Part shown: positions 1 to 55,863 of the stretch, piece after piece
Position numbering within the stretch: position 1 is the stretch's first letter
Layout: every line of letters starts with the position of its first letter
IMG/VR virus record: IMGVR_UViG_3300044971_003894
Location: 1-55,863 of that record
Strand: one strand, 5' to 3'
DNA: 55,863 nt
Origin: a virus
Notes under the pieces: model-generated
Told to the model about the DNA's origin: nothing
The model's database searches: none
The model's input: the letters and a program-made list of their open reading frames with translations, nothing else
Program-made: the position numbers and the translations under genes

Positions 1-401
1 ATAGTAAGTCCTGAACCTGATCCTGTAATTGTAATGTTTGTTAAAGTTGCACTAGTTAAAAGATCTGCTGCTGCTGACTTTGAACGAGCATTTGAGAAGT
101 AAAGGTTGGTTGTTCCTTCGTCTAAATCATTAGTGTCAAAGTTTGAGATGTCTGATACTTGACCAGTTACATCACCAACAAGATCTGCTGTAATTACGTT
201 TGCAGAAAAACTTGCGCTTCCATTACGCTTTACAACTGTGTTAGCAGTTGCAGCATCTGTTGCTGTTCCACCGATTAATCCAATTATGTAGGTTTGGTCG
301 GCTTCTTTCTTAGTAAGAACGTCAAAGTTGTTTACGGTTGCTGTAGAACCTTCAACGACTAGACCACTCTTTACTTTAAAATCTTTTATTACTGTTGCCA
401 T
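1..401 (-). CDS. Tail-fibre protein, N-terminal part (cut by window edge)
   Basis: The ORF starts at 401 after an AGGAGA ribosome site and runs off the left edge, so only the first 133 residues are seen. They are Thr/Ala/Ser/Asn-rich, and a stretch reading DLDEGTTNLYFSNAR is typical of phage tail-fibre and T4 gp36/37-like repeats (known from the family). It is the first of a run of minus-strand fibre genes. Likely a structural component of the receptor-binding apparatus; the receptor-binding tip would lie outside the window. Confidence 0.7.
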   Translation of the reverse strand, partial: MATVIKDFKVKSGLVVEGSTATVNNFDVLTKKEADQTYIIGLIGGTATDAATANTVVKRNGSASFSANVITADLVGDVTGQVSDISNFDTNDLDEGTTNLYFSNARSKSAAADLLTSATLTNITITGSGSGLT

Positions 402-417
402 TTTGTATCTCCTAGGG

Positions 418-864
418 TTATGCCTTAAGTCCCATACGTGCGTAACGTACGGTGATCGGGCGGATTGATATGTTTGGGTCTACTGTTAAATAAACAGTAT
501 TTCCAGTTCTAGAGACGCTTATGGTGCCAATATTCCCATCATTGTCTATCGTGCCATACTCGCTTACGGAAATATTACTTCCATCTACAAGTATTGTTAA
601 TTCTGTAGCATAAAATTTATTATCGCCAGCAGAAGTTTTTGAAATTGAAACTATGTATTTGACCATTCTCCACTCAGTTGCACTAAAACTGTCTACTGTA
701 GTTAAATTTTCAATACCATAAACAGTATTGTCGTTATTACCAGCAGAGCCCAAACTTGTTGCTTGAGATGCAGTGGTATCAATAAGATTTACGTAATCGT
801 CCTGTGTGGGGCGATCACCTGTTTGAAACAGACTTTTTACGTTTGAAATGGATATGATTGCCAT
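418..864 (-). CDS. Putative tail/fibre-associated protein
   Basis: A 148-residue beta-rich protein with no motif I can name. The opening (MAIISISNVKSLFQTGDRPTQDDY) resembles the start of small phage fibre-base proteins. It is followed 16 bp later by the fibre gene at 401. There is no Shine-Dalgarno; a TATAAT box (871-876) ends 6 nt before the ATG, so the mRNA is probably leaderless. Function inferred only from neighbours. Confidence 0.55.
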   Translation of the reverse strand: MAIISISNVKSLFQTGDRPTQDDYVNLIDTTASQATSLGSAGNNDNTVYGIENLTTVDSFSATEWRMVKYIVSISKTSAGDNKFYATELTILVDGSNISVSEYGTIDNDGNIGTISVSRTGNTVYLTVDPNISIRPITVRYARMGLKA

Positions 865-887
865 GGCATTATTATAACATTATTTTA

Positions 888-1451
888 TTACAGTTTTTGA
901 ATCCAAACCTGATAGCCTTTTTGTAAAATTTTAATTCCAAGTTCATTGTTTTTTAAAAATTTATCAATACCATTTAAAGGTTTTAAATCAACATTTCGAC
1001 TTGGGTGCTCCCATAAATAATCGTCAAAGGCTAGAATGCCTCCTGATTTTAAAAGCGGGAATGCTAAAATTGCATCATTGTAAACACCTTCTGCTGAATG
1101 ATCTCCATCTATATATATAAAGTCAAACTCTGCATCAGAAGAAGACAGGTATTCTTTGCTATCTTTTTTGATCTTTATAGAATTAGGGAACTGGCTCATT
1201 TTTTCATCATACATTGACTCAATTTCATCCCAGTCAAATTCTGTGTGAATTTTTTCTTTTGAGCCTTTCCAAGTATCTATGTCTGTAAGGCTTGATGTTT
1301 TGTCTGTTAATATATTTTTTAACAGCCATTCAGAGCCATGGCCAAGGTATACGCCAATTTGTAAAAAATTAACATTTGGAAGGTCTTTATACTTGTTTAA
1401 AAATTTTTCAAATATTTGAATGTTGCTAGAAAACCAGTCTGGGTATTTCAT
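888..1451 (-). CDS. Class I SAM-dependent methyltransferase (Methyltransf_24-like)
   Basis: 187 residues from the ATG at 1451, preferred because GGAGAAACC precedes it; a longer frame reaches 1556. Motif I is QIGVYLGHG (SAM-binding glycine loop). An acidic DIDTW follows motif I, and FIYIDGDHSAEG then GGILAFDDY are the later Rossmann strands. Proteins of this type are often encoded with glycosyltransferases and methylate sugars or small acceptors. Its start lies 26 bp inside the upstream GT25 gene, so the two are translationally coupled. It is one of four related methyltransferases here (see 12491, 30500, 35498). The acceptor cannot be read from sequence. Confidence 0.75.
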   Translation of the reverse strand: MKYPDWFSSNIQIFEKFLNKYKDLPNVNFLQIGVYLGHGSEWLLKNILTDKTSSLTDIDTWKGSKEKIHTEFDWDEIESMYDEKMSQFPNSIKIKKDSKEYLSSSDAEFDFIYIDGDHSAEGVYNDAILAFPLLKSGGILAFDDYLWEHPSRNVDLKPLNGIDKFLKNNELGIKILQKGYQVWIQKL

Positions 1452-2175
1452 GGTTTCTCCAATAGTCCAAGGTTTGTTCTTTTGATGTTGTGTGAATAGA
1501 GAACTTGCCAGTTTCTTCTGCGGTCTTATCAAACTCCAAATTAATTGAAGAGCCATAATCCATTGTGTAAGTAAAAAGTGGAACAGATAAGGTTTTGCAA
1601 CCTTCGTATATCAGAATGTCTGCTAATGCTACTCGTGAACTTGGCAAAACATATTTTCCATCAACAAAATATTTTTTTAACAAGTCTTCTGCCCTGTTTC
1701 TTTTAATTAGATAGCATGCTGCAGACCAGTCTCTTTTTTCTTTTATGTGTAAGGATGGATTGACCCTATAGTTATGAATAATGCAAAGTTGTAACATGTC
1801 GTATGGTTTTTTTATTGATTCTACAAAATTAGAAAATTCAAAATTCCAAAAATCTACAGTCTCTAAACTTAAATCGTCTTCAGTAATAATTGCATATTCA
1901 GAATCTGAAGTCTCTAGCCAATGTTTGATTGTTTCAAGATGCGAGATAGTTGCCCCTAATTCATTTTTTGCCAACTGAAGTTTATCTTTTTCAAAAACAA
2001 TCTTATCAAAATCAAAAGTGTCACCATCATAGGCTGTAATAATTTTATAATCTTTTATTTCATACTTTTCAAAATGATTTTTTATATAGTCTAGCCTGTC
2101 TGTCTTAGACTCAAGATTAATCACATATATTGGGGAGAACCCCTTTAATTTATTTAAACCAGTATGTTCCAGCAT
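1426..2175 (-). CDS. GT25-family glycosyltransferase
   Basis: 249 residues. The N-terminus (SPIYVINLESKTDRLDYI) and the motif ISHLETIKHWL...YAIITEDDL are hallmarks of GT25, which holds LPS beta-1,4-galactosyltransferases and the collagen galactosyltransferases. EDD would be the metal/nucleotide-sugar site. It overlaps the glycosyltransferase upstream by 26 bp and the methyltransferase downstream by 26 bp, making a three-gene coupled unit. The same region encodes a collagen-like fibre protein (8971-9693) and 2OG oxygenases, so a role in glycosylating phage fibres is possible but is inference; host-glycan modification is the alternative. Confidence 0.75.
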   Translation of the reverse strand: MLEHTGLNKLKGFSPIYVINLESKTDRLDYIKNHFEKYEIKDYKIITAYDGDTFDFDKIVFEKDKLQLAKNELGATISHLETIKHWLETSDSEYAIITEDDLSLETVDFWNFEFSNFVESIKKPYDMLQLCIIHNYRVNPSLHIKEKRDWSAACYLIKRNRAEDLLKKYFVDGKYVLPSSRVALADILIYEGCKTLSVPLFTYTMDYGSSINLEFDKTAEETGKFSIHTTSKEQTLDYWRNHEIPRLVF

Positions 2176-2863
2176 GGGACACCCTCACGTATGGCGCAAG
2201 ATAAATTTTTCCACCACTTTCTTTCCATAGTTTACAAAATTGATAATCTTCAGATAGCAGTCTTTCGCTTTCGTCATCAATTGTTGTTTGCCAAAAATCA
2301 TATATTGGGTCTCCAAAAACAATGCTACCAATCTGTGGTTGATCGCACCTATATTGTTTGATGTCTTTTTTAATTGTTTCAAAAACATTCCTGGATATTA
2401 GCATTAAGCCAGTGCCCATGTAATCAACCTCTGCTATGGTATTTGGATTTTCTTTTAACATTTTTCTTTGTTCTTTGTTCATGTTTACATTAAATATTGC
2501 AGTGTGCTCATCTAAGTTTTCTTTACCATCTAGAACGGCCTTTTTAACTCTTGCCCAATTAATGGCCTTCATTGGTACTGCTGCGCCAATAAGGTCTACA
2601 TTTTCATCTATCATTCTTACGACAGCCTGTGCGTCAAACCCTTGATCCGCATCTATAAATAAAAGATAATCGCTCATACTTCTTAAAAACATTTCTGTCA
2701 AAGTATTTCTTGCTCTAGTAATTAAAGATTCATTAGAAAGATCAATAAAATTAAGTTGGTGCCCTGCACTAGAAACTGCCTGAGCCAATTGTAAAACACT
2801 TTTCATAAAAGCACCACTACAGACACCACCATACATTGGTGTGGCTAACGTAATATGAGCCAT
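2150..2863 (-). CDS. GT-A fold glycosyltransferase
   Basis: 237 residues, with TAGGAGAAAT before the ATG. A family-2-like start (ITLATPMYGG) is followed by a DXD-type motif, LLFIDADQG, and a C-terminal EDYQFCKLW...IYLAPYVRVSHAGTYW block typical of phage and viral GT-A enzymes that use a nucleotide sugar. First gene of the GT / GT25 / methyltransferase unit. Donor and acceptor are unknown. It could decorate the phage fibre, phage DNA or host envelope. Confidence 0.7.
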   Translation of the reverse strand: MAHITLATPMYGGVCSGAFMKSVLQLAQAVSSAGHQLNFIDLSNESLITRARNTLTEMFLRSMSDYLLFIDADQGFDAQAVVRMIDENVDLIGAAVPMKAINWARVKKAVLDGKENLDEHTAIFNVNMNKEQRKMLKENPNTIAEVDYMGTGLMLISRNVFETIKKDIKQYRCDQPQIGSIVFGDPIYDFWQTTIDDESERLLSEDYQFCKLWKESGGKIYLAPYVRVSHAGTYWFK

Positions 2864-2874
2864 ATTTCTCCTAT

Positions 2875-3099
2875 CTATAAAATGTAGTTGCTGTATCCAA
2901 TTACTTGCAGTGGAATTGGAGGGGGGTTAGTAGAACTATACCCCTCAATCCCAATGTTAATAAACTTTATGCGAAACGGTAAAACATCATTAATTTTTAC
3001 AACTCTTGTTTCTGGAACAATCTTTGTAATTGAATAATTTTCTAAAGTTATATTTTTTGTTTTATTGGCGCCTTTGTTGGACAGGACTGCTTTTGCCAT
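2875..3099 (-). CDS. Small hypothetical protein in fibre operon
   Basis: 74 residues, beta-rich, unrecognised. Its start overlaps the stop of the upstream RGDT protein by 1 bp (TAATG), so it is probably co-translated and part of the baseplate/fibre set. A similar short Lys/Ile-rich protein lies at 9698-9796 next to another RGDT protein, suggesting the pair was duplicated. Confidence 0.5.
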   Translation of the reverse strand: MAKAVLSNKGANKTKNITLENYSITKIVPETRVVKINDVLPFRIKFINIGIEGYSSTNPPPIPLQVIGYSNYIL

Positions 3100-3509
3100 T
3101 AATCTGTTACGTCTTCTAGGATAACCATACTACCCTGGGCAACTGTCCAGACCTGAAGATTACCAGCAGAAGAAAGTTGTATGTCGAAGATGTCTCCTGT
3201 TTGAAGAGATACTGATTCTGATGCCTCTAGAGAAACCGTAAACTCGCCATCGCCATCATCTGCATCATGAATTGGTGTTAATGCCATAATTGTAGTTGCA
3301 TCATCTGTAATGACACCTTTATTTTGTGCAAGAGTTGGACGTTTAATTTTCATTGTAATTGTCCAATCTGGAATATTTAATGGCTCTTTGGCATCATCAG
3401 TTACGTAAACACGAAACGCAGAGGTGTCTCCACGAACTACTGTCCAAGTTACTGTTGGAGGTTTGTTCCCAACTTCATATTGACCGCTGCTGCTTCTTGT
3501 TGTTGCCAT
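3099..3509 (-). CDS. BppU-like baseplate/fibre domain protein (RGDT paralogue 1)
   Basis: 136 residues. The segment TVTWTVVRGDTSAFRVYV followed by strands ending SMVILEDVTD matches the layout of N-terminal domains of phage upper-baseplate proteins (BppU_N-like Ig folds). Two more proteins in the window share the 'RGDT' strand and 'I.D.VTG' end (8490-8852, 9796-10182). A TATAAT ends 6 nt before the ATG and no Shine-Dalgarno is present, so the message is probably leaderless. Structural role inferred from domain resemblance and position. Confidence 0.5.
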   Translation of the reverse strand: MATTRSSSGQYEVGNKPPTVTWTVVRGDTSAFRVYVTDDAKEPLNIPDWTITMKIKRPTLAQNKGVITDDATTIMALTPIHDADDGDGEFTVSLEASESVSLQTGDIFDIQLSSAGNLQVWTVAQGSMVILEDVTD

Positions 3510-3525
3510 GATTTAATTATAACAC

Positions 3526-4056
3526 TTAAAGTCCGTTTTTAACAGCACCCCAGGTGGCATTTCCTCCTTGAATTGGCGAAACTAATATTTTTCCATTTGT
3601 TGCATGTGAATATGAAACAATGCCCACAATACCAGAGCCATTTGCTGGACGAGTATCGGTTAGTCCACCAGAAGCGCCAATGTAAAGTTTGTCTCCTTCA
3701 GAATATGTGGAGGTATTGACATTTTCTAAAACTCCAATTGTTACCACAACGCCTTCTTGCCCGTCTAAAATTTGAGCCTTTGTCAAACCAACACATGGGA
3801 ATGTATTAATATCATCAGACTCACATTTTTCAACAGTTGCCTTACTACTAGAGTATCCAGTGATATATACGGGGGTTCCTTTTATTAATGTTGCCCCGCT
3901 TATATTTTTTACATCAAGAGATAAATAAGGAACTTGTAGGGCAGTAAGTAAGTCATTTACCCTTTCTGCCAATGACTGCATGTCAGAATGAACGTTTACA
4001 GGATCATCTGATAACGGGTATGGTATTAATTGCGGATTTGTTGAACCTGATGCCAT
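3526..4056 (-). CDS. Putative phage surface/fibre protein
   Basis: 176 residues: a short helical N-terminus (SDMQSLAERVNDLLTALQ, possible trimerising coil), then a beta-rich domain LSLDVKNISGATLIKGTPVYITG, a type I have seen in phage decoration and fibre proteins with the 'GTPVYI' motif. A TATAAT lies 9 nt upstream of the ATG with no clear ribosome site. Divergent from the lysozyme-like gene at 4167. Structural role is inferred. Confidence 0.55.
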   Translation of the reverse strand: MASGSTNPQLIPYPLSDDPVNVHSDMQSLAERVNDLLTALQVPYLSLDVKNISGATLIKGTPVYITGYSSSKATVEKCESDDINTFPCVGLTKAQILDGQEGVVVTIGVLENVNTSTYSEGDKLYIGASGGLTDTRPANGSGIVGIVSYSHATNGKILVSPIQGGNATWGAVKNGL

Positions 4057-4090
4057 AATTTTATTATTATACCACTAAAAGCATTGGGAG

Positions 4091-4120
4091 TTGACAAAAG
4101 CATTTTGAGGTTGATATAAT
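4091..4120 (+). promoter_or_regulatory. Strong sigma70-like promoter for 4167-4694
   Basis: TTGACA (4091-4096), an 18-bp spacer and TATAAT (4115-4120), both consensus. A 40-nt leader with an AGGAGGAT ribosome site leads to the ATG at 4167. Confidence 0.8.
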
Positions 4121-4166
4121 TAAGGTATTGACACCGAAAGGTGTTATTTTACTTATAGGAGGATCT

Positions 4167-4694
4167 ATGAATAAAGAAGATTTTATTACTGGAGTTGCCG
4201 GAAGTTTTATTGCTGCCGTAGTTGGTTTAACTGGGGCTAACGCAAATTCAGAAGAAATTGTACCTATAGAAACAGCAAATGAAAAGGTTGAGTCAGGAAC
4301 TCCATCCGCAATAAAGGAAAAATATGCGAACGTTACTACTTTGTCAGACAAGGAACTAAAGACTTTACTTAAAGCAGTTGGCTTTGAGGGCCAGGGTTTA
4401 AAAATGGCTTGGGCAGTTGCTAAAAAAGAAAGCAATGGCAGGCCTTTAGCCTTTAATGGCAATAAAAACACTGGAGACCATTCATTTGGAATATTTCAGA
4501 TTAATATGAATGGTGAGTTAATGGAAAGCAGAATAGAAAAATTCGACCTTAACTCAGTTTCTGATCTTTTTAATCCAGTGACTAACGCAGAAATTGCATT
4601 TTATATGACAAAAGGTGGAAAAGATTGGTCATCATGGACTTATCTTAATGGAGAAAGAATTAAAGAATTTTTAGCCAAGTATCCAACAGTTTAA
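4167..4694 (+). CDS. Secreted lysozyme/transglycosylase-like protein
   Basis: 175 residues from the ATG at 4167 (AGGAGG 5 nt upstream). Residues 1-27 form a signal peptide (hydrophobic core ITGVAGSFIAAVVGLTG, then ANANSEE). The catalytic domain has WAVAKKESNGRPLAFN with Glu88 as probable catalytic acid, then HSFGIFQINM, the SLT/goose-lysozyme pattern; late on, WSSWTYLNG fits the same fold. It would cleave peptidoglycan glycan strands. It is the only plus-strand gene among the fibre genes and has its own strong promoter, so its timing differs from theirs. It may aid host wall entry or lysis alongside the CHAP endolysin at 53108. Confidence 0.75.
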   Translation: MNKEDFITGVAGSFIAAVVGLTGANANSEEIVPIETANEKVESGTPSAIKEKYANVTTLSDKELKTLLKAVGFEGQGLKMAWAVAKKESNGRPLAFNGNKNTGDHSFGIFQINMNGELMESRIEKFDLNSVSDLFNPVTNAEIAFYMTKGGKDWSSWTYLNGERIKEFLAKYPTV

Positions 4695-5309
4695 TTAAAA
4701 ATAGGCAATAGCCGTATATTTTGTTCCAGATGTAACTTCAAGTTCTCTGTGTTCATAACTGTTATTTGCTGGATATATCAAAACATCTCCTGCAGATAGT
4801 TTTATGGCCTCATTACCAATCCTGTTTTTAAACTGAATTTCTCCACCGACATAATCATCGTTTAGCGCTACAAGAATTGTGTAAAAATGTTTTTGTACTG
4901 CGTATTTATCTAAGTCATTGTGAAAGTCAGAACTTTTAATTTGCTCGCAAATTTTAAAATTTTTTATTTTTTTAACTGATAACTCATATTCCTTTATATA
5001 ATCATATAAAAAAGGAAAAATATAATTTTGCATTTCAAATTTTAAATTATTTTTTTTAATAGATTGTTCTAAATTAATTTTTAACAAATCAACATTTAAA
5101 ATATCTGACAAAAGGTCTTCGTAGTTCAACAAATCAGCAATTTTTTGATTAACAACATGATTAGTGTCTTCTCCATTATGTAAAGAAGAAATAGCCCACA
5201 CATTTTTTGTTGATGGGGCAATTTCTATTTTTTGTAACAGTTCTACAAAATTTTTATTTGTATTTTTAGAATACAAAACAATAAAATTATCTAAAACAGT
5301 CTTAATCAC
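4695..5309 (-). CDS. 2OG-Fe(II) oxygenase, prolyl/lysyl-hydroxylase type
   Basis: 204 residues with a GTG start that overlaps the upstream stop in GTGA. The C-terminal double-stranded beta-helix is clear: HND (first Fe ligands), then ILVALNDDYVGGEIQF, GDVLIYPANNSYEHREL (distal His) and SGTKYTAIAYF (2OG-binding basic residue at Lys). The N-terminal 120 residues are unrecognised. It is coupled to the degenerate Hint protein 5306-5881 and behind the Hint protein 5887-6810, so its substrate may be a product of this operon. That link is inference. Confidence 0.8.
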   Translation of the reverse strand: MIKTVLDNFIVLYSKNTNKNFVELLQKIEIAPSTKNVWAISSLHNGEDTNHVVNQKIADLLNYEDLLSDILNVDLLKINLEQSIKKNNLKFEMQNYIFPFLYDYIKEYELSVKKIKNFKICEQIKSSDFHNDLDKYAVQKHFYTILVALNDDYVGGEIQFKNRIGNEAIKLSAGDVLIYPANNSYEHRELEVTSGTKYTAIAYF

Positions 5310-5881
5310 AATTTGTAATCCTTTATCATTAAATCACTAAAGCATATAAAATCTTCTGTTAAAAAAAAGTAATTATCCAATAGTTCTAGATAAACTAAAC
5401 CCTGTATCTCAATATCTTGACTAAAGTTGTCAATTTTTCTTTGTAAAAATGATTGATCCATGTTAAGAGGATTAGGGTTTAAAGATTTAAGAAAATACTG
5501 AAAAGATTGATCAAAGGTAAGTGTATTTATGATTTTGTTAACATTTTTTAAATACATGTCTTCTGATTCAAAACTTGTTTGCATTAAAATTGAATTTGTG
5601 CCTAACAACATTTTCTCATTTAAACTGTTAAGGATTTTAAAATTTTTATCAATAAAAACAGAATATACTTTTGCTGAACATAAAATGACATCTTCGTTTT
5701 TAATAGAACGTGCTTTTGGGGTACCATTTGATGTTATGTATTTATAATAAAATTCTGAAGGACTTAAATTTTCTGAATTTTTTATTTTAATAGATAAAAC
5801 TTTATCTCCAAATTGTAAATCTTCAATGTTTTTTAAAGTTTTATCTTCAAGATATACCTTTGTTCCAATTGGAAATCCCAT
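5306..5881 (-). CDS. Degenerate Hint-fold protein
   Basis: 191 residues. The start, GFPIGTKVYLEDKTLKNIEDLQFGDKVLS, matches the first strands of Hint (hedgehog/intein) domains, usually written C-x-x-GT-x-V-x3-DG-x3-I-EDL-x2-GD-x-V. The catalytic Cys position is Gly-Phe here, and the C-terminus (NYFFLTEDFICFSDLMI) lacks the His-Asn of inteins. It should therefore be fold-only, without splicing. It lies 5 bp after a complete Hint protein and overlaps a 2OG oxygenase. Could also be a tail component using a Hint-like scaffold. Confidence 0.6.
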   Translation of the reverse strand: MGFPIGTKVYLEDKTLKNIEDLQFGDKVLSIKIKNSENLSPSEFYYKYITSNGTPKARSIKNEDVILCSAKVYSVFIDKNFKILNSLNEKMLLGTNSILMQTSFESEDMYLKNVNKIINTLTFDQSFQYFLKSLNPNPLNMDQSFLQRKIDNFSQDIEIQGLVYLELLDNYFFLTEDFICFSDLMIKDYKL

Positions 5882-5886
5882 AATTA

Positions 5887-6810
5887 CTACTTATTGTGCA
5901 CTAAATAATTGCCTGCAATAAACCAGTCTGCTGGCTCACAATTAAATTGATAAACAGTTGTATCTTTTGTTAATGTATTTACACTTTCAATTAAAACTTC
6001 TGTAAAACTTCCATCTTCGTTTACTTCTATTAAATAATCTCCAATTTCAATTGCTCCTGCTGGCGCTACTTGATAAAAATTCTTTGATTTTATAAAAATT
6101 GGCTGAGTAGTTGAAAATAATTTTTCTATACCGTCATTAAAATACATAACTTTATCTCTTGTAGAGGGCTCCATAGCAACAATGCGTGTAGTTGTTTTAC
6201 TTACTGGAGTTAATGTTTCTGAAATCATGCCTACATAGTCAAAATCATATTCTCCTGTAATATCACTTTGTGGAATTTCTAGCAAGTCAACACTATCAAC
6301 TTCATCACCAACTTTTAAATCTTTAGCCGCAACTGGACCATTAGGTGTGCTAATTAAAGTATTTTCATCAATACATTTTGGTGGACTAAACGTAAAAACT
6401 GGAGTAAAACCAAACGGAGTAAAACCAAATGCTCCAAATGGAGTAAAGCCAAATGGAGTAAAACCAAATGTAAGAAATGAAAATGATGAGACTGGAGTAA
6501 AACCAAATGGAGTAAAACCAAACGGAGTAAAACCAAACGGAGTAAAACCAAATGCTCCAAATGGAGCAAAACTAAAAGTTTGATTTTCTAAATTAACGGT
6601 AGTCCCAATAGGCTTTACCTCTCCTGCTGGAATGCTTTGAGTTTTAATCTTATTGTTTTGCCCAGTATCTCCTGTATTTACATTTGTTGTACTATAATTA
6701 AACCCAGCATTTGTTAAATTTGTTTCTGCAGTAGTTTTGTCAACTCCAACCAAATTAGGGATTGAGTTTTTGCGTGATCCTTTATTTCCACGTCCAATAT
6801 TTTTTGCCAT
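5887..6810 (-). CDS. PASTA + FGFTP-repeat + C-terminal Hint domain protein
   Basis: 307 residues from the ATG at 6810, which overlaps the stop of the fibre gene 6810-7430 (TAATG). Residues 17-78 resemble one PASTA domain (IPNLVGVDKTTAETNL...IPAGEVKPIGTTV), which in other proteins binds peptidoglycan stem peptides. Residues 80-140 are low-complexity repeats of FGFTP/FGAFGFTP. Residues 146-306 are a Hint domain: Cys146 opens it (CIDENTLISTPNG), with KDLKVGDEV, TTQPIFI and the terminal DWFIAGNYLVHN before a last Lys. The usual block-B His appears as Gln (TTQP). It could self-cleave or link a fibre tip; activity is unproven. Confidence 0.75.
   Translation of the reverse strand: MAKNIGRGNKGSRKNSIPNLVGVDKTTAETNLTNAGFNYSTTNVNTGDTGQNNKIKTQSIPAGEVKPIGTTVNLENQTFSFAPFGAFGFTPFGFTPFGFTPFGFTPVSSFSFLTFGFTPFGFTPFGAFGFTPFGFTPVFTFSPPKCIDENTLISTPNGPVAAKDLKVGDEVDSVDLLEIPQSDITGEYDFDYVGMISETLTPVSKTTTRIVAMEPSTRDKVMYFNDGIEKLFSTTQPIFIKSKNFYQVAPAGAIEIGDYLIEVNEDGSFTEVLIESVNTLTKDTTVYQFNCEPADWFIAGNYLVHNK
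6395..6575 (-). repeat. FGFTP-coding tandem repeats
   Basis: Direct repeats of about 15 and 12 bp (units such as GGAGTAAAACCAAA on the plus strand) encode Phe-Gly-Phe-Thr-Pro units in the Hint-bearing fibre protein. Two arrays are separated by a unique VSSFSFLT stretch. Such repeats vary in number by slippage. Confidence 0.8.
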
Positions 6811-7430
6811 TATGCAACCAAATCTCCCATAGCAACCCAAGTATTTGCTGCACGCTTTACTAGAGTTACGCTAGACCACTGCGTTCTAATTTTTAGCCCT
6901 GGGGTAGCATTTACTGTAACTCCCGATGCTCCAGCAAGTGTAACTTGAGAAGAAGAAGTTTGTAAAACATCAATAGCAGTTCCAATTGGAAAGTTAACAC
7001 TAGAGTCAAGTGGGACTGTTAATGTTCCTCCGGCAGACATTTCTATTAATTTAAAAGAATCTGAAATAACAAGAGTATAAGAAGAAGATTGTTGATTGAA
7101 TGTGTATAGAGGATCTACAATTGATAGCCAATTTGTTCCATCATAAACTTGTAAATCATTTATAACGCTTCCATTGGCATCTTGTTTTAAAAATATAACA
7201 GTTCCATAAATTGGTGTTGGAATTGCTGCTAATGCTGCTGCTGGGTTTAAAAATATATTAACATTTTTTGCAATTACGGTAGAGTTTAAAGATACAGTAG
7301 AATCAAATGTTTGTCCTGCGGTCCAGGTGTATGCTGCTGCAGTGTTTACTTTTCCTGCAAGTTCATACCACTGGTCAGTGGCTTCATCATAAACATATCC
7401 TGGCCTTGGTGTTGAATTAAATGTTGTCAT
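6810..7430 (-). CDS. Tail-fibre protein
   Basis: 206 residues, opening RPGYVYDEATDQWYELAG, a common tag of actinophage and cyanophage fibre proteins. A beta-rich body follows, ending in SSYTLVISDSFKLIEM...GTAIDVLQTSSSQVTLAG, a fold repeated at the C-terminus of many phage fibres. Overlaps neighbours on both sides by 1 bp, so it is in one operon with 7430-7873 and the Hint protein. Confidence 0.7.
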   Translation of the reverse strand: MTTFNSTPRPGYVYDEATDQWYELAGKVNTAAAYTWTAGQTFDSTVSLNSTVIAKNVNIFLNPAAALAAIPTPIYGTVIFLKQDANGSVINDLQVYDGTNWLSIVDPLYTFNQQSSSYTLVISDSFKLIEMSAGGTLTVPLDSSVNFPIGTAIDVLQTSSSQVTLAGASGVTVNATPGLKIRTQWSSVTLVKRAANTWVAMGDLVA

Positions 7431-7873
7431 TAAATCACCTGAATAAAAGCGGTAGTGTTAGAATCATAAACATACATTTCTAATGGAGAGGTTCCTTTTT
7501 TAACCCACAACAAACCATCAACAAGTCCAGAAGATGGTGTTGTGTTTTGATAAACTGATGTTGCTGATAGTGGGCCTCCCGTTACAGATGTTGAAGTGTC
7601 TACCCATAAAAATCCATCTACTGGGGAAGATGGTTCTGTGTTTTGAACATCTGCTGCTGCAGCAGGAGTATTTAAATTGTCTGTAATTTGATCTTGTAAA
7701 TCGTTAAGTGTGTAGGCTAATGATGGATTTAATAATTGAGAAGTGTCTGTATTATTAACATCATAAGTTGTTGAGCCATAATGGTACAGTCTTAGTGCTG
7801 CCTGTATGTCAGCAGCATCTTCGTACCCAGGAATTTTACTTGGGTATAAATTTCCAATATTTTCAGAAGCCAT
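7430..7873 (-). CDS. Tail-fibre protein
   Basis: 147 residues. The N-terminus (IGNLYPSKIPGYEDAADIQAALRLYHYG) is a phage fibre attachment segment I recognise from environmental phages. The second half has two copies of 'P..G.VDG.LWV' (SSPVDGFLWVD, SSGLVDGLLWVK), a short structural repeat of fibre shafts. A TATAAT lies 17 nt upstream of the start. Followed directly by 6810-7430. Confidence 0.65.
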   Translation of the reverse strand: MASENIGNLYPSKIPGYEDAADIQAALRLYHYGSTTYDVNNTDTSQLLNPSLAYTLNDLQDQITDNLNTPAAAADVQNTEPSSPVDGFLWVDTSTSVTGGPLSATSVYQNTTPSSGLVDGLLWVKKGTSPLEMYVYDSNTTAFIQVI

Positions 7874-7896
7874 AGTTCACCGCCATCATTATTATA

Positions 7897-8490
7897 TCAC
7901 GACTCCTCTGAAATTGGATCTAAAATAACTGTAATTAAAGTGTGTACCGTAACTGGGGCTGATAGGTTTTGCCAAGTTCCAGAAGTTAGTTCGGCTGCCT
8001 TAAGAGTTATTACTAAGTTTTCATTGCTAGAGCCAGTTATTGCAACAGCAGAGATTGATGCTGCGACTGGGTTAGAATGTCCTATTGAAAATTTAACTGA
8101 AAAATTTTCTTCAGTTAAAGATGCTCCAGATATTTGAATAATATTTGCAATTGGAATTGTTATGTTTGCGCTGCCGGATGTCCAGGTAGAGACAAGATGA
8201 TTTGCTGAATAAATAGTTGGGTTAACTTTTAAAATTGGAATCCATGTAAGTCCTGTTAGACCAGAAATATATTGATACATATAAGAATACTCATCTCCGG
8301 GGGCATTATTAATGTATAGGTCATTTAATATTGGATCTTGTCCAATCTCAACGTCATTTGGATTCCCAGTTCCTACAAAAACTTGGCTACCACGGTTTCC
8401 AGTTGCACCAATATCTAATTGAACATTAACTTGTGCTGGTGGCCCTAAAACTGTGATGTCGTCAGTATTAACTAAAACTTCTACTGACAT
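7897..8490 (-). CDS. Tail-fibre/baseplate protein
   Basis: 197 residues. An N-terminal head (EVLVNTDDITVLGPPAQVNVQLDIGATGNRGSQVFVGTGNPN) with a short GATGNRG collagen-like piece is typical of phage fibre N-termini; a beta-sandwich-like region follows. Overlaps the upstream RGDT protein by 1 bp, so the two probably assemble together. Confidence 0.6.
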   Translation of the reverse strand: MSVEVLVNTDDITVLGPPAQVNVQLDIGATGNRGSQVFVGTGNPNDVEIGQDPILNDLYINNAPGDEYSYMYQYISGLTGLTWIPILKVNPTIYSANHLVSTWTSGSANITIPIANIIQISGASLTEENFSVKFSIGHSNPVAASISAVAITGSSNENLVITLKAAELTSGTWQNLSAPVTVHTLITVILDPISEES

Positions 8491-8852
8491 TAAATTGCTC
8501 CAGTAACGTCATCAGTTATCGTAATAGTTCCGGTGAGCAATGTAATAATGTTTGTAGAACTAGAGTTAATTTGAACATCATATACATATGTTCCCGCAGA
8601 TAAAGTTCTTCCTACTGCTGGCAAAATAGTGCAAACAACCGTATCATTAGTTGTGTTAATTACCGCCTGTGCAGAAGTTTTTATTCCTGCAACTCCTCGG
8701 GCGGTAGCAATAGTATAAATTGCGCTGTTTACTCCACCTGAAGCATAACTATCTAACTGAAAAACCGTACCATCGGAATTTTTTGGAGAAATAACAAATT
8801 GGTGTGTGTCTCCACGGTAGTAGTTAAAGTTATATGTTCCTGGAAATGCCAT
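8490..8852 (-). CDS. BppU-like baseplate domain protein (RGDT paralogue 2)
   Basis: 120 residues with NFNYYRGDTHQFVISP and an end GTITITDDVTGAI, the same strand layout as 3099-3509 and 9796-10182. GAGGAG sits about 8 nt before the ATG. Just downstream of tRNA-Arg in transcription order. Structural, probably an Ig-like baseplate or fibre-adaptor domain. Confidence 0.5.
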   Translation of the reverse strand: MAFPGTYNFNYYRGDTHQFVISPKNSDGTVFQLDSYASGGVNSAIYTIATARGVAGIKTSAQAVINTTNDTVVCTILPAVGRTLSAGTYVYDVQINSSSTNIITLLTGTITITDDVTGAI

Positions 8853-8874
8853 TTTTGTCTCCTCGTGCTTTAAT

Positions 8875-8945
8875 CTTTGAGTGAAGGAATCGGACCTTCA
8901 TTGTCAGGTTCGGAACCTGGAGTCCGACCATTAGACGAACTCAAA
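8875..8945 (-). tRNA. tRNA-Arg (anticodon CCG)
   Basis: Reading the minus strand, the acceptor TTTGAGT pairs fully with ACTCAAA. The D stem is GTCT/GGAC, the anticodon loop TTCCGAA carries CCG, the variable loop is short, and the T stem GAAGG/CCTTC encloses TCCGATT. The outer pair of the anticodon stem is mismatched and the T loop departs from TTCGAAT. No CCA is encoded. It lies in a 118-bp gap between fibre genes, so it may be processed from the late transcript. Confidence 0.75.
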
Positions 8946-8970
8946 TTTTTAAAGCGTTATCATTATACCA

Positions 8971-9693
8971 TTAACAGATAGAAATAGTCATGCTTTTTAA
9001 AATCATATCTGAGGGGAAGTCAGTCCTTATTTGTGGCTTTGCTATGCCTTTAAAAGATGCATCTTCTATATACAAGGTTTGATCTATAACAAAATCATAA
9101 GTATTTTGATATTTTAAAGATCCCACAAAATTTACATGCTCTATGTTATTTTTTGTAAAAAGGACTCTTACCCAAACGTCAGTGTTTGCAGAGTAAGTTG
9201 ATAATTGAATACTGTAAGAAATTTGTATTTTTGTTCCTACCTTAAGACCTAAGAAATTAAACCCTTGTGCTTCATCAATCCATAGCCGTTCGTTGTCTTT
9301 GGGCAAAAACTCTTCATTACTTAACTTTCTTTTAAAATTAAGAGTTACCCAACCTTTATCTCCTTCGGTTATTCCTAAATTTATTTTTTGTGTTTGCGAA
9401 TTATAATATTTTGCCCAACCTGGTTGTTGTCCAGATAAAGATATTCCATCTTTGGGAGTTTTTCCGTCTTTGCCCTTTTCTCCCCTGGCTCCTTCTGGTC
9501 CTGTAAGTCCAGTATCGCCTTTTGGTCCAGCAGGTCCTTGTGCTCCCTGTGGGCCTTGTGGTCCTGGAACTGGGACATATGTTTGTGTGGCAGAAAAAAT
9601 TTCTGGAGTTATATTTTGTTGTGCTTCTATAACTTTTTCAATATATGCATCTTTTGTTGCAAATGGCGTTGGCACGTTTTTACTTATTGCCAT
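8971..9693 (-). CDS. Collagen-like fibre protein
   Basis: 240 residues. Residues 1-42 are an N-terminal head; about 43-80 hold twelve Gly-X-Y triplets (GPQGPQGAQGPAGPKGDTGL continuing to GKDGKT), a triple-helix shaft. The remaining 160 residues are a beta-rich C-terminal tip. Prolines sit in X positions and lysines in several Y positions (GPK, GEK), which matters for which hydroxylase could act. Trimeric fibre by analogy with phage collagen-like proteins. It is followed by tRNA-Arg and preceded by a 32-residue gene. Confidence 0.8.
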   Translation of the reverse strand: MAISKNVPTPFATKDAYIEKVIEAQQNITPEIFSATQTYVPVPGPQGPQGAQGPAGPKGDTGLTGPEGARGEKGKDGKTPKDGISLSGQQPGWAKYYNSQTQKINLGITEGDKGWVTLNFKRKLSNEEFLPKDNERLWIDEAQGFNFLGLKVGTKIQISYSIQLSTYSANTDVWVRVLFTKNNIEHVNFVGSLKYQNTYDFVIDQTLYIEDASFKGIAKPQIRTDFPSDMILKSMTISIC

Positions 9694-9697
9694 AAGG

Positions 9698-9796
9698 TTA
9701 CTTCTTTATTTTTATTGTTTTGCTAACTCCAGATGCAGTTATACGAATAACATCTGGCAAATTACTCTTAACATTGCCAACTTTAACGATAGCCAT
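9698..9796 (-). CDS. Small hypothetical protein in fibre operon
   Basis: 32 residues (MAIVKVGNVKSNLPDVIRIT...), basic C-terminus. It starts on the stop of the RGDT protein upstream (TAATG) and ends 4 bp before the collagen-like gene. The tight coupling supports it being real; function unknown. Confidence 0.5.
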   Translation of the reverse strand: MAIVKVGNVKSNLPDVIRITASGVSKTIKIKK

Positions 9797-10182
9797 TATA
9801 AACTTCCAGACACATTGCCAATTACAGATATAGTTCCAAGAACAGGAGTCCAAATAGTTTTATTTACATCATTTAAGGCAACCTGTAAATCAAAAGTTAA
9901 CTCTGCTACAATTCCGCTGTAGGTACTTCCCCAAAATGATGTAATTTCGGCAGGGGCAGTAATAATAACATATCCGTCATATGATACAACCTCTAATTCA
10001 TCTATAACATCTGTCTTTTTATCATAGGCACTAGCCGTGTATGACCAATCATCGGTATCAATATATGTAACTTCGTCATTGTTTAAAAAATCAACTCTTA
10101 GGGTGCAAGTATCACCACGGACAATAGTCCATTTAATATTTGCTGGATCTGACCCAAAAATCTCATTTTCGCAAGAAGACAT
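9796..10182 (-). CDS. BppU-like baseplate domain protein (RGDT paralogue 3)
   Basis: 128 residues. NIKWTIVRGDTCTLRVDFLN and the end VLGTISVIGNVSGSL match paralogues 3099-3509 and 8490-8852. First gene of the fibre operon: a TATAAT ends 6 nt before the ATG with no ribosome site, giving a leaderless mRNA. Probably an Ig-like structural domain. Confidence 0.5.
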   Translation of the reverse strand: MSSCENEIFGSDPANIKWTIVRGDTCTLRVDFLNNDEVTYIDTDDWSYTASAYDKKTDVIDELEVVSYDGYVIITAPAEITSFWGSTYSGIVAELTFDLQVALNDVNKTIWTPVLGTISVIGNVSGSL

Positions 10183-10376
10183 AATAGGATTATACCACTA
10201 AATATCAAAAGAAATATATGAAGGTTTTATAACAATTTGGTAACTTTTAAAAAGTTGTCTCACTCTTTAAGATTTGGCCCCAGGATATAAAATCTATAGT
10301 GTATACTTAAAATATATAAAGAAAAAAGAATACCTTTAAACCTTAGATATCTTTATATATTATATATAGTAAAAAA
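10183..10376. other. Intergenic region, no gene seen
   Basis: 194 bp, very AT-rich, between two minus-strand genes. It contains an AAACCTTA motif also common around 25.5-26.2 kb and TATATA-rich stretches, but no convincing promoter, RNA or ORF. Confidence 0.5.
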
Positions 10377-10643
10377 TTATTTATCAGTTTTTGATATATG
10401 GATCAATAGAGTATCAAACATTTTATCTATTTTTTTATCCATATCTTTTCTTAATTCATTTGCTTCTGTCATCCGAGCCTCTAATCTTGTGACCTGGTCC
10501 TTTAAACTTGATCCAGAATTGGGGCGAATTTCAGATAGTATTTCGTCAAAATAATGTTTTGTTAACCACTTGATACTTCCAATGACAAATGCTACAATAG
10601 TAAAGATGGATACAATTAGGGCTGCGATATCAGTTGTTGACAT
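10377..10643 (-). CDS. Small membrane protein with coiled coil (holin-region type)
   Basis: 88 residues: one N-terminal transmembrane helix (AALIVSIFTIVAFVIGSIKWL), the phage-typical KHYFDEILSEIRPNSGSSLKDQVTRLEARM, then a charged helix. Proteins with this 'RPNSGSSLKDQV-RLE' pattern are common beside fibre and lysis genes of actinophages. A TATAAT is 9 nt upstream of the ATG. Function not established; accessory holin or membrane anchor are possibilities. Confidence 0.6.
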   Translation of the reverse strand: MSTTDIAALIVSIFTIVAFVIGSIKWLTKHYFDEILSEIRPNSGSSLKDQVTRLEARMTEANELRKDMDKKIDKMFDTLLIHISKTDK

Positions 10644-10684
10644 AATAAGGTAATTATAACATTATTATTTAGGAGAAACTAAAA

Positions 10685-11443
10685 ATGAAAGACGCTATAT
10701 TAGAAACATTAAGTAAGTTTCAAAAAATTATAATCTCTCCAGATATTGATGGTTTTATGTCGGCGGAGTTGTTGAGTCGAAAATTCGATTCGGTCGTTGT
10801 TGGTACGTATGATAAAAATTTATTATGTCTTGCTGACGATGTCAAGCCTGAAGAATGTCTTTTTTTAGATTGCGATATGAATACAAAAGATTTCGTTTCG
10901 GTCGGAAATCATATGAGAATTGAAAATGACAATATGGCTGATTCGTCGTTTAATCCAAATCGTTTTTGGAATACGAAAGTATATACCTCTAAGTTTCCCT
11001 ACGCAACCTGTTTTTTAATTTCGTCGGCAATAGAGGTTGATCTTGATCTATATGACCTTAAACGCATGGCACATGCTGACTCAACACTAATTAATATGGA
11101 TAATTACAGCAACAACATGCTGAAATGGTCAAGTAGGCTCAGAGAAGTAGATGTCAAACCAATTATCGAAAAAACCTTAGATATCTCAGACATTCGAAAA
11201 AAGTATCCAACACAAGCATTTGCATCAAGAAGGTTTGGCAAAGATAGATATTTAACAACATTAAATGCTGCTCTAGAAAACGAGGGGATAAAGCATAAGC
11301 CAATAACCCAGAGTAAGAAATACTTATCCGATAAAGTAGGGATAAACACCCTTACGAGGTATATGGACGATATAATATCTTATGCGGAAATATACTCAGG
11401 CGAGTATAGCGTTACATATAATCAGGAGATAGAGTTTAGATGA
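10685..11443 (+). CDS. DHH-phosphoesterase-like protein
   Basis: 252 residues, with TTTAGGAGA before the ATG. IIISPDIDGFMSAELL resembles DHH motif I (DxDG), CLFLDCDM motif II, and VGNHMRIEND the position of the Asp-His-His motif, reduced here to Asn-His. FPYATCFLISSAI fits the helix after it. DHH proteins hydrolyse phosphodiesters (RecJ, nanoRNase, c-di-AMP enzymes). The altered DHH means activity is uncertain. First gene of a plus-strand operon with 11440, 11540 and perhaps 11752. Confidence 0.45.
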   Translation: MKDAILETLSKFQKIIISPDIDGFMSAELLSRKFDSVVVGTYDKNLLCLADDVKPEECLFLDCDMNTKDFVSVGNHMRIENDNMADSSFNPNRFWNTKVYTSKFPYATCFLISSAIEVDLDLYDLKRMAHADSTLINMDNYSNNMLKWSSRLREVDVKPIIEKTLDISDIRKKYPTQAFASRRFGKDRYLTTLNAALENEGIKHKPITQSKKYLSDKVGINTLTRYMDDIISYAEIYSGEYSVTYNQEIEFR

Positions 11444-11547
11444 TAAAAGATTTAGTTGGTTTGGCTCTTGCAGCAATCATTTCTGGCATATTTTTTATAT
11501 TTTTTAAGAAAGTTGTTGATGCGTATATAGGGTTATTTGATGAGTAA
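11440..11547 (+). CDS. 35-residue membrane protein
   Basis: MIKDLVGLALAAIISGIF then FIFFKKVVDAYIGLFDE: one transmembrane helix flanked by charged ends. It overlaps the DHH-like gene by ATGA and the next gene by 8 bp, which supports translation. Function unknown. Confidence 0.55.
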   Translation: MIKDLVGLALAAIISGIFFIFFKKVVDAYIGLFDE

Positions 11548-11731
11548 GCCATGGGATTTGCTTAATCCTAATGAGCCAAGAAGCCAAGAGGAACTTGTTA
11601 ATTCCCGCTTAAAAATATGTAGAGGCTGTGAATTCTTTAGGCCTAAAACCGAAACTTGTCGCAAGTGTGGATGTTTTATGAAATTAAAGACTATGCTAGA
11701 AAATGCTAAATGTCCAATTGATAAATGGTAA
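11540..11731 (+). CDS. Small zinc-ribbon protein
   Basis: 63 residues from the ATG at 11540 (a TTG lies one codon earlier). Four cysteines in CRGCEFF...CRKCGCFM and a later CPIDKW form a zinc-ribbon typical of short phage proteins (DUF6171-like). Overlaps the mini membrane protein upstream. May bind nucleic acid or protein; unknown. Confidence 0.65.
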   Translation: MSKPWDLLNPNEPRSQEELVNSRLKICRGCEFFRPKTETCRKCGCFMKLKTMLENAKCPIDKW

Positions 11732-11751
11732 AAGGGTGTTATAATAACTAG

Positions 11752-12489
11752 ATGAGTGTTAAAAGAATAGAACCCTTCCAAATAGATAAATTTTTTACAG
11801 AAAAAGAGATGGATCTTGTCTATGGCGTTATTGACGCAAAGATGGAAAAAGGTCGTCTAGAACAAGGTGATCAATATGCTGAACTATTTAGATTTTCAAA
11901 CAATGGTTTTATTACAAGCAATAAAGATTGGCCAGTAGAATTAATTGATGTCATTAAAAATAAAGCAGAAGAGTTGGGCCAAAATCATGTTCCATACGAG
12001 AATGTAGTTTTGATTTATGCAAGATACTCACATGAGAGCGGTGGAGCCCCTAACCTAGTTCCTCACTCAGATGTTGTTGTAAATAAAACTATGTACACCG
12101 CCACAGTAAGGCTAAGAAGTAGCAAGCAATGGGATTTTTATGTAGAAGATAAAAAATTTGAAATGGGAGAGTATGGTTCTGCCGTATGGTTTACTGGAAA
12201 TCAAGATGTTCACTGGAGACCAGATATGAAATTTGAGCCAGATGAGTATTATGATATTTTGTTGTGTCAGGCCTGGTCAGATACTGATAATGACTTGTAT
12301 CCAGAAAATCATTTTGACATTATGCACGAAAAACAACGTGTTTTGCAAGAAAGATACAAAGATTTTTTAACAATTGCAAACACTGAAGACAAAAACACCA
12401 ATACAGATTGTGTGGGCATGTCTGATGGTCAAACTATTGAAGAGGCTGTCGCAGTTGCAAAAGAATTTGGAAATAGATCAACAAACTAA
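11752..12489 (+). CDS. 2OG-Fe(II) oxygenase-like protein ('HWR' type)
   Basis: 245 residues. Fe site: PHSD (His and Asp), strand YTATVRLRSSKQWDFYVE, and QDVHWRPD with the distal His. The same HxD...WDxxVE...HWR plan occurs at 28378, 32475, 39684 and 42268. A TATAAT ends 6 nt before the ATG and there is no ribosome site, so although it follows a plus operon it has its own leaderless promoter. Substrate unknown. Confidence 0.75.
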   Translation: MSVKRIEPFQIDKFFTEKEMDLVYGVIDAKMEKGRLEQGDQYAELFRFSNNGFITSNKDWPVELIDVIKNKAEELGQNHVPYENVVLIYARYSHESGGAPNLVPHSDVVVNKTMYTATVRLRSSKQWDFYVEDKKFEMGEYGSAVWFTGNQDVHWRPDMKFEPDEYYDILLCQAWSDTDNDLYPENHFDIMHEKQRVLQERYKDFLTIANTEDKNTNTDCVGMSDGQTIEEAVAVAKEFGNRSTN

Positions 12490-12490
12490 A

Positions 12491-13177
12491 TTAGTTTGAT
12501 TTAAAAAACCCTTCACGCCTTTTTAGATATATGTCTGAGGAAAGTCCTTCATTAAGTGCAAATGCATAAACATACCAATCTTTATTATATCTTAAAAAAT
12601 AATTTATGGCCCCAACAACTCCGTTCCTTCTTACTCTATTGTCCTCAAACGCATTTGGATTTGCAAATTCACAATAATCATTAAAACCAAGTATCCCCCC
12701 TGGGTTTAATCTTAGCGCTGACAGTCCTATTGCTTCGTTTGTTGCATCTGATGAATGGGTATAGTCTATATATATAAAATCAAAAGTGTCTGATTGGTTT
12801 TCTATACCAAAAGACTTATATGTGCCTTTATAAAATTTAACACTTGGCATATTTTTAAATCTATTTTTAACGAAAGAATAATGATCTTCGTTTTTGTCCC
12901 ATCTTGCTTCCCCATACTGTTTTGCAAACTCATCTGTAGTATAAAATGGGTCGATTAATGTTGTTTTGCTTGGCAGTGTTCTTTTTATTACTTCAATAGC
13001 AAAATCCCCAGCCAGGACCCCAACTTCCAAAAATGATATATTTTTTGGCAATGTGTCTATAAAAGTTAAACGATCTGAATATAGTTTTGCTTCTAATAAC
13101 TGATCTTGAGGTATTAAGTTTTTTGGTCTTAATAATTCTTTTTGATGTAGTTCTTCTGGATTGTCTATAAATGCCAT
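12491..13177 (-). CDS. Class I SAM-dependent methyltransferase
   Basis: 228 residues. LIPQDQLLEAKLYSDRLTFIDTLPKNISFLEVGVLAGDF is shared almost word for word with 30500-31105 and, more loosely, 35498-36193. Motif I is EVGVLAGDF, with LIDPF after it, FDFIYIDYTHSS as motif IV and GGILGFNDYC. Overlaps the upstream small gene by 1 bp. Family members act on sugars or small molecules; acceptor unknown. Confidence 0.75.
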   Translation of the reverse strand: MAFIDNPEELHQKELLRPKNLIPQDQLLEAKLYSDRLTFIDTLPKNISFLEVGVLAGDFAIEVIKRTLPSKTTLIDPFYTTDEFAKQYGEARWDKNEDHYSFVKNRFKNMPSVKFYKGTYKSFGIENQSDTFDFIYIDYTHSSDATNEAIGLSALRLNPGGILGFNDYCEFANPNAFEDNRVRRNGVVGAINYFLRYNKDWYVYAFALNEGLSSDIYLKRREGFFKSN

Positions 13178-13365
13178 TAGTTATTTGACTTAGTATGCTC
13201 TGATTCAGTTTTACAAGTACAGCCATCACAACAAAATTCTTGAAAAACCTTTAACGCCAAACCATCATTTATAACAGATTCTTTATCTTGTAATCTTGGG
13301 ATATTGATGGGTGTTTCATATCCTTTAGGAGTTTGTCTACTCCAGGAGTCTGGATATTCGCTCAT
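13177..13365 (-). CDS. Small Cys-containing hypothetical protein
   Basis: 62 residues (SEYPDSWSRQTPKGYET...), with CCDGCTC near the C-terminus that could bind a metal. Overlaps neighbours by 4 bp and 1 bp. Function unknown. Confidence 0.55.
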   Translation of the reverse strand: MSEYPDSWSRQTPKGYETPINIPRLQDKESVINDGLALKVFQEFCCDGCTCKTESEHTKSNN

Positions 13366-13460
13366 TGACCAAATACCCCGAAAAATATTGCTGCCAAACC
13401 AATTATGATTATTGATGCAATAACTTGTAATGCAATTACTCTCATCAAGAATCTTTTCAT
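13362..13460 (-). CDS. 32-residue membrane protein
   Basis: MKRFLMRVIALQVIASIIII followed by GLAAIFFGVFGQ: basic start plus one transmembrane helix. ATGA overlap with the next gene downstream. Function unknown. Confidence 0.5.
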   Translation of the reverse strand: MKRFLMRVIALQVIASIIIIGLAAIFFGVFGQ

Positions 13461-13461
13461 G

Positions 13462-13614
13462 TTAGATTCCGTTATCTTCCATATACTTTAATCTTTCCAT
13501 TAACTTATGGTGTTCTGGATCTTCAAGCATTTCTTTAATAGCATTTGTAACTTTTTGACTTGGCATGCCGTCGTCATCTTCCAGGGAGGCTTCTAGGTTG
13601 TCTAGGATAGCCAT
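13462..13614 (-). CDS. 50-residue acidic hypothetical protein
   Basis: MAILDNLEASLEDDDGMPSQ then a helical HHKLMERLKYMEDNGI end. Overlaps the zinc-ribbon gene upstream by 1 bp (TAATG). Helical, acidic, unrecognised. Confidence 0.55.
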   Translation of the reverse strand: MAILDNLEASLEDDDGMPSQKVTNAIKEMLEDPEHHKLMERLKYMEDNGI

Positions 13615-13754
13615 TACTTGCAACTACCGCAATAATTATATACTCTTAAGTTTTCTTTGGTTACCCATAATGTTTTACCACAGCCAAAGCAGGTCTTCAT
13701 AGAGTATTGTTTTTCTCTACGGTCTTTTCGAATTTCTAGTTCTAGTAAGTGCAT
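13614..13754 (-). CDS. 46-residue zinc-ribbon protein
   Basis: A charged helix followed by TCFGCGKTLWV...NYCGSCK, a CxxC-x18-CxxC-type ribbon. Coupled to the next gene. A nucleic-acid-binding role is possible but unproven. Confidence 0.6.
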   Translation of the reverse strand: MHLLELEIRKDRREKQYSMKTCFGCGKTLWVTKENLRVYNYCGSCK

Positions 13755-13777
13755 ATATATATTTTAGCATACCCTGA

Positions 13778-13936
13778 CTAAATTGTCCACCAGGTGTTAT
13801 TGTTAAAGAAGAATCCGACTTTTTCTCTGTACGCTGCATACCCCGCATTAATCGTATTCCAATCAGGATCGTGCGTTATCAAACCACAGTATCGGCATAA
13901 GCCATGTCCTACATAGGTATAAGCGTGTTGACACAT
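13778..13936 (-). CDS. 52-residue zinc-binding protein
   Basis: CQHAYTYVGHGLCRYCGLITHD supplies C, H, CxxC ligands, followed by DWNTINAGYAAYREKVGFFF. A TATAAT ends 6 nt before the ATG, so it opens the minus operon 13778 to 12491 with a leaderless message. Confidence 0.6.
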   Translation of the reverse strand: MCQHAYTYVGHGLCRYCGLITHDPDWNTINAGYAAYREKVGFFFNNNTWWTI

Positions 13937-14073
13937 ATCTTTATTATACTACCTGGAAAATCTGAAAAAATTTTTATTTTGACAAAATCTGAATATTTTG
14001 TTTAGATGTACGATGCAGCATTTAGAAAATAAAAAACACAAAATATAGTGAGCACATAAAGGGGGGAAGCCCT
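13937..14073. other. Intergenic region
   Basis: 137 bp between two minus-strand operons. AAAATCTGAA occurs twice (around 13957 and 13983). A short GC stem (GGGCTT/CCCC) near 14062-14073 could end the upstream minus operon, but it is weak. Confidence 0.4.
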
Positions 14074-14175
14074 CTATGCTTGCTCTGGGTAGTGTGTCCT
14101 ATCATAGTCAGCAAGTGTCCCGCCGTTGTCTAAATGGGCCTTGCGTCTTAGTTGCTCAGGAGAATACTCAGACAC
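14074..14175 (-). CDS. 33-residue hypothetical protein (GTG start)
   Basis: VSEYSPEQLRRKAHLDNGGT then LADYDRTHYPEQA. The GTG lies 8 bp inside the upstream gene. Kept because the composition is protein-like and the overlap is typical here. Function unknown. Confidence 0.4.
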   Translation of the reverse strand: MSEYSPEQLRRKAHLDNGGTLADYDRTHYPEQA

Positions 14176-14353
14176 TTTTGCGCCCTTGTATCCAACCTGA
14201 ATGAATACCGATTAGCGGTGCGTTAATGTTAACCGCTGTTCCTAATGGTAATGCGTCAGCATATCTCTCGATAAACTCTAACACACTGTCCTTGTTTTCA
14301 AACGGCATCTCTTTTACTGTACCGCTTACTGATGTTAGTTCTACTGTTATCAT
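14168..14353 (-). CDS. Small protein, paralogue of 16230-16412
   Basis: 61 residues. TVKEMPFENKDSVLEFIERY and the end HSGWIQGRKSV align along their whole length with the plus-strand protein at 16230-16412. Starts in a 4-bp overlap with the membrane protein upstream. The duplication lies on opposite sides of the candidate origin. Function unknown. Confidence 0.6.
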   Translation of the reverse strand: MITVELTSVSGTVKEMPFENKDSVLEFIERYADALPLGTAVNINAPLIGIHSGWIQGRKSV

Positions 14354-14487
14354 CTATCTCTCCTAATTAACTTAATTGAATAGATGAAAGCAATAGTGCC
14401 AACTAATAACCATGATGGTATGTCTATTGTTAGACCAATGCTGTTAATGTATAGACTAAAGTAGTCTAGGTCAATATATAATTCCAT
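14350..14487 (-). CDS. 45-residue membrane protein
   Basis: An N-terminal amphipathic part then a helix PSWLLVGTIAFIYSIKLIRR with a positive end. ATGA overlap downstream; directly abuts 14488. Function unknown. Confidence 0.5.
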   Translation of the reverse strand: MELYIDLDYFSLYINSIGLTIDIPSWLLVGTIAFIYSIKLIRRDR

Positions 14488-14580
14488 TTATTCTGTGTCC
14501 TCTCCGAACATTTCCACTAACGCTTTGTTAGCATTTTGTAAAGCCTCTATGGCTTCGTTAATCTTATCAGCGTTAGTCAT
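14488..14580 (-). CDS. 30-residue helical protein
   Basis: MTNADKINEAIEALQNANKA then LVEMFGEDTE, a single predicted helix. Overlaps the upstream gene by 4 bp and abuts the next. Function unknown. Confidence 0.5.
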   Translation of the reverse strand: MTNADKINEAIEALQNANKALVEMFGEDTE

Positions 14581-14777
14581 AGTGAGAATCCTAATCTATT
14601 AGAAGTGATAGCCTCTACCTGTGCTAATTGCTCAGGGGTAGCGTTGCGATAAGCGTTAATGCTCTCAGCAATCCATGGAAAACTTTCCATAGCAAGCGCA
14701 TGCTCTTTAGCATAGCGAGCCTGTTGGGCTTTTCTAATATCCGCAATAAGGTTATTGTTAGGGTTATTCTTTATCAT
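14577..14777 (-). CDS. Small hypothetical protein, first gene of minus early operon
   Basis: 66 residues, Ala/Asn-rich helices (KAQQARYAKEHALAMESFPW). Ribosome site AAAGGAGA precedes the ATG. Transcribed leftward from the divergent region 14778-15250. Unrecognised. Confidence 0.55.
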   Translation of the reverse strand: MIKNNPNNNLIADIRKAQQARYAKEHALAMESFPWIAESINAYRNATPEQLAQVEAITSNRLGFSL

Positions 14778-14867
14778 TTACTATCTCCTTTCGTGAGATG
14801 TTTCTTTATACCTGCAATTCTAGCAGGGGGGTCTGACAATTTAGGGGGGGTTATTTGCTAGGCTCAC

Positions 14868-14883
14868 TGTGATTTGTCTCACA
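14868..14883. promoter_or_regulatory. CRP/GlxR-like palindrome
   Basis: TGTGATTTGTCTCACA, a perfect match to TGTGA-N6-TCACA, between two direct repeats in the divergent region upstream of the leftward operon. Confidence 0.6.
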
Positions 14884-15024
14884 TTTACTTGCTAGGCTCA
14901 CGCCCCTAAATAATTCTATATTTAATTTTCTATAATGGAATTATAGCAGGGATAAGCCCAAAAGTCAACACGACACGCCGTTAATAACATACATGTAATT
15001 AGTGATATACACCACACGACAATT

Positions 15025-15040
15025 CGGACATATCGGACAT
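15025..15040. repeat. TGTCCG tandem motif (inverted copy)
   Basis: CGGACATATCGGACAT; its complement reads ATGTCCGATATGTCCG, matching the motif at 15146, 18087, 18952 and 20856. Confidence 0.5.
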
Positions 15041-15073
15041 GTAACCCGGCGCTATCGGGTGTGTCTGAGAGGG

Positions 15074-15082
15074 TTATCCACA
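15074..15082 (+). promoter_or_regulatory. DnaA box
   Basis: TTATCCACA, the consensus DnaA box, overlapping the CRP-like half-site that follows. Confidence 0.6.
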
Positions 15083-15096
15083 TGATGTAGATCACA
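15081..15096. promoter_or_regulatory. CRP/GlxR-like site (imperfect)
   Basis: CATGATGTAGATCACA: the right half is perfect, the left half degenerate, with the central TA of the GlxR consensus. It is fused to a DnaA box and repeated 42 bp later. Confidence 0.45.
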
Positions 15097-15115
15097 TACC
15101 TATTTCACGCTTAAG

Positions 15116-15124
15116 TTATCCACA
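15116..15124 (+). promoter_or_regulatory. DnaA box
   Basis: TTATCCACA, the second perfect copy, exactly 42 bp (four helical turns) after the first. Confidence 0.6.
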
Positions 15125-15138
15125 TGACCTACATCACA
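15123..15138. promoter_or_regulatory. CRP/GlxR-like site (imperfect)
   Basis: CATGACCTACATCACA: second copy of the DnaA-box/CRP-like composite. Confidence 0.45.
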
Positions 15139-15145
15139 CGACACG

Positions 15146-15160
15146 ATGTCCGTTTTGTCC
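15146..15160. repeat. TGTCCG motif
   Basis: ATGTCCGTTTTGTCC, identical to copies at 18087-18101 and 18952-18966. Confidence 0.55.
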
Positions 15161-15178
15161 TACTTACTGGTGAGTAAA

Positions 15179-15200
15179 TGTCAGTGGTAGGTGTTATACT
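15179..15200 (+). promoter_or_regulatory. Promoter of rightward operon 1
   Basis: TGTCAG (15179-15184), 10 bp, TATACT (15195-15200). The TGTCAG-N10-TANNNT pattern recurs at 15769, 16175, 17048 and 20914. The -35 is weak here, which fits dependence on an activator. Confidence 0.6.
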
Positions 15201-15250
15201 TCTAGTATAAAGAAAGTTGAGAAAGGTTCTCAAACTAGAAAGGAATTCAA

Positions 15251-15430
15251 ATGAATTCAACAATAATCCAAGTGTGTAAATCACACGTTCCTAATAAGTC
15301 TGCTATCTCTATGGTACATGACGACCAATTTACATTCTGTGAAGTTTGTGAACAAAATATTGAGCGTTGGTATAACGATACCGACCCTGAGCGTTTGCCT
15401 ATGTGGACAGATTGGAAAGTGTCTAAATGA
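15251..15430 (+). CDS. Small Cys/His protein
   Basis: 59 residues with VCKSHVPNKSAI...DQFTFCEVCEQNIERWY, a possible C/H-CxxC zinc site. AAAGGA precedes the ATG. First gene of the rightward early region; overlaps the next by ATGA. Confidence 0.6.
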   Translation: MNSTIIQVCKSHVPNKSAISMVHDDQFTFCEVCEQNIERWYNDTDPERLPMWTDWKVSK

Positions 15431-15522
15431 TAACTCTTAATTGTCGTCTATGTAATGAAAAAGTTTCTAGTGAATTTTTTGATGAGCAAGATATAATTAC
15501 TTGCTCTAATTGTTGGGAATAA
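15427..15522 (+). CDS. 31-residue zinc-ribbon protein
   Basis: LNCRLCNEKVSSEFFDEQ then ITCSNCWE: two CxxC knuckles 17 residues apart and little else. ATGA-coupled to the gene before. Confidence 0.6.
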   Translation: MITLNCRLCNEKVSSEFFDEQDIITCSNCWE

Positions 15523-15524
15523 AA

Positions 15525-15650
15525 ATGTTAAAAGAAATAAAAAACAAAATTATTCGTATTCAAGAATTGCGTCGTAGTAATGCTGCGACTCCAATTCCAA
15601 ATAAAAAAAAGTATTCAAGAAAAACAAAACATAAAAATAAATTGCAATAA
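15525..15650 (+). CDS. 41-residue basic protein
   Basis: MLKEIKNKIIRIQELRRSNA then a Lys-rich tail KKKYSRKTKHKNKLQ. Lies 2 bp after the zinc-ribbon gene. Perhaps a nucleic-acid-binding peptide; no family recognised. Confidence 0.5.
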   Translation: MLKEIKNKIIRIQELRRSNAATPIPNKKKYSRKTKHKNKLQ

Positions 15651-15654
15651 AAAA

Positions 15655-15693
15655 CCCGGCGCACCTGGCGTGTCGTACACAGGCTGTGGATAA
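15655..15693. promoter_or_regulatory. CCCGGC junction element with DnaA box
   Basis: CCCGGCGCACCTGGCGTGTC at the end of operon 1 matches elements at 15045 and 16956; then TGTGGATAA (15685-15693), a DnaA box on the minus strand. Confidence 0.5.
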
Positions 15694-15704
15694 CTTACGT
15701 ACGA

Positions 15705-15720
15705 TGTGATTTTTCTCACA
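15705..15720. promoter_or_regulatory. CRP/GlxR-like palindrome
   Basis: TGTGATTTTTCTCACA, perfect halves, centred 72.5 bp before the -10 at 15785. Confidence 0.6.
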
Positions 15721-15761
15721 CGATCTGAGCGTCTCACTATTTGGAATTACTGGCTAGTAAG

Positions 15762-15790
15762 TTGTAAATGTCTGCTAATTCTGATAGACT
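15762..15790 (+). promoter_or_regulatory. Promoter of operon 2
   Basis: TTGTAA (15762-15767), 17-bp spacer containing TGTCTG, TAGACT (15785-15790). Confidence 0.65.
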
Positions 15791-15827
15791 TACGGAGTAA
15801 GAAAATAAAGAAAGGAAGTGGCTAACA

Positions 15828-16028
15828 ATGGCTAACTTATACACAATAGAAGATTTACTAATTGGTAAAACTTATAACTCTAATTCTGTAACTGGGAAAA
15901 TTATCTCAGCAGAAAAATCTAAACAGGCTCTTTGGTATGGTGATAATACCGAAGCCTATTTTGTAGAAATAGATGAAGGTTGTCTTAACAACACTTATCG
16001 CACAGTAGCGGTTAAGGTAGGTGACTAA
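15828..16028 (+). CDS. Small beta-rich hypothetical protein
   Basis: 66 residues (ANLYTIEDLLIGKTYNSNSV...). The pattern 'Y-x-I/L-G-x-x-Y/F...TGKI' resembles 19101-19265 and 19860-20030, so it may belong to one family of tiny SH3-like proteins. AAAGGAAGTGG precedes the start. Confidence 0.6.
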   Translation: MANLYTIEDLLIGKTYNSNSVTGKIISAEKSKQALWYGDNTEAYFVEIDEGCLNNTYRTVAVKVGD

Positions 16029-16135
16029 TGTCTGATTATCTTAACTATCTAGATGAGGTCTATGATGACCTAGTCGCTGAGTTTGGTGAGGGTATAACCC
16101 TTGCCTACCACGAGGCAAATATCAAGGAGATGTGA
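16028..16135 (+). CDS. 35-residue acidic protein
   Basis: MSDYLNYLDEVYDDLVAEFG then EGITLAYHEANIKEM. Starts on the previous stop (TAATG); its own stop lies inside the CRP-like site. Unknown. Confidence 0.5.
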   Translation: MSDYLNYLDEVYDDLVAEFGEGITLAYHEANIKEM

Positions 16136-16146
16136 GGCAACTCACA
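16131..16146. promoter_or_regulatory. CRP/GlxR-like palindrome
   Basis: TGTGAGGCAACTCACA, perfect halves, centred 52.5 bp before the -10 at 16191. Confidence 0.6.
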
Positions 16147-16166
16147 CCCCAACACACCCCCTACAA

Positions 16167-16196
16167 TTAGAAAATGTCAGCGATAACTGATAGAAT
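16167..16196 (+). promoter_or_regulatory. Promoter of operon 3
   Basis: TTAGAA (16167-16172), 18-bp spacer with TGTCAG (16175-16180), TAGAAT (16191-16196). Confidence 0.65.
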
Positions 16197-16229
16197 AAAA
16201 ACTCAAACAAAAACGAAAGGTGGTCAGAA

Positions 16230-16412
16230 ATGACTTACACTATAAATCTAGAAACCTATAATGGCGCAGTAAAAAAGATTTACTTAACCACTAAGGGACA
16301 AGTGGCTGATTTTATCAACACTTACCCAAACCAATTACCTGTTGGCGTATCTGTTAAATTAGATTGCGATATGCTAGGCATTAGAGGAACGCTAAGAGGT
16401 AAAAAACAATGA
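16230..16412 (+). CDS. Small protein, paralogue of 14168-14353
   Basis: 60 residues. YNGAVKKIYLTTKGQVADFI, PVGVSVKLDCDMLGIRGTLR. Same length and pattern as the minus-strand protein on the other side of the candidate origin. AAAGGTGG ribosome site. Unknown function. Confidence 0.6.
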   Translation: MTYTINLETYNGAVKKIYLTTKGQVADFINTYPNQLPVGVSVKLDCDMLGIRGTLRGKKQ

Positions 16413-16558
16413 TTAACTCTGTTATGCGTTTTGATTGTAATGATTGCAACGGACAAGGTCTTATCTTTTGGGGTAATGACCTTGACTACAATGTAGAAAA
16501 ATGCGAATGTAATGATTTTGCACTAGGCACTTTATTTACTACGAAAGAGGCTGACTAA
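16409..16558 (+). CDS. Zinc-ribbon protein, paralogue of 17094-17258
   Basis: 49 residues. FDCNDCNGQGLIFWGNDLDY then CECNDF: a CxxCxGxG...CxC motif like half a DnaJ zinc finger. The same layout appears in 17094-17258. ATGA overlap with the gene before. Confidence 0.6.
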   Translation: MINSVMRFDCNDCNGQGLIFWGNDLDYNVEKCECNDFALGTLFTTKEAD

Positions 16559-16767
16559 TGACTAGAAAAGACTATATTAAAACCGCAAACATATTGGCTG
16601 GATTTGTAGATGAAGTTCCACAAAACACTTATGAAGATTTAGTTCAAGAGTTTGCTGAGTGGTTCAAGTCAGATAATGAAAACTTTGATTTTGCAAGATT
16701 TGAAAAGGCTTGCGGAATTGATGAAATTGGTTTAGTTCCTGTTGGATCTGAAATGTGGAAGGGGTAA
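16558..16767 (+). CDS. Small hypothetical protein
   Basis: 69 residues, TRKDYIKTANILAGFVDEVP followed by an FAEWFKSDNENFDFARFEKACG segment. This opening is common in short actinophage proteins of unknown role. TAATG-coupled. Confidence 0.6.
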   Translation: MTRKDYIKTANILAGFVDEVPQNTYEDLVQEFAEWFKSDNENFDFARFEKACGIDEIGLVPVGSEMWKG

Positions 16768-16771
16768 ATAA

Positions 16772-16924
16772 ATGCTAACTAATTGGGATTTGCTTGCAAT
16801 AATTATTGCGCTGCTTGGTTGCTTAACTGTTATGGGTTTATTTTGGAAACAAAATATTACACAACAAAAAGAAATTCGCAGATTGCAAATTGCGTTGCGA
16901 ACTGAGCGACTTAAAAACAAATAA
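16772..16924 (+). CDS. 50-residue membrane protein
   Basis: One transmembrane helix (LAIIIALLGCLTVMGLFW) followed by a basic helix (QKEIRRLQIALRTERLKNK). Starts 4 bp after the previous stop. Unknown. Confidence 0.55.
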   Translation: MLTNWDLLAIIIALLGCLTVMGLFWKQNITQQKEIRRLQIALRTERLKNK

Positions 16925-16955
16925 ACAAAAGGCCCTAGAACATCCGTTCGAAAGG

Positions 16956-16975
16956 CCCGGCGCTGACGGCGTGTC
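16956..16975. promoter_or_regulatory. CCCGGC junction element
   Basis: CCCGGCGCTGACGGCGTGTC, matching the elements after operons at 15045 and 15655. Confidence 0.5.
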
Positions 16976-16994
16976 GCAATCAATAGTCTTTACG

Positions 16995-17010
16995 TGTGGT
17001 TAAGATCACA
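16995..17010. promoter_or_regulatory. CRP/GlxR-like site
   Basis: TGTGGTTAAGATCACA, one mismatch, centred 61.5 bp before the -10 at 17064. Confidence 0.55.
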
Positions 17011-17039
17011 CCCCAGATTCTCCAGATTATGGTGTCTAA

Positions 17040-17069
17040 TTGGATTTTGTCAGTCCAGTCTGATAGGAT
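17040..17069 (+). promoter_or_regulatory. Promoter of operon 4
   Basis: TTGGAT (17040-17045), 18-bp spacer with TGTCAG (17048-17053), TAGGAT (17064-17069). Confidence 0.65.
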
Positions 17070-17093
17070 AAAGATATAAAGAAAGAAGGCAAA

Positions 17094-17258
17094 ATGGGTA
17101 AAGTAAAAGCAAGCGTAATGGATATATTAGAGTGCGATAATTGTTATGGCTATGGTTGGCAATTCGCAGGAAATGCTATAGACTATGATGTATGGGCTTG
17201 CGAGTGTAATCCTTACAATATCCCTGCCGACAACCTACTAGATTGGAAACTAAACTAA
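17094..17258 (+). CDS. Zinc-ribbon protein, paralogue of 16409-16558
   Basis: 54 residues. ILECDNCYGYGWQFAGNAID then VWACECNPYN repeats the CxxCxGxG...CxC plan of 16409-16558. Preceded by AAAGAAGG. Unknown function. Confidence 0.6.
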   Translation: MGKVKASVMDILECDNCYGYGWQFAGNAIDYDVWACECNPYNIPADNLLDWKLN

Positions 17259-17467
17259 TGGAATATAATTACTCTATAACTACCTTATATGATGGGGAAT
17301 TGGTTCACACGCTACGAGTTAGCGATATGCTAGAAGCAGTAGAGGCTTGGAATAAATGTGCAGATGTTGGCATGGCTAAAGAATACGCAACCTATAACTT
17401 GTCAGACCCTACAGGCAAGATGTATACTAAAAACTTCTATCGAGATGGAAAGGTCGTAATTAAATAA
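17258..17467 (+). CDS. Small hypothetical protein
   Basis: 69 residues from the ATG at 17258 (TAATG overlap), chosen over an upstream TTG at 17243. Mixed alpha/beta: YSITTLYDGELVHTLRVSDM, MLEAVEAWNKC. Unrecognised. Confidence 0.6.
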   Translation: MEYNYSITTLYDGELVHTLRVSDMLEAVEAWNKCADVGMAKEYATYNLSDPTGKMYTKNFYRDGKVVIK

Positions 17468-17751
17468 TGGGAAGCATAACAGCAATTGGATTAGCAGACA
17501 CAACGCTAGACTTAGAAACACAATTAAAGTATCACTTGCAAGGTAATCATTATCCACCAATACCAACAATAATGGTGCAACCTTGCATTGAGGCTATTGA
17601 CGCTTACTATGATGAGGACTACTCTCGTAAAATAGAGTTGCCAATTGTTGATGGATTCCAGATTAGTTGGAAGGGTAATACTTGGACTACCGCTAGCGCA
17701 TTGGTATCACACGCACACCTAGAGTGGTTTATCGAGCCAGTAGATGAGTAA
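17467..17751 (+). CDS. Hypothetical phage protein
   Basis: 94 residues (GSITAIGLADTTLDLETQLKYHLQGNHYPPIP...). The LETQLKYHLQGNHYPPIP segment is a pattern found in short phage proteins of unknown role. Starts on the previous stop. Confidence 0.6.
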   Translation: MGSITAIGLADTTLDLETQLKYHLQGNHYPPIPTIMVQPCIEAIDAYYDEDYSRKIELPIVDGFQISWKGNTWTTASALVSHAHLEWFIEPVDE

Positions 17752-17836
17752 AGACTTGCAAGATAAGTTAGACGCAGTTGCAAAAATTCTAGAACCTATC
17801 CTATGGGAAACCTTAGCAGAAATTGAGGAACAATGA
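17744..17836 (+). CDS. 30-residue helical protein
   Basis: MSKDLQDKLDAVAKILEPIL then WETLAEIEEQ. 8-bp overlap before, 4-bp overlap after. Unknown. Confidence 0.5.
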   Translation: MSKDLQDKLDAVAKILEPILWETLAEIEEQ

Positions 17837-18072
17837 AAACATTAGAAAACGATGATATTATTCTAATTATGGATTACTATAAAGTTGATGTGTTAACTGC
17901 AGGACAGTTAATGGTTGACGATAACATTCTTGTTGATGATGAGGTTGTTTGTATTACTGAAATAATTTCATTAGCCGATGGATACACTTTAGAAATTATA
18001 AATGATTTTGGTGAAAGAGATACTATTGAGGTTGCTGAGTATCAACAATTTGATTTAATGATGTTGAAATAA
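17833..18072 (+). CDS. Small acidic hypothetical protein
   Basis: 79 residues, beta-rich (ILVDDEVVCITEIISLADGY). ATGA-coupled; last gene of operon 4. Unrecognised. Confidence 0.55.
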   Translation: MKTLENDDIILIMDYYKVDVLTAGQLMVDDNILVDDEVVCITEIISLADGYTLEIINDFGERDTIEVAEYQQFDLMMLK

Positions 18073-18086
18073 GAGGCGCCCGGCCA

Positions 18087-18101
18087 ATGTCCGTTTTGTC
18101 C
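18087..18101. repeat. TGTCCG motif
   Basis: ATGTCCGTTTTGTCC between a CCCGGCC element and the next promoter. Confidence 0.55.
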
Positions 18102-18122
18102 CATTTTGTTAATTACGTATAC

Positions 18123-18151
18123 TTGTATTTTTCCCCTAAAAATGTTATACT
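18123..18151 (+). promoter_or_regulatory. Promoter of the GP88-like gene
   Basis: TTGTAT (18123-18128), 17 bp, TATACT (18146-18151); the ATG follows after 5 nt, so the transcript is leaderless or nearly so. No CRP-like site is seen here. Confidence 0.65.
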
Positions 18152-18156
18152 TAATT

Positions 18157-18879
18157 ATGACCCAATTAAAGAGATCGCATGATAGAAAGGTCGCTAACCT
18201 TGTTACAAAAAATGGAAAGCAAGCCGCAATTGCAAACACGTTCGGATTACCCGCAGGAAAAAACTTTTCATGTCCTGGTGCTACGTCTATCTGCGAGGTT
18301 GTTTGCTACGCTGGGAAACTTGAAAAACTATTCAAAGGAGTAAAGGCTAACCTCCTTCACAATTGGGAGTTATTAAAAGACGCAGACGAATCAACTATGA
18401 TAAGTCTATTAGATAATATGATTAATGATTTTAAAAAAGATTGTGAAAAGAAAAAAGCCCCATTGCTATTCCGCATTCATTGGGACGGAGATTTCTTTAA
18501 TGACACGTATACCAAAGCATGGAAAGAGATCATCCTTAACAATACAGATATAAAGTTTTGGGTATACACGAGAGTACAGTCAGCAGCGTTAATGCTTAAG
18601 GGTATTGATAATCTATCTTTATACTATTCAACAGATAGCGAGAATAAACAGATCGGTGTTAGTTTAAAAAAAGATCATGGAGTGCGCCTTGCATACCTTG
18701 CACAGAATTTTGCTATAGGTCAAACAGAAATGAAAGAATTATTTAATCGGCCTGGTGCTAAGTGTCCTGAGAATCTTAAGTCAATACCGCTTATCTCAAA
18801 TGCTGGAAGCGCTTGCGTATCATGCGGATTGTGTGTATACTCTAAGAGCGATATAGTTTTTTCATCATCTAAGAAATAG
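18157..18879 (+). CDS. GP88-family phage protein
   Basis: 240 residues from the ATG at 18157, chosen because the -10 box lies 5 nt upstream. SHDRKVANLVTKNGKQAAIANTFGLPAGK, FSCPGATSICEVVCYAGKLEKLF and FRIHWDGDFFNDTYTKAWKE are the signature blocks of the 'gene product 88' family first named in mycobacteriophages. Six conserved cysteines (CPGATSICEVVC; CVSCGLC near the end) suggest metal or Fe-S binding. The family's biochemical role is unknown. It points to an actinophage-type gene pool. Confidence 0.8.
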   Translation: MTQLKRSHDRKVANLVTKNGKQAAIANTFGLPAGKNFSCPGATSICEVVCYAGKLEKLFKGVKANLLHNWELLKDADESTMISLLDNMINDFKKDCEKKKAPLLFRIHWDGDFFNDTYTKAWKEIILNNTDIKFWVYTRVQSAALMLKGIDNLSLYYSTDSENKQIGVSLKKDHGVRLAYLAQNFAIGQTEMKELFNRPGAKCPENLKSIPLISNAGSACVSCGLCVYSKSDIVFSSSKK

Positions 18880-18885
18880 GGGCAT

Positions 18886-18951
18886 ATGGAGATACTAATA
18901 GTATTATCACTTATCTTTATCTATTTTGTGTTTGCTGGTCTAGGACACTAA
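18886..18951 (+). CDS. 21-residue hydrophobic peptide
   Basis: MEILIVLSLIFIYFVFAGLG, almost all membrane-spanning. AGGGG precedes the ATG. Too short to be certain; kept because of spacing after the GP88-like gene. Confidence 0.4.
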   Translation: MEILIVLSLIFIYFVFAGLGH

Positions 18952-18966
18952 ATGTCCGTTTTGTCC
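18952..18966. repeat. TGTCCG motif
   Basis: ATGTCCGTTTTGTCC followed by another GTTT, just before a CRP-like site. Confidence 0.55.
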
Positions 18967-18981
18967 GTTTCTATACGCTGG

Positions 18982-18997
18982 TGTGAGATACATCACA
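18982..18997. promoter_or_regulatory. CRP/GlxR-like palindrome
   Basis: TGTGAGATACATCACA, perfect halves with central TA, centred 71.5 bp before the -10 at 19061. Confidence 0.6.
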
Positions 18998-19037
18998 GAT
19001 ATCACATCTCAAAATATGAGATTATTAGAAATATAAC

Positions 19038-19066
19038 TTGTATTTTTGACGAAATAATGTTATTCT
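19038..19066 (+). promoter_or_regulatory. Promoter for 19101
   Basis: TTGTAT (19038-19043), 17 bp, TATTCT (19061-19066). Confidence 0.65.
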
Positions 19067-19100
19067 TAGGTAGTAAGCCAAACCAACAAGAAGGAGAACC

Positions 19101-19265
19101 ATGTCCGTATCAACCGCAACATACAAAGTAGGCGACACCTACACATCACAAAAATCAAAGGTAGTAGGAACTATTACCGAAATTGTGCCAACTAACAAGA
19201 ACACAGTTAGAGTTAAGTTAGATGTTAATGGCTCAACTCGCTGGACTACTTGGACAGCAAAGTAA
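19101..19265 (+). CDS. Small SH3-like hypothetical protein (paralogue A)
   Basis: 54 residues, AAGGAGAACC ribosome site. TYKVGDTYTSQKSKVVGTIT...NTVRVKLDVNGSTRW has the strand pattern of 19860-20030. Both genes are followed by the same hairpin (19287, 20091). Function unknown. Confidence 0.65.
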   Translation: MSVSTATYKVGDTYTSQKSKVVGTITEIVPTNKNTVRVKLDVNGSTRWTTWTAK

Positions 19266-19286
19266 TCTTAGCCTAGTGGCTAAAGT

Positions 19287-19311
19287 CCTGAGCATGACCA
19301 AAAACTGCTCA
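19287..19311 (+). ncRNA. Recurrent hairpin element, copy 1
   Basis: CC then TGAGCA / loop TGACCAAAAAC / TGCTCA. Outer TAGTGG (19274-19279) can pair with CCACTA (19323-19328). Lies between two genes of one transcript. Confidence 0.5.
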
Positions 19312-19350
19312 ACTTAAAAGCCCCACTAATAGAAACGGAAACCCATCACA

Positions 19351-19773
19351 ATGGCAAGAAGCAAACCCATCAGCGTAAAAATCGCTACTGCTAAGGTTAT
19401 TACAGCCTTAGAAAACAGATTAGCCGAACTAGAGGCTAACTATAAAACACAAGACGAGAACGAGGCAAAGTTCCAAACCCAAATAGACGCTTGGAAAAAA
19501 GAACTATTTGCTTTTGCTATCGCTAATGTTTCTAAGGCAGAAAACCTTAGAACTAACTATCGCCAATGGAACAACAACCTTAATGTTGATTTTGATTTAA
19601 CAGTTAAGGAAGGCGAGTTCCCTGCTGAACCTGAGCGTAAGTTTGAGCAAATCCATGTTCATACTTATCGTGAGCAGAAAGAGGAAATGGAAAACGCTAT
19701 CCGTATCCTTAAAATGACCGACGAGGAAACAGTTAGCACTAGCACATATAACGCTATCGCTAGATACCTTTAA
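19351..19773 (+). CDS. Helical hypothetical protein
   Basis: 140 residues; residues about 10-55 form a coiled coil (ITALENRLAELEANYKTQDE), then NLNVDFDLTVKEGEFPAEPE and a helical end. No family recognised. AATGG start after GAAACGGAAACC. Between two copies of the hairpin-linked small genes. Confidence 0.6.
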   Translation: MARSKPISVKIATAKVITALENRLAELEANYKTQDENEAKFQTQIDAWKKELFAFAIANVSKAENLRTNYRQWNNNLNVDFDLTVKEGEFPAEPERKFEQIHVHTYREQKEEMENAIRILKMTDEETVSTSTYNAIARYL

Positions 19774-19859
19774 TAGTTTGGGGGTATTTGACTATGCCCC
19801 CAAAATATGTTAGACTAGATAAGTAATGACCCAAACCCAAACAGAAAGGCAAGACCCAA

Positions 19860-20030
19860 ATGACACTAGGCGGATACACATACCAACTAGGTGATTTATT
19901 CACCACAAGCAAAACAGGTATCACAGGTAGAATTGTAAAGTTCTCACCTATTAACTCTAAGACCACTAGAGTATCCTTACAATTAGCAAATGGCGCAAGA
20001 CGCCTTGCTATGGTAAGCACAACTAAATAA
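19860..20030 (+). CDS. Small SH3-like hypothetical protein (paralogue B)
   Basis: 56 residues. GYTYQLGDLFTTSKTGITGR, TTRVSLQLANGARRLAM aligns with 19101-19265. A TAGACTAGATAAG stretch and AGAAAGG lie upstream, so it may have its own promoter. Followed by a larger predicted RNA structure. Confidence 0.6.
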   Translation: MTLGGYTYQLGDLFTTSKTGITGRIVKFSPINSKTTRVSLQLANGARRLAMVSTTK

Positions 20031-20130
20031 TTTATCTCTGATAAGCACTTGGCAACATCTATTGCTAAGTTATTCCTGAGATAAGACTCCTGAGCATGAG
20101 TTCTAAACTGCTCACCTTTTAATTGCCCCG
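20031..20130 (+). ncRNA. Candidate structured RNA after 19860-20030
   Basis: Nested pairings: TTATCTC (about 20031) with GAGATAA (about 20078); inside it ACTTGGCA with TGCTAAGT (8 bp, one G-U, loop of 8); then the recurrent hairpin at 20091. Could be a terminator-like leader or trailer RNA or a regulatory RNA. Confidence 0.4.
20091..20114 (+). ncRNA. Recurrent hairpin element, copy 2
   Basis: CC then TGAGCA / loop TGAGTTCTAAAC / TGCTCA. Confidence 0.5.
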
Positions 20131-20146
20131 CAAAAATCCGGGCCCA

Positions 20147-20162
20147 TGTGATGTAGATCACG
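20147..20162. promoter_or_regulatory. CRP/GlxR-like site
   Basis: TGTGATGTAGATCACG, one mismatch, with the central TA. It sits just before a TTGACT (20190-20195) that may be a -35 for 20249; the -10 is unclear. Confidence 0.55.
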
Positions 20163-20248
20163 TCCCACTATGTGAGACTAATTAAGATGTTGACTTGCAT
20201 TCCCCTGGCCATGGTGATATTATTGTATTAACAGAAAAGGAACCCCTA

Positions 20249-20746
20249 ATGAGCGAAGTAATGTTACAAGATCAATTAACTGTTTCTTATAATCCCAACC
20301 TACTTGTGACCTACAAGTATATACCTGAACTGACACCTTCACATGGTGTGCAACTAGGTGAAGAGCCAGCAGCAACATTCATGACTGATAAGGTTACTGA
20401 TATTGAATGGCAACTTCATAAGTCACGAGAGTATGCAGCAAGATCATCTGCATTGGCTGCAGAGCGACGTGGTGACATTGAGTGGCTTGAAGAGCACATT
20501 GTTGAATGGTATGATCCCAACTATTCCAAAGAAGAAGTTTTAAAAGCGCTAGCAGAACACTTTGCTATTAATCCTATGAAGGAGATTAGCGTATACGGAA
20601 CTGTTACATTCAGCGGAACAATACAGGTGCCACTGGATGAGGTTGAAGACTTTGACCTAAGCAATGTAACCATTGACGCAGAAATAAGTTCATATGACTA
20701 TGAAGCGGACCTAACTGTGGACGATGTATCACTGGAAGAGAACTAA
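20249..20746 (+). CDS. Hypothetical phage early protein
   Basis: 165 residues from the ATG at 20249 (AAAAGGAACCCC upstream), preferred to an upstream start at 20195. A helical centre, WQLHKSREYAARSSALAAER, is followed by a beta-rich acidic end (EISVYGTVTFSGTIQVPLDE). The VTFSGTIQVP strand type is seen in many actinophage proteins of unknown role. Followed by hairpin copy 3. Confidence 0.6.
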   Translation: MSEVMLQDQLTVSYNPNLLVTYKYIPELTPSHGVQLGEEPAATFMTDKVTDIEWQLHKSREYAARSSALAAERRGDIEWLEEHIVEWYDPNYSKEEVLKALAEHFAINPMKEISVYGTVTFSGTIQVPLDEVEDFDLSNVTIDAEISSYDYEADLTVDDVSLEEN

Positions 20747-20808
20747 TAAGAGATCTGTAGCATCCGCTGCAGGGACCGTTTAAATTTGATAGGGGGCTAT
20801 CAAGATCC

Positions 20809-20831
20809 TGGACATGATCATAAACTGTCCT
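20809..20831 (+). ncRNA. Recurrent hairpin element, copy 3
   Basis: CC then TGGACA / loop TGATCATAAAC / TGTCC: both stem sides changed relative to copy 1. GGGC (20794-20797) can pair with GCCC (20840-20843). Confidence 0.5.
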
Positions 20832-20855
20832 ATTAAAATGCCCGGCCCGCCTAAA

Positions 20856-20870
20856 ATGTCCGATTTGTAC
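20856..20870. repeat. TGTCCG motif (variant)
   Basis: ATGTCCGATTTGTAC, two changes from the common form, after a CCCGGCCC element. Confidence 0.45.
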
Positions 20871-20906
20871 TATTTAAGAAGATTAAACCATTTCCCCCAA
20901 TCCTAT

Positions 20907-20935
20907 TTGACATTGTCAGCCATGACTGCTAAACT
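20907..20935 (+). promoter_or_regulatory. Promoter of the DUF932-like gene
   Basis: TTGACA (20907-20912), 17-bp spacer with TGTCAG (20914-20919), TAAACT (20930-20935). Confidence 0.7.
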
Positions 20936-20961
20936 TAGTTAAAACAATCGAAAGGAAAAAA

Positions 20962-21978
20962 ATGGCCCATGAGTTAGAAACTCAAAACGGTGTGGCAAGT
21001 TTTGCATCATTCCGTGAACCTGCATGGCACAATCTTGGTACTGTATTTGATACTGAGAAAAACACTAACGAAATGTTAGTTGCTGCTAATCTTAATAATT
21101 GGAATGTTAGACTAGAGGATTTAGAAATCCCATCTAGTTTAGTATCTGACAAACAATATCAATATGTTGTTCGTACAAATCCTACTGACAAATCTCAAAC
21201 TGATGTTTTGGGAATTGTTGGTGAGCGTTATGTTCCACTACAAAATGAAGATTTATTTTCATTTGGTGATAACATTCTTGATGGTGGCGGTCGTTGGGAA
21301 ACTGCTGGCTCTCTTAAGGGTGGTCGTGTAGTATTTGGCTCTCTTGCATTAGAGCGTGAAACTGTATTAGACCCAAATGGTGTGGCAGATGTTGTTAAAA
21401 CTTATTTGCTTATCAACACTTCACATGATGGCTCTATTGCAATTCAGGCAAGCATAACACCTGTTCGTGTTGTGTGTGCTAACACTCTTAATGTTGCACT
21501 TAACCGTACACGCAAGAAAGATGGCGTCAAGCAATCTTTCAAAATCCGTCATACTCAAACTGCTCAGGGCAAGGTTGCTGTTGCCCGTCAAGCATTAGGC
21601 ATGGCTAATTCATACATGGACGCATTTGATAAAATGGCTCATGCTATGATAACAAAAGAAATCACCGCACAAGATTTCAATAACATTATTCTTGCTGCAT
21701 ATCCTAAACCTGAAACCGATAGCAAGGGCTCTCTAAAGAAATGGGAAAACAAAGTAGATATGATTAACGATATCTATACTGGAGAGTTTAACGGAATGAT
21801 TAGTGGAAATGCTTGGGGTGCGTTCAATGCACTAACTGAGCGTTTAGACTGGTATCGTTCTGCTCGTGGTGGTAATAGCGAAAGCATGTTTGCTGCTGCT
21901 TCTGGATTTGACCCTGTAATAAATGCAGAGAAAAATCGTTTGCTAACTGTTGTGCAAAACACTTTGCAACTAGTCTAG
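20962..21978 (+). CDS. DUF932 / phage-plasmid-like protein
   Basis: 338 residues. MAHELETQNGVASFASFREPAWHNLGTVFD is the standard start of the TIGR03299/DUF932 family, with VLGIVGERYVPLQNEDLFSFGD and VKTYLLINTSHDGSIAIQASITPVRVVCANTL as further signatures. Found in many actinophages, plasmids and prophages; function not established, though it is commonly near replication or early genes. GAAAGGAAAAAA precedes the start. Followed by hairpin copy 4 and tRNA-Asp, probably one transcript. Confidence 0.85.
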   Translation: MAHELETQNGVASFASFREPAWHNLGTVFDTEKNTNEMLVAANLNNWNVRLEDLEIPSSLVSDKQYQYVVRTNPTDKSQTDVLGIVGERYVPLQNEDLFSFGDNILDGGGRWETAGSLKGGRVVFGSLALERETVLDPNGVADVVKTYLLINTSHDGSIAIQASITPVRVVCANTLNVALNRTRKKDGVKQSFKIRHTQTAQGKVAVARQALGMANSYMDAFDKMAHAMITKEITAQDFNNIILAAYPKPETDSKGSLKKWENKVDMINDIYTGEFNGMISGNAWGAFNALTERLDWYRSARGGNSESMFAAASGFDPVINAEKNRLLTVVQNTLQLV

Positions 21979-21988
21979 TAAAAAATCC

Positions 21989-22010
21989 TGAGCAAGATTT
22001 AAAACTGCTC
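21989..22010 (+). ncRNA. Recurrent hairpin element, copy 4
   Basis: CC then TGAGCA / loop AGATTTAAAAC / TGCTC, ending 4 nt before tRNA-Asp. Confidence 0.5.
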
Positions 22011-22014
22011 CGCT

Positions 22015-22088
22015 GGTCCCATAGATCAATTGGTTAGATCGTTACCCTGTCACGGTAAAGGCTACGGGTTCAAGTCCCGTTGGGATCG
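22015..22088 (+). tRNA. tRNA-Asp (GTC)
   Basis: Acceptor GGTCCCA/TGGGATC, D stem GATC/GATC, anticodon arm TTACC-CTGTCAC-GGTAA with GTC, T arm ACGGG-TTCAAGT-CCCGT, discriminator G, no CCA encoded. Complete cloverleaf. Confidence 0.9.
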
Positions 22089-22147
22089 CAAGTGGGCCCG
22101 GCCATGACTATTTAAATAATAACACACAATCACTTCATTAAGAACGC

Positions 22148-22176
22148 TTGACTTTTTCGCCAGTTGCCTGTAAAAT
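22148..22176 (+). promoter_or_regulatory. Promoter for 22183
   Basis: TTGACT (22148-22153), 17 bp, TAAAAT (22171-22176); 6 nt to the ATG, so leaderless. Confidence 0.7.
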
Positions 22177-22182
22177 ATTAAT

Positions 22183-22404
22183 ATGACCCTAAATGTAGAA
22201 ATATATGAAATGGATTACTCATGCTCCCCTGGCGGAGTTAACTGTTGGGAAGTATCTATTGACGAATGGTGTGTCTCTGATTTTAAAACCGCAGGGGACG
22301 CAATACAATACGTGCTTGACAAATACCCTTATGATGAGTTAAACTTAAATGTAAAATCCCTCAACTGGTACTTTAAGGAGTATGCAGATGAATACGCAGT
22401 TTAA
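22183..22404 (+). CDS. Small hypothetical protein
   Basis: 73 residues (TLNVEIYEMDYSCSPGGVNC, WEVSIDEWCVSDFKTAGDAI). Leaderless start. First gene of a five-gene cluster of short acidic proteins. Unrecognised. Confidence 0.6.
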   Translation: MTLNVEIYEMDYSCSPGGVNCWEVSIDEWCVSDFKTAGDAIQYVLDKYPYDELNLNVKSLNWYFKEYADEYAV

Positions 22405-22549
22405 ACCCAAAACCATAAACCAATTAGTAGAAACCATATACGAGGATAATTTCTCACACCTAGATCTAATAGACAACATGGCTAGCGGTGATTGTGATTG
22501 TCGTATCCATATGACTCTTAACACTATCTTAGAATATTGGGGTGAGTAA
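22388..22549 (+). CDS. Small hypothetical protein
   Basis: 53 residues, helical; overlaps the gene before by 17 bp and the next by 1 bp. CDCRIHMTLNTILEYW at the end. Unknown. Confidence 0.55.
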   Translation: MNTQFKPKTINQLVETIYEDNFSHLDLIDNMASGDCDCRIHMTLNTILEYWGE

Positions 22550-22713
22550 TGTCAATGCTAGGGTATGAAAGAGATGATTTAGATAATATGGTTCTTGCAG
22601 TTGAATCTGCTCTAACTACCGTGAATTCTGACGATGATCCTTGGCTACACAGAAACCTTACACAAGCCTCTGACTTCTTGCAAGGCCTATGGGCAGAAGG
22701 GTACTTTGACTAA
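22549..22713 (+). CDS. Small hypothetical protein
   Basis: 54 residues (SMLGYERDDLDNMVLAVESA ... FLQGLWAEGYFD). TAATG start. Unknown. Confidence 0.55.
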   Translation: MSMLGYERDDLDNMVLAVESALTTVNSDDDPWLHRNLTQASDFLQGLWAEGYFD

Positions 22714-22865
22714 TGGAGCACGGTGAGATCATAGATAAGATTATGGAACTTATAAACACAGACGGAGAGATCATGTCTGACGAAGAGGTTGTTAATAGTA
22801 TTAGGGGACTTCTTGAAGAGAACCCTCAAACCTATTGGGGAGCAAGCCAAAGCAGTGTGATGTAG
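22713..22865 (+). CDS. Small acidic helical protein
   Basis: 50 residues (MEHGEIIDKIMELINTDGEI ...). TAATG start; its TAG lies inside the CRP-like site. Unknown. Confidence 0.5.
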   Translation: MEHGEIIDKIMELINTDGEIMSDEEVVNSIRGLLEENPQTYWGASQSSVM

Positions 22866-22871
22866 ATCACC
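22856..22871. promoter_or_regulatory. CRP/GlxR-like site
   Basis: TGTGATGTAGATCACC, one mismatch, centred 41.5 bp before the -10 at 22905. Confidence 0.55.
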
Positions 22872-22881
22872 TTACGATACC

Positions 22882-22910
22882 TTGTAATTTTTCCCAGTTC
22901 GTAGTAAAAT
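22882..22910 (+). promoter_or_regulatory. Promoter for 22941
   Basis: TTGTAA (22882-22887), 17 bp, TAAAAT (22905-22910). Confidence 0.65.
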
Positions 22911-22940
22911 TGTATTAAGAACCCTAGAGAAAGAAGCCCA

Positions 22941-23264
22941 ATGCCCAAGTTAGTAGAACTTACAGAGGATGAATGGTTTAAACAGTTCAAGCCTATCCCA
23001 AACCATTTAGATGAGAATGCCTCATTCAATGACGGTGAACATGGCTATATGTTTGAGACATATGGTGACGAGGTAGAGTTTGTTAGGGACCATGCGTTTC
23101 TACATCCCAACACTGTATGGACTTACTGTGACGGAGATAACGGTGGTACGTATATCTCTGACGGTATGCATATGGTTAATAGGATTGGTTACTTTGTAAC
23201 TACCGTGCCCTACGATGACAAACAGTATTATCAGATACAACTAATTGCAGGAAAGGACGACTAA
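22941..23264 (+). CDS. Hypothetical protein
   Basis: 107 residues (PKLVELTEDEWFKQFKPIPN..., HPNTVWTYCDGDNGGTYISDG). This 'EWFKQFKPI-N...WT..DGD.G..I..G.H.VNRIGY' pattern is common in phages without known function. AGAAAGAAG precedes the ATG. Heads an operon of five genes. Confidence 0.65.
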   Translation: MPKLVELTEDEWFKQFKPIPNHLDENASFNDGEHGYMFETYGDEVEFVRDHAFLHPNTVWTYCDGDNGGTYISDGMHMVNRIGYFVTTVPYDDKQYYQIQLIAGKDD

Positions 23265-23821
23265 TGCATACCCTACATTATTTAGCAGTTGAAGCAAATA
23301 ACAAGCAAGAGGCTTTTGACAAAGTTGTTGTAAGCCTACAAACAAACGAAGACGGATACCGCATAGGCGATTGGTCAGATTGGCACGTCGTTGGCGGAGG
23401 AAGGTGGAGCACTAATGCACAAAAATCTAAAGACTTTATGGACGGTTATAACCATGACAGCACTGATGTTATTGGCTATGCTGAAAATAAAGAAAAGTTC
23501 CAAGAAGTAGTTAAGGATATCTTAAGGTTCCGCTCTCAAACCATGAACAGGAACATAGTAGAGATTAAGACTGATAAGTTTATTAGTCAAATGGTCGACT
23601 ATGCTTCAGAGGGTGGCAGGGGTCCCTGGAACGGAGATACCCTAATGAATGTTTATTCTATCAAACAGGCAGCAGAAATGCTTCTGGGCTCTTGGACATC
23701 CGACAGTGGGTTTTACGATCTTCAAGAACATGTCTCAGAATTCGAGTATTTAAATGAGCGACTTGACAAACCTGAACAGTCTGCTCTACAATATCTAGTA
23801 CCAGTAGATTTTCACTTCTAA
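23264..23821 (+). CDS. Hypothetical phage protein
   Basis: 185 residues. HTLHYLAVEANNKQEAFDKV, ...GDWSDWHVVGGGRW. The 'DW.VVGGGRW' block is found in short-to-medium actinophage proteins without assigned role. Overlaps the previous stop by 1 bp. Confidence 0.65.
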   Translation: MHTLHYLAVEANNKQEAFDKVVVSLQTNEDGYRIGDWSDWHVVGGGRWSTNAQKSKDFMDGYNHDSTDVIGYAENKEKFQEVVKDILRFRSQTMNRNIVEIKTDKFISQMVDYASEGGRGPWNGDTLMNVYSIKQAAEMLLGSWTSDSGFYDLQEHVSEFEYLNERLDKPEQSALQYLVPVDFHF

Positions 23822-23830
23822 GGAGACCCA

Positions 23831-24148
23831 ATGATAAAAACAGATACTTTAATCCTAGCAGGCCAAATAGGAATTGATAGCGGACAGGCAATGGTTGGCG
23901 ACCCATGTTATTTAGACAATTGGGACACCAACAAAAATGATGAATGGAATATTGAAAACAAGAAAGGTGAATATTCTTATCATGGCGCATGTGCCACCAC
24001 TATTTCTAATGCTTACGGTCAGTTAGGTAATAGCACGGCAGTAGTATTTAATACAGGATATGGCGATGGTTTATATCCAGTCTATGTTCAGATGAACGAG
24101 GACGGCAGAGTTTCTAAAGTCGTAATCGATTTTGAGGGGGACCTATAA
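23831..24148 (+). CDS. Hypothetical phage protein (GDPCYL type)
   Basis: 105 residues. IGIDSGQAMVGDPCYLDNWD, TISNAYGQLG, VFNTGYGDGLYPVYVQMNED: the 'GDPCY...G.GDG.YPVY' pattern is a widespread phage/bacterial domain resembling DUF4241-like folds. Function unknown. AAGGAGACCC before the start. Confidence 0.7.
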   Translation: MIKTDTLILAGQIGIDSGQAMVGDPCYLDNWDTNKNDEWNIENKKGEYSYHGACATTISNAYGQLGNSTAVVFNTGYGDGLYPVYVQMNEDGRVSKVVIDFEGDL

Positions 24149-24294
24149 TGGCTACATGGGATGTTGAAATAATCTTTGAGCCCACAGGTACTTATATGAA
24201 TTTTGAATATGAGACTGACACTGAAGACGAGAACGATATCTTTAATGAGATAACAAATCAAATATCAATCATACCTGAAAGGACGGATGACTAA
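24148..24294 (+). CDS. 48-residue acidic protein
   Basis: MATWDVEIIFEPTGTYMNFE then an acidic helix. TAATG on both sides. Unknown. Confidence 0.55.
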   Translation: MATWDVEIIFEPTGTYMNFEYETDTEDENDIFNEITNQISIIPERTDD

Positions 24295-24665
24295 TGGGAG
24301 CACGCTGTACATTCGTATTTAAACAATCAGAGGACCTAGCAGTAGCACTGTACAGTCATTGGGGCGAAGACAGTATGTATACAGATCTGGCTCAGGCCCT
24401 AAAGCATGCAGCGGTACGTAAAGGGGATACAGAATACTATACCCGCATGGCTATTAGTTACTTGATGCAAGACTCTATCTTGGATGAGACAGGGTTTGGA
24501 ATCTATGCATGTAATCCTAATGACTTAGGGTTTGCGGACCATCCAATATTAATCGACCTAACAGATAATACTATTAGTCATGATGGCGTAGACCACAAAG
24601 ACATTGATAGTTTTATTTCTTATAATTGCTCTACGGATACGCCCGTAGGAGCGCTGCAGGGGTAG
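24294..24665 (+). CDS. Hypothetical phage protein
   Basis: 123 residues (GARCTFVFKQSEDLAVALYS, HWGEDSMYTDLAQALKHA). The 'CTFVFKQSED.AVALYSHWG' start is a recognisable, widespread actinophage protein with no known role. Last gene before a strong terminator. Confidence 0.65.
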   Translation: MGARCTFVFKQSEDLAVALYSHWGEDSMYTDLAQALKHAAVRKGDTEYYTRMAISYLMQDSILDETGFGIYACNPNDLGFADHPILIDLTDNTISHDGVDHKDIDSFISYNCSTDTPVGALQG

Positions 24666-24687
24666 GGTCACCACCTGCTAAAAACGA

Positions 24688-24734
24688 GGGTAGGGCACCG
24701 ACTAATGGGTGGTTTGTGCTCTACCCCACTTTTT
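24688..24734 (+). terminator. Intrinsic terminator
   Basis: GGGTAGGGCAC pairs with GTGCTCTACCC (11 bp, one G-U), 17-nt loop, followed by CAC and a run of T. Ends the 22941-24665 operon. Confidence 0.8.
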
Positions 24735-24759
24735 GATATACTGAGGAGTAAGGAGAGTT

Positions 24760-24993
24760 ATGTATCGCATTAGTAGGGCTAATCGAACGACAAATGAGGA
24801 GAAGGTTGCTATTGCCATTGGCAAGCACCTCTCTGACTTCTACCTTGATTTAGAAAAGGTTGGATATTATTTGGCTAAGGCAACTCCTTATTTAATTTAT
24901 CGCAGGGCATTAGAAGTGCTGGAAAGTGCTAAGTTTCAAGAGGACGAGATAGAGCACGCTAAATTACAGTATGATCAAAGAAGACTTCCATGA
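24760..24993 (+). CDS. Hypothetical helical protein
   Basis: 77 residues, charged helices (EKVAIAIGKHLSDFYLDLEK). Starts after GATATACT and TAAGGAGAGTT, so it has its own promoter just after the terminator. Unknown. Confidence 0.6.
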   Translation: MYRISRANRTTNEEKVAIAIGKHLSDFYLDLEKVGYYLAKATPYLIYRRALEVLESAKFQEDEIEHAKLQYDQRRLP

Positions 24994-25020
24994 CAACGAA
25001 TAGTTTGGTATACTTATAAG

Positions 25021-25326
25021 ATGAGCCAAACAGGACCAACTACTAAGTTAAAAATTCTTTCTGAGTTGTGGTTAAACTATCGTGATGAAGAAGCCTTTGA
25101 AGAGTTTGTAGACTATAACGATATAGGACTACCACTAGCCTACGCTATTCATACTGACATTGTTGCTCCTTCTCCAAGGTCTGATCTTTATACACAAGAA
25201 ACCTTTGATATGCTTTTGGCATCTCTAGGGTTTGTAGATGAGGCAGGAGATATTGTAGATAAAGGCTGGGAGGACTTAGAAGATATGTTAAGTAATTCTG
25301 AGTCTTATATTAAAGATAACAAATAG
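25021..25326 (+). CDS. Acidic hypothetical protein
   Basis: 101 residues. LSELWLNYRDEEAFEEFVDY NDIGLPLAYAI is a motif shared by many short actinophage proteins. TATACT ends 6 nt before the ATG (leaderless). Unknown function. Confidence 0.65.
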   Translation: MSQTGPTTKLKILSELWLNYRDEEAFEEFVDYNDIGLPLAYAIHTDIVAPSPRSDLYTQETFDMLLASLGFVDEAGDIVDKGWEDLEDMLSNSESYIKDNK

Positions 25327-25336
25327 GGGGAACAAA

Positions 25337-25537
25337 ATGGAAAGAGCAGAAATATTAATAGATCAAGAGTCTTTTGATAACTGGGTAGTAGCAAATGATG
25401 GCAACAAATCAAAGGTTGCTGTTGATCTTATTGGAGATATTTTTGGTCAGGATACTACTGGAGAATCTTTAATTGATGATGAAAGTAAGATGGAACAAAT
25501 ATCTAAAGTTGTGGGTTTTTATTGGGGCATGGCCTAA
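25337..25537 (+). CDS. Small acidic hypothetical protein
   Basis: 66 residues (ERAEILIDQESFDNWVVAND ...). AGGGGGAAC ribosome site. Last gene of the rightward early block; a CCCGG element follows. Unknown. Confidence 0.55.
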   Translation: MERAEILIDQESFDNWVVANDGNKSKVAVDLIGDIFGQDTTGESLIDDESKMEQISKVVGFYWGMA

Positions 25538-25657
25538 AGGCCCGGTCCATACTTTCCAAACCATCAAACCTTAAAACCTTATTACGATCCAGACATTACG
25601 ATCCACTGAAATATTTTCCAGATTCATAGCCAAACCTTCATATGCTATAATTTCAAT

Positions 25658-25777
25658 ATGTCAAACCTTAAAACCAAATGTTATTACTGTGATAAAGAAG
25701 CCACCTATGTATCTGACAAGGATGGTTTGATTATAGATACTTGTCTTATACACTTTAAGTATAGGTTTCAAGGTTAA
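25658..25777 (+). CDS. 39-residue zinc-finger peptide
   Basis: KCYYCDKEATYVSDKDGLII then TCLIHFKYRFQ: CxxC and C-x2-H ligands, resembling a shortened DUF7455-like finger (compare 40650). TATAAT (25647-25652 region) ends 6 nt before the ATG, with a CAAACCTT motif upstream. Confidence 0.6.
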   Translation: MSNLKTKCYYCDKEATYVSDKDGLIIDTCLIHFKYRFQG

Positions 25778-25819
25778 TCCCCGGATTTTTATATAATTAA
25801 ATAGTGATATAATATCATT

Positions 25820-25999
25820 ATGAGTCCCCGTCACTTTTCAAGAGCAATGTTCCGCCGTCAGTCTGAAAGAGAAAGAGAGATGGAAGCGGCAATAGAGCAC
25901 GCAATTTCATTTGCTTTCTCCCCAGTACGTCATCCCGTCAAGGTCCTTCGTAACATCAAGCGCCTTTTCAAGCGGGGACAAAGACAATCAGAGTCATAA
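25820..25999 (+). CDS. 59-residue basic protein
   Basis: MSPRHFSRAMFRRQSERERE then an amphipathic and basic C-terminus (KVLRNIKRLFKRGQRQ). TATAAT ends 6 nt before the ATG. Codon use is more GC-rich at third positions than its neighbours. Unknown; could be membrane- or nucleic-acid-binding. Confidence 0.55.
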   Translation: MSPRHFSRAMFRRQSEREREMEAAIEHAISFAFSPVRHPVKVLRNIKRLFKRGQRQSES

Positions 26000-26128
26000 T
26001 ACTCTCTATATAAAACCTCAATACTTTCAAACCTTTTTACCTTTTTTTATTACGAAACCTTAATCTTTTTTCCAGATTCTATATGGTTTTATAACTTTTT
26101 CTTTATTTTTTTATGAGCCTTTTGGTGC

Positions 26129-26157
26129 TTGACAAACCTTTATATCTATGGTATAAG
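26129..26157 (+). promoter_or_regulatory. Promoter with operator-like AAACCTTT
   Basis: TTGACA (26129-26134), 17 bp, TATAAG (26152-26157). The -35 is followed by AACCTTT exactly as in the promoter at 27816. It points into DNA with no plus-strand gene. Confidence 0.55.
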
Positions 26158-26174
26158 GCGTATGCAGGGCATAT

Positions 26175-26198
26175 GGTTTGAAGGTTTGAAGGTTTGGG
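26175..26198. repeat. Triple 8-bp tandem repeat
   Basis: GGTTTGAA, GGTTTGAA, GGTTTGGG in a row. The unit is the reverse complement of the TTCAAACC/CAAACCTT motifs around it. Iteron-like or a repressor-binding cluster. Confidence 0.6.
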
Positions 26199-26283
26199 AT
26201 AGGAAGGTTTTTCCGCCAGACATTACGAAGCCCCATATAAAAGCGCTCCATTCCCCACCACTTTCCTCCACTTTACTCTACAG

Positions 26284-26934
26284 TTAGATCTTGCTATCAT
26301 CAGTAACATTTATTTGTGCTAAAAACCTCTTTCTCCTTGCTTCCCAAGTGTCAATATCTGCAGGAAAATCAAAGTCTTCAGTCCAATCATCTATCTCTAC
26401 GGAGTGAAATTTTTGTTTATCTTGGGTTAATTGGTCATACAAACGCCAACCACCAGCACTGTAATTCTCTTTGGATTCTATGATTTTTAATATCGTAGAC
26501 TCTAAGATAGGAATAGAAAAACCTTCAAACCCTATACCCCATATCTCCTTCCATAACTTCTTTGTAAGGTGAGAAGGTTTGCTACGTAGATAAAATGATA
26601 GGCCATAAGGATCATTCATAATTCGTTCAACTGCTTCATCGGTAAAGTACACATCTGCAAAAACCAGAATATTCTTACCCTCTGTCCAGATATCCCTACT
26701 TGAGTAGAACTTGGCTATATCTCTCCATGCTTTATTTTCAGGGGGGATATAAGTCTGGGCAAAGCCTTGTTCCTCATTAGCGACGATTATGACCTTATCT
26801 GCATACTTAGAAAATTGCCGATATGTCCGTTCAACCAGGACTTCACCTTCAATTACGACTCTATGCTTTGGAACGCCTCTATAGTTGTCCCACCTCGTGC
26901 CACTACCTGCTGCGAGGATAAAAACCGTTTTGAT
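26284..26934 (-). CDS. MobA-like nucleotidyltransferase with apparent ATC start
   Basis: The frame opens with KTVFILAAGSGTRW, the nucleotide-binding loop of MobA/RmlA-like NTP transferases. PKHRVVIEGE follows (the Lys of the conserved 'PK.l'), NILVFADVYF holds the metal Asp, and FPADIDTWEARR near the end is the second metal motif. Total 216 residues, normal for the family. No ATG/GTG/TTG precedes the motif: an in-frame TAG lies only three codons upstream of an ATC at 26934-26932, which has AAGGA 4 nt before it. So either ATC starts translation, or a +1 shift from the overlapping rsmI-like gene feeds it, or the sequence carries an error. Family members activate sugars or polyols as nucleotide conjugates. 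Confidence 0.7.
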   Translation of the reverse strand: MKTVFILAAGSGTRWDNYRGVPKHRVVIEGEVLVERTYRQFSKYADKVIIVANEEQGFAQTYIPPENKAWRDIAKFYSSRDIWTEGKNILVFADVYFTDEAVERIMNDPYGLSFYLRSKPSHLTKKLWKEIWGIGFEGFSIPILESTILKIIESKENYSAGGWRLYDQLTQDKQKFHSVEIDDWTEDFDFPADIDTWEARRKRFLAQINVTDDSKI

Positions 26935-27652
26935 CTTTTCCTTCTATTACGATCATTATTTTATCTTTAGTTTGTCTATGTTTGAGTATGTATTCTAATA
27001 AGTAAGATATCTTTCCTCTGACGACAGTCTCATTATCCATGGTTAAATTGATACAAAGGGTTGCTTGTCTATCCCCCCAGATTTCTATAATTTCAGGAAA
27101 TACCTCTTCAATTTCTGGTAAAAATTCTTTTGGAGATATGGCATTTCTAAGCATAAATACATGAGCCATGGGGTTATCCTTTAAACTTAATAATTGACCC
27201 TTTCTAAAAATTTTATCTTTTGCAAAAAAAGAATGAAAGGAAAAATTATGTCCCATAGCGGCAACTGTTACGGCTGCTATGACTGCACTTGGACCAGGAG
27301 TGGCAGACACCTTTATCCCGTGTTCACCGCATCTTTTTATTAGCCTTGCTCCTGGATCTGCAATCCCTGGCATCCCGTCATCACAAATTAAATAAACATC
27401 TTCTCCCATTTTTAAATATTTCAGCACCTGAGCCGTTATTTCTTTTTCTGCTGGATCTTGAGCCATATTTTTGTTTTGAGTAATAAGATACAGAATGTTA
27501 CAATCACTTTTATCTATTTTAAAAGTGTGCAAAAATTGCTCAAATTGTTCAGTATTCTCAACTACAAGGTGTTTGGCATCTTTAATCATTTGAAGGTTTC
27601 TGGGTGGCATGTCTGCGTAATTACCCACTGGAAGACCTACCACATATAACAT
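26903..27652 (-). CDS. RsmI-like tetrapyrrole-methylase-family SAM methyltransferase
   Basis: 249 residues from the ATG at 27652, where TATACT ends 6 nt upstream. LYVVGLPVGNYADMPPRNLQ is the RsmI-type N-terminus; CDDGMPGIADPG (91-101) is the family's active-site loop and ATPGPSAVIAAV the SAM-pocket loop. RsmI 2'-O-methylates C1402 of 16S rRNA. The C-terminal third is shorter than in RsmI (about 280). Overlaps the nucleotidyltransferase frame by 32 bp. Substrate could be rRNA or another nucleic acid or small molecule. Confidence 0.75.
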   Translation of the reverse strand: MLYVVGLPVGNYADMPPRNLQMIKDAKHLVVENTEQFEQFLHTFKIDKSDCNILYLITQNKNMAQDPAEKEITAQVLKYLKMGEDVYLICDDGMPGIADPGARLIKRCGEHGIKVSATPGPSAVIAAVTVAAMGHNFSFHSFFAKDKIFRKGQLLSLKDNPMAHVFMLRNAISPKEFLPEIEEVFPEIIEIWGDRQATLCINLTMDNETVVRGKISYLLEYILKHRQTKDKIMIVIEGKDQNGFYPRSR

Positions 27653-27664
27653 CAAACCAGTATA

Positions 27665-27790
27665 TCAGTTCTTATTGTTTATTTCTTCTAGTATTTTTTC
27701 TGCTATCTCTAAAGACCTTGAGTCTTTGTGTTTATACCTTAGATGTGGGGCTATTATTGCTGCTATTTGTTTTAAAAGATTATCACTCAT
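27665..27790 (-). CDS. 41-residue helical protein
   Basis: MSDNLLKQIAAIIAPHLRYK ... EIAEKILEEINNKN. TATAAT ends 8 nt before the ATG. Upstream of the RsmI-like gene. Resembles the short helical phage proteins that begin 'LLKQIAAIIAPHLR'; unknown. Confidence 0.5.
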   Translation of the reverse strand: MSDNLLKQIAAIIAPHLRYKHKDSRSLEIAEKILEEINNKN

Positions 27791-27815
27791 ACCCTCATAT
27801 TATATCATTATAGGG

Positions 27816-27844
27816 TTGACAAACCTTTTAGCCTTATGTATAAT
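27816..27844 (+). promoter_or_regulatory. Strong promoter with AAACCTTT operator
   Basis: TTGACA (27816-27821), 17 bp, TATAAT (27839-27844). TTGACAAACCTTT is identical to the promoter at 26129. Drives a leader with hairpin copy 5 before the gene at 27960. Confidence 0.7.
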
Positions 27845-27919
27845 TAATAGTGCAATACCCCACAAGACGAACAAATAGAGCCTGACAACGTCTATAAAGG
27901 AAAAGATCAGGATAGGACC

Positions 27920-27942
27920 TGGATAAGTCTTAAAACTGTCCT
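27920..27942 (+). ncRNA. Recurrent hairpin element, copy 5
   Basis: CC then TGGATA / loop AGTCTTAAAAC / TGTCC (one G-U pair), in the 5' leader of 27960. CCTGA (about 27880) can pair with TCAGG (27906-27910). Confidence 0.45.
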
Positions 27943-27959
27943 TAAAATTGAAAGGTTAT

Positions 27960-28133
27960 ATGGCTAAAAAGAAAAGCAGTTTACTGTCTTCTGGTAAAAC
28001 TGGTACCTCAACTGGGGCTATGGAGTACACAAAAGGCTATATGAAAAGAAAGCGCAAACAAATGAGAGATGAAGAAAAAGTCTGGCAATCACTTAATGGT
28101 CCAATTACTGTTAGGAAAATAGATAATGCATGA
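27960..28133 (+). CDS. 57-residue basic protein
   Basis: MAKKKSSLLSSGKTGTSTGA then MEYTKGYMKRKRKQMRDEEK. Start at 27960 after GAAAGG. Lys/Arg-rich. Unknown; nucleic-acid binding is possible. Confidence 0.55.
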   Translation: MAKKKSSLLSSGKTGTSTGAMEYTKGYMKRKRKQMRDEEKVWQSLNGPITVRKIDNA

Positions 28134-28284
28134 ACTAATGGATACAAACCTTACTTGGGATGATGGTGATATATGGAAGGGTTGGACTTATAGCCCCGAA
28201 AAAAATCGCTATTACTTTGATGATATTGGGAATGAGTCTTTGTGTGCCCTTTGGGATAGTGAATTCCTAATGCAGGCATATTAG
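28126..28284 (+). CDS. 52-residue hypothetical protein
   Basis: NLTWDDGDIWKGWTYSPEKN ... ESLCALWDSEFLMQAY. 8-bp overlap with the gene before (an internal ATG at 28138 is an alternative). Unknown. Confidence 0.5.
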   Translation: MHELMDTNLTWDDGDIWKGWTYSPEKNRYYFDDIGNESLCALWDSEFLMQAY

Positions 28285-28299
28285 AATATTAACCGATAG

Positions 28300-28315
28300 T
28301 GCACCGCTAGGTGCA
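28300..28315. terminator. Short GC hairpin
   Basis: TGCACC / GCTA / GGTGCA after the stop of 28126-28284, with T-rich DNA about 10 nt later. Probable terminator. Confidence 0.5.
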
Positions 28316-28377
28316 TAGATTAGTTTACTCTTTCTATTTTTCGCCGAAATTTAAAACTATTATGATAAACTTAAAGT

Positions 28378-28869
28378 ATGGATAGAACGCCCAAAATCAT
28401 AGATAATTTAATAAAAGAAGACGAATTCCTAAAACTACAAACTTATTTTAAGGCAAACTACAAAAACTATCACTGGCAAAATAGAGAAGGTAGATATATT
28501 AATGACTCAATGAATCTGCCAATTTTAAAAGATTTTTTATATTCAAGTTTAGACATTGTTAGAAAAACTTTAGGCAATGACAAAATTTTGCCGACCATAG
28601 GATTTTTTGCACATTATGAGACTAACGCAATAGTCACCAAACACAAAGATTCTTATGGAGGAACTCATACCCTAGATATACCTTTATATCAGACTGAGCC
28701 ATGGGATATATATGTTGAAGATACTCCTTACACTTTAAAAGAAAATCAAGCATTATTTTTTTGGGGAGAAGAGCAAAGTCACTCAAGAAAAAGATTAGAA
28801 AAACCAAACGCTCATGTTGCTGTTCTTTTTTGTCATTACGCAGAGCCTGGTCATTTGAGACATAGGTAA
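28378..28869 (+). CDS. 2OG-Fe(II) oxygenase-like protein ('HWR' type, divergent)
   Basis: 163 residues. KHKDSYGG provides HxD, TEPWDIYVED the central strand, and EEQSHSRKR the distal His where relatives have HWR. A TAAACT box ends 6 nt before the ATG. Shorter than its relatives (191-245). Substrate unknown. Confidence 0.65.
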   Translation: MDRTPKIIDNLIKEDEFLKLQTYFKANYKNYHWQNREGRYINDSMNLPILKDFLYSSLDIVRKTLGNDKILPTIGFFAHYETNAIVTKHKDSYGGTHTLDIPLYQTEPWDIYVEDTPYTLKENQALFFWGEEQSHSRKRLEKPNAHVAVLFCHYAEPGHLRHR

Positions 28870-28882
28870 AAAATTTTAAAAA

Positions 28883-29206
28883 TTAAAGTTTGTTTTTAAT
28901 AGTTTTATTAATGATATTTATTACTTTACGTGATGAGATAGACTTGGAACTAAAGGCCTCGGTATATCCATGTTGTGGCATATCTTCTTTCTTTAAGTGA
29001 GTCTCTGGGAATCTATTACGAAAAACCTTTAAAACCTCCTGTTCTACAAGCCTAGCACTATCCCTATTTTCAAAATACCAATAACGAATAATCATCCAGC
29101 CCTTTACTCTGTGTTGAGAATATCTACGATTAGATAGATTGGATATCCCAACCTTAAAGGCTTTAAGAGATGGAGAGTATATTAGGTATAGTAAGGCTCT
29201 TTCCAT
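28883..29206 (-). CDS. T5orf172/GIY-YIG-like nuclease-fold protein
   Basis: 107 residues. LLYLIYSPSLKAFKVGISNL (the Y-x-I...K-V-G-I-S strand pair), RRYSQHRVKGW, RYWYFENRDSARLVEQEVLK (catalytic-type Glu helix) and HGYTEAFS match the T5orf172 branch of the GIY-YIG fold. Such proteins cut DNA or act as homing-like endonucleases. TATACT ends 6 nt before the ATG (leaderless). Divergent from 29268. Confidence 0.65.
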   Translation of the reverse strand: MERALLYLIYSPSLKAFKVGISNLSNRRYSQHRVKGWMIIRYWYFENRDSARLVEQEVLKVFRNRFPETHLKKEDMPQHGYTEAFSSKSISSRKVINIINKTIKNKL

Positions 29207-29220
29207 TTATATAGTATATC

Positions 29221-29249
29221 TTGACTTATCCCCGTTTTTTTGGTATACT
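29221..29249 (+). promoter_or_regulatory. Promoter for 29268
   Basis: TTGACT (29221-29226), 17 bp, TATACT (29244-29249), then AAAGGAG before the ATG. Confidence 0.7.
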
Positions 29250-29267
29250 GATACAAAGGAGAAAAAA

Positions 29268-29390
29268 ATGACAGCATTATTGGTATTGTTTAGTTTTTTT
29301 ATTGGTTTTATTTCTTGCTATTTTTATATGACAAAAGGCATAGATCAAGACGGAGTTTGGGTATCAAATAAACCATCTGAAGATGAATAA
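29268..29390 (+). CDS. 40-residue membrane protein
   Basis: MTALLVLFSFFIGFISCYFY (one transmembrane helix) then a short polar tail. Strong AAAGGAG site. Unknown. Confidence 0.6.
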   Translation: MTALLVLFSFFIGFISCYFYMTKGIDQDGVWVSNKPSEDE

Positions 29391-29399
29391 GGGGTATAA

Positions 29400-29585
29400 A
29401 TGAAAAAAAGTAACGATAAAGTTTCTAAATCTAAAGTTAAAAGATCAAATAAAAACAAGAAAAGATTGTCAAATAAGGTTCAATTATCTAAATTTCAAAG
29501 ACAACAAAAAAGTATTTATGAAAAAATAAGAGGGATGACCTATGCAAATATTTTACAAAATAAAAAAGATAACGAAAAAGAATAA
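29400..29585 (+). CDS. 61-residue Lys-rich protein
   Basis: Very basic N-terminal half (KSNDKVSKSKVKRSNKNKKR), then LSKFQRQQKSIYEKIRGMTY. Coupled to the next gene by TAATG. Likely binds nucleic acid or ribosomes; unproven. Confidence 0.55.
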   Translation: MKKSNDKVSKSKVKRSNKNKKRLSNKVQLSKFQRQQKSIYEKIRGMTYANILQNKKDNEKE

Positions 29586-30508
29586 TGAGTGGACAATTAA
29601 TTTTTGTCGGTGTTGATTTAGGAAATGTTAACGATATTACTGTTAGGGCTTTAGATATAATTAAAGAAACAGATGTCTTTATTGTAGAAGATAAAGGATT
29701 CTTTAAAAATAAATTAAAACAATTAAACATTATAGATAATAAAAAAATTTATCAATGGCCCAATCCGACTGTAGATCTTCGAACCGAAATTATGAAAAAG
29801 CACAGTTGGCAAGGTATATCAGATGACGAAGTAATTAAAATAATAAAAGAAACTATTGATAGTAACAAAAATGTTGTATATTGTTCTGCCGAAGGAATGC
29901 CTGGAACCACAGACCCAGGGACAATGTTAGTTTCTTTGGCATTAAAAAATAAAATTCCTTATACTGTTTGCCCAGGACCATCAATTTCTTCTTTAATTCT
30001 TAGCCATTCTGCCTTTGCATCTAGTGAATTTATATATAAAGAACTAATTCCAGCAAGCAAAAAAGATCAAGATATTTTTTTGTTAGATTTACTTGATCAT
30101 GGAATGCCTTGTCTTTTTCCTTACATTAAAACAGATCACCAAGACTCAAAAACTTTTATATTAGAATTTTTAGACAAAGTTATTGATATTTTTCCAAATA
30201 GCACTTTTATTACAATAGTAATTAATGCCACAACAATTAACGAATTGATTATAAATGACTTTATAACAAATGCAAAAAATCAATTATTAGATTATGATTT
30301 TGACGTGCCATTTAAAATGTCTTTTCTTATTATACCTACATCATCTGATAGGCTACCAGAAGAAAATCATAAAAAAATAACAAAAATTCTTTTTGAGGAG
30401 ATTGGCAAAATTAAAGTTCATACAATAGACATGAACAACGCTATTTTAGAAATTGAGTACGATAAGATAGCAAATAGAATTATAAGTGAAATTAAAGGTT
30501 TAAGTTAA
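29585..30508 (+). CDS. Tetrapyrrole-methylase-family methyltransferase (second RsmI-like)
   Basis: 307 residues. LIFVGVDLGNVNDITVRALD, VEDKGF, then CSAEGMPGTTDPG and TVCPGPSISSLILSHSAFAS are the N-terminal and SAM-site motifs of the RsmI/CobA fold. It is divergent from the one at 26903 and has a longer unrecognised C-terminal half. Coupled to the basic 61-residue protein. Methylation target unknown; rRNA is one possibility. Confidence 0.7.
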   Translation: MSGQLIFVGVDLGNVNDITVRALDIIKETDVFIVEDKGFFKNKLKQLNIIDNKKIYQWPNPTVDLRTEIMKKHSWQGISDDEVIKIIKETIDSNKNVVYCSAEGMPGTTDPGTMLVSLALKNKIPYTVCPGPSISSLILSHSAFASSEFIYKELIPASKKDQDIFLLDLLDHGMPCLFPYIKTDHQDSKTFILEFLDKVIDIFPNSTFITIVINATTINELIINDFITNAKNQLLDYDFDVPFKMSFLIIPTSSDRLPEENHKKITKILFEEIGKIKVHTIDMNNAILEIEYDKIANRIISEIKGLS

Positions 30509-31105
30509 TTTTTTTAAATAAATGTCTGAGGTAAGGTTGTCATTTAAGGCAAAAGCGTAAACGTACCAATCAGAATTTTTATAAAGAAAATCATTAATTG
30601 CATGAACTGTCCCTTGTTTTTTTCCTGTATTTGTATCATTCTCATAAATATTGTAATCATTAAAGCCTAAAATTCCATCTATACTTAACCTAGATTTTGA
30701 TATTTCTATTTGATGTTGTATTGAGGTATACGAAGTATCATAATCCATATATAAAAAATCAAAAGTATCTTTATTGTTTAAAGCAAAATCTTCATATTTT
30801 CCTTGAAAAAGTTTTACTGTTGTTATATTAGAAAATCTTTGTTTTACAAAATTAAAATGCTGCTCTGGCCCATGCCACCTGCTTTCATGATATTCGGCAG
30901 CATTCCAATCAAGAGACTCGTATGGGTCAATTAAGATAGATTTAGACGGAGAGCAAACCTCTATTACCTTGGCAGAAAAATCTCCAGCCAAAACTCCAGC
31001 CTCTAAAAATGTTAGCCCTTTCGGCAACGTTTTTATAAACTCATCACGACTACTATACAGTTTTGCATATTTTAGACTATCTTGTGGAATTAAAAAATTT
31101 GCCAT
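30500..31105 (-). CDS. Class I SAM-dependent methyltransferase
   Basis: 201 residues from the ATG at 31105: TATAAT (31112-31117) ends exactly 6 nt upstream, so the longer frame to 31129 is rejected. LIPQDSLKYAKLYSSRDEFI, TFLEAGVLAGDFSAKVIEVC (motif I), DTFDFLYMDYDTSYTS, DGILGFNDYN. Close paralogue of 12491-13177. Confidence 0.75.
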   Translation of the reverse strand: MANFLIPQDSLKYAKLYSSRDEFIKTLPKGLTFLEAGVLAGDFSAKVIEVCSPSKSILIDPYESLDWNAAEYHESRWHGPEQHFNFVKQRFSNITTVKLFQGKYEDFALNNKDTFDFLYMDYDTSYTSIQHQIEISKSRLSIDGILGFNDYNIYENDTNTGKKQGTVHAINDFLYKNSDWYVYAFALNDNLTSDIYLKKLT

Positions 31106-31143
31106 AAAATTATTATAACATATGGTCATGATACAATATGTAT

Positions 31144-32493
31144 ATGAACAAAAATGGTCAAATTACGCCAGTCAATGTGCCAACAAAAAAAATAGATAAC
31201 ATTAGTAAAATAATTGGTACTGGCCCAGACACAATAAAAATAATTAAAAATTTTATTCCGCAATCTGATATCGATGAATTTGTAAATTTTGGAAAAATAA
31301 TGTCAAAAGTTGAAAAAAATAAAACACACCATTTTATTGTTAATGCAACTGATCCCGTATTGCAAGAAAAATTTAAAAAATATGAAAATATGCTAAGGAA
31401 TAAAGCAGAAGAACTATATGGATTAAAGTTGAATAAAGATAGACCCTTAGATTTATTTATTCATCCAGAAGGATCTTACCTTGAGCCACATACAGATATC
31501 ATTGATTATCATCAAGAAGAAGTTTATGATCAGCCCAATTTATTCGCCGAGCAAGAAAAAGTTTGGCCATTTTTGTGGAGTGGGCATCTGTCTATTCTTT
31601 GTTATTTAAACAAAGATTACGATGGGGGAGTTTTGTATTTTCCAGATCAAGGAGTCGAAATTGTTCCTGAGCCAGGAATGTTTGTATGTTTCCCTGGAAA
31701 TTTACATTTTCTTCATGGAGTAACACAAACTACTGGGGCAACAAGGTTTACCCTTTCGTTATGGACTAGATTTAGTGATTTTAAAAATGAAATTATAGAA
31801 TCAGAGTCTATGAATTTGCAAAAACCAAAAATGAGTGAATATTTTAAAGTAGAAAATATTGCTACAGCAGATCCTAAAAAAATATTTACTGACTCAATTA
31901 GAGGTGAGACTAAAATAAAAGATAAAGCAACTATTTTTTTGGGAACCAATAAGGATACAATTAAAATTGTAAAAAATTTTATGCCTAAAGATGATCTTGC
32001 CGTCATAAATGAATTATGTAATTTTTTTTATAGAGAAGATCTAATTAATGAAAAAAATATCCCTATCGCTAAAAATTTAATATTAAAATATAAAGAAAAA
32101 ATTAAAAATATTTCAGAAGATTTATTTAAATTAAAATTAGAACACGATGATGATGCAAACAGGTATAACATTAAAAGTGATTATTTAAATGGTAGATTGC
32201 CTTACTTTGCAACTAATATTCATAGCGATATATTGACTGATTTTGACAATAATATTAAATATGACTGGAGTGGGCACATATCAAATTTGCTATATTTAAA
32301 TGATGATTACGATGGCGGAGAATTATATTTTCCTGAGCATGATTTTAAAATTAAACCAGAGCCAGGAATGTTGGTGTCTTTTCCAGGAAATTGGTACAAC
32401 AGGCATGGGATAATGCCAGCAAGCGATTTCAGATATGCAATTAATGTATTTTTAAAAATTTCTGGATATCCAGATCAACCAGAATATATATGA
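31144..32493 (+). CDS. Tandem two-domain 2OG-Fe(II) oxygenase
   Basis: 449 residues from the second ATG (31144), set by TACAAT 6 nt upstream. Two complete P4H-like domains: the first with EPHTDIID, LNKDYDGGVLYFPD and FPGNLHFLHGVTQTTGATRF; the second with NIHSDILTD, LNDDYDGGELYFPE and FPGNWYNRHGI...FRYAI. Both carry HxD, distal His and the basic 2OG residue. About 30% alike by eye, so probably an internal duplication. Substrate unknown; hydroxylation of two sites or of a repetitive substrate is an inference. Confidence 0.8.
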   Translation: MNKNGQITPVNVPTKKIDNISKIIGTGPDTIKIIKNFIPQSDIDEFVNFGKIMSKVEKNKTHHFIVNATDPVLQEKFKKYENMLRNKAEELYGLKLNKDRPLDLFIHPEGSYLEPHTDIIDYHQEEVYDQPNLFAEQEKVWPFLWSGHLSILCYLNKDYDGGVLYFPDQGVEIVPEPGMFVCFPGNLHFLHGVTQTTGATRFTLSLWTRFSDFKNEIIESESMNLQKPKMSEYFKVENIATADPKKIFTDSIRGETKIKDKATIFLGTNKDTIKIVKNFMPKDDLAVINELCNFFYREDLINEKNIPIAKNLILKYKEKIKNISEDLFKLKLEHDDDANRYNIKSDYLNGRLPYFATNIHSDILTDFDNNIKYDWSGHISNLLYLNDDYDGGELYFPEHDFKIKPEPGMLVSFPGNWYNRHGIMPASDFRYAINVFLKISGYPDQPEYI

Positions 32494-33050
32494 GACCAAT
32501 CTTTAAAAGTTTGTTTTGTTTTTTTTGCTTGCTCAATTTCATTTAAAGGATTTGTTGTAGACGAATGTCTCCAATGATTTTCGCCAATACAATTAAAACA
32601 AATCATTTCTACAAACTCATCATCACCAAATAACACCTTTTCTCTCCAGTGCGCTTCTTCCTCTCCCTCAAAGCAAACTGCATCATTATCTAATAACTCT
32701 ATTCTTTCTCCCTTAATAAACAAATCCCATTTTTTATTAGTTTTAACTTGATAATCAAATACTACTTCGCAAGCATAGTCATCTTTATGTGGCAATAGTT
32801 TTGGGGTTCCATATTCTTTTTTAAACCTCATAAAACCAATATCTTTTACTATTAATTTTTTATTATATGTGCTGTTAACGTAGGCTTCAACTTTATCAAT
32901 AATATCTCTATTTAAACTATCTAAACCAATTAATTTTCTTCCTGTCTGCCTATATATTTGTCCAGCCCCTGAATCTTCTGTTTCTTTTATATTATTTAAT
33001 ATAATATTTATTTCTTCTTCATTAAAAAAATTATTAATTATCTTATACAT
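32475..33050 (-). CDS. 2OG-Fe(II) oxygenase-like protein ('HWR' type)
   Basis: 191 residues. YKIINNFFNEEEINIILNNI, LPHKDDYACEVVFDYQVKTN, KWDLFIKGERIELLDNDAVC, EEEAHWREKV, CIGENHWRH. Very similar to 39684-40271 in length and all blocks. TATAAT ends 6 nt before the ATG. Its 3' end overlaps the convergent tandem oxygenase by 19 bp. Confidence 0.75.
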   Translation of the reverse strand: MYKIINNFFNEEEINIILNNIKETEDSGAGQIYRQTGRKLIGLDSLNRDIIDKVEAYVNSTYNKKLIVKDIGFMRFKKEYGTPKLLPHKDDYACEVVFDYQVKTNKKWDLFIKGERIELLDNDAVCFEGEEEAHWREKVLFGDDEFVEMICFNCIGENHWRHSSTTNPLNEIEQAKKTKQTFKDWSHIYSG

Positions 33051-33077
33051 ATTTTTATTATATCATTAAATAAAAAA

Positions 33078-33099
33078 GGCCACACATTTCTGCATGGCC
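33078..33099. terminator. Bidirectional intrinsic terminator
   Basis: GGCCA / 12-nt loop / TGGCC with A-runs before and T-runs after, so it serves both strands. Downstream of the holin-like gene 33115-33387. Confidence 0.75.
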
Positions 33100-33114
33100 A
33101 ATTTTAAATTAAAC

Positions 33115-33387
33115 CTATTTCTTTTTCTTTGCAGCAGCCTTCTTTACAGGGGCCTTAGCAGCCTTTAAAGCCTTGTCTACGGACTCAACAGTTGGTAGTA
33201 GACCAAATGCCTGATCTCCAGGATTTATTGCACGTAATAGAACGGGCGCAATGGCAGCCACTAGAGCAGCCCATAGATCCTTTGGATCTGTGATACCAGA
33301 CATGTATAAGGCAATTCCTGCACCTAATACTGATCGACCATAGGATGCTCCCATAGCCTTTAATTGTTTAGTGTCAATGTTTGACAT
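33115..33387 (-). CDS. Holin-like membrane protein
   Basis: 90 residues. YGRSVLGAGIALYMSGITDP, LWAALVAAIAPVLLRAINPG, DQAFG: two hydrophobic helices around 'ITDPKDL', a layout of phage holin-like proteins, then an Ala/Lys-rich tail. AAGGAGAAAC before the ATG. Could act in lysis, though the endolysin is 20 kb away. Confidence 0.6.
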   Translation of the reverse strand: MSNIDTKQLKAMGASYGRSVLGAGIALYMSGITDPKDLWAALVAAIAPVLLRAINPGDQAFGLLPTVESVDKALKAAKAPVKKAAAKKKK

Positions 33388-33453
33388 GTTTCTCCTTTTT
33401 ATATATTTTTATTCCCCCGTTTAAAGGGTACCTCTATTATAGCACTATCAACC

Positions 33454-34446
33454 CTAAACCTTTACTTTATATCCTTTTGGACATTTAGGATTAATTCCAT
33501 ATATTTTCTTTATTTCTTTTCCTTTATAACATTTTATTGTTACTTTAATAATTGATTTTTTGGTTAATGGAGAGTTGGTTGGTGTTGGTATAATTACCAC
33601 ATTTTGCTTGGCAACATAATCTTCTGCTTCTTTAATTAAAGATAAATAATCGTATGCTGCTACTGACCCCATATTCATTTCATTTGTCTTCCATCCGTTA
33701 CCACTGCAATTTGGAATTCCACCAAAACCCCAAGACAATGGCCCTAAATAGATAAAGGTTTCTCCATCTTTTATATAAAATGGCGACCCTGAATCACCAG
33801 AACAGGTGCTTGGCCCTCCAGGAACTTGAAGTACGTGAATTTTCATTCCATAGTGACCAACCCCACTATAATTATAAACTTCGGATACTACAGCGTTAAC
33901 TCTTTCATTTGAAATTAATGGAAATTGTGCATATTTTGGCTTTGTAAGATCGTTTTGTTTATGTTCTTTGCTTTGCATACCATAGCCAATTGTTGTGACC
34001 ATGGCTTTGTTTTTTATATAATTGTCCACCTGTTCTTTTGTAGCAATATATGCTTTTCCAGGAACTGAAATTTTATTTTTTAAAACCAAAACAGCAAAAT
34101 CATCGGTATCTGAATAATCTTTTTCTGTTTTAATTTTCCAATTTGAAAAAGTCTTTTCTATAGAAAATAATTCGTACTCATTGCTGTTTGGCACGTAAGG
34201 CATACCTGGTTTTCCTATATACTGCTGTTTCCATAAATTTTGTGTGTATCGGTCAAATATACAATGCCCTGCAGTTAAAACAATTTTTTCAGAATATAAA
34301 AATCCAGTACAATTTTTGCCACTACCTTGAATTATAAGAGGGACTGTTCTCCCATCATTTAGCGCATCAGGAGCATTCTCCATAGAATGTGCTGGAGAAG
34401 CAATAGAAATTAATAAAACAGTTAGGATTGTTTTTATTTTTGTCAT
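33454..34446 (-). CDS. Secreted S1 (trypsin-like) serine protease
   Basis: 330 residues. Signal peptide 1-21 (cut near AHS-ME). Catalytic triad visible: LTAGHC (His61), TDDFAVLVL (Asp116), TCSGDSGSP (Ser219). The C-terminal tail, TIKCYKGKEIKKIYGINPKC then PKGYK, is a two-Cys motif I associate with secreted proteins of freshwater actinobacteria, suggesting capture from the host. TATACT ends 6 nt before the ATG. Would act outside the cell or on the envelope. Confidence 0.85.
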   Translation of the reverse strand: MTKIKTILTVLLISIASPAHSMENAPDALNDGRTVPLIIQGSGKNCTGFLYSEKIVLTAGHCIFDRYTQNLWKQQYIGKPGMPYVPNSNEYELFSIEKTFSNWKIKTEKDYSDTDDFAVLVLKNKISVPGKAYIATKEQVDNYIKNKAMVTTIGYGMQSKEHKQNDLTKPKYAQFPLISNERVNAVVSEVYNYSGVGHYGMKIHVLQVPGGPSTCSGDSGSPFYIKDGETFIYLGPLSWGFGGIPNCSGNGWKTNEMNMGSVAAYDYLSLIKEAEDYVAKQNVVIIPTPTNSPLTKKSIIKVTIKCYKGKEIKKIYGINPKCPKGYKVKV

Positions 34447-34452
34447 ATATAA

Positions 34453-34481
34453 AGTATAGTGTCAAATCAATGATTTGTCAA
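34453..34481 (-). promoter_or_regulatory. Strong promoter of the S1 protease gene
   Basis: On the minus strand TTGACA (34481-34476), 17 bp, TATACT (34458-34453), then 6 nt to the ATG. Confidence 0.75.
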
Positions 34482-34483
34482 TA

Positions 34484-34576
34484 TTAATATATAAAAGTTC
34501 GTGGCTTATTTATTTGTTTTTTAATTTTTCTTATTTGTATTTTAAGTTTTATATATCTCTTTATTTTATTTATCAT
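34484..34576 (-). CDS. 30-residue basic peptide
   Basis: MINKIKRYIKLKIQIRKIKK then QINKPRTFIY. Starts 1 bp after the SGNH gene's stop, with AGGAAAA upstream. Overlaps the promoter of the protease gene. Cationic amphipathic; unproven. Confidence 0.35.
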   Translation of the reverse strand: MINKIKRYIKLKIQIRKIKKQINKPRTFIY

Positions 34577-34577
34577 A

Positions 34578-35498
34578 TTATTTTCCTAATTGCTGATATT
34601 TTTTATAGAATTCATCAGCCCAAAAATGATGAAGAATCCTTCCAGCATGATGATCTCTTTTGCTATAATCATCTTTTTTAATTTCATGATCTTTATAATA
34701 TGTCTTGGCATAATCTTCAATCTTATTGTTTTGAATATTAACAAAATTGTCAAAGCCTTCTAGCCTAGATATGCTTTCTTTATCTATAGAATCCCACGAA
34801 GAAAATATTAAATTGATATTTTTTTGTACACACAATTCGCTAAAAATTTTCCAAGAAATCAAAAAATAAACAAAATCTTCTAGATGTTCTTTAGGCTCTG
34901 TTGCAAAGTCGGGATCGTTTGCTTTGTCAGGATTTTTCATCATGTAGACTTTTGGGTATTTTTGCCAATATGCCCACGGATGTCCATGACTAGAATAAAG
35001 AAATTTTCTTTGATGATTTGGCAACATAATAAAATAGGTATCAGGGTATCCATACTTTTTAAAATAAACTAAAGCATTTGTTATAATTCTTGACCAGCCC
35101 CAGCCAGATCTTGACAAATTAAAAAATCCAGAACATTTTTCTTCTTTAGACAAAAGATCATACAAGACTTTAGACCAAGCGTCTTCTATGTTTCCGCCAA
35201 CACCCTCTGTTTCTGAGCATCCAGAAAAAAGAATATGCTTTCCATTATGAACATTAGTAAAGTCATCAGATCTAAACTTCTGTTTGTTATAATTATAAAT
35301 AACCAAACCATCATCAATAGTTTCTTTTTCTGGTTCAATTATGCTAAATGTTTTTTGTTCGGTATTTCTCATCCATGTTGTATCAAATTCATTCTTAAAT
35401 AAATCCATAAAAATATTATTTGGGTCAGTAAATATGTAGTCTTCTGTAACAGGAGAAGACGAAACATGTTTTGGAATATAGTTATAGTTATTTGTCAT
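34578..35498 (-). CDS. SGNH/GDSL-hydrolase-like protein
   Basis: 306 residues. ILFSGCSETEGVGGN holds the block-I Ser, GFFNLSRSGWGWSRI the block-II Gly, and KRDHHAGRILHHFWADEFY the block-V Asp-x-x-His. About 110 N-terminal residues are unassigned. SGNH enzymes add or remove acyl groups on glycans. Coupled to the methyltransferase 35498-36193 (1-bp overlap). Probable glycan-tailoring role. Confidence 0.65.
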   Translation of the reverse strand: MTNNYNYIPKHVSSSPVTEDYIFTDPNNIFMDLFKNEFDTTWMRNTEQKTFSIIEPEKETIDDGLVIYNYNKQKFRSDDFTNVHNGKHILFSGCSETEGVGGNIEDAWSKVLYDLLSKEEKCSGFFNLSRSGWGWSRIITNALVYFKKYGYPDTYFIMLPNHQRKFLYSSHGHPWAYWQKYPKVYMMKNPDKANDPDFATEPKEHLEDFVYFLISWKIFSELCVQKNINLIFSSWDSIDKESISRLEGFDNFVNIQNNKIEDYAKTYYKDHEIKKDDYSKRDHHAGRILHHFWADEFYKKYQQLGK

Positions 35499-36193
35499 TA
35501 GCAGTCCTTTTTTATATATATATCATAAAATCCTAGAGCATGTAATGCTATTGCATCAACGCTCCAATTACTATTATAGCGTAAAAACTCATTTACTACC
35601 TGAAATGTTGCGTATGGCTTGTCTTCAATTATTCCATCATAAATTAAATAATCATTTAGGCCAATAATTCCTCCATCTTTAACTAATAAGGAGGCTGCTT
35701 GAAGGGTGGGCCTTATGTCTTTTCTATCGTTAGTTATATCTAAATATATATAGTCATATTTATTTAAAATATTTTTTAATATTTTTTTACTATCCCCTTT
35801 AAACGTTTTTACGTTGTTGTATGTACTGAATTTATCAACTATATAGGCTTCATGCGTTTCTGGAGTATATAATAGTTCATGTTTTTGCCCCGAACATTTA
35901 CACTCTCCAAATTTTCTCCAAGACCAACACTTTAAATCTTGATCAAAATAATCTACCAGGTGTATGCATTCTGGGGCTTTTTGTTTAGCAACCAATTCGG
36001 AATAATATCCCCAGGCTACCCCTACCTCCATATAGTTTAAACCAAAAGGAAGGGTCTTGATGTATTCTTCTCTAGACGAATATATTTTTGCAAGATTAAG
36101 TTTGTCTTGATCAATTAAATAAGCACAGTCTATTTGATCATCTAACAAAACAAAGTCATCAGAAGATGCAGGAGGCACTGGCATTCTTGACAT
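35498..36193 (-). CDS. Class I SAM-dependent methyltransferase
   Basis: 231 residues from the ATG at 36193, set by GGAGGAG 7 nt upstream; the frame extends to 36253 without a better start. LAKIYSSREEYIKTLPFGLN, YMEVGVAWGYYSELVAKQ (motif I), YDYIYLDITNDRKD, GGIIGLNDYLI. Paralogue of 12491 and 30500 with an inserted Cys-containing segment (FGECKCSGQKH). Acceptor unknown. Confidence 0.75.
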   Translation of the reverse strand: MSRMPVPPASSDDFVLLDDQIDCAYLIDQDKLNLAKIYSSREEYIKTLPFGLNYMEVGVAWGYYSELVAKQKAPECIHLVDYFDQDLKCWSWRKFGECKCSGQKHELLYTPETHEAYIVDKFSTYNNVKTFKGDSKKILKNILNKYDYIYLDITNDRKDIRPTLQAASLLVKDGGIIGLNDYLIYDGIIEDKPYATFQVVNEFLRYNSNWSVDAIALHALGFYDIYIKKDC

Positions 36194-36194
36194 C

Positions 36195-36368
36195 TTATAA
36201 CTCTCCTCCGTCAATTTCAGTAGGTGCTGTTGCCAAAGATCCGCAATCAGCACACTTCATATCTAAGAAATATAAGGCAATTGCACCATCTTCAAACATT
36301 GCCTTAATATTCCAAACCTTAGAGCCACATACGCATACATGTGTAGGTGTGCCCCGTAAATCTATCAT
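36195..36368 (-). CDS. 57-residue zinc-ribbon protein
   Basis: HVCVCGSKVWNIKAMFEDGA ... MKCADCGSLATAPTEID: CxC and CxxC, a pattern common in actinophage and mycobacteriophage small proteins. Ends 1 bp before the methyltransferase start region and carries its ribosome site. Unknown function. Confidence 0.65.
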   Translation of the reverse strand: MIDLRGTPTHVCVCGSKVWNIKAMFEDGAIALYFLDMKCADCGSLATAPTEIDGGEL

Positions 36369-36370
36369 TG

Positions 36371-36601
36371 TTATTTTACTGCCTTTCGTGTTAACAAAAC
36401 AATTGCCCCATTTTCTTCTAATGCTTTTTTAACTTTTATCATATATTGTACTGCTTCTATTTTGTCATCATGCCCTAATTTTACAAAAGCCACCTCGTCT
36501 GCTCGAACAACTAAAAAATGTTCATTATCTACAAGATCAACACTAAAATTTTTAGGGGCCCTGATAGACCTAAAGGCTCTACGCATACTGTCTGTATACA
36601 T
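36371..36601 (-). CDS. Small hypothetical protein
   Basis: 76 residues. YTDSMRRAFRSIRAPKNFSV, VDNEHFLVVRADEVAFVKLG. This 'FLVVRAD...F..L....K..AV.Y..KVK.ALE..GAIVL.TR' pattern is widespread in actinophages. Overlaps WhiB's stop by 1 bp. Unknown. Confidence 0.6.
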   Translation of the reverse strand: MYTDSMRRAFRSIRAPKNFSVDLVDNEHFLVVRADEVAFVKLGHDDKIEAVQYMIKVKKALEENGAIVLLTRKAVK

Positions 36602-36894
36602 TATAATTCTTTATCCATTGTTAATGCTTTCCAATGAGTTGACCACTTTTCTTTTGTTTTATGAGAATTAAACTCTTTTGACGGCTCCCCTTCTTCTAAA
36701 TATATCCCTCCCCAAAGGCCATATTCTTTACCAGATACTCCGACTGCAAAGCATTTTTTTAATACTGGACAATTTAAACAAAATTGATCTATCCCATTTT
36801 TATAATCTATACTGCCTTCTTCGTATTGCTCAAAAAAAACACTAGTTGGTTGCCCTAAACATAAAGCAGAATCTTTCCATTTATGATCCTTCAT
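36601..36894 (-). CDS. WhiB-like iron-sulfur transcription factor
   Basis: 97 residues from the ATG at 36894 (AGGAAG upstream). Four cysteines at 12, 39, 42 and 48 (C-x26-CxxC-x5-C) bind a 4Fe-4S cluster, followed by YGLWGGIYLEEGE, the G-[VIL]-W-G-G turn that defines Wbl proteins. Wbl proteins bind the principal sigma factor and occur essentially only in actinobacteria and their phages, so this is the best host marker here. A phage WhiB can interfere with host Wbl regulation (known for mycobacteriophage TM4). Confidence 0.9.
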   Translation of the reverse strand: MKDHKWKDSALCLGQPTSVFFEQYEEGSIDYKNGIDQFCLNCPVLKKCFAVGVSGKEYGLWGGIYLEEGEPSKEFNSHKTKEKWSTHWKALTMDKEL

Positions 36895-37609
36895 TATACT
36901 TCCTAACATCAATACCAACTGGGTCTATTTTGTCAAAATCTGGCAGACCTTCCCAAAGTTGAACAGAATCTAAGTATGAATATTTCTTAGACTCTTTAGG
37001 CGCCTCATTAACATCAAAAGCATACCAAGATGGCATGGTGTACCTGGTTCCACTTTCTACTCTTTGAACTGTATGCTTGTATGCATTGTTTCCTGGAAAC
37101 ATAATCATATCTCCTGGCTTTGGCTTTAAAACTAAATCATAGTCTGGAAAAGTAATTTCTCCCCCAGTGTATTTGTCATTTGGATACATCAAAACTGCTA
37201 CATTATAAGTATAAAAATCTGCAGCATATGCTGGAGTCCCATCTGGTTTTTCACAATCAGAGTGCAATTTAGAATTCATCCCAGGGATCCATTTAACAAA
37301 ATGCGTAGAGTTAACTGGCTTTCTAATAATAGGAATTTTATATTTTTCAGTAAAAAGTTCATTTACTTTTTCATATATTTTTTTCTCATATTTATCAAGA
37401 ATTTTTGCAACTTTTGGATTTTCTTTTTCAACTTGATCTTCTCTTAAATCTTTTCCGCCCATAAATTCATCATTATTTTCGTACAAATCAAGATAATCAT
37501 TAATGGCTAGCAAATCTTCATGGCTAATAAAATTATTAATTATAACAATGTTGTCTTTATTTTTTCCTAAAACATCAAAATAGTTTTGATACGGTTGATA
37601 ATTTGTCAT
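36881..37609 (-). CDS. 2OG-Fe(II) oxygenase (P4H type)
   Basis: 242 residues. SKLHSDCEKP (HxD), VAVLMYPNDKYTGGEITFPD, GDMIMFPGNNAYKHTVQRVE and SGTRYTMPSWYAF give all Fe and 2OG ligands. Overlaps the WhiB start. GGGAG precedes the ATG. Same family as 31144, 41637 and 47295. Confidence 0.8.
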   Translation of the reverse strand: MTNYQPYQNYFDVLGKNKDNIVIINNFISHEDLLAINDYLDLYENNDEFMGGKDLREDQVEKENPKVAKILDKYEKKIYEKVNELFTEKYKIPIIRKPVNSTHFVKWIPGMNSKLHSDCEKPDGTPAYAADFYTYNVAVLMYPNDKYTGGEITFPDYDLVLKPKPGDMIMFPGNNAYKHTVQRVESGTRYTMPSWYAFDVNEAPKESKKYSYLDSVQLWEGLPDFDKIDPVGIDVRKYNEGS

Positions 37610-37821
37610 TTTTTTACTCCCAAATTGTTTGGTAAGTACCAGCCTTTTTCCGTTATTGGATAGCGCCTATCAATGCCCCAACGGTTATTAAGAAATGATC
37701 CAGACTTATGACTAAATCCATTAATTGTAATTTCTCTTGAAATTATATCCCAGCCAAACCATCTTAAATCTTTATTAGATTTAACAATTTGCTCGGCTTC
37801 TTCTAGTTTTTTAATTAACAT
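37606..37821 (-). CDS. Small hypothetical protein
   Basis: 71 residues (IVKSNKDLRWFGWDIISREI ... RYPITEKGWYLPNNL). AAGGAGATAT ribosome site. ATGA overlap with the oxygenase. Pattern known from short phage proteins; role unknown. Confidence 0.6.
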   Translation of the reverse strand: MLIKKLEEAEQIVKSNKDLRWFGWDIISREITINGFSHKSGSFLNNRWGIDRRYPITEKGWYLPNNLGVKK

Positions 37822-37830
37822 ATATCTCCT

Positions 37831-38187
37831 TTAGTACTGGAATGTTCCCAGTTCTACTCCTTGGTCTTTGGCCTTTTTTGCCAATACCGATATTGGTTGT
37901 TTTGTGTTGCTAAAAAATGCAAAATAATTCATTTGTGATAAATATGTACTAACCCAAGAATCTGTTGTTTGATGCATTTGAATCTTTTTGCCTCTTCCTT
38001 TCATTCCCCTTTCAGAAAGATTACAAAACTCCATAGCAAATTCTTGTATTTTACTATTTCTAGATCCTACAACGTAAAGGGCTAACTCTTTGTCTTCTGG
38101 TTTCATGTTAGATAAAACAACGCCCATGGCACGCAAAAAAACCGAGTACTCTTTAAACTCGTTAGTTCCCTGTATCACTACCATCAT
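37831..38187 (-). CDS. Hypothetical phage protein
   Basis: 118 residues. VIQGTNEFKEYSVFLRAMGV, MNYFAFFSNTKQPISVLAKK. Alpha/beta, possibly a Rossmann-like nucleotide-binding fold, but no clear family. Starts 26 bp inside the membrane-protein gene upstream. Confidence 0.55.
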   Translation of the reverse strand: MMVVIQGTNEFKEYSVFLRAMGVVLSNMKPEDKELALYVVGSRNSKIQEFAMEFCNLSERGMKGRGKKIQMHQTTDSWVSTYLSQMNYFAFFSNTKQPISVLAKKAKDQGVELGTFQY

Positions 38188-38623
38188 TGTCTTCTACACT
38201 CCTTAAATCATCAACAATTTTCATCAGTTTATCAATTTCTTCTGTATCCATATTGCTTGTATCAACTGGTTTTGCTAGTGATTGATTTATTTCTCCACTA
38301 TCAGTTATTGTTGTTTCGTAAAACGCATTGTCTTGAATCCAATATGCTTTATCGTTAATAACAACAACTTTGATACGTTCTGGATTATACTTTTGATTAG
38401 ACTGTTTTGCTTGTGGTGACCTCTCCCTATTCATAATTATGTTTTTAATTATGTCTTCATTGGTTGGTAAAATTAATCTAACAGCATTATGCAAAGTGCT
38501 TTGCCTGTGCCGAATCCCGCCAAAAGTTTTTTCTTTTGTCAAGACTTTATTAATCTTAACTCCTATATATATTATAAAGGAAAAGACGATAGATGTCAAG
38601 CCTATAGCCACAAAGTATTCCAT
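38162..38623 (-). CDS. Single-pass membrane protein
   Basis: 153 residues. One N-terminal helix (VAIGLTSIVFSFIIYIGVKI), then a soluble region with YNPERIKVVVINDKAYWIQD and an acidic end. TATACT lies 9 nt before the ATG. Widespread unknown phage type. Confidence 0.6.
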   Translation of the reverse strand: MEYFVAIGLTSIVFSFIIYIGVKINKVLTKEKTFGGIRHRQSTLHNAVRLILPTNEDIIKNIIMNRERSPQAKQSNQKYNPERIKVVVINDKAYWIQDNAFYETTITDSGEINQSLAKPVDTSNMDTEEIDKLMKIVDDLRSVEDNDGSDTGN

Positions 38624-38642
38624 AATAGCCTCAGTATATCAT

Positions 38643-39236
38643 TTAGTCAGAAAAGGATATAGATATTGCATTTCTTGGGCACAGAGACTCTACGCTATGT
38701 TTTAAATTTTTTGGAATAAAAATAAGATCGCCCGAATTTAACGTATAACTCTCTTGTTCTAAATTATTATTATCATACACCTTCCAAAGGGTTGAGCCTG
38801 CAAATTGAGTAAAAAATCCATCAACCGCATCAGAATGAATTGTAGGCTCAAATGCTTCCTTTGGGGGCAGGGGGTTTGGCATAGGGTGTGGGTTTGTGTT
38901 AATAAAATCTTCTTTAAAAATTTTGGCTATTTCATCTTTAATGGTATTATCATGTTTAGTTATAAAATGAATAATTGAAAAAACTGCTATTTTTTTTCCA
39001 GGGTGAATCAAAGAAAGTTTATCTATAAAATTATCAAAAATATCTGAATATTGTTCTGATTTATCAATAGTACAGGTGCCAAAAGAATTAAAATGAACGC
39101 TATTTTTTTTATTTGCTAACTTAAAAATATCAAAAACATCTGACCAACTAGGAACTTGTTCCCAAAAATTTGGACATAATAAAACTTTGTTATTTTTTTT
39201 AGCAAAGATTATAGATTCTTTGGTAATTTGAGACAT
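38643..39236 (-). CDS. Cupin/JmjC-like 2OG oxygenase
   Basis: 197 residues (start at 39236; a TTG at 39257 is the alternative). EPTIHSDAVDGFFTQFAGST has HxD, then LWKVYD...YTLNSGDLIFIPKNLKHSVESL with the distal His, the plan of JmjC/cupin_4-type oxygenases such as ribosomal-protein hydroxylases. A third oxygenase subfamily in this window. Confidence 0.65.
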   Translation of the reverse strand: MSQITKESIIFAKKNNKVLLCPNFWEQVPSWSDVFDIFKLANKKNSVHFNSFGTCTIDKSEQYSDIFDNFIDKLSLIHPGKKIAVFSIIHFITKHDNTIKDEIAKIFKEDFINTNPHPMPNPLPPKEAFEPTIHSDAVDGFFTQFAGSTLWKVYDNNNLEQESYTLNSGDLIFIPKNLKHSVESLCPRNAISISFSD

Positions 39237-39277
39237 ATTATTTGATTTTTCTACCAAGTGTTTTTATTAAAGTTTTT

Positions 39278-39430
39278 TTAGTTGATTCGAGGTTTTTTTG
39301 CTTTGCCATCTTTGCCCATTTCTCCTAATACTGCCTTGATTGTTCCATCTTTACGAAGTCTAACAATTTTTCCATCTTTGATTTGAACAGGATTAAAACC
39401 ATCGTGTCTTTTATATCTACCAGAAGACAT
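39278..39430 (-). CDS. 50-residue basic protein
   Basis: MSSGRYKRHDGFNPVQIKDG KIVRLRKDGTIKAV. Overall basic with two short beta repeats (IKDGKIVRLRKDGTIKAVLG). Follows 39434 by 3 bp. Unknown. Confidence 0.55.
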   Translation of the reverse strand: MSSGRYKRHDGFNPVQIKDGKIVRLRKDGTIKAVLGEMGKDGKAKKPRIN

Positions 39431-39433
39431 AGA

Positions 39434-39637
39434 CTACTCTCCTAATGTATATCTAGTAGTTTTAGATTTTGTATAGTCTTTTCCAAATTCACTAAAAAGT
39501 GCTTTTGCAGCAGGAACACAATTAGGAACTGGCTTTCCATTTTTTCCTGGCTTCATGCCACGCTGCACATATCCTTTCCAACATGGTGCTTTTTTTTCAA
39601 TATCTTCTTCTGGGCAACAGCCATCAAATTTGTTCAT
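39434..39637 (-). CDS. Small Cys-containing phage protein
   Basis: 67 residues. CCPEEDIEKKAPCWKGYVQR, GMKPGKNGKPVPNCVPAAKA. The 'P.C..GY..RG.K.G..G....C.P' block is common in marine and freshwater phages. TATACT ends 6 nt before the ATG. Unknown function. Confidence 0.6.
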   Translation of the reverse strand: MNKFDGCCPEEDIEKKAPCWKGYVQRGMKPGKNGKPVPNCVPAAKALFSEFGKDYTKSKTTRYTLGE

Positions 39638-39683
39638 AATATCAGTATATCACTAATTTAGAACTGATACGCTGTCTAAAGAC

Positions 39684-40271
39684 TTAATCTTTAATAGGGT
39701 AATTATTTTTCCATTTTTCTGCGATGCTTGTACGAATTTTTTTTAATTCTTCTGGCCCAATTGGGTCTATTTCTGTGAAATTGCTCCAATGATCTTTGTC
39801 AACGGCATTAAAATTAAGCATCGATACATACTCATGTGATTTAAAATGCACTGGATTTCTCCAATGAACATCTTTTTCTCCTTCAAAAACAACAGCATCA
39901 TTATCATTTAAACTTATAGACTCTCCTTCAACAACAAGATCCCAGTTTTTATTTGACTCAATTTGATAGTCAAATACAATTTGACATTTTTGGTCATCTA
40001 TATGTGGCTTTAAATTTGGAATGCCATACTGTAATTTATATCTTTGAAATCCAATATCTTTAATTTCATAATCTTTACCATAAACACTTTTAATAATTTC
40101 TTGCACTTTGGCAACTATTTCTGGTTTTATTGAATTCGGGGGCATGGTTATAGAAATTCTTCCCGTATCTGGACGAAAAGTATAAAGTTTTAAAGTTTCC
40201 CTTTTTTCAAACACATCCTTTAGATAATCAATTTCTGTTTTTGAAAAAACATTTTCAATAATTTTATACAT
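39684..40271 (-). CDS. 2OG-Fe(II) oxygenase-like protein ('HWR' type)
   Basis: 195 residues. YKIIENVFSKTEIDYLKDVF, LKPHIDDQKCQIVFDYQIES, NWDLVVEGESISLNDNDAVV, EKDVHWRNPV, DKDHWSN. Near-duplicate layout of 32475-33050. AGAAGTAATT precedes the ATG. Substrate unknown. Confidence 0.75.
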   Translation of the reverse strand: MYKIIENVFSKTEIDYLKDVFEKRETLKLYTFRPDTGRISITMPPNSIKPEIVAKVQEIIKSVYGKDYEIKDIGFQRYKLQYGIPNLKPHIDDQKCQIVFDYQIESNKNWDLVVEGESISLNDNDAVVFEGEKDVHWRNPVHFKSHEYVSMLNFNAVDKDHWSNFTEIDPIGPEELKKIRTSIAEKWKNNYPIKD

Positions 40272-40308
40272 AATTACTTCTTTTTAAAATAGCCACATCA
40301 AGATTATA

Positions 40309-40650
40309 TCATCTTTTGTTTTCTTTTAAAGCATCTCTTATTCTAACAAAAAGTTCTGCTTTTTCTAGCGATAATTCTGATATGGCCTTAACATCGAAAG
40401 CCTTAGAGGTAAGAGAGATCATTGGATTTGAACTGCTAAAGTCACTAACATCTAAAAACCCTCTTTCCCAAAAATACATTGTGTCTGCATAAATCATGTT
40501 TAAATGTTCATCATAAAGGGCTTTGTTTATGTCTTTCATTTTGTCTGTAATTTTATATAAAAACTCTCCGCTTTCTGAATCTATCCCCTCAAGTTCAAGC
40601 GCTCCAGCCTCTATCATTTCTTGCACAATTGCATCATTGTCTTTGTTCAT
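40309..40650 (-). CDS. Hypothetical protein
   Basis: 113 residues, helical with one beta hairpin (ELEGIDSESGEFLYKIT), which looks like part of a winged helix. TAATG-coupled to the DUF7455-like gene. Unassigned. Confidence 0.55.
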   Translation of the reverse strand: MNKDNDAIVQEMIEAGALELEGIDSESGEFLYKITDKMKDINKALYDEHLNMIYADTMYFWERGFLDVSDFSSSNPMISLTSKAFDVKAISELSLEKAELFVRIRDALKENKR

Positions 40651-40904
40651 TATCTTTTTATTGCTTCTTCTAAATCCTGCTTTGTCTCAAGAACATACCT
40701 TTTATCTAAAATTTCTTTTGCAAATTTCATCATTTTGTCATAACCAACAGCATTATCCATAATTTTATTATAATGATGAGAACAAAACATTAGGTCTCCA
40801 ATTTCTCCTTTTACTAAAACTAGCGCTCTTGCCCCACACTGATCACACCTGTGGGTAGAGTTAAGTTCTGTTTTGGAGTTTGTGTCAACTATGGCGGAAT
40901 TCAT
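40650..40904 (-). CDS. DUF7455-like zinc-finger protein
   Basis: 84 residues. HRCDQCGARALVLVKGEIGD then LMFCSHHYNKIMD: CxxC and C-x-HH ligands in the order of a short zinc-finger family found in actinobacteria and actinophages. TATAAT ends 6 nt before the ATG. Supports the host inference; role unknown. Confidence 0.7.
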   Translation of the reverse strand: MNSAIVDTNSKTELNSTHRCDQCGARALVLVKGEIGDLMFCSHHYNKIMDNAVGYDKMMKFAKEILDKRYVLETKQDLEEAIKR

Positions 40905-40924
40905 ATACTAATTATACTATAGTA

Positions 40925-41458
40925 TTAGATATATGTCAACATAAGCATTTCTTCTTCTACAGAGTAGTGCATCCTGTATCTTTCATCAATAAATATGTCT
41001 GTTTGTTCTATAAAGTCAATATTATTAGATAAAAATCGGTAATATCTTTTTCTGTAGTGAAAATTACAAAAAATTCTTTCAACATTTTTTATACTAAATA
41101 ACACATATCCAGATAAGTTACATCCTTCATTTGAGCATTTTTTATTTAATAATTGTGGCTCAGTCCCAGGATCTTTGGCAAATGTCTCTGCTATATCCTC
41201 TAATTTATTAATTAAATATTCACAAATTTTTGGCCAATCATCAGGGGTTCTTTCCATAACTATATCTTTTTCATATGCAAAATGAAAATCGCATAAAAAT
41301 CTTTTTCCATGTATGCCTTCCATATAAAAATATGCTGGACACACGCATCCAGTATTTTCTGTCAGTTTAGGGATATTAAGTTCACGAGTTTTTACGGGCA
41401 ATATTACCATTGGATCAAATGCCTGACATAATTGGTTTTTAGGTATATTGACAATCAT
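40925..41458 (-). CDS. Double zinc-finger protein
   Basis: 177 residues containing two Cys/His units: CVCPAYFYMEGIHGKRFLCD-FHF and CSNEGCNLSGYVLFSI...IFCNFHYRK. Both resemble the single finger at 40650, so this looks like a duplicated and extended version. Overlaps the FmdB-like gene (ATGA). Unknown function. Confidence 0.6.
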   Translation of the reverse strand: MIVNIPKNQLCQAFDPMVILPVKTRELNIPKLTENTGCVCPAYFYMEGIHGKRFLCDFHFAYEKDIVMERTPDDWPKICEYLINKLEDIAETFAKDPGTEPQLLNKKCSNEGCNLSGYVLFSIKNVERIFCNFHYRKRYYRFLSNNIDFIEQTDIFIDERYRMHYSVEEEMLMLTYI

Positions 41459-41637
41459 TTTCGATTATCCGTTTTATAAAAACCACCTCCATTAAATGTA
41501 ACACCAATACTAGAATATACACGAACAACAGGCCTGTTACATTTATCACATTTGTATCCTGGATCTGTCTCAGTCATTGCCCTAACTTTTACATATCTTT
41601 CTCCACAAGGCATGCAATCATATTCATAAGCAGGCAT
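41455..41637 (-). CDS. FmdB-family zinc-ribbon protein
   Basis: 60 residues from the ATG at 41637. PAYEYDCMPCGERYVKVRAM and YKCDKCNRPVVRVYSS, the CxxC...CxxC ribbon of putative FmdB regulators. Overlaps the oxygenase stop upstream by 1 bp (TAATG, after AGGAGAAG). Confidence 0.75.
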   Translation of the reverse strand: MPAYEYDCMPCGERYVKVRAMTETDPGYKCDKCNRPVVRVYSSIGVTFNGGGFYKTDNRK

Positions 41638-42278
41638 TAGACTTCTCCTGTTGACATTCTTGGTTCCTTTAAACTGTGATACCACTGTGGTACTGCATAT
41701 CTAAAACCTTTCTCAATAGGTTTTACTGTATGGGTAAAAACAAAATTTGATGGAAAAAATATAACGCTTCCAGCCTCTGGTTTAATTTCAACATCTATTT
41801 GTGGAAAATAAATTTCTCCACCAACATAATCATCATTTAGGTAAGCCACTGTAGACAAAACTCTACTACTAACCCCTTGGTCCTGATGTTCTGGCAAGTA
41901 TCCAGTAGTTCCATACTTTAAAACACTTAACAGACCTTCTGTTGACTTAATATTTTGAGATGCATGAGGGTACAACTCTTTTGAATAATGATTGTATGCT
42001 TTTTCAATACCACCAAAAATTTTATCATAAACAAAAGATATATGAGAATAAAGGGGATCTAGTTTAGACACATTTTTAGGCTCAGTTATAAAGTGCCTTA
42101 TGCAAAATTTTTCTATTTCGGGATTAGCCCCATTCCACTCGTGCCATGGCTGAGCAGCGCTTGAAACACCTTTTTCAAGTTGACTTTGCATATACTCAAT
42201 AGAACTAATTACTTCTTCAGTATTTTCTATAGCATTTTTATAATATACCATTCCAGCAGCCTTAATTTCATATTGCAT
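41637..42278 (-). CDS. 2OG-Fe(II) oxygenase (P4H type)
   Basis: 213 residues. LPEHQDQGVSSRVLSTVAYL (His, Asp), NDDYVGGEIYFPQIDVEIKP, VIFFPSNFVFTHTVKPIEKG, FRYAVPQWY. Complete active site. Coupled 11 bp into the end of the HWR-type oxygenase upstream, so two oxygenase subtypes are made together. Confidence 0.8.
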   Translation of the reverse strand: MQYEIKAAGMVYYKNAIENTEEVISSIEYMQSQLEKGVSSAAQPWHEWNGANPEIEKFCIRHFITEPKNVSKLDPLYSHISFVYDKIFGGIEKAYNHYSKELYPHASQNIKSTEGLLSVLKYGTTGYLPEHQDQGVSSRVLSTVAYLNDDYVGGEIYFPQIDVEIKPEAGSVIFFPSNFVFTHTVKPIEKGFRYAVPQWYHSLKEPRMSTGEV

Positions 42279-42843
42279 TATATGTGCTCTCCCAACGGCT
42301 CATTTTTTCTCTAAAATTTTTCTTATATTCTTTAAAGTCTGGACGCACATCTGTTTTATAAGACCAATGATCGTCATCTATAAATTGAAACCAGATTAAA
42401 TCTAAAAACTCGTTGTCAGAAAACTCTTTTTTAGGGCGCCAATGCAAAACATTTTCTCCCTCAAATGTAAGAATTGAATTATTTTTTAGCCAATACTCAT
42501 TGCCCTCAATAACTATTGACCAATCGACATTGCCATCTAGTTGATAGTCTATTGTAAATTGTGACGGCACTTCGTCTATATGGGGGGTTAATTTAGGATC
42601 GCCAAACTCTTTGCCATATTGACCAAATGCTGCTGCATATAATTTTAAATTTTTACCATAAAGTTCTGATGCTTTGTTTGTGAGAATTGTAACAACTTCT
42701 TTTGGCAATAAGGATATATTTGGTATTGAACGAATAATTCTTCCCTTGTTTCTATCTATTCGGCCATCAATACTATTTTTTAATTGCTTTAGGTTGTTGA
42801 TCGTATCGATATCAAAAATATTGCTAAATACTTGGCTATTCAA
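42268..42843 (-). CDS. 2OG-Fe(II) oxygenase-like protein ('HWR' type, TTG start)
   Basis: 191 residues. LTPHIDEVPSQFTIDYQLDG, DWSIVIEGNEYWLKNNSILT, ENVLHWRPKKEF, IDDDHWSYKTD. TTG start with GAGGTGGTG before it. Transcript begins at TATACT about 42867; hairpin copy 6 lies just upstream. Confidence 0.75.
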   Translation of the reverse strand: MNSQVFSNIFDIDTINNLKQLKNSIDGRIDRNKGRIIRSIPNISLLPKEVVTILTNKASELYGKNLKLYAAAFGQYGKEFGDPKLTPHIDEVPSQFTIDYQLDGNVDWSIVIEGNEYWLKNNSILTFEGENVLHWRPKKEFSDNEFLDLIWFQFIDDDHWSYKTDVRPDFKEYKKNFREKMSRWESTYNAI

Positions 42844-42895
42844 ATTAACACCACCTCTTTATAAGTATACCAAAGAAATCATCCTATATCAAATA

Positions 42896-42918
42896 TGAGC
42901 AGTTTATTCACATGCTCA
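42896..42918 (-). ncRNA. Recurrent hairpin element, copy 6
   Basis: On the minus strand: CC, TGAGCA / loop TGTGAATAAAC / TGCTCA. Located between the Hsp20 gene's stop and the promoter of 42268-42843. Confidence 0.5.
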
Positions 42919-42952
42919 GGTGTATTCCAGTTATTTAAAGGTCGCTGTCTCC

Positions 42953-42990
42953 CCCGACCACCCTGCGACTCCCCGATGAAAGGGTGCAGA
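42953..42990 (-). terminator. Hairpin after Hsp20
   Basis: CACCCT pairs with AGGGTG around a GC-rich interior after the Hsp20 stop. No long U run, so termination is not certain. Confidence 0.4.
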
Positions 42991-43006
42991 ATCATATTAT
43001 ATTATA

Positions 43007-43438
43007 TTATTTTACTTTGATTATTTTAGGTTTTTTTTCTTCTGGAACAATACGATCAATTTGTATTTTTAACATACCGTCCTTTAGATCAGCACTAGTA
43101 ATTTCCATGTACTCTCCAAGTGCAAAGGATCTTGAAAATTGACGAGTTGCAATTCCATTATGAACTACTTCTGGATATTTCTTTCTTCCATCACTCTGAT
43201 CTTTTAATTCACCTTTAATAAATAAAGTTCTGTCATCTAAAGTGACTTCTATATCATCTTTAGAAAATCCAGCCACAGCAATAGAAACTAGATAAGAATC
43301 TTCATCTAGTTTGACTATGTTGTAAGGTGGATATGACTGCGAGTTTGTTCTGTATGCACTGTTTAGGCGACTCAACTCTTTGTTGAAACCAATAAAAAAT
43401 GGATCCTTAAAAAGATCCATAGCGAATGTACTTACCAT
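43007..43438 (-). CDS. Hsp20 / small heat-shock protein
   Basis: 143 residues, GGAGGAATAAA before the ATG. YNIVKLDEDSYLVSIAVAGF, DIEVTLDDRTLFIKGELKDQ and DLKDGMLKIQI are the alpha-crystallin domain strands, with the usual V-A-G-F and G-M-L motifs. ATP-independent chaperone. Cyanophages also carry hsp20. Has its own promoter (43498-43525). Confidence 0.9.
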   Translation of the reverse strand: MVSTFAMDLFKDPFFIGFNKELSRLNSAYRTNSQSYPPYNIVKLDEDSYLVSIAVAGFSKDDIEVTLDDRTLFIKGELKDQSDGRKKYPEVVHNGIATRQFSRSFALGEYMEITSADLKDGMLKIQIDRIVPEEKKPKIIKVK

Positions 43439-43497
43439 TTTATTCCTCCTTCAAGCGAATAAGTTAATGTCCCCCTCATTTGAGCAGGAACATATAT

Positions 43498-43525
43498 ATT
43501 ATATCATATTTGTCTTAAAGGTCAA
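43498..43525 (-). promoter_or_regulatory. Promoter of the Hsp20 gene
   Basis: Minus strand TTGACC (43525-43520), 16 bp, TATAAT (43503-43498). Confidence 0.7.
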
Positions 43526-43535
43526 AGTTTTATAC

Positions 43536-43943
43536 TTAAACTTTAGATATTTTTCTTGCTTTGGCAAGTGCTTCAAAATCTTTAATTTTTGTTTCGCCCA
43601 GATATCCCCAGGCATGGCCTACATCAATCATCTTTTGATTAATAGATTTATCTGATCCGTCCAGAAAAACCCATCCTAAAATTCTTCCATATTTTTCTGA
43701 TGAATCCATTTTTTCTGTTTTAATTACAACAGATTTTGCTGATTCAATTTCATGTTTTAAAAATGCTTTTGCTTCAAGACCCAAAGCCTTTTCTGCTTTG
43801 TCTGTTGTACGAGATTCTGGAGTGTCTATCCCAGCAAGTCTTACTCTAGAACTAAAAGATATATCAAACCCGAGATCTATATCTACATCAATAGTATCTC
43901 CGTCTACAATTTTATTTACTTTTTTAACATAATACTCAAACAT
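43536..43943 (-). CDS. Thermonuclease (SNase) family nuclease
   Basis: 135 residues from the ATG at 43943 (AGAAGG upstream); the longer frame to 43976 is rejected. VDGDTIDVDIDLG, RVRLAGIDTPESR and KYGRILGW supply Asp21, Arg35, Asp40, Glu43 and Arg87, which fall at the same numbers as in staphylococcal nuclease. No signal peptide, so it would act inside the cell, for example on host DNA. Confidence 0.9.
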   Translation of the reverse strand: MFEYYVKKVNKIVDGDTIDVDIDLGFDISFSSRVRLAGIDTPESRTTDKAEKALGLEAKAFLKHEIESAKSVVIKTEKMDSSEKYGRILGWVFLDGSDKSINQKMIDVGHAWGYLGETKIKDFEALAKARKISKV

Positions 43944-44053
43944 TACTTTACCTTCTTTTTTTCTTTTACGTACCACACTGGTAATTTTAGACTATCGCCT
44001 GACCATTCATACCCTAATGCTTTTACAACAAACTTAATAATTTTAATACGCAT
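43943..44053 (-). CDS. 36-residue basic protein
   Basis: MRIKIIKFVVKALGYEWSGD then LPVWYVKEKKKVK. AGGAGGAATA ribosome site; TATAAT at 44095-44090. Coupled to the nuclease by TAATG. Unknown. Confidence 0.55.
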   Translation of the reverse strand: MRIKIIKFVVKALGYEWSGDSLKLPVWYVKEKKKVK

Positions 44054-44100
44054 TATTCCTCCTATTCTAGTAGACTTGCACTTCTTTATATTATATCAAA

Positions 44101-46017
44101 CTAATTATGATTATGTGTCATTTCTGCTTGATTAGCCATGTATATATTCTTATACCCCCTTTCTTGAAATTCTTGACAAATAACTACCATTTCACAATCT
44201 GGCTCACCAGTTTCTTTATTTATATAGCCATACCTAGCCCCATCTTTAAATGGTTGGGCTTGGTATAAACAAAACCCACTAGAAACAGAATAATATTTTG
44301 TATATTTTTCTTTTTTATATTGCTCAAACAACTCTTGAATTGCTGGGTCATACCTTGGCCCTTCTCTTGTTGCCCACTGATCATACAGAACCCTTCTTCT
44401 TTTGGTTGCTGCTGCAACAATATTAAAATTAGGCTCTAGGTCTTTAAAGTTTAATATTTTTTCAACATCGGACATTTTAAAATCTACGTCTACATCTATC
44501 ATTAAAACATAATTAACACTATTTAAAAAGTTGTTTGCTGTTAAGGCTTTGTTCCTTGCCAGTGATAGGTTTTTTACTCTATCCTCATCTTTTGAAGAAC
44601 CATAAAACCGTGTATTAATTTTTTCAGAAATAATTGACACACCATTAAACATTGAATAGTCTTGTTTGAGCATTAAACTGCTTGTCGCATCTACTGAGTC
44701 ATTCTCATATAAAGACAAATAAAACTCGTATTCTGGAAAAAAATCTACCATTGCTTTAATTTTCTTGTAATAGTCTAAATAGAAATGTTCGTCATTTCTA
44801 ACAATAGAACATATTAGAATTTTTTCTTTTTCTTTTTTGAGATTAGCCTCTTTTGTTTTATTTTCAGCATACTTATTTATACATTCATCAATAAAATTTG
44901 CATAATCTTTTTTTATTTTATCCCAATCATAGGTTTTTGAGTGCTTATATGCATTTTCACATAAATTCTTATAAACTTCTTTATCTTTAAGTGTTTTAAT
45001 TTTTTGATAAAAGTCATCCTCTGTATCTGCAATTAGCATTGCCTCTTCTATTTCTTGATCAGAAAACCCTCTTGCACCAACGGTTGATGTTATTATTGGA
45101 ATTGCATATCCCAGGGCTTTCATCATTTTTAAATGTGTTCCAGAACCATTAAGCATAGGATTAACAAAAGCAAAAGATGTTCTAAAATATTTATCTAATA
45201 ATTCATCATTTACATGACCAACAATTTGAACATTGCTAGGAATGTTTGGAGATTTAATGCCACTACCGCACCCCCCTATAATAATAAAATTAAATTCTGG
45301 CATGGACTGAGCAAATGCAACAACTTTTTTTGCTGCTGCTTTATTTGGTGGATGGCCACTACCAACAAAAATAATATCCCTAGACCTAAGTCTATTTTCA
45401 TAATTTATTTTATCCTGGACTATTGTTCCATTTGGAATATATTTTCCACGAATACTTTGTCCGTAGTGATTCTTTATTTTTACAAAATCTGCGGAAGAGC
45501 AATATGTAATTTCTTGTGCTTGTTTTAAAATGCGAGTTTCCATTTTTTCAACTAAGTCCATTAGTTCTTTGCTTTCGCCATGAACCTGTTTCCCCAACTC
45601 AAATTCTGCATTGTGAGAATTATAAATAATCGGAACATTTTTAATATTTTGAAGAAGGGGAGAAACAGAATAGTGATCAACGATTATAAGATCACAACTT
45701 TTTGATAATTCTTTTGCTGTTGAAGTAAAGATTTCTAAATCATCTTTTAAAATTTCAAAAACTGTATCATGATTAAGTTTTGCAAAATCATTAACTAATC
45801 TTTGCCGACGTTTATAAAGAGTGTGCCCTATTTGTGGCTGATAGTGGTGTAAATTTTTATTAATTTTTTTATTAATTAGTTCATTATCCCAATTAAAAGA
45901 TAAAAATGTTACTTCATGCTCTGATAGCGCTTCAACTAGCGTCAAGGTCCTTTCTTTACCACCACTATTTTTGGACCAATCTGGAAGATTTGCGCTTATA
46001 ACTAGGATTTTTGCCAT
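44101..46017 (-). CDS. Bifunctional glycosyltransferase (GT4-like + GT-A)
   Basis: 638 residues. Residues 1-385 are a GT-B (GT4-like) enzyme: ILVISANLPDWSKNSGGKER, DLIIVDHYSVSPLL, DIIFVGSGHPPNKAAAKKVV, NGSGTHLKMMKALGYAIPII. Residues about 395-638 are a second GT-A domain: ILICSIVRNDEHFYLDYYKK, RNKALTANNFLNSVNYVLMI with DVDVD, similar to CMT1-type mannosyltransferases, ending EMVVICQEFQERGYKNIYMA. TATAAT lies 7 nt before the ATG. Two sugar transfers by one protein; sugars unknown. Confidence 0.8.
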   Translation of the reverse strand: MAKILVISANLPDWSKNSGGKERTLTLVEALSEHEVTFLSFNWDNELINKKINKNLHHYQPQIGHTLYKRRQRLVNDFAKLNHDTVFEILKDDLEIFTSTAKELSKSCDLIIVDHYSVSPLLQNIKNVPIIYNSHNAEFELGKQVHGESKELMDLVEKMETRILKQAQEITYCSSADFVKIKNHYGQSIRGKYIPNGTIVQDKINYENRLRSRDIIFVGSGHPPNKAAAKKVVAFAQSMPEFNFIIIGGCGSGIKSPNIPSNVQIVGHVNDELLDKYFRTSFAFVNPMLNGSGTHLKMMKALGYAIPIITSTVGARGFSDQEIEEAMLIADTEDDFYQKIKTLKDKEVYKNLCENAYKHSKTYDWDKIKKDYANFIDECINKYAENKTKEANLKKEKEKILICSIVRNDEHFYLDYYKKIKAMVDFFPEYEFYLSLYENDSVDATSSLMLKQDYSMFNGVSIISEKINTRFYGSSKDEDRVKNLSLARNKALTANNFLNSVNYVLMIDVDVDFKMSDVEKILNFKDLEPNFNIVAAATKRRRVLYDQWATREGPRYDPAIQELFEQYKKEKYTKYYSVSSGFCLYQAQPFKDGARYGYINKETGEPDCEMVVICQEFQERGYKNIYMANQAEMTHNHN

Positions 46018-46050
46018 CCTGTTAATTATACACCATGCTATAATTTTAAA

Positions 46051-46758
46051 ATGGATTATGTTTATATTGCTCGTGCTGGTGAAAATGAAGAATTAAAATA
46101 TTCTTTAAGGTCAATTGAAAAAAATATGCCTAAAGGAAGAGTCTGGGTTTTAGGATATCGACCAGTGTGGTATATCGGTGATTTTATATATATAGAAGAT
46201 ACTGCTAAAAAATTTGATAATATTAGAAATTGCATTAAAGTTGCTTCGGAGCATCCAGAAATATCTGATGACTTTGTTTTAATGAATGATGATTTTTTTG
46301 CTTTAAAAACAATGGAAAGTGTCCCAAATTTTCATGGGGGACTTCTTTCTAATAAAATAAAACAGTATAAAGAGTTGGGCATGGCTTCAGTCTATATTCG
46401 TTTATTAGAATTGACACACAAACAGTTAGTTATGAGCGGAATAAAAGACCCAATCGATTATGACATTCATGTACCGATGGTTATGAATAAAAATAAACTT
46501 AGAGAATCTTTAGACATTGCCTATTTCCCAAGATCATCCTATGGAAATTTTGCCAAAATTGGTGGGGAACAAATTAAAGATGTAAAAATTTATAACTCTA
46601 CAGAAAAAATACAATTAGACAAAAATCTTTATTTTGTTTCTGTTGATGACAGATCTTTTCTCAGATTAAAAGATACAACGCTTGAATCTGCTTTTCCAAT
46701 GCCGAGCAGTCTAGAAAATCCTGAATATAGTCTTGCAGATTTTACTTTGATTCATTGA
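46051..46758 (+). CDS. Stealth/GT-A-like glycosyl- or phosphosugar-transferase
   Basis: 235 residues. DYVYIARAGENEELKYSLRS, DDFVLMNDDFFALKTME (DD metal motif) and DPIDYDIHVPMVMNK resemble the conserved regions of Stealth capsule phosphotransferases and related GT-A enzymes. TATAAT ends 6 nt before the ATG; divergent from the bifunctional GT with only 33 bp between starts. Confidence 0.65.
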   Translation: MDYVYIARAGENEELKYSLRSIEKNMPKGRVWVLGYRPVWYIGDFIYIEDTAKKFDNIRNCIKVASEHPEISDDFVLMNDDFFALKTMESVPNFHGGLLSNKIKQYKELGMASVYIRLLELTHKQLVMSGIKDPIDYDIHVPMVMNKNKLRESLDIAYFPRSSYGNFAKIGGEQIKDVKIYNSTEKIQLDKNLYFVSVDDRSFLRLKDTTLESAFPMPSSLENPEYSLADFTLIH

Positions 46759-47132
46759 CTATATATTAATTTAAAATTATTAATTTTACAATATTCTATC
46801 CACCAGTCAATAGCCTCACTATTAACTGTTTCTCCAGCCTTTGTAAGTTCATAAATTCCAAATCCTCTTTGAGTAACAATTATATTAGACAAGTTTGGCT
46901 TAAGATGTTCTGGAACTTCTGGAATTTTTAACCACGCACATTGAAAATTACGACAAGGGTTTTTTGGTCTTTGTTCATATATTCCACATCCACTCCCTTG
47001 TAAAACAAAATTACAAGGAATTCTTGTGCCACCTATATTTCCAAATGGGTGTCCCTGTACCGTTCCAGAAAGCCAGCCATCGCAACATTTAGTGCAGTCT
47101 CCGCAAGACTTTTTATTATTTTCTAAGTTCAT
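46752..47132 (-). CDS. YkgJ-like CxxCxxCC metal-binding protein
   Basis: 126 residues. CGDCTKCCDGWL, CNFVLQGSGCGIYEQRPKNP, CRNFQCAWL is the Cys pattern of the putative zinc/iron-chelating YkgJ family. Often encoded beside 2OG-Fe(II) oxygenases or hydroxylases, so an iron-handling role is conceivable (inference). Just downstream of two tRNA genes. Confidence 0.75.
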   Translation of the reverse strand: MNLENNKKSCGDCTKCCDGWLSGTVQGHPFGNIGGTRIPCNFVLQGSGCGIYEQRPKNPCRNFQCAWLKIPEVPEHLKPNLSNIIVTQRGFGIYELTKAGETVNSEAIDWWIEYCKINNFKLIYSQ

Positions 47133-47133
47133 G

Positions 47134-47206
47134 TGTCCCCAACGGGATTTGAACCCGTGTTAACGCCGTGAAAGGGCGACGTCCTAGGCCACTAGACGAT
47201 GGGGAC
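47134..47206 (-). tRNA. tRNA-Glu (TTC)
   Basis: Minus strand: acceptor GTCCCCA/TGGGGAC, D stem GTCT/AGGAC region, anticodon loop CTTTCAC with TTC, T arm ACGGG-TTCAAAT-CCCGT, discriminator A, no CCA. Confidence 0.9.
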
Positions 47207-47210
47207 CTTG

Positions 47211-47283
47211 CTGGCTCACCAGGTTTCGATCCTGGGACATCCGAATTAACAGTTCGGCACTCTACCATCTGAGTTATGAGCCA
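47211..47283 (-). tRNA. tRNA-Asn (GTT)
   Basis: Minus strand: acceptor TGGCTCA/TGAGCCA, D stem ACTC/GAGT, anticodon arm CCGAA-CTGTTAA-TTCGG with GTT, T arm CCAGG-ATCGAAA-CCTGG, discriminator G. Four bp from tRNA-Glu. Confidence 0.9.
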
Positions 47284-47294
47284 ATCCTTATGCT

Positions 47295-47843
47295 TTATTT
47301 TAAAAAGTCTGGATCAGCAAACTGTCTGTTAGAAACATGCATGTATAAAGCGGTGTGTCTATGACCAGATTTTACTTCTGTTATACCATGCACGTATTCT
47401 GTTCCTGCGCTTGGAAAAAATACTGCAGAATATTTTTTAGGTTTATATGAGAATGCCTGGTTTGGAAAATAAATCTCTCCGCCTTCATATTCTGAAGAAT
47501 CATTAAGATACATGATAGTACTCCACTCAATAAAAGGCTCTGGTCCCTGTGCGTCTATGTGTAAATCTCCTTTAGTACCCGCTTGCCACCAAGAACCAAA
47601 CGCTTTAAATACATGTATTGGCTTAACATATCCATTTAATGACTTATGAATATCATTAGATTTTTTTCCATATTTAATAAGCAAATTCATAACCGTTGGA
47701 TTATATGGAAATGCCGTTCCGCCATACCTTTTTTTATAATATTCTGGATATGGATTAGTTTCAGAAGGATTTTTCATTTCATCAATCAAAACCTTGGCGT
47801 CTTGGCTATCAATAAAATTTTCAATAACTGTTATTCTATGCAT
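47295..47843 (-). CDS. 2OG-Fe(II) oxygenase (P4H type)
   Basis: 182 residues. GDLHIDAQGPEPFIEWSTIM (HxD), YEGGEIYFPNQAFSYKPKKY, FFPSAGTEYVHGITEVKSGH (distal His), RHTALYMH. AGAAGG before the ATG. Follows the glycosyltransferase-like 47845-48804 by 1 bp and precedes tRNA-Asn. Confidence 0.8.
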   Translation of the reverse strand: MHRITVIENFIDSQDAKVLIDEMKNPSETNPYPEYYKKRYGGTAFPYNPTVMNLLIKYGKKSNDIHKSLNGYVKPIHVFKAFGSWWQAGTKGDLHIDAQGPEPFIEWSTIMYLNDSSEYEGGEIYFPNQAFSYKPKKYSAVFFPSAGTEYVHGITEVKSGHRHTALYMHVSNRQFADPDFLK

Positions 47844-47844
47844 A

Positions 47845-48804
47845 TTAATCTACCTTCTTTAAATCTTTGATAAATCTGCTTCCATTATAACGATCAAACT
47901 TAGAATCTGTTTTTCTATATGCTACATCGTTTCCATCAAATGGTAACAACGATAAAGATTTAAAATCAAAATTATGGAATTTACTAAAATTATCTACAAT
48001 TGTTGAATCAATTTCCCCCACAATATCATTTGATGATTTTTTAAATAACTCTAACGCTTTATTATAATTATGATATTTAGAAAATGTGAGATAATAATTA
48101 AAATCTTCTAAAGTTGTTTTTTTGGTTATAGTGACAACATTTTGCGGAGCAGCATAAATTTCAATATTGTCTTTAAAATATTGCAATGACAAGACTTCTT
48201 CTTCTCCGTAATACTTTAGCCAACCTGGCAAATGGTAATCTCCTAAAGAACTACTTTTCATCATAACCACATTACCAAAAATAAAATTTTTATCTATAAA
48301 ATTTGTCAATGTAAAATCGGAGATATCTGACAATTCTTTTTTAATAAAAAAATTATCTCCTTTTTCTATTTTTATTTGTTTGTCTCCTGAAACAATTATG
48401 TTTTTTCCTTGTACAAAATTTATTAATTTTAAATCCCAATCCTGCTCAAACACTGTTCCAGGAGTTATACTTAGGTGGTATCTTCCCCCAAAAGTTACTT
48501 TTAGTCTATCGTTTCTGTAGGCAACAGCCCCTGAGTTATCGTCCCAAGGAATATGAACGTAGGCTCCGTTGCTATTGTCATAAGAATTAATAAGATTTTC
48601 TAATGATCTATGCCTATTTGGACCACTTTGATCATGCCAGTGAACAAACAAAAATATTTTACCAGACCAAGTTTTCATTAAATTTTCTAAAGTTTTAATT
48701 GCATCTTTATCCCTGTATGAATACATGACAACGTTAATACTGTCTACAGAAGTATTTTGTTTTTCTATTTGTTCTTCTTTAGTTAGTTTAGAAAGATCAC
48801 TCAT
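47845..48804 (-). CDS. Putative glycosyltransferase (GT60-like)
   Basis: 319 residues. INVVMYSYRDKDAIKTLENL then SGKIFLFVHWHDQSGPNRHR and NSGAVAYRNDRL follow the opening plan of Skp1/GlcNAc-type GT60 enzymes, which glycosylate hydroxyproline in eukaryotes. A polar, unassigned C-terminus follows. AAAGGAGTAC ribosome site. The assignment is tentative, but the neighbouring 2OG oxygenase makes a hydroxylate-then-glycosylate pair worth testing. Confidence 0.45.
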   Translation of the reverse strand: MSDLSKLTKEEQIEKQNTSVDSINVVMYSYRDKDAIKTLENLMKTWSGKIFLFVHWHDQSGPNRHRSLENLINSYDNSNGAYVHIPWDDNSGAVAYRNDRLKVTFGGRYHLSITPGTVFEQDWDLKLINFVQGKNIIVSGDKQIKIEKGDNFFIKKELSDISDFTLTNFIDKNFIFGNVVMMKSSSLGDYHLPGWLKYYGEEEVLSLQYFKDNIEIYAAPQNVVTITKKTTLEDFNYYLTFSKYHNYNKALELFKKSSNDIVGEIDSTIVDNFSKFHNFDFKSLSLLPFDGNDVAYRKTDSKFDRYNGSRFIKDLKKVD

Positions 48805-49529
48805 CTGTACTCCTTTTTTTGCCAGACATCTTCTTTGTAGTAGCCAGTCACCATTGTTCTCCTTTTTTCAGCCTTAAACTCTTCTTCTTCTATAGATTTT
48901 TTATCAGTTTTTATTTCAATTTCCCACTCATCTCTTTTAAATGGAACAAATTGCATAATAGGAGTTCCTTTTGGAATTGTTCCAATAAAATCTCTTTTTA
49001 AAAAAAATGAAAAAAACACTGGAAGACCCCAAATATCAGAATCAACCATTCCAGAAAGAGTGTAGAACGGCAAGTCATATCTATTCATTGGGTGTGTAAC
49101 TAAAACAGAATGTCCTGGTGGTGTGCGATAAAACCAATTCATTCTGAAGCCAAAATGTAACTGATGGCAATTCCCTGGAACTGGAATTTGTAGAGTTGGT
49201 CTTTTATCAACTAACATAACATCACCCTTCCAAGTTAAAGTTGGAAAACCATCATCATTTAAAGCAACATGTAAGTCATCTTCTAACAAATAATAATAGC
49301 CTGACGTCAAGGCGTCAAACATCGGCATACATTTTTTAGTGTCAACTAAAGTCCCATCAGTACCTACGTGATTCACTGGATTTAAATTTTTGATATCGTT
49401 AGTATCTCCATATAAAGTAAGACTTTTGTACCATTCTGGAACCATAGTAATTGCTGGAACTGGAGCAGTATAAACATCTTTAAAATTTTCCAAAGATGGA
49501 ATAAAACTTATTTTTTGTGGATCGCTCAT
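48801..49529 (-). CDS. DUF6065-like protein, copy 1
   Basis: 242 residues. PAITMVPEWYKSLTLYGD, KKCMPMFDALTSGYYYLLED, PGHSVLVTHPMNRYDLPFYT, IPKGTPIMQFVPFKRDEWEI and a WQKKEYR end. I believe this is DUF6065, seen in phages and cyanobacteria, cupin-like; not verified. Paralogous to 49526-50251 over its length. Confidence 0.6.
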   Translation of the reverse strand: MSDPQKISFIPSLENFKDVYTAPVPAITMVPEWYKSLTLYGDTNDIKNLNPVNHVGTDGTLVDTKKCMPMFDALTSGYYYLLEDDLHVALNDDGFPTLTWKGDVMLVDKRPTLQIPVPGNCHQLHFGFRMNWFYRTPPGHSVLVTHPMNRYDLPFYTLSGMVDSDIWGLPVFFSFFLKRDFIGTIPKGTPIMQFVPFKRDEWEIEIKTDKKSIEEEEFKAEKRRTMVTGYYKEDVWQKKEYR

Positions 49530-50251
49530 CGATACTCTTTCTTTTGTCTTAAATTGTCTCTATAAAAATTTTTAAATTTACTTCTTACAAGTAACCTTTG
49601 TTTATTGATAAAATTAGAAGACTCTTTAATGTCAACTAACTCCATTTCATATTTATCTCTTTTGAATGGAATTACTTGAACTAATGGCGTGCCTCTTTCA
49701 ATTATGCCTTTAAAATCTTTTTCAATATAAACAGACAAGTGTCCATCACTTACAAATTTGTCAGTATCTATTACTGCTGAAAATGCTTGAAATGGAAGGC
49801 CATCTCTATGTATTGGGTGCGTAAATAGGGAACTATATCCCCTGTCTGTTCCAACAGACCAAAATGGCATAACTCTAAATATTTCTTTATGATATTTTTT
49901 TTCATCTCTTGGATAATGTGAAACTTGCTCTGGGCTGTGAGAAGATACTATCTCTCTTTTAAACATTTTCATAGTTTCTGGTAACGACCAAGAAATTTTT
50001 TCTGGATTCGTTGCATCTATATATATATCACAAGGAAAATAAATTATATACCCGCTATTTAATGCATCAAAAATTGGCATGCATCTTTTTACGGTTGATG
50101 CAGAAAAACCCTTCTGCAAGGATGTTTCTTCGTTGGCGCCATACGCTGGTTGTTTTTTGTACCAAGTTGGCATATTTTTTGAAGCAGGGGTTGGTTCTGG
50201 GGCAACATGTATTGTTTCTTGACTAAATGGATAAAATTTAATTTTTGCCAT
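49526..50251 (-). CDS. DUF6065-like protein, copy 2
   Basis: 241 residues. KNMPTWYKKQPAYGANEETS, VKRCMPIFDALNSGYIIYFP, YSSLFTHPIHRDGLPFQAFS, IERGTPLVQVIPFKRDKYEM, ending RQKKEYR. Tandem duplicate of 48801-49529 (4-bp overlap). AAAGGAGTTTT before the ATG. Function unknown. Confidence 0.6.
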   Translation of the reverse strand: MAKIKFYPFSQETIHVAPEPTPASKNMPTWYKKQPAYGANEETSLQKGFSASTVKRCMPIFDALNSGYIIYFPCDIYIDATNPEKISWSLPETMKMFKREIVSSHSPEQVSHYPRDEKKYHKEIFRVMPFWSVGTDRGYSSLFTHPIHRDGLPFQAFSAVIDTDKFVSDGHLSVYIEKDFKGIIERGTPLVQVIPFKRDKYEMELVDIKESSNFINKQRLLVRSKFKNFYRDNLRQKKEYR

Positions 50252-50882
50252 AAAACTCCTTTACCTTGTTTACTAGTATATCACTACAGGCAAACTTTAT
50301 CAAATACGCAGGCTGTTGTCTTTTTATTCTACCACACTCCTCATCTACCATGTGATTTCCAGCATTCTTAAATTTAAAAAATAACATAAGTGGGTCTATT
50401 TTTTCCTGTAATGTTTTTTTACTTGTATAAGCAAAGTTGTAAAAATAAAATGGTGAGTCTGGCGCAGGTGATATTTCTATGTCTATATTTTCTTCATCAA
50501 TAAACCAAGGCATGGCCCAATTAAATACTTGGTCAAAACATTCTGGTGTTTTTTCTTTTTTTTCTTTAGATAAATAAAATTGTCTTACATGAATTTTTTC
50601 AGTTGCTGCTAAAGATAAAGAATTTTTTCTTTTTACTAAAAATATTTCAGCAAAATTTTCTTGACATAAAGTTATGACATTATCCTCAATAGAAACTAAT
50701 TTTGGTGGTGGACATAATTTATATATATATTTATTTATTGGTTTGATTACTGAATCTTTATATTCAGTCTTTAATACTTCATTGTAGGTTAGCCAATCAG
50801 GTCTAACGTTTGATTGTTCATTAATAAATAAAAATGATTTATCAAAAGATTTTTGCCAAATATTAAAATCAGTCTTTGCCAT
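50238..50882 (-). CDS. Hypothetical protein of carbamoyltransferase operon
   Basis: 214 residues. FLFINEQSNVRPDWLTYNEV, KLCPPPKLVSIEDNVITLCQ, CFDQVFNWAMPWFIDEENID, YLIKFACSDILVNKVKEFYG. Resembles partners of DUF6065-like proteins in phage gene clusters; no domain recognised. Overlaps both neighbours by 14 bp. Confidence 0.5.
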   Translation of the reverse strand: MAKTDFNIWQKSFDKSFLFINEQSNVRPDWLTYNEVLKTEYKDSVIKPINKYIYKLCPPPKLVSIEDNVITLCQENFAEIFLVKRKNSLSLAATEKIHVRQFYLSKEKKEKTPECFDQVFNWAMPWFIDEENIDIEISPAPDSPFYFYNFAYTSKKTLQEKIDPLMLFFKFKNAGNHMVDEECGRIKRQQPAYLIKFACSDILVNKVKEFYGKN

Positions 50883-52320
50883 TTTTACCAGTTATAACTT
50901 TAGAATTATATGCTTTTTCCCATGCCAAGATATCTTTTTCGTCATTTAACAATGGCTGCCCTTTAATATTTAAACTAGTATTTAATAATACTGGGACTCC
51001 CGTAAGTGCATACCAGTTAGACAAAACTTCGTGCAACCCAGGATGTTGATCTTTGTTTACTGTTTGCACTCTTGAAGTTCCATCTTTATGGACTACTGCA
51101 GGAATTTTGTCTGGCTGTAAACACTTTACTGCATACTGCATATATGGAGATGTAAAATCCATGTCAAACCATTTATCAGCATGCTCTTCCAAGACTACTG
51201 GAGCAAATGGTCTAAAAAGTTCTCTTTGTTTAATTAAATTGACTTTGTCCTTAATTAAAGGATCCCTTGGATCTGCTAGGATGCTTCTGTTTCCTAGTGC
51301 TCTTGGTCCATATTCTGCTCTGCCAACCGCAACTGCTGCTACTTTATTTTTAATTAACTCTGTAATTATTTCTGATACTGGATAAGTCCCGCCCAAATCA
51401 TAGCCTAGATAAGGATTTTGCCATTTAATATGTTTTCCATATGATGCAACTGCAGCACCTAATGAACTTCCAGAATCTCCAGGATTTGGCATGATCCAAA
51501 CATCATCAAATATATCCCACAATCTTGTGTTAGCAGAACAGTTTAATGCACAACCACCCATAAATACTAACTCGGTTTTCCCTGTAATGGTTCTTGCCAT
51601 TTTCATGAATTCCATAAGTCTAAGTTCATATACTTTTTGAACTGCTGCAGCAATATCAAACTTATCCTGTTCTGTTACCCAGCCCCAGTCAGTAATGCCT
51701 TTGTGAAAATTATATTTTTGTTTGTTGTGCTCTGGAAAATAATCTCTTACTTTATTGTAATATTTGTTTGCATCCCCATAGGCTGCCATACCCATAAAAA
51801 TATATTCTTCTTCGTTTGGTTTTAAGCCAACTAATTGTGTAAATGCTGAATAAAATAAACCAAAACTAAAGGGGTAATTTTTTTTGTAAACTTGTTTAAT
51901 TCTTGAACCATCTCCTACCCATATAGTAGAGGTGTTGTACTCGCCAATAGCATCTAAAACAACAATAACAGCATCACGAAATGGGCTTGTGTAGTAGCCT
52001 GCTGCTGCGTGTGAATAGTGATGGCTAAATGATTCTCTTGGCACCCACCTTAAATCTTTTCTGTTTAGATAGTTTGGCTTGCCACCACCAAATCCACCTT
52101 TTAGCAATATTCTAGATTTTTTTAACCAACGATTTTCGTAGTAGGCTATGCGGTCTGGCTTTCCATACTGAAGTGCACAATCAATTAGTTCATCATTAGT
52201 AAACCAATCATTTTTTTGTTTACTAAAACGCTCTGCATGTGCAGCAAATACTAACTCTCCATTTCTTAACAAAGACACAGATGCGTCATGAGTTGTTTCA
52301 TTAATTCCTAAAATTATCAT
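50869..52320 (-). CDS. Carbamoyltransferase (NodU/TobZ family)
   Basis: 483 residues. ILGINETTHDASVSLLRNGE, HHYSHAAAGYYTSPF (metal-binding His pair), GMAAYGD, FMGGCALNCSANTRL and VAVGRAEYGPRALGNRSILA are the N- and C-terminal carbamoyltransferase motifs. The family carbamoylates sugars or natural products using carbamoyl phosphate and ATP (Nod factors, tobramycin, LPS). Shorter than bacterial enzymes (about 550-600), as in phage versions. Points to modification of a glycan or a small phage-directed metabolite. Confidence 0.85.
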   Translation of the reverse strand: MIILGINETTHDASVSLLRNGELVFAAHAERFSKQKNDWFTNDELIDCALQYGKPDRIAYYENRWLKKSRILLKGGFGGGKPNYLNRKDLRWVPRESFSHHYSHAAAGYYTSPFRDAVIVVLDAIGEYNTSTIWVGDGSRIKQVYKKNYPFSFGLFYSAFTQLVGLKPNEEEYIFMGMAAYGDANKYYNKVRDYFPEHNKQKYNFHKGITDWGWVTEQDKFDIAAAVQKVYELRLMEFMKMARTITGKTELVFMGGCALNCSANTRLWDIFDDVWIMPNPGDSGSSLGAAVASYGKHIKWQNPYLGYDLGGTYPVSEIITELIKNKVAAVAVGRAEYGPRALGNRSILADPRDPLIKDKVNLIKQRELFRPFAPVVLEEHADKWFDMDFTSPYMQYAVKCLQPDKIPAVVHKDGTSRVQTVNKDQHPGLHEVLSNWYALTGVPVLLNTSLNIKGQPLLNDEKDILAWEKAYNSKVITGKNGKD

Positions 52321-52526
52321 TAACTAACAACTTTCAACACAACTTGACAAGGGTCTCCGCCATCTGACCATTCTTGTTCTTCTTCTTCGGTCATATACGG
52401 ATCTCCATCATGTGTGTTACAGAATGGAGGAGTTATCCATTTTCTACTAATTCCATTTTCTAGCCAAATTTCAAATTCTTGAATATTTGCCAATTCTTCT
52501 CTTTCTTCTTTAAAGATATCACTCAT
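52320..52526 (-). CDS. Small acidic hypothetical protein
   Basis: 68 residues (EEREELANIQEFEIWLENGI ... MTEEEEQEWSDGGDPCQVVL). The 'TPPFC..HDG.P.T.EEE.EW..GGDPC..V' pattern recurs in actinophages. TAATG on both sides. Unknown. Confidence 0.6.
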   Translation of the reverse strand: MSDIFKEEREELANIQEFEIWLENGISRKWITPPFCNTHDGDPYMTEEEEQEWSDGGDPCQVVLKVVS

Positions 52527-53047
52527 TATGCACTCACCGTATCTATTGGCCCTTTACATGAAGGGGAGTATTCTATTGCTGATGCAACTGCTTGTCTTAC
52601 TCTATTTCTAGGATTTTTTTGTTTTTGTGTTGAGTATAAGGATCCATAGGCATACCCCGATCCAGATCCCATACACAAGAATGGTTGTTGATATTCTGTT
52701 AAAGACATGTCTATTGCGTTGTGTTCAAATATTCTTCCACGAATACAAATAATCATGCCAAAATCAGCATCTTTGGTTGTATCTACCCACCATTCTTCAT
52801 AAAATTTACGTAATGACTTGATAAATTTTGTATACATAAACTTATCTAAATTTCCTTCTGGTAGTGGTGGTTTGAAGTTATGTCTAATTCTTTCCCCATC
52901 CATTGTTCCAGCATATCCAAAAAGATATGGTCCAGTTTTCCAAACTTTGGGGGCGACAATAGACATTATATTATCGTCATCAGAGGCACCACGATCTCCT
53001 GCCATATAGACTTTACCATCTTGTTTAACGACAGCAATGATTGTCAT
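52526..53047 (-). CDS. Proteasome beta/HslV-like Ntn hydrolase
   Basis: 173 residues from the ATG at 53047, chosen because GGGGAG lies 5 nt upstream; the frame extends to 53101. Met removal exposes Thr as residue 1 (TIIAVVKQDGKVYMAGDRGA). Counting from it, Asp17 (AGD) and Lys33 (APKVW) are exactly the proteasome/HslV catalytic set; GYAGTMDGERI and MGSGSGYAYGSL match later strands. A peptidase subunit by family; no ATPase partner or alpha subunit is seen. Its own promoter is at 53074-53101. Confidence 0.85.
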   Translation of the reverse strand: MTIIAVVKQDGKVYMAGDRGASDDDNIMSIVAPKVWKTGPYLFGYAGTMDGERIRHNFKPPLPEGNLDKFMYTKFIKSLRKFYEEWWVDTTKDADFGMIICIRGRIFEHNAIDMSLTEYQQPFLCMGSGSGYAYGSLYSTQKQKNPRNRVRQAVASAIEYSPSCKGPIDTVSA

Positions 53048-53073
53048 AGGCTCCCCTTTACTTTTTCTATTTA

Positions 53074-53101
53074 AGTATACCAAAAAATTTTGGCTAGTCA
53101 A
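53074..53101 (-). promoter_or_regulatory. Promoter of the HslV-like gene
   Basis: Minus strand TTGACT (53101-53096), 16 bp, TATACT (53079-53074). Confidence 0.7.
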
Positions 53102-53107
53102 GCACTA

Positions 53108-53695
53108 TTATTTTATAGTTTGTCCACATGCTGAGCATGTTTTTGGTTTAGCAGTACCCTTTTTTACAGGGGCTGCTGGTGTTTTTGATGCAGAGGCACC
53201 AAATTTAGGCCTGCCAAAACCCACAATAGAAATAAGAATTCCTTTTTTATTTTTCTTGTAAGCACGAAGTTTTTTACAAACCTCTCCACCATTACGTTGG
53301 CTACCTTTAGGATCTCCAGATGTATTTCCTTCAACACACCAGACTGTCCCATCTTCATTGTCTTTAACAACAATTGCTACATGGGATATTCTATCTACCC
53401 CGTCAGATGGAAAATCAAAGTATGCAATATCTCCTGGCTCTGGATCTGCAACGTCTACGTCAATCCATTGTCCAGACTTCTTAAATGCTGCTGCTCCACC
53501 AGGGGTATAAACGGTATTAGGAATTTTTACTCCTGCTTCATTACCACACCAATTAACAAAACTTCCGCACCACGGTTGGAAATTGGCTTTGGCATATGCT
53601 CCATACTTTGTTTCATTATCTTTAGGACCTTCAACAGTTCCTACTTCTGCAGTGGCAACTTCAATAAGTCGTGCTGCTGTACCTTGCTCTGCCAT
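53108..53695 (-). CDS. CHAP-domain endolysin with C-terminal zinc ribbon
   Basis: 195 residues. CHAP active site: QPWCGSFVNWC (Cys43), ISHVAIVV (His105), VEGNTSG. EVGTVEGPKDNETKYGAY is the common CHAP N-terminus. After a Pro/Ala/Lys linker, CSACGQTIK is a truncated zinc-ribbon end. CHAP enzymes cleave peptidoglycan amide bonds. First in a lysis cassette with 53695, 53928 and 54325. Confidence 0.85.
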   Translation of the reverse strand: MAEQGTAARLIEVATAEVGTVEGPKDNETKYGAYAKANFQPWCGSFVNWCGNEAGVKIPNTVYTPGGAAAFKKSGQWIDVDVADPEPGDIAYFDFPSDGVDRISHVAIVVKDNEDGTVWCVEGNTSGDPKGSQRNGGEVCKKLRAYKKNKKGILISIVGFGRPKFGASASKTPAAPVKKGTAKPKTCSACGQTIK

Positions 53696-53928
53696 TATTT
53701 AACCTTTTTTCCAAATTTAGCCCAGGCTCTTTCATGTAAAAAGAAACCTAATATTTCACATCCTGTATAAATTATTGCAAATGTGCCAGCATATTCCCAA
53801 TGGGCTTCACCAGTAATAGCCTTTTCAAAAAAATAAACTAACGTTCCAACAAATCCAATATGGACTAATGGCCAAGTAACTGATTTATAAATACTTCTTT
53901 TTTTGCTATCTGATTTTTTTTTAGACAT
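53695..53928 (-). CDS. Membrane protein of lysis cassette
   Basis: 77 residues; two hydrophobic segments (WPLVHIGFVGTLVYFFEKAI; YAGTFAIIYTGCEILGFFLH) and charged ends. TAATG coupling on both sides to the endolysin and to 53928. Holin candidate. Confidence 0.6.
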   Translation of the reverse strand: MSKKKSDSKKRSIYKSVTWPLVHIGFVGTLVYFFEKAITGEAHWEYAGTFAIIYTGCEILGFFLHERAWAKFGKKVK

Positions 53929-54332
53929 TATTTATCCCAATCTGTATCAATAGGTTGTTCTTCTGGCATTGCTCCGTCAGGTTTATTTAATCTCCGTGCC
54001 TTTGCTTCATCAATTTCTGATTCAAGTTTTTTATCTGCTAATGTATTTTTAGAATCCATTTCTTTATTAGACAACTGTGCATCCATAATATCTTTTGCAC
54101 CAGACTGACCAATTAAAATACCTGCAAGCGTTCCAGTAATAAAAGTTGCTACGCTACCCAAAACATTAAAAAACATTTTGTCGTTTTCAGATTGACCAGT
54201 TAGTGGTTGCTCAACAAAAACGAGAGCATATAAAATACCCATTGTTGTAAAGAATAAAATTGCCCCTAAAGTAAGACCTAATACAAACTTTAATAAACCA
54301 TCTAGTTCTGCTTGCGTTCTACGTTTACCCAT
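53928..54332 (-). CDS. Two-pass membrane protein with coiled coil (holin candidate)
   Basis: 134 residues. Helices FVLGLTLGAILFFTTMGILY and VLGSVATFITGTLAGILIGQ, then a charged helix (KEMDSKNTLADKKLESEIDE). Overlaps the lipoprotein gene by 8 bp. In lysis context a holin or antiholin. Confidence 0.65.
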   Translation of the reverse strand: MGKRRTQAELDGLLKFVLGLTLGAILFFTTMGILYALVFVEQPLTGQSENDKMFFNVLGSVATFITGTLAGILIGQSGAKDIMDAQLSNKEMDSKNTLADKKLESEIDEAKARRLNKPDGAMPEEQPIDTDWDK

Positions 54333-54519
54333 TGTTAGTTTCCTTTACTAAATCTTTTGTACATGTACCGCTTGCTTCACATGCTGGAGGAAGGCACTTT
54401 GCTTCTTTCCAGTTTGCTGGGTCTTGACACTCGTAACGATATCTACTTTCGAAAACGCCACAGCCTGAAAGACCTAATACAAGTATACCGCAAAGTAGGG
54501 CTGAGGGCAACTTTCTCAT
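54325..54519 (-). CDS. Phage lipoprotein
   Basis: 64 residues. Signal with lipobox LSGC (cleavage before Cys20), then RYRYECQDPANWKEAKCLPP and two more Cys. This 'YRYECQDP.NW....C..P.C...G.C..DL' pattern is common in marine and freshwater phages. TATAAT ends 6 nt before the ATG, so it opens the lysis operon. Possibly spanin-like. Confidence 0.75.
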   Translation of the reverse strand: MRKLPSALLCGILVLGLSGCGVFESRYRYECQDPANWKEAKCLPPACEASGTCTKDLVKETNNG

Positions 54520-54579
54520 ACCAATATTATACTATACATTAAGATAATGTTTTATAGTATTATTAATAGGATAGTGTTA

Positions 54580-54759
54580 TTACTCTTCCCCTTTTTCACG
54601 AATGCCCATAGTTAGAAACCATAGGGCTACTGAGGCTATAGTTACATATCCTACTACTGTTTTTGCGCTGCCCTCAAGTACTACCCAGGCTACGAAAAAC
54701 CCTAGGAATGTAAAGTTTTCATTTAGGGCTGCCATGCCCCATTTTTTTAACCATTTCAT
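54580..54759 (-). CDS. 59-residue membrane protein
   Basis: From the ATG at 54759 (AAGGAGG upstream). FTFLGFFVAWVVLEGSAKTV VGYVTIASVALWFLTMGI: two helices. Follows the acidic repeat protein; unknown, holin-like size. Confidence 0.6.
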   Translation of the reverse strand: MKWLKKWGMAALNENFTFLGFFVAWVVLEGSAKTVVGYVTIASVALWFLTMGIREKGEE

Positions 54760-54760
54760 T

Positions 54761-55863
54761 TTATTTCCTCCTTCTTGATGCAGTTCCAACTATCACTTGG
54801 CCAGCAATGATTGTTACAACTACAATATCTTCCGATTTTTCACGTTCTGGAATAGACATATCTGCTCCGATGTTAAGCAAGGCTTTCCCTAACTCGCATT
54901 TTTGCTCTTCTGTCAAACCTTCTATTGCTTGTTCTGGATTAAAACACCCAGCAATTGCTTCTGCTAGTGCTGCTGGACTTTCTAAAACAAGTAATGCTGA
55001 AGCAACTTCTGCTTGAATTACTACGGGGTTTCCGTTTGCATCTTCTCTTACCTCTACTGGAATTGTAGGTGGAAGATCACGATATTCAATTCCCGCTGCT
55101 TCTATGTTGGCAGCAGTTACAGGTGCTCCTTCTGCTGATTCTACCAATACATCTGCAACTAAATCTTTTTCTGCTAAAGTAAATTTGCCGTCTTCAGATA
55201 AGGCTTCAGATAAATTAACAACTTCTGCAGTTGTTATTTCTCCGTCTGCAGAAAGCATTTCTGTAATAAATTCTGCTTCTGCTTCTGTTAATCCGCCCTC
55301 TGATAAAGATTCAGATACTTCAGCAGCAATCTCTTCAGACACTTCTCCACCTTCAGCAATTGCTTCTAGTACGGCAGAGATTTCAGATGCATCTAAACTG
55401 CTATCGCTAATTAAATCAGTAACAACTTCTTGAATATCTTCTACAGAAAGATTTGCACCGCTTTCTGATATTTCTTCAATAGAAACTTCACTTTCTTCAA
55501 ATACAGCCTCTGCTTCTTCTGCAGGAGTATTAACTGGTTCTGTATCAATTGGTTCTGTATCAATTGGTTCTGTATCAATTGGTTCTGTATCAATTGGTTC
55601 TGTGTCTACTGGATCCGTATCTACAGGATCTGTATCTACTGGCTCCGTATCCACAGGGTCTATATCTACTGGCTCTGTATCTACGGGAGTTGTATCAACT
55701 GGTTCTGTGTATACAGGGGTTGTATCTATTGGAGTTGTATCTATTGGGGAACTATTGCCACCAGTAGTTAAATTAGAGCCTTGTGGTGCGGGTACAGAAA
55801 TAACAGTATCAGTATATTGACTTACAGGTCCAGACCAGTTAGCAACTCTAACAGTATAGGTAG
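54761..55863 (-). CDS. Fibronectin/acidic-repeat protein (cut by window edge)
   Basis: Open to the right edge, so the N-terminus is missing. The visible start TYTVRVANWSGPVSQYTDTV is the end of a fibronectin type III domain. Then come about fourteen [EDT]P[VI]DT units, a strongly acidic Glu/Ser/Ala helical region with EVSEESE-type repeats (about 200 residues), and a C-terminal hydrophobic helix IVVVTIIAGQVIVGTASRRR K. Likely a secreted or virion surface protein with a C-terminal anchor. Function unknown. Confidence 0.65.
   Translation of the reverse strand, partial: TYTVRVANWSGPVSQYTDTVISVPAPQGSNLTTGGNSSPIDTTPIDTTPVYTEPVDTTPVDTEPVDIDPVDTEPVDTDPVDTDPVDTEPIDTEPIDTEPIDTEPIDTEPVNTPAEEAEAVFEESEVSIEEISESGANLSVEDIQEVVTDLISDSSLDASEISAVLEAIAEGGEVSEEIAAEVSESLSEGGLTEAEAEFITEMLSADGEITTAEVVNLSEALSEDGKFTLAEKDLVADVLVESAEGAPVTAANIEAAGIEYRDLPPTIPVEVREDANGNPVVIQAEVASALLVLESPAALAEAIAGCFNPEQAIEGLTEEQKCELGKALLNIGADMSIPEREKSEDIVVVTIIAGQVIVGTASRRRK
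55536..55750 (-). repeat. 15-bp tandem repeats encoding PIDTE/PVDT units
   Basis: Near-identical 15-bp units (GGTTCTGTATCAATT on the plus strand) then diverged copies; each encodes five residues. The most similar copies are at 55539-55600. Confidence 0.85.

Follow-up and report, generated by a model that had tools for sequence, protein, structure and literature searches.

The window, meaning the whole stretch of DNA analysed, is an IMG/VR virus record of 55,863 bases. Three consecutive genes on its minus strand, listed in Table 1 together with the gene just upstream, encode a stalk protein with a C-terminal Hint domain, a probable free-standing relative of that domain and a 2OG-Fe(II) oxygenase. 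The stop codon of the upstream gene runs into the stalk gene's start codon in the overlap TAATG, and the C-terminal half of its product is ~50% identical to minor tail proteins of Gordonia phages. In nearly all of the related loci described below, the gene upstream of the stalk likewise encodes a minor tail or fibre protein. This minor-tail setting and the C-terminal position of the domain support an earlier proposal that the Hint is borne by a fibre-type protein. The Gordonia match and a gene for a WhiB-like regulator (36601-36918, minus strand) suggest an actinobacterial host. At the other edge of the locus, an SLT/lysozyme-like gene (4128-4694, plus strand; Pfam SLT_3, 1.6e-15) ends against the convergent oxygenase gene. 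The phage also carries many modification enzymes, among them glycosyltransferases, a carbamoyltransferase, two tetrapyrrole-methylase-type genes and a DUF6065 gene (1426-2175, 44101-46017, 50869-52320, 26903-27655, 29585-30508 and 48801-49529).

Table 1. Features of the stalk locus in the window.
Feature	Position	Strand	Basis
Minor tail or fibre protein, just upstream of the stalk gene	6810..7430	-	PHROG 8780 minor tail, 2.1e-19
PASTA, FGFTP stalk and C-terminal Hint protein, 307 aa	5887..6810	-	ATG 6808-6810, stop 5887-5889
PASTA domain, residues 17-74	6589..6762	-	Pfam PF03793, 1.1e-7
FGFTP/FGAFGFTP repeat stalk, about residues 87-134	6409..6552	-	Sequence
Hint (BIL-like) domain, residues 146-306	5893..6375	-	2lwy profile match, AlphaFold model, Foldseek
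Cys146, Hint residue 1, predicted nucleophile	6373..6375	-	Cys/Ser conservation in relatives
Block B, Ser233-Thr-Thr-Gln236 replacing Thr-x-x-His	6103..6114	-	2lwy alignment; Gln/His variation
Asp295 at the block-F His position	5926..5928	-	2lwy alignment; stalk-Hint sample
C-terminus, His305-Asn306-Lys307, then stop	5890..5898	-	Sequence
Free-standing, probable degenerate Hint relative, 191 aa, no Cys1, no His-Asn	5306..5881	-	Profile, hhalign, model
GTGA stop/start overlap of the degenerate-Hint and oxygenase genes	5306..5309	-	Sequence
2OG-Fe(II) oxygenase, 204 aa, HND at residues 130-132 (4914-4922)	4695..5309	-	PF13640

The PASTA/FGFTP/Hint make-up that the first-pass annotation had assigned to the stalk gene is borne out by the ORF translation, Pfam, profile comparison and AlphaFold. 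That annotation had also placed a Cys at the start of the Hint, a Gln in place of the usual block-B His, and the end of the protein one residue past the Hint His-Asn pair; these are Cys146, Gln236 and the terminal His305-Asn306-Lys307, respectively. A second active-site change beyond those it described is the replacement of the block-F His by Asp295. The scissile bond is predicted at Lys145-Cys146.

Judged by its predicted structure, the C-terminal domain is a member of the Hint superfamily, with the Hedgehog/intein fold. As a single sequence it falls below the Pfam cut-offs (Hint_2, 0.0057; Intein_splicing, 0.012) and gave no phmmer match in the PDB, and the stalk-Hint protein has no match in PHROGs. 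A 35-member profile matches the solved Clostridium thermocellum BIL domain 2lwy at 1.4e-7, along with several inteins; in the alignment to 2lwy, Gln236 falls on the His of block B and Asp295 on that of block F. The first-pass annotation had proposed structure prediction as a check and had staked its reading on a Hint fold being found; AlphaFold predicts this fold with confidence (pLDDT 93.2, pTM 0.88). A Foldseek search of the PDB with the model returned 56 matches at E<=0.001, the best 50 of the 56 all being BIL, intein or Hedgehog structures, and among the matches listed BIL domains are the closest solved structures. When searched against phages by tblastn, the window Hint retrieved mainly intein block-A fragments and a Cys1 relative retrieved no matches, while a query from the Ser1 clade described below retrieved Erwinia-type fibres.

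The stalk-Hint protein belongs to a large IMG/VR family found at the minor-tail locus. Scanning with the pattern F-x-A-G...V-H-N-K-stop gave 60 loci. A second scan, keyed on block F and demanding neither Cys1 nor the HNK-stop ending, gave 58 loci with 33 distinct proteins, and all 33 have both Cys1 and the HNK-stop ending. Since only block F was used for selection, the conservation of these two features exceeds chance. Scans for the stalk repeats were used to avoid selecting on Hint features, and the loci of the earlier scans were analysed together with their results. Among the matches listed, a Hint is present on 48 of 58 distinct FGFTP stalk ends and on 20 of 118 distinct FFP stalk ends, and a stop falls within 60 amino acids of the last repeat in 84 of the 118 FFP and 8 of the 58 FGFTP stalks. 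A cap is therefore dispensable for a stalk. Some FFP stalks, those of loci L254, L276, L337 and L292, end in YSSKRFKHSI or SDYRLKDDI, a candidate likeness to the start of the S74 chaperone, which would make for another cleavable cap.

Residue 1 is Cys in 34 and Ser in 39 of the 73 distinct fused Hints among the matches listed, despite low overall identity. In the same listed set, block B has His in 50 sequences, Gln in 22 and Glu in one; Asp occupies the block-F position in 68 of 73; and the C-terminal pair is His-Asn in 32 and His-Asp in 30, with few exceptions. A Hint tree resolves two clades separated by one switch, with Cys1 paired with Asn and Ser1 with Asp. Gln at block B is found in most of the Cys1 clade and a minority keep His; some of the members with His have 10-15 residues after HNK. 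The L093 protein is one relative that has the block-B His. In the sister clade, some Hints have FD as the C-terminal pair or have lost it. Loci L154, L171, L173 and similar FGFTP-stalk Hints show Ser1, a block-B His, His-Asp-Ser and a conserved tail of ~30-60 residues; this Ser1/His-Asp-Ser sister clade is possibly a Ser/Asp splicing-type Hint. The tree also groups the Hints of PASTA stalks (L093/L095) with those of Fn3 stalks (L212/L206), apart from the Hints of the stalk orthologues, which suggests that domains were exchanged within a genome between the Hints of PASTA and Fn3 stalks in a single phage group.

Three loci of the family (L145, L146 and L148) provide stalks that naturally have no Hint. 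Each keeps the synteny and a PASTA-FGFTP gene, with the PASTA domain confirmed by Pfam, and the protein ends in FSPPFR or FAPPNFR at the place where the window protein reads FSPPK followed by Cys146. A fused Hint was not found elsewhere in these three records, which are incomplete. The three contigs represent only two lineages. In a tree of three neighbouring genes they share a branch with the Hint-bearing L093/L095, in a grouping with weak support, and their Hint-less state may be ancestral instead of mimicking a mature form.

The gene after the stalk had been described as Hint-like but devoid of the Cys and Asn. The missing residues are indeed missing, and the kinship to Hint domains is probable, with a profile E-value of 8.4e-4, an hhalign probability of 76% and a low-confidence model (pLDDT 54.5, from an alignment of eight sequences) whose best match is BIL2 at 2.7e-3. 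Eight distinct sequences of this free-standing relative, from roughly five lineages, all lack Cys1 and His-Asn. It is unlikely to act as a regulator of the fused Hint, as it persists in the three incomplete records in which no fused Hint was found.

The third gene was correctly read as a 2OG oxygenase joined to the second by a GTGA overlap. Its PF13640 match (1.4e-5) lies just under the curated cut-off in one search and over it in another, and the HxD...H iron triad is present as HND plus a distal His. Among the oxygenases at this position, HxD is kept in the window, L076 and L148, and the iron ligand is lost in three of five lineages: L082 (HNN), L093/L095 (IDD) and L145/L146 (YSD). Other stalk-adjacent oxygenases keep HxD almost without exception. 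Among the matches listed, 516 of 1020 ORFs downstream of stalk genes are oxygenases compared with one of 280 upstream, as detected by an HMM that was trained on Hint-locus neighbours and may be biased in its sensitivity; neither the loci without a Hint nor the contrast between upstream and downstream depends on that bias. Two records, of 82 and 70 kb, have no PF13640 match other than the oxygenase of the trio, so that its linkage to the locus is real. The pattern is equal for short-tailed and Hint-bearing stalks. A coupling of the oxygenase specifically to the Hint is rejected, since stalks that lack a Hint are followed by oxygenases as frequently, which makes these genes part of the stalk locus. 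An attractive if hypothetical idea is that the enzymes hydroxylate the stalk, which is rich in Pro and Phe. Arrays of 2OG-Fe(II) oxygenase genes, with up to ten PF13640 genes in a record of 36 kb, occur both in the window (28000-48000) and in many loci downstream of the stalk gene; they are concentrated on that side and nearly missing upstream.

The first-pass annotation had regarded the three genes as a module and had proposed a search for the trio in other phages. The gene order is kept across about five divergent lineages, and to that extent the module stands. As one functional unit it is not supported, because the degenerate Hint and oxygenase genes persist without a fused Hint, following the Hint-less stalk in all three of those loci, and because the iron ligand has been lost in the lineages named above.

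The reading that we favour, at slightly better than an even chance, is that the stalk is made with a removable C-terminal Hint cap that cleaves itself off and frees the stalk at the fibre tip. Once folded, the Hint would shift the acyl bond preceding residue 1 onto the side chain of that residue, Cys here and Ser in the sister clade. Breakage of the resulting (thio)ester would release a PASTA-FGFTP stalk ending at Lys145 and discard the ~160-residue Hint, presumably with water as the acceptor in a hydrolysis. Cyclisation of Asn306 could then take off only one lysine; N-terminal cleavage would therefore be the step that matters, as in BIL and Hedgehog domains and unlike in an intein. Such a cap may help fibre folding, solubility or the timing of assembly. 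The degenerate Hint and the oxygenases would be neighbours of the stalk that stand outside the cleavage reaction. We infer cleavage from the domain architecture, the predicted fold, the invariant nucleophile and the Hint-less stalks that end at the predicted cut. Because those relatives stop exactly there, self-removal of a cap would appear to be common in the assembly of such fibres, as predicted from their sequences. The main doubt about the predicted cleavage comes from block B, where Gln takes the place of the key His; the block-F His is also replaced, by Asp. The block-B His has been called 'the most conserved intein residue', and a single functional exception among inteins is recorded (PMC4031507).

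This doubt leads to the main rival, which is unlikely but carries real weight: the Hint may be catalytically dead and serve as a stable structural cap, a trimerisation domain or a receptor-contact domain at the fibre tip. Replacement of both assisting His residues is what an inert cap would allow, as are the sister sequences that have FD for the C-terminal pair or have lost it and the upkeep of a clearly dead, separate Hint of like kind next door. The invariant Cys/Ser could in principle be structural in role. However, Cys or Ser at residue 1 in 73 of 73 fused Hints among the matches listed, and an HNK-stop ending in 33 of 33, would not be expected of an inert cap, and some members of the same clade retain the block-B His.

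Less probable than an inert cap, and by our estimate improbable, is a transfer of the stalk, in which an amine or hydroxyl of a virion protein, a glycan or the host surface attacks the (thio)ester and the stalk is left covalently attached. This corresponds to the ligation suggested by the first-pass annotation. Hedgehog and type A BIL domains offer precedents (PMC4031507, PMC7765530), and both the invariant nucleophile and the retention of His-Asn in the Cys1 clade would suit such chemistry. On the other hand, no acceptor was found, the C-extein is a single Lys, and Hint-less stalks are common and evidently function without a Hint. The proposal can be put more specifically: a catalytically competent Hint family, in which Ser-x-x-Gln at block B and Asp at block F make up an alternative active site, would work as a transferase that joins the stalk covalently to a virion or host-surface molecule. 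In that form it is slightly less probable again.

Very improbable is a protein-splicing element whose C-extein has disappeared or is disappearing, with the Ser1...His-Asp-Ser sister clade and its tail of ~30-60 residues still splicing. That clade combines Ser1, a block-B His, a terminal Asp (30 His-Asp sequences among the matches listed) and a Ser at +1, inteins with a terminal Asp or Gln are known, and some Cys1 members with the block-B His have a 10-15 residue extension after HNK. Nevertheless, the C-extein in the window is one residue long, no uninterrupted homologue of a host protein defines the exteins, and the domain always lies at the end of a stalk. A class 3 intein, with an internal Cys nucleophile, is rejected, for although Cys291 is frequent in block F, it sits three residues beyond F:4, and the domain does have Cys1.

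If the predicted cap does cleave, phage fibres would have a self-removing cap that fills a role like that of cleavable fibre chaperones with the intein/Hedgehog fold as its scaffold. It would do so without the histidine held to be, among the catalytic residues of this fold, the most conserved. Natural controls are at hand in the block-B His and Gln forms, the Cys1/Asn and Ser1/Asp pairings and the stalks that lack a Hint. Relatives occur in cultured phages of Erwinia, Dickeya and Yersinia, Dickeya phage AD1 and Erwinia phage Y3 among them, and open the cleavage question to testing on real virions.

Among known systems, type A BIL domains (C. thermocellum 2lwy; Tetrahymena thermophila BIL2, 6y75), as described in PMC4031507 and PMC7765530, share with the window domain the Hint fold, a Cys at the residue-1 position (Cys/Ser), a C-terminal His-Asn, a +1 residue that is not a Cys, Ser or Thr nucleophile (here Lys, then the stop) and a place on a variable, non-housekeeping protein. 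They differ in that the window domain has Gln for the block-B His and Asp for the block-F His, stops one residue after His-Asn with no real C-extein, and sits on a phage fibre-tip stalk. As the block-B Thr-x-x-His is lacking, the domain is termed BIL-like and not a canonical BIL. Nor does it interrupt a host protein between N- and C-exteins as an intein does, with just one residue after the domain. The Hedgehog autoprocessing domain (1at0; Foldseek 9.1e-6) is also a C-terminal Hint for which N-terminal cleavage is the useful step, as proposed for the window; unlike it, the window protein has no sterol-recognition region that we found, and it retains His-Asn. Closer in setting, a related Hint ends the collagen-like fibre proteins of cultured jumbo phages of Erwinia, Dickeya and Yersinia, pEa_SNUABM_17 and fHe-Yen9-02 among them. 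This Hint resembles that of the window in its C-terminal position, Cys1, block-F Asp and His-Asn near the end, and differs in having a block-B His, ~10 residues after His-Asn and a collagen instead of a PASTA-FGFTP stalk. The T-even gp38 tip adhesin/chaperone is a separate protein that acts on the main fibre, gp37, or at its tip, with no Hint reported (PMC12892980), and its likeness to the window system would be one of position and role only. Among the open-licence papers searched, those on phages describe inteins, and none was found with an account of a C-terminal Hint on a phage fibre.

Follow-up and report, generated by a model that had tools for sequence, protein, structure and literature searches.

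An intact phage nucleotidyltransferase gene whose translation probably begins at AUC

Introduction

How is a protein translated when its conserved N-terminus is preceded by no conventional start codon? The question is raised by a 55.9-kb viral record (GC 34%), the whole of which is referred to here as the window. A nucleotidyltransferase (NTase) frame on its minus strand is open for 219 codons (26943-26284), just after two in-frame stops (TAA TAG), and has no in-frame ATG, GTG, or TTG until GTG 26652. The 5′ end of the frame reads AAG GAA AAG ATC AAA ACG GTT TTT ATC CTC GCA GCA GGT (KEK-I-KTVFILAAG). Only four codons (AAG GAA AAG ATC) separate the in-frame TAG from the active-site strand, and KTVFILAAGSGTRW starts at the codon directly after ATC 26934-26932 (minus strand).

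The gene and its missing start codon

The features discussed below are as follows; L numbers denote related viral loci.

26287-26934, minus strand: NTase coding sequence from ATC, 216 codons, stop TAA 26286-26284 (Pfam NTP_transf_3, AlphaFold2, Foldseek)
26932-26934, minus strand: proposed AUC start codon (ATT in L006-L008; ATG in L005 and L009-L014)
26939-26943, minus strand: Shine-Dalgarno (SD)-like AAGGA, ending 4 nt before ATC, with a predicted duplex with the anti-SD
26944-26949, minus strand: two in-frame stops, TAA TAG, directly upstream of the NTase frame
26903-27646, minus strand: RsmI-like tetrapyrrole-methylase-family gene (Pfam TP_methylase, E=4e-23), overlapping the NTase start by 32 nt
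27653-27664, minus strand: extended -10-like TGATATACT, 6 nt before the ATG of the RsmI-like gene (sequence and -10 hexamer enrichment)
26812-26817, minus strand: approximate recombination boundary, around codon 40 of the NTase (dS shift between ATC and ATT phages)
26650-26652, minus strand: GTG, the first conventional in-frame start; product from there without the active site

An earlier note on this DNA had described the NTase as lacking a canonical start codon, and the sequence, the frames, and the ORF list all agree. The note placed TAG three codons before ATC; it lies four codons before, with three sense codons between. Because of the double stop, an upstream in-frame start is ruled out, and stop readthrough was rejected on the same grounds. 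In the list of standard-start ORFs, the frame appears only as a 122-aa ORF from GTG 26652, which matches, on the basis of that list, the note's expectation that gene finders would cut the gene there. Such a product would indeed lose the active site, since residues 2-7 supply strand 1 of the nucleotide-binding core. The RsmI-like frame reads on to TAG at 26903, and the NTase frame is +1 to it; both this relation and the position of AAGGA (26943-26939), 4 nt before ATC, are as the note had them.

A conserved nucleotidyltransferase

The NTase open frame is not a chance ORF, as judged from its homology over the full length to dozens of viral loci, from 20 invariant columns in a 31-sequence alignment, and from the exact alignment of its ATC with the ATG of close relatives. 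Relatives are encoded at 49 loci in the viral scan. The invariant columns include the signature IDDWTEDFD near the C-terminus and residues G10, R14, W15, and D94, while K23 is near-invariant. All invariant family residues are present in the window NTase, and its frame is intact. The protein also carries the MobA/RmlA hallmark, namely an N-terminal LAAGxGxR loop after strand 1, a downstream Lys, and a metal Asp, and it matches Pfam NTP_transf_3 above the cut-off (E=4.7e-7). Its AlphaFold2 model has a pLDDT of 91 with residues 2-7 as strand 1, and the top Foldseek matches in the PDB are RmlA, CTP:inositol-1-phosphate cytidylyltransferase, IspD, KdsB, and MobA. By fold, the NTase is a predicted sugar-phosphate (or similar) nucleotidyltransferase. 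The Streptomyces phage proteins annotated as "nucleotidyl transferase" (phrog_33187; e.g., Lizz gp32) belong to the same family, aligning over ~90% of the length with 27-29% identity.

Two side observations concern this family and its setting. L043 and L045 each carry two adjacent, tandem NTase paralogues of the same family (2318-3660). Elsewhere in the window lie genes for a glycosyltransferase (44101-46017), a Nol-like carbamoyltransferase (50869-52320), and a 2OG-Fe(II) oxygenase (31138-32493); these could form a set for glycan or nucleotide modification, fed perhaps by the NTase.

The start position in related phages

In the comparison of homologues that the earlier note had called for, ATC is present in four contigs, ATT in three sister contigs, and ATG in other relatives. 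Besides the window, ATC is kept in three contigs from other metagenomes (L002-L004) that share 4-6.7 kb with the window at 100% identity. The sister-phage contigs (L006-L008) have 91% identical DNA around the locus, are mutually identical over the start region and the NTase gene, and have ATT at the same codon. They carry the same RsmI-like gene upstream (72% aa identity to that of the window), the stop of which overlaps the ATT, with CAT TAA in one frame and ATT AAA in the other. ATG occupies the codon aligned with the window ATC in L005, L009, L010-L012, L013, and L014. In blastn, the homology of the window to L005, L009, L010-L012, and L014 sets in precisely at 26934, where the ATC begins.

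The note had left open whether the cause was initiation at AUC, a programmed +1 shift, or a one-base error, and had regarded relatives with ATG as a sign of the last. ATG is present in L005 and L009-L014, but these are different phages and do not speak against an AUC start. A one-base assembly or sequencing error with ATG as the true codon is next to impossible: ATC does differ from ATG by a single base, but ATC recurs in three other contigs and the sister phage has ATT, with ATG in none of the four ATC and three ATT contigs. Within the limits of the public contigs, this option is excluded; the shift is disfavoured, and the AUC start is favoured. A scan of cellular genomes with the 5′ DNA pattern gave no match. 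At a more distant locus, L015 (2973-2991; 56% identity), the aligned start is also an ATC, separated by 4 nt from the preceding stop of a different upstream gene; the start there is ambiguous, with a usable GTG ~15 nt upstream of the aligned ATC.

Selection and mosaic history

The window and L006 were compared for selection on the coding sequence. Codons 2-94 hold 14.5 synonymous changes over ~60 sites versus 7.5 nonsynonymous changes over ~218 (Fisher p=4e-6). In codons 2-40, dS is 0.68 and dN 0.077 (dN/dS ~0.11), whereas in the NTase body dS is 0.06 (codons 41-94) and 0.12 (codons 95-204). The RsmI-like gene has a raw synonymous divergence of 0.485 between the same two phages, or ~0.78 after Jukes-Cantor correction, and the ATG-bearing relatives are likewise distant from the window in codons 2-40 (dS 0.69-0.81). 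The RsmI-like gene and the first 40 NTase codons thus appear to be one old unit, with the body exchanged later. The simplest reading of these sequence comparisons is that the non-AUG start junction is old and that the N-terminus has been under purifying selection since. Because codons 2-40 are anciently diverged and yet under purifying selection, the N-terminus is very likely translated.

Since the history is mosaic, ATG might have been lost independently on the way to ATC and to ATT; the branch order of the window, L006, L005, and L009 is not resolved in the NTase tree. Signs of modular exchange are seen at two places, with homology to several relatives (L005, L006, L009, and L010 were compared) beginning exactly at 26934 and a second breakpoint at ~26814, near codon 40.

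A candidate AUC start and its alternatives

We consider it probable that this is an intact phage NTase gene, of the sugar-phosphate type by fold, with translation starting at AUC. To initiator fMet-tRNA, AUC would be a near-cognate codon with a third-position mismatch, and the product would begin (f)Met-KTVFILAAGSGTRW, with Met as the presumed first residue. The AAGG/AAGGA inside the end of the RsmI-like gene would bring ribosomes to AUC, and ribosomes ending or reinitiating after that overlapping gene would probably feed the start as well. Expression would presumably be low and limited by IF3. AAGG, 5 bases before the codon, is common to the ATC and ATT phages. Its duplex with the 16S tail (-5.7 kcal/mol in the window, -3.3 in L006) is within the range of other window genes; what speaks against an AUC start is that the motif is short, tightly spaced from the codon, and weaker in the ATT phage, and that AUC is a poor initiator in mycobacterial reporters (PMC4633059). 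The RsmI-like gene ends on top of the NTase start in L006 and 29 nt past it in the window, which makes supply of ribosomes by translation coupling plausible. AUC initiation itself we infer from the sequence.

Several other routes were rejected outright. A leaderless start at the NTase lacks a -10-like hexamer 5-8 nt before ATC or ATT. A phage-encoded odd initiator tRNA does not fit the tRNAs in the window and two near relatives, which are only those for Arg, Asp, Glu, Asn, and Gly. Use of non-AUG starts across the genome was rejected as well: when the window ORFs were compared with near relatives, no other long coding-strand gene lacked a usual start, and the rest of the rows, assessed by eye, were small or antisense ORFs. 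The NTase is the sole long gene in the window found to need a start of the AUC/AUU kind.

With a programmed +1 frameshift close to the 3′ end of the RsmI-like gene, the product would be an RsmI-NTase fusion with no separate NTase start. In its favour, the two overlapping frames stand in a +1 relation, tRNA-Lys could slip to AAG at the AAA-G of the window, and the L006 stop (CAT TAA) falls in the shift window, somewhat like prfB. We nevertheless regard this mechanism as improbable. The RsmI-frame codons are GAA GGA AAA GAT CAA in the window and GAA GGC AAG CAT TAA in L006, with no shared slippery codon, and re-pairing from CAT to ATT or from AAG to AGC is poor. No conserved slippery site with stimulators was found, as the codons differ between the two lineages, and RNA structure at the NTase start is no better than in shuffles (z -0.54 and +1.77). 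The genes are separate in L005, L009, L010, L012, and L013, where a stop lies between them and the distance reaches 524 bp, and the feature that is kept is an ATN codon exactly at the ATG of relatives.

It is hardly probable that the gene has lost its start and is decaying, with a trace of product or none. A canonical start is missing and AUC is a weak initiator (PMC4633059), but the frame is intact and keeps every invariant residue of the family, the 5′ portion has been under strong purifying selection between ATC and ATT phages, and the same state is seen in four ATC and three ATT contigs. Initiation at another nearby nonstandard codon, whether upstream (AAG, GAA) or downstream (ACG, the second ATC), seems very improbable. 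A single base separates AAG and ACG from AUG as well, and both occur within a few codons, but none of these candidates aligns with the ATG of relatives. The codons AAG and GAA fall within or beside the SD-like stretch, and the second ATC would delete strand 1.

Precedents and significance

Initiation at AUC/AUU is a known mechanism; the NTase case is new. The start codon of infC is ATT in E. coli and ATC in Streptomyces, where it is misannotated in most species (PMC5472188). In the manner of an infC-type gene, the NTase has AUC (AUU in the sister phage) where homologues carry AUG, and no canonical start could give the conserved protein, GTG 26652 being the first canonical codon. In infC, the AUU/AUC start serves IF3 autoregulation, whereas the NTase is a phage metabolic-type gene with a start that varies among ATC, ATT, and ATG in close relatives and for which a regulatory reason is not known. 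Streptomyces sigR has a GTC start with IF3-limited translation demonstrated by experiment (PMC5472188); both starts are noncanonical, but sigR is an actinobacterial cellular regulator, and the ATC of the NTase is a sequence-based case. At a leadered start in a mycobacterial reporter, ATT showed substantial enrichment (9.8%), and ATC was low (0.2%) although above background (PMC4633059).

With infC and sigR in actinobacteria as the model, the phage could hold AUC/AUU as an IF3-discriminated regulatory start that keeps NTase output low or ties it to the host initiation-factor state or to RsmI-like translation. The idea is tentative, and we think it unlikely. Among phages, the baseplate gene 26 of T4 has an internal AUU start. 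That initiator gives a shorter form from inside the gene, whereas the full-length NTase has no start besides its AUC.

Few natural AUC/AUU starts are well supported, and gene finders limited to ATG, GTG, and TTG cannot call them, a warning that phage genes can be cut short or missed in annotation. Close phages here carry one gene with ATC, with ATT, or with ATG, which offers a natural comparison of what a non-AUG start costs and what it is used for.

Probable leaderless promoters and likely host

Leaderless transcripts are common in actinobacteria. The hexamer TATAAT/TATATT stands 6-8 nt before the NTase ATG in L009, L010, L013, and L014, a layout that a leaderless transcript would be expected to have, and is absent in the ATC and ATT phages. 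In the window, TATAAT/TATACT lies 6-7 nt upstream of 10 of the 52 gene ATGs versus 3.4% of other ATGs (p ~1.5e-5), and these genes probably have leaderless transcripts. Examples of ATGs with a -10-like hexamer are as follows.

11752, plus strand
25021, plus strand
46051, plus strand
46017, minus strand
34446, minus strand
29206, minus strand

The TGATATACT before the RsmI-like gene likely serves the RsmI-NTase unit as a leaderless promoter. Kinship makes an actinobacterial host likely: the DUF932 protein of the phage has its nearest relatives in Streptomyces phages, which are also the only phages in the phage collection with matches to the NTase. A second gene of the RsmI-like tetrapyrrole methylase family (29585-30508, plus strand) lies within 2 kb of the first (27646-26903, minus strand), on the opposite strand.
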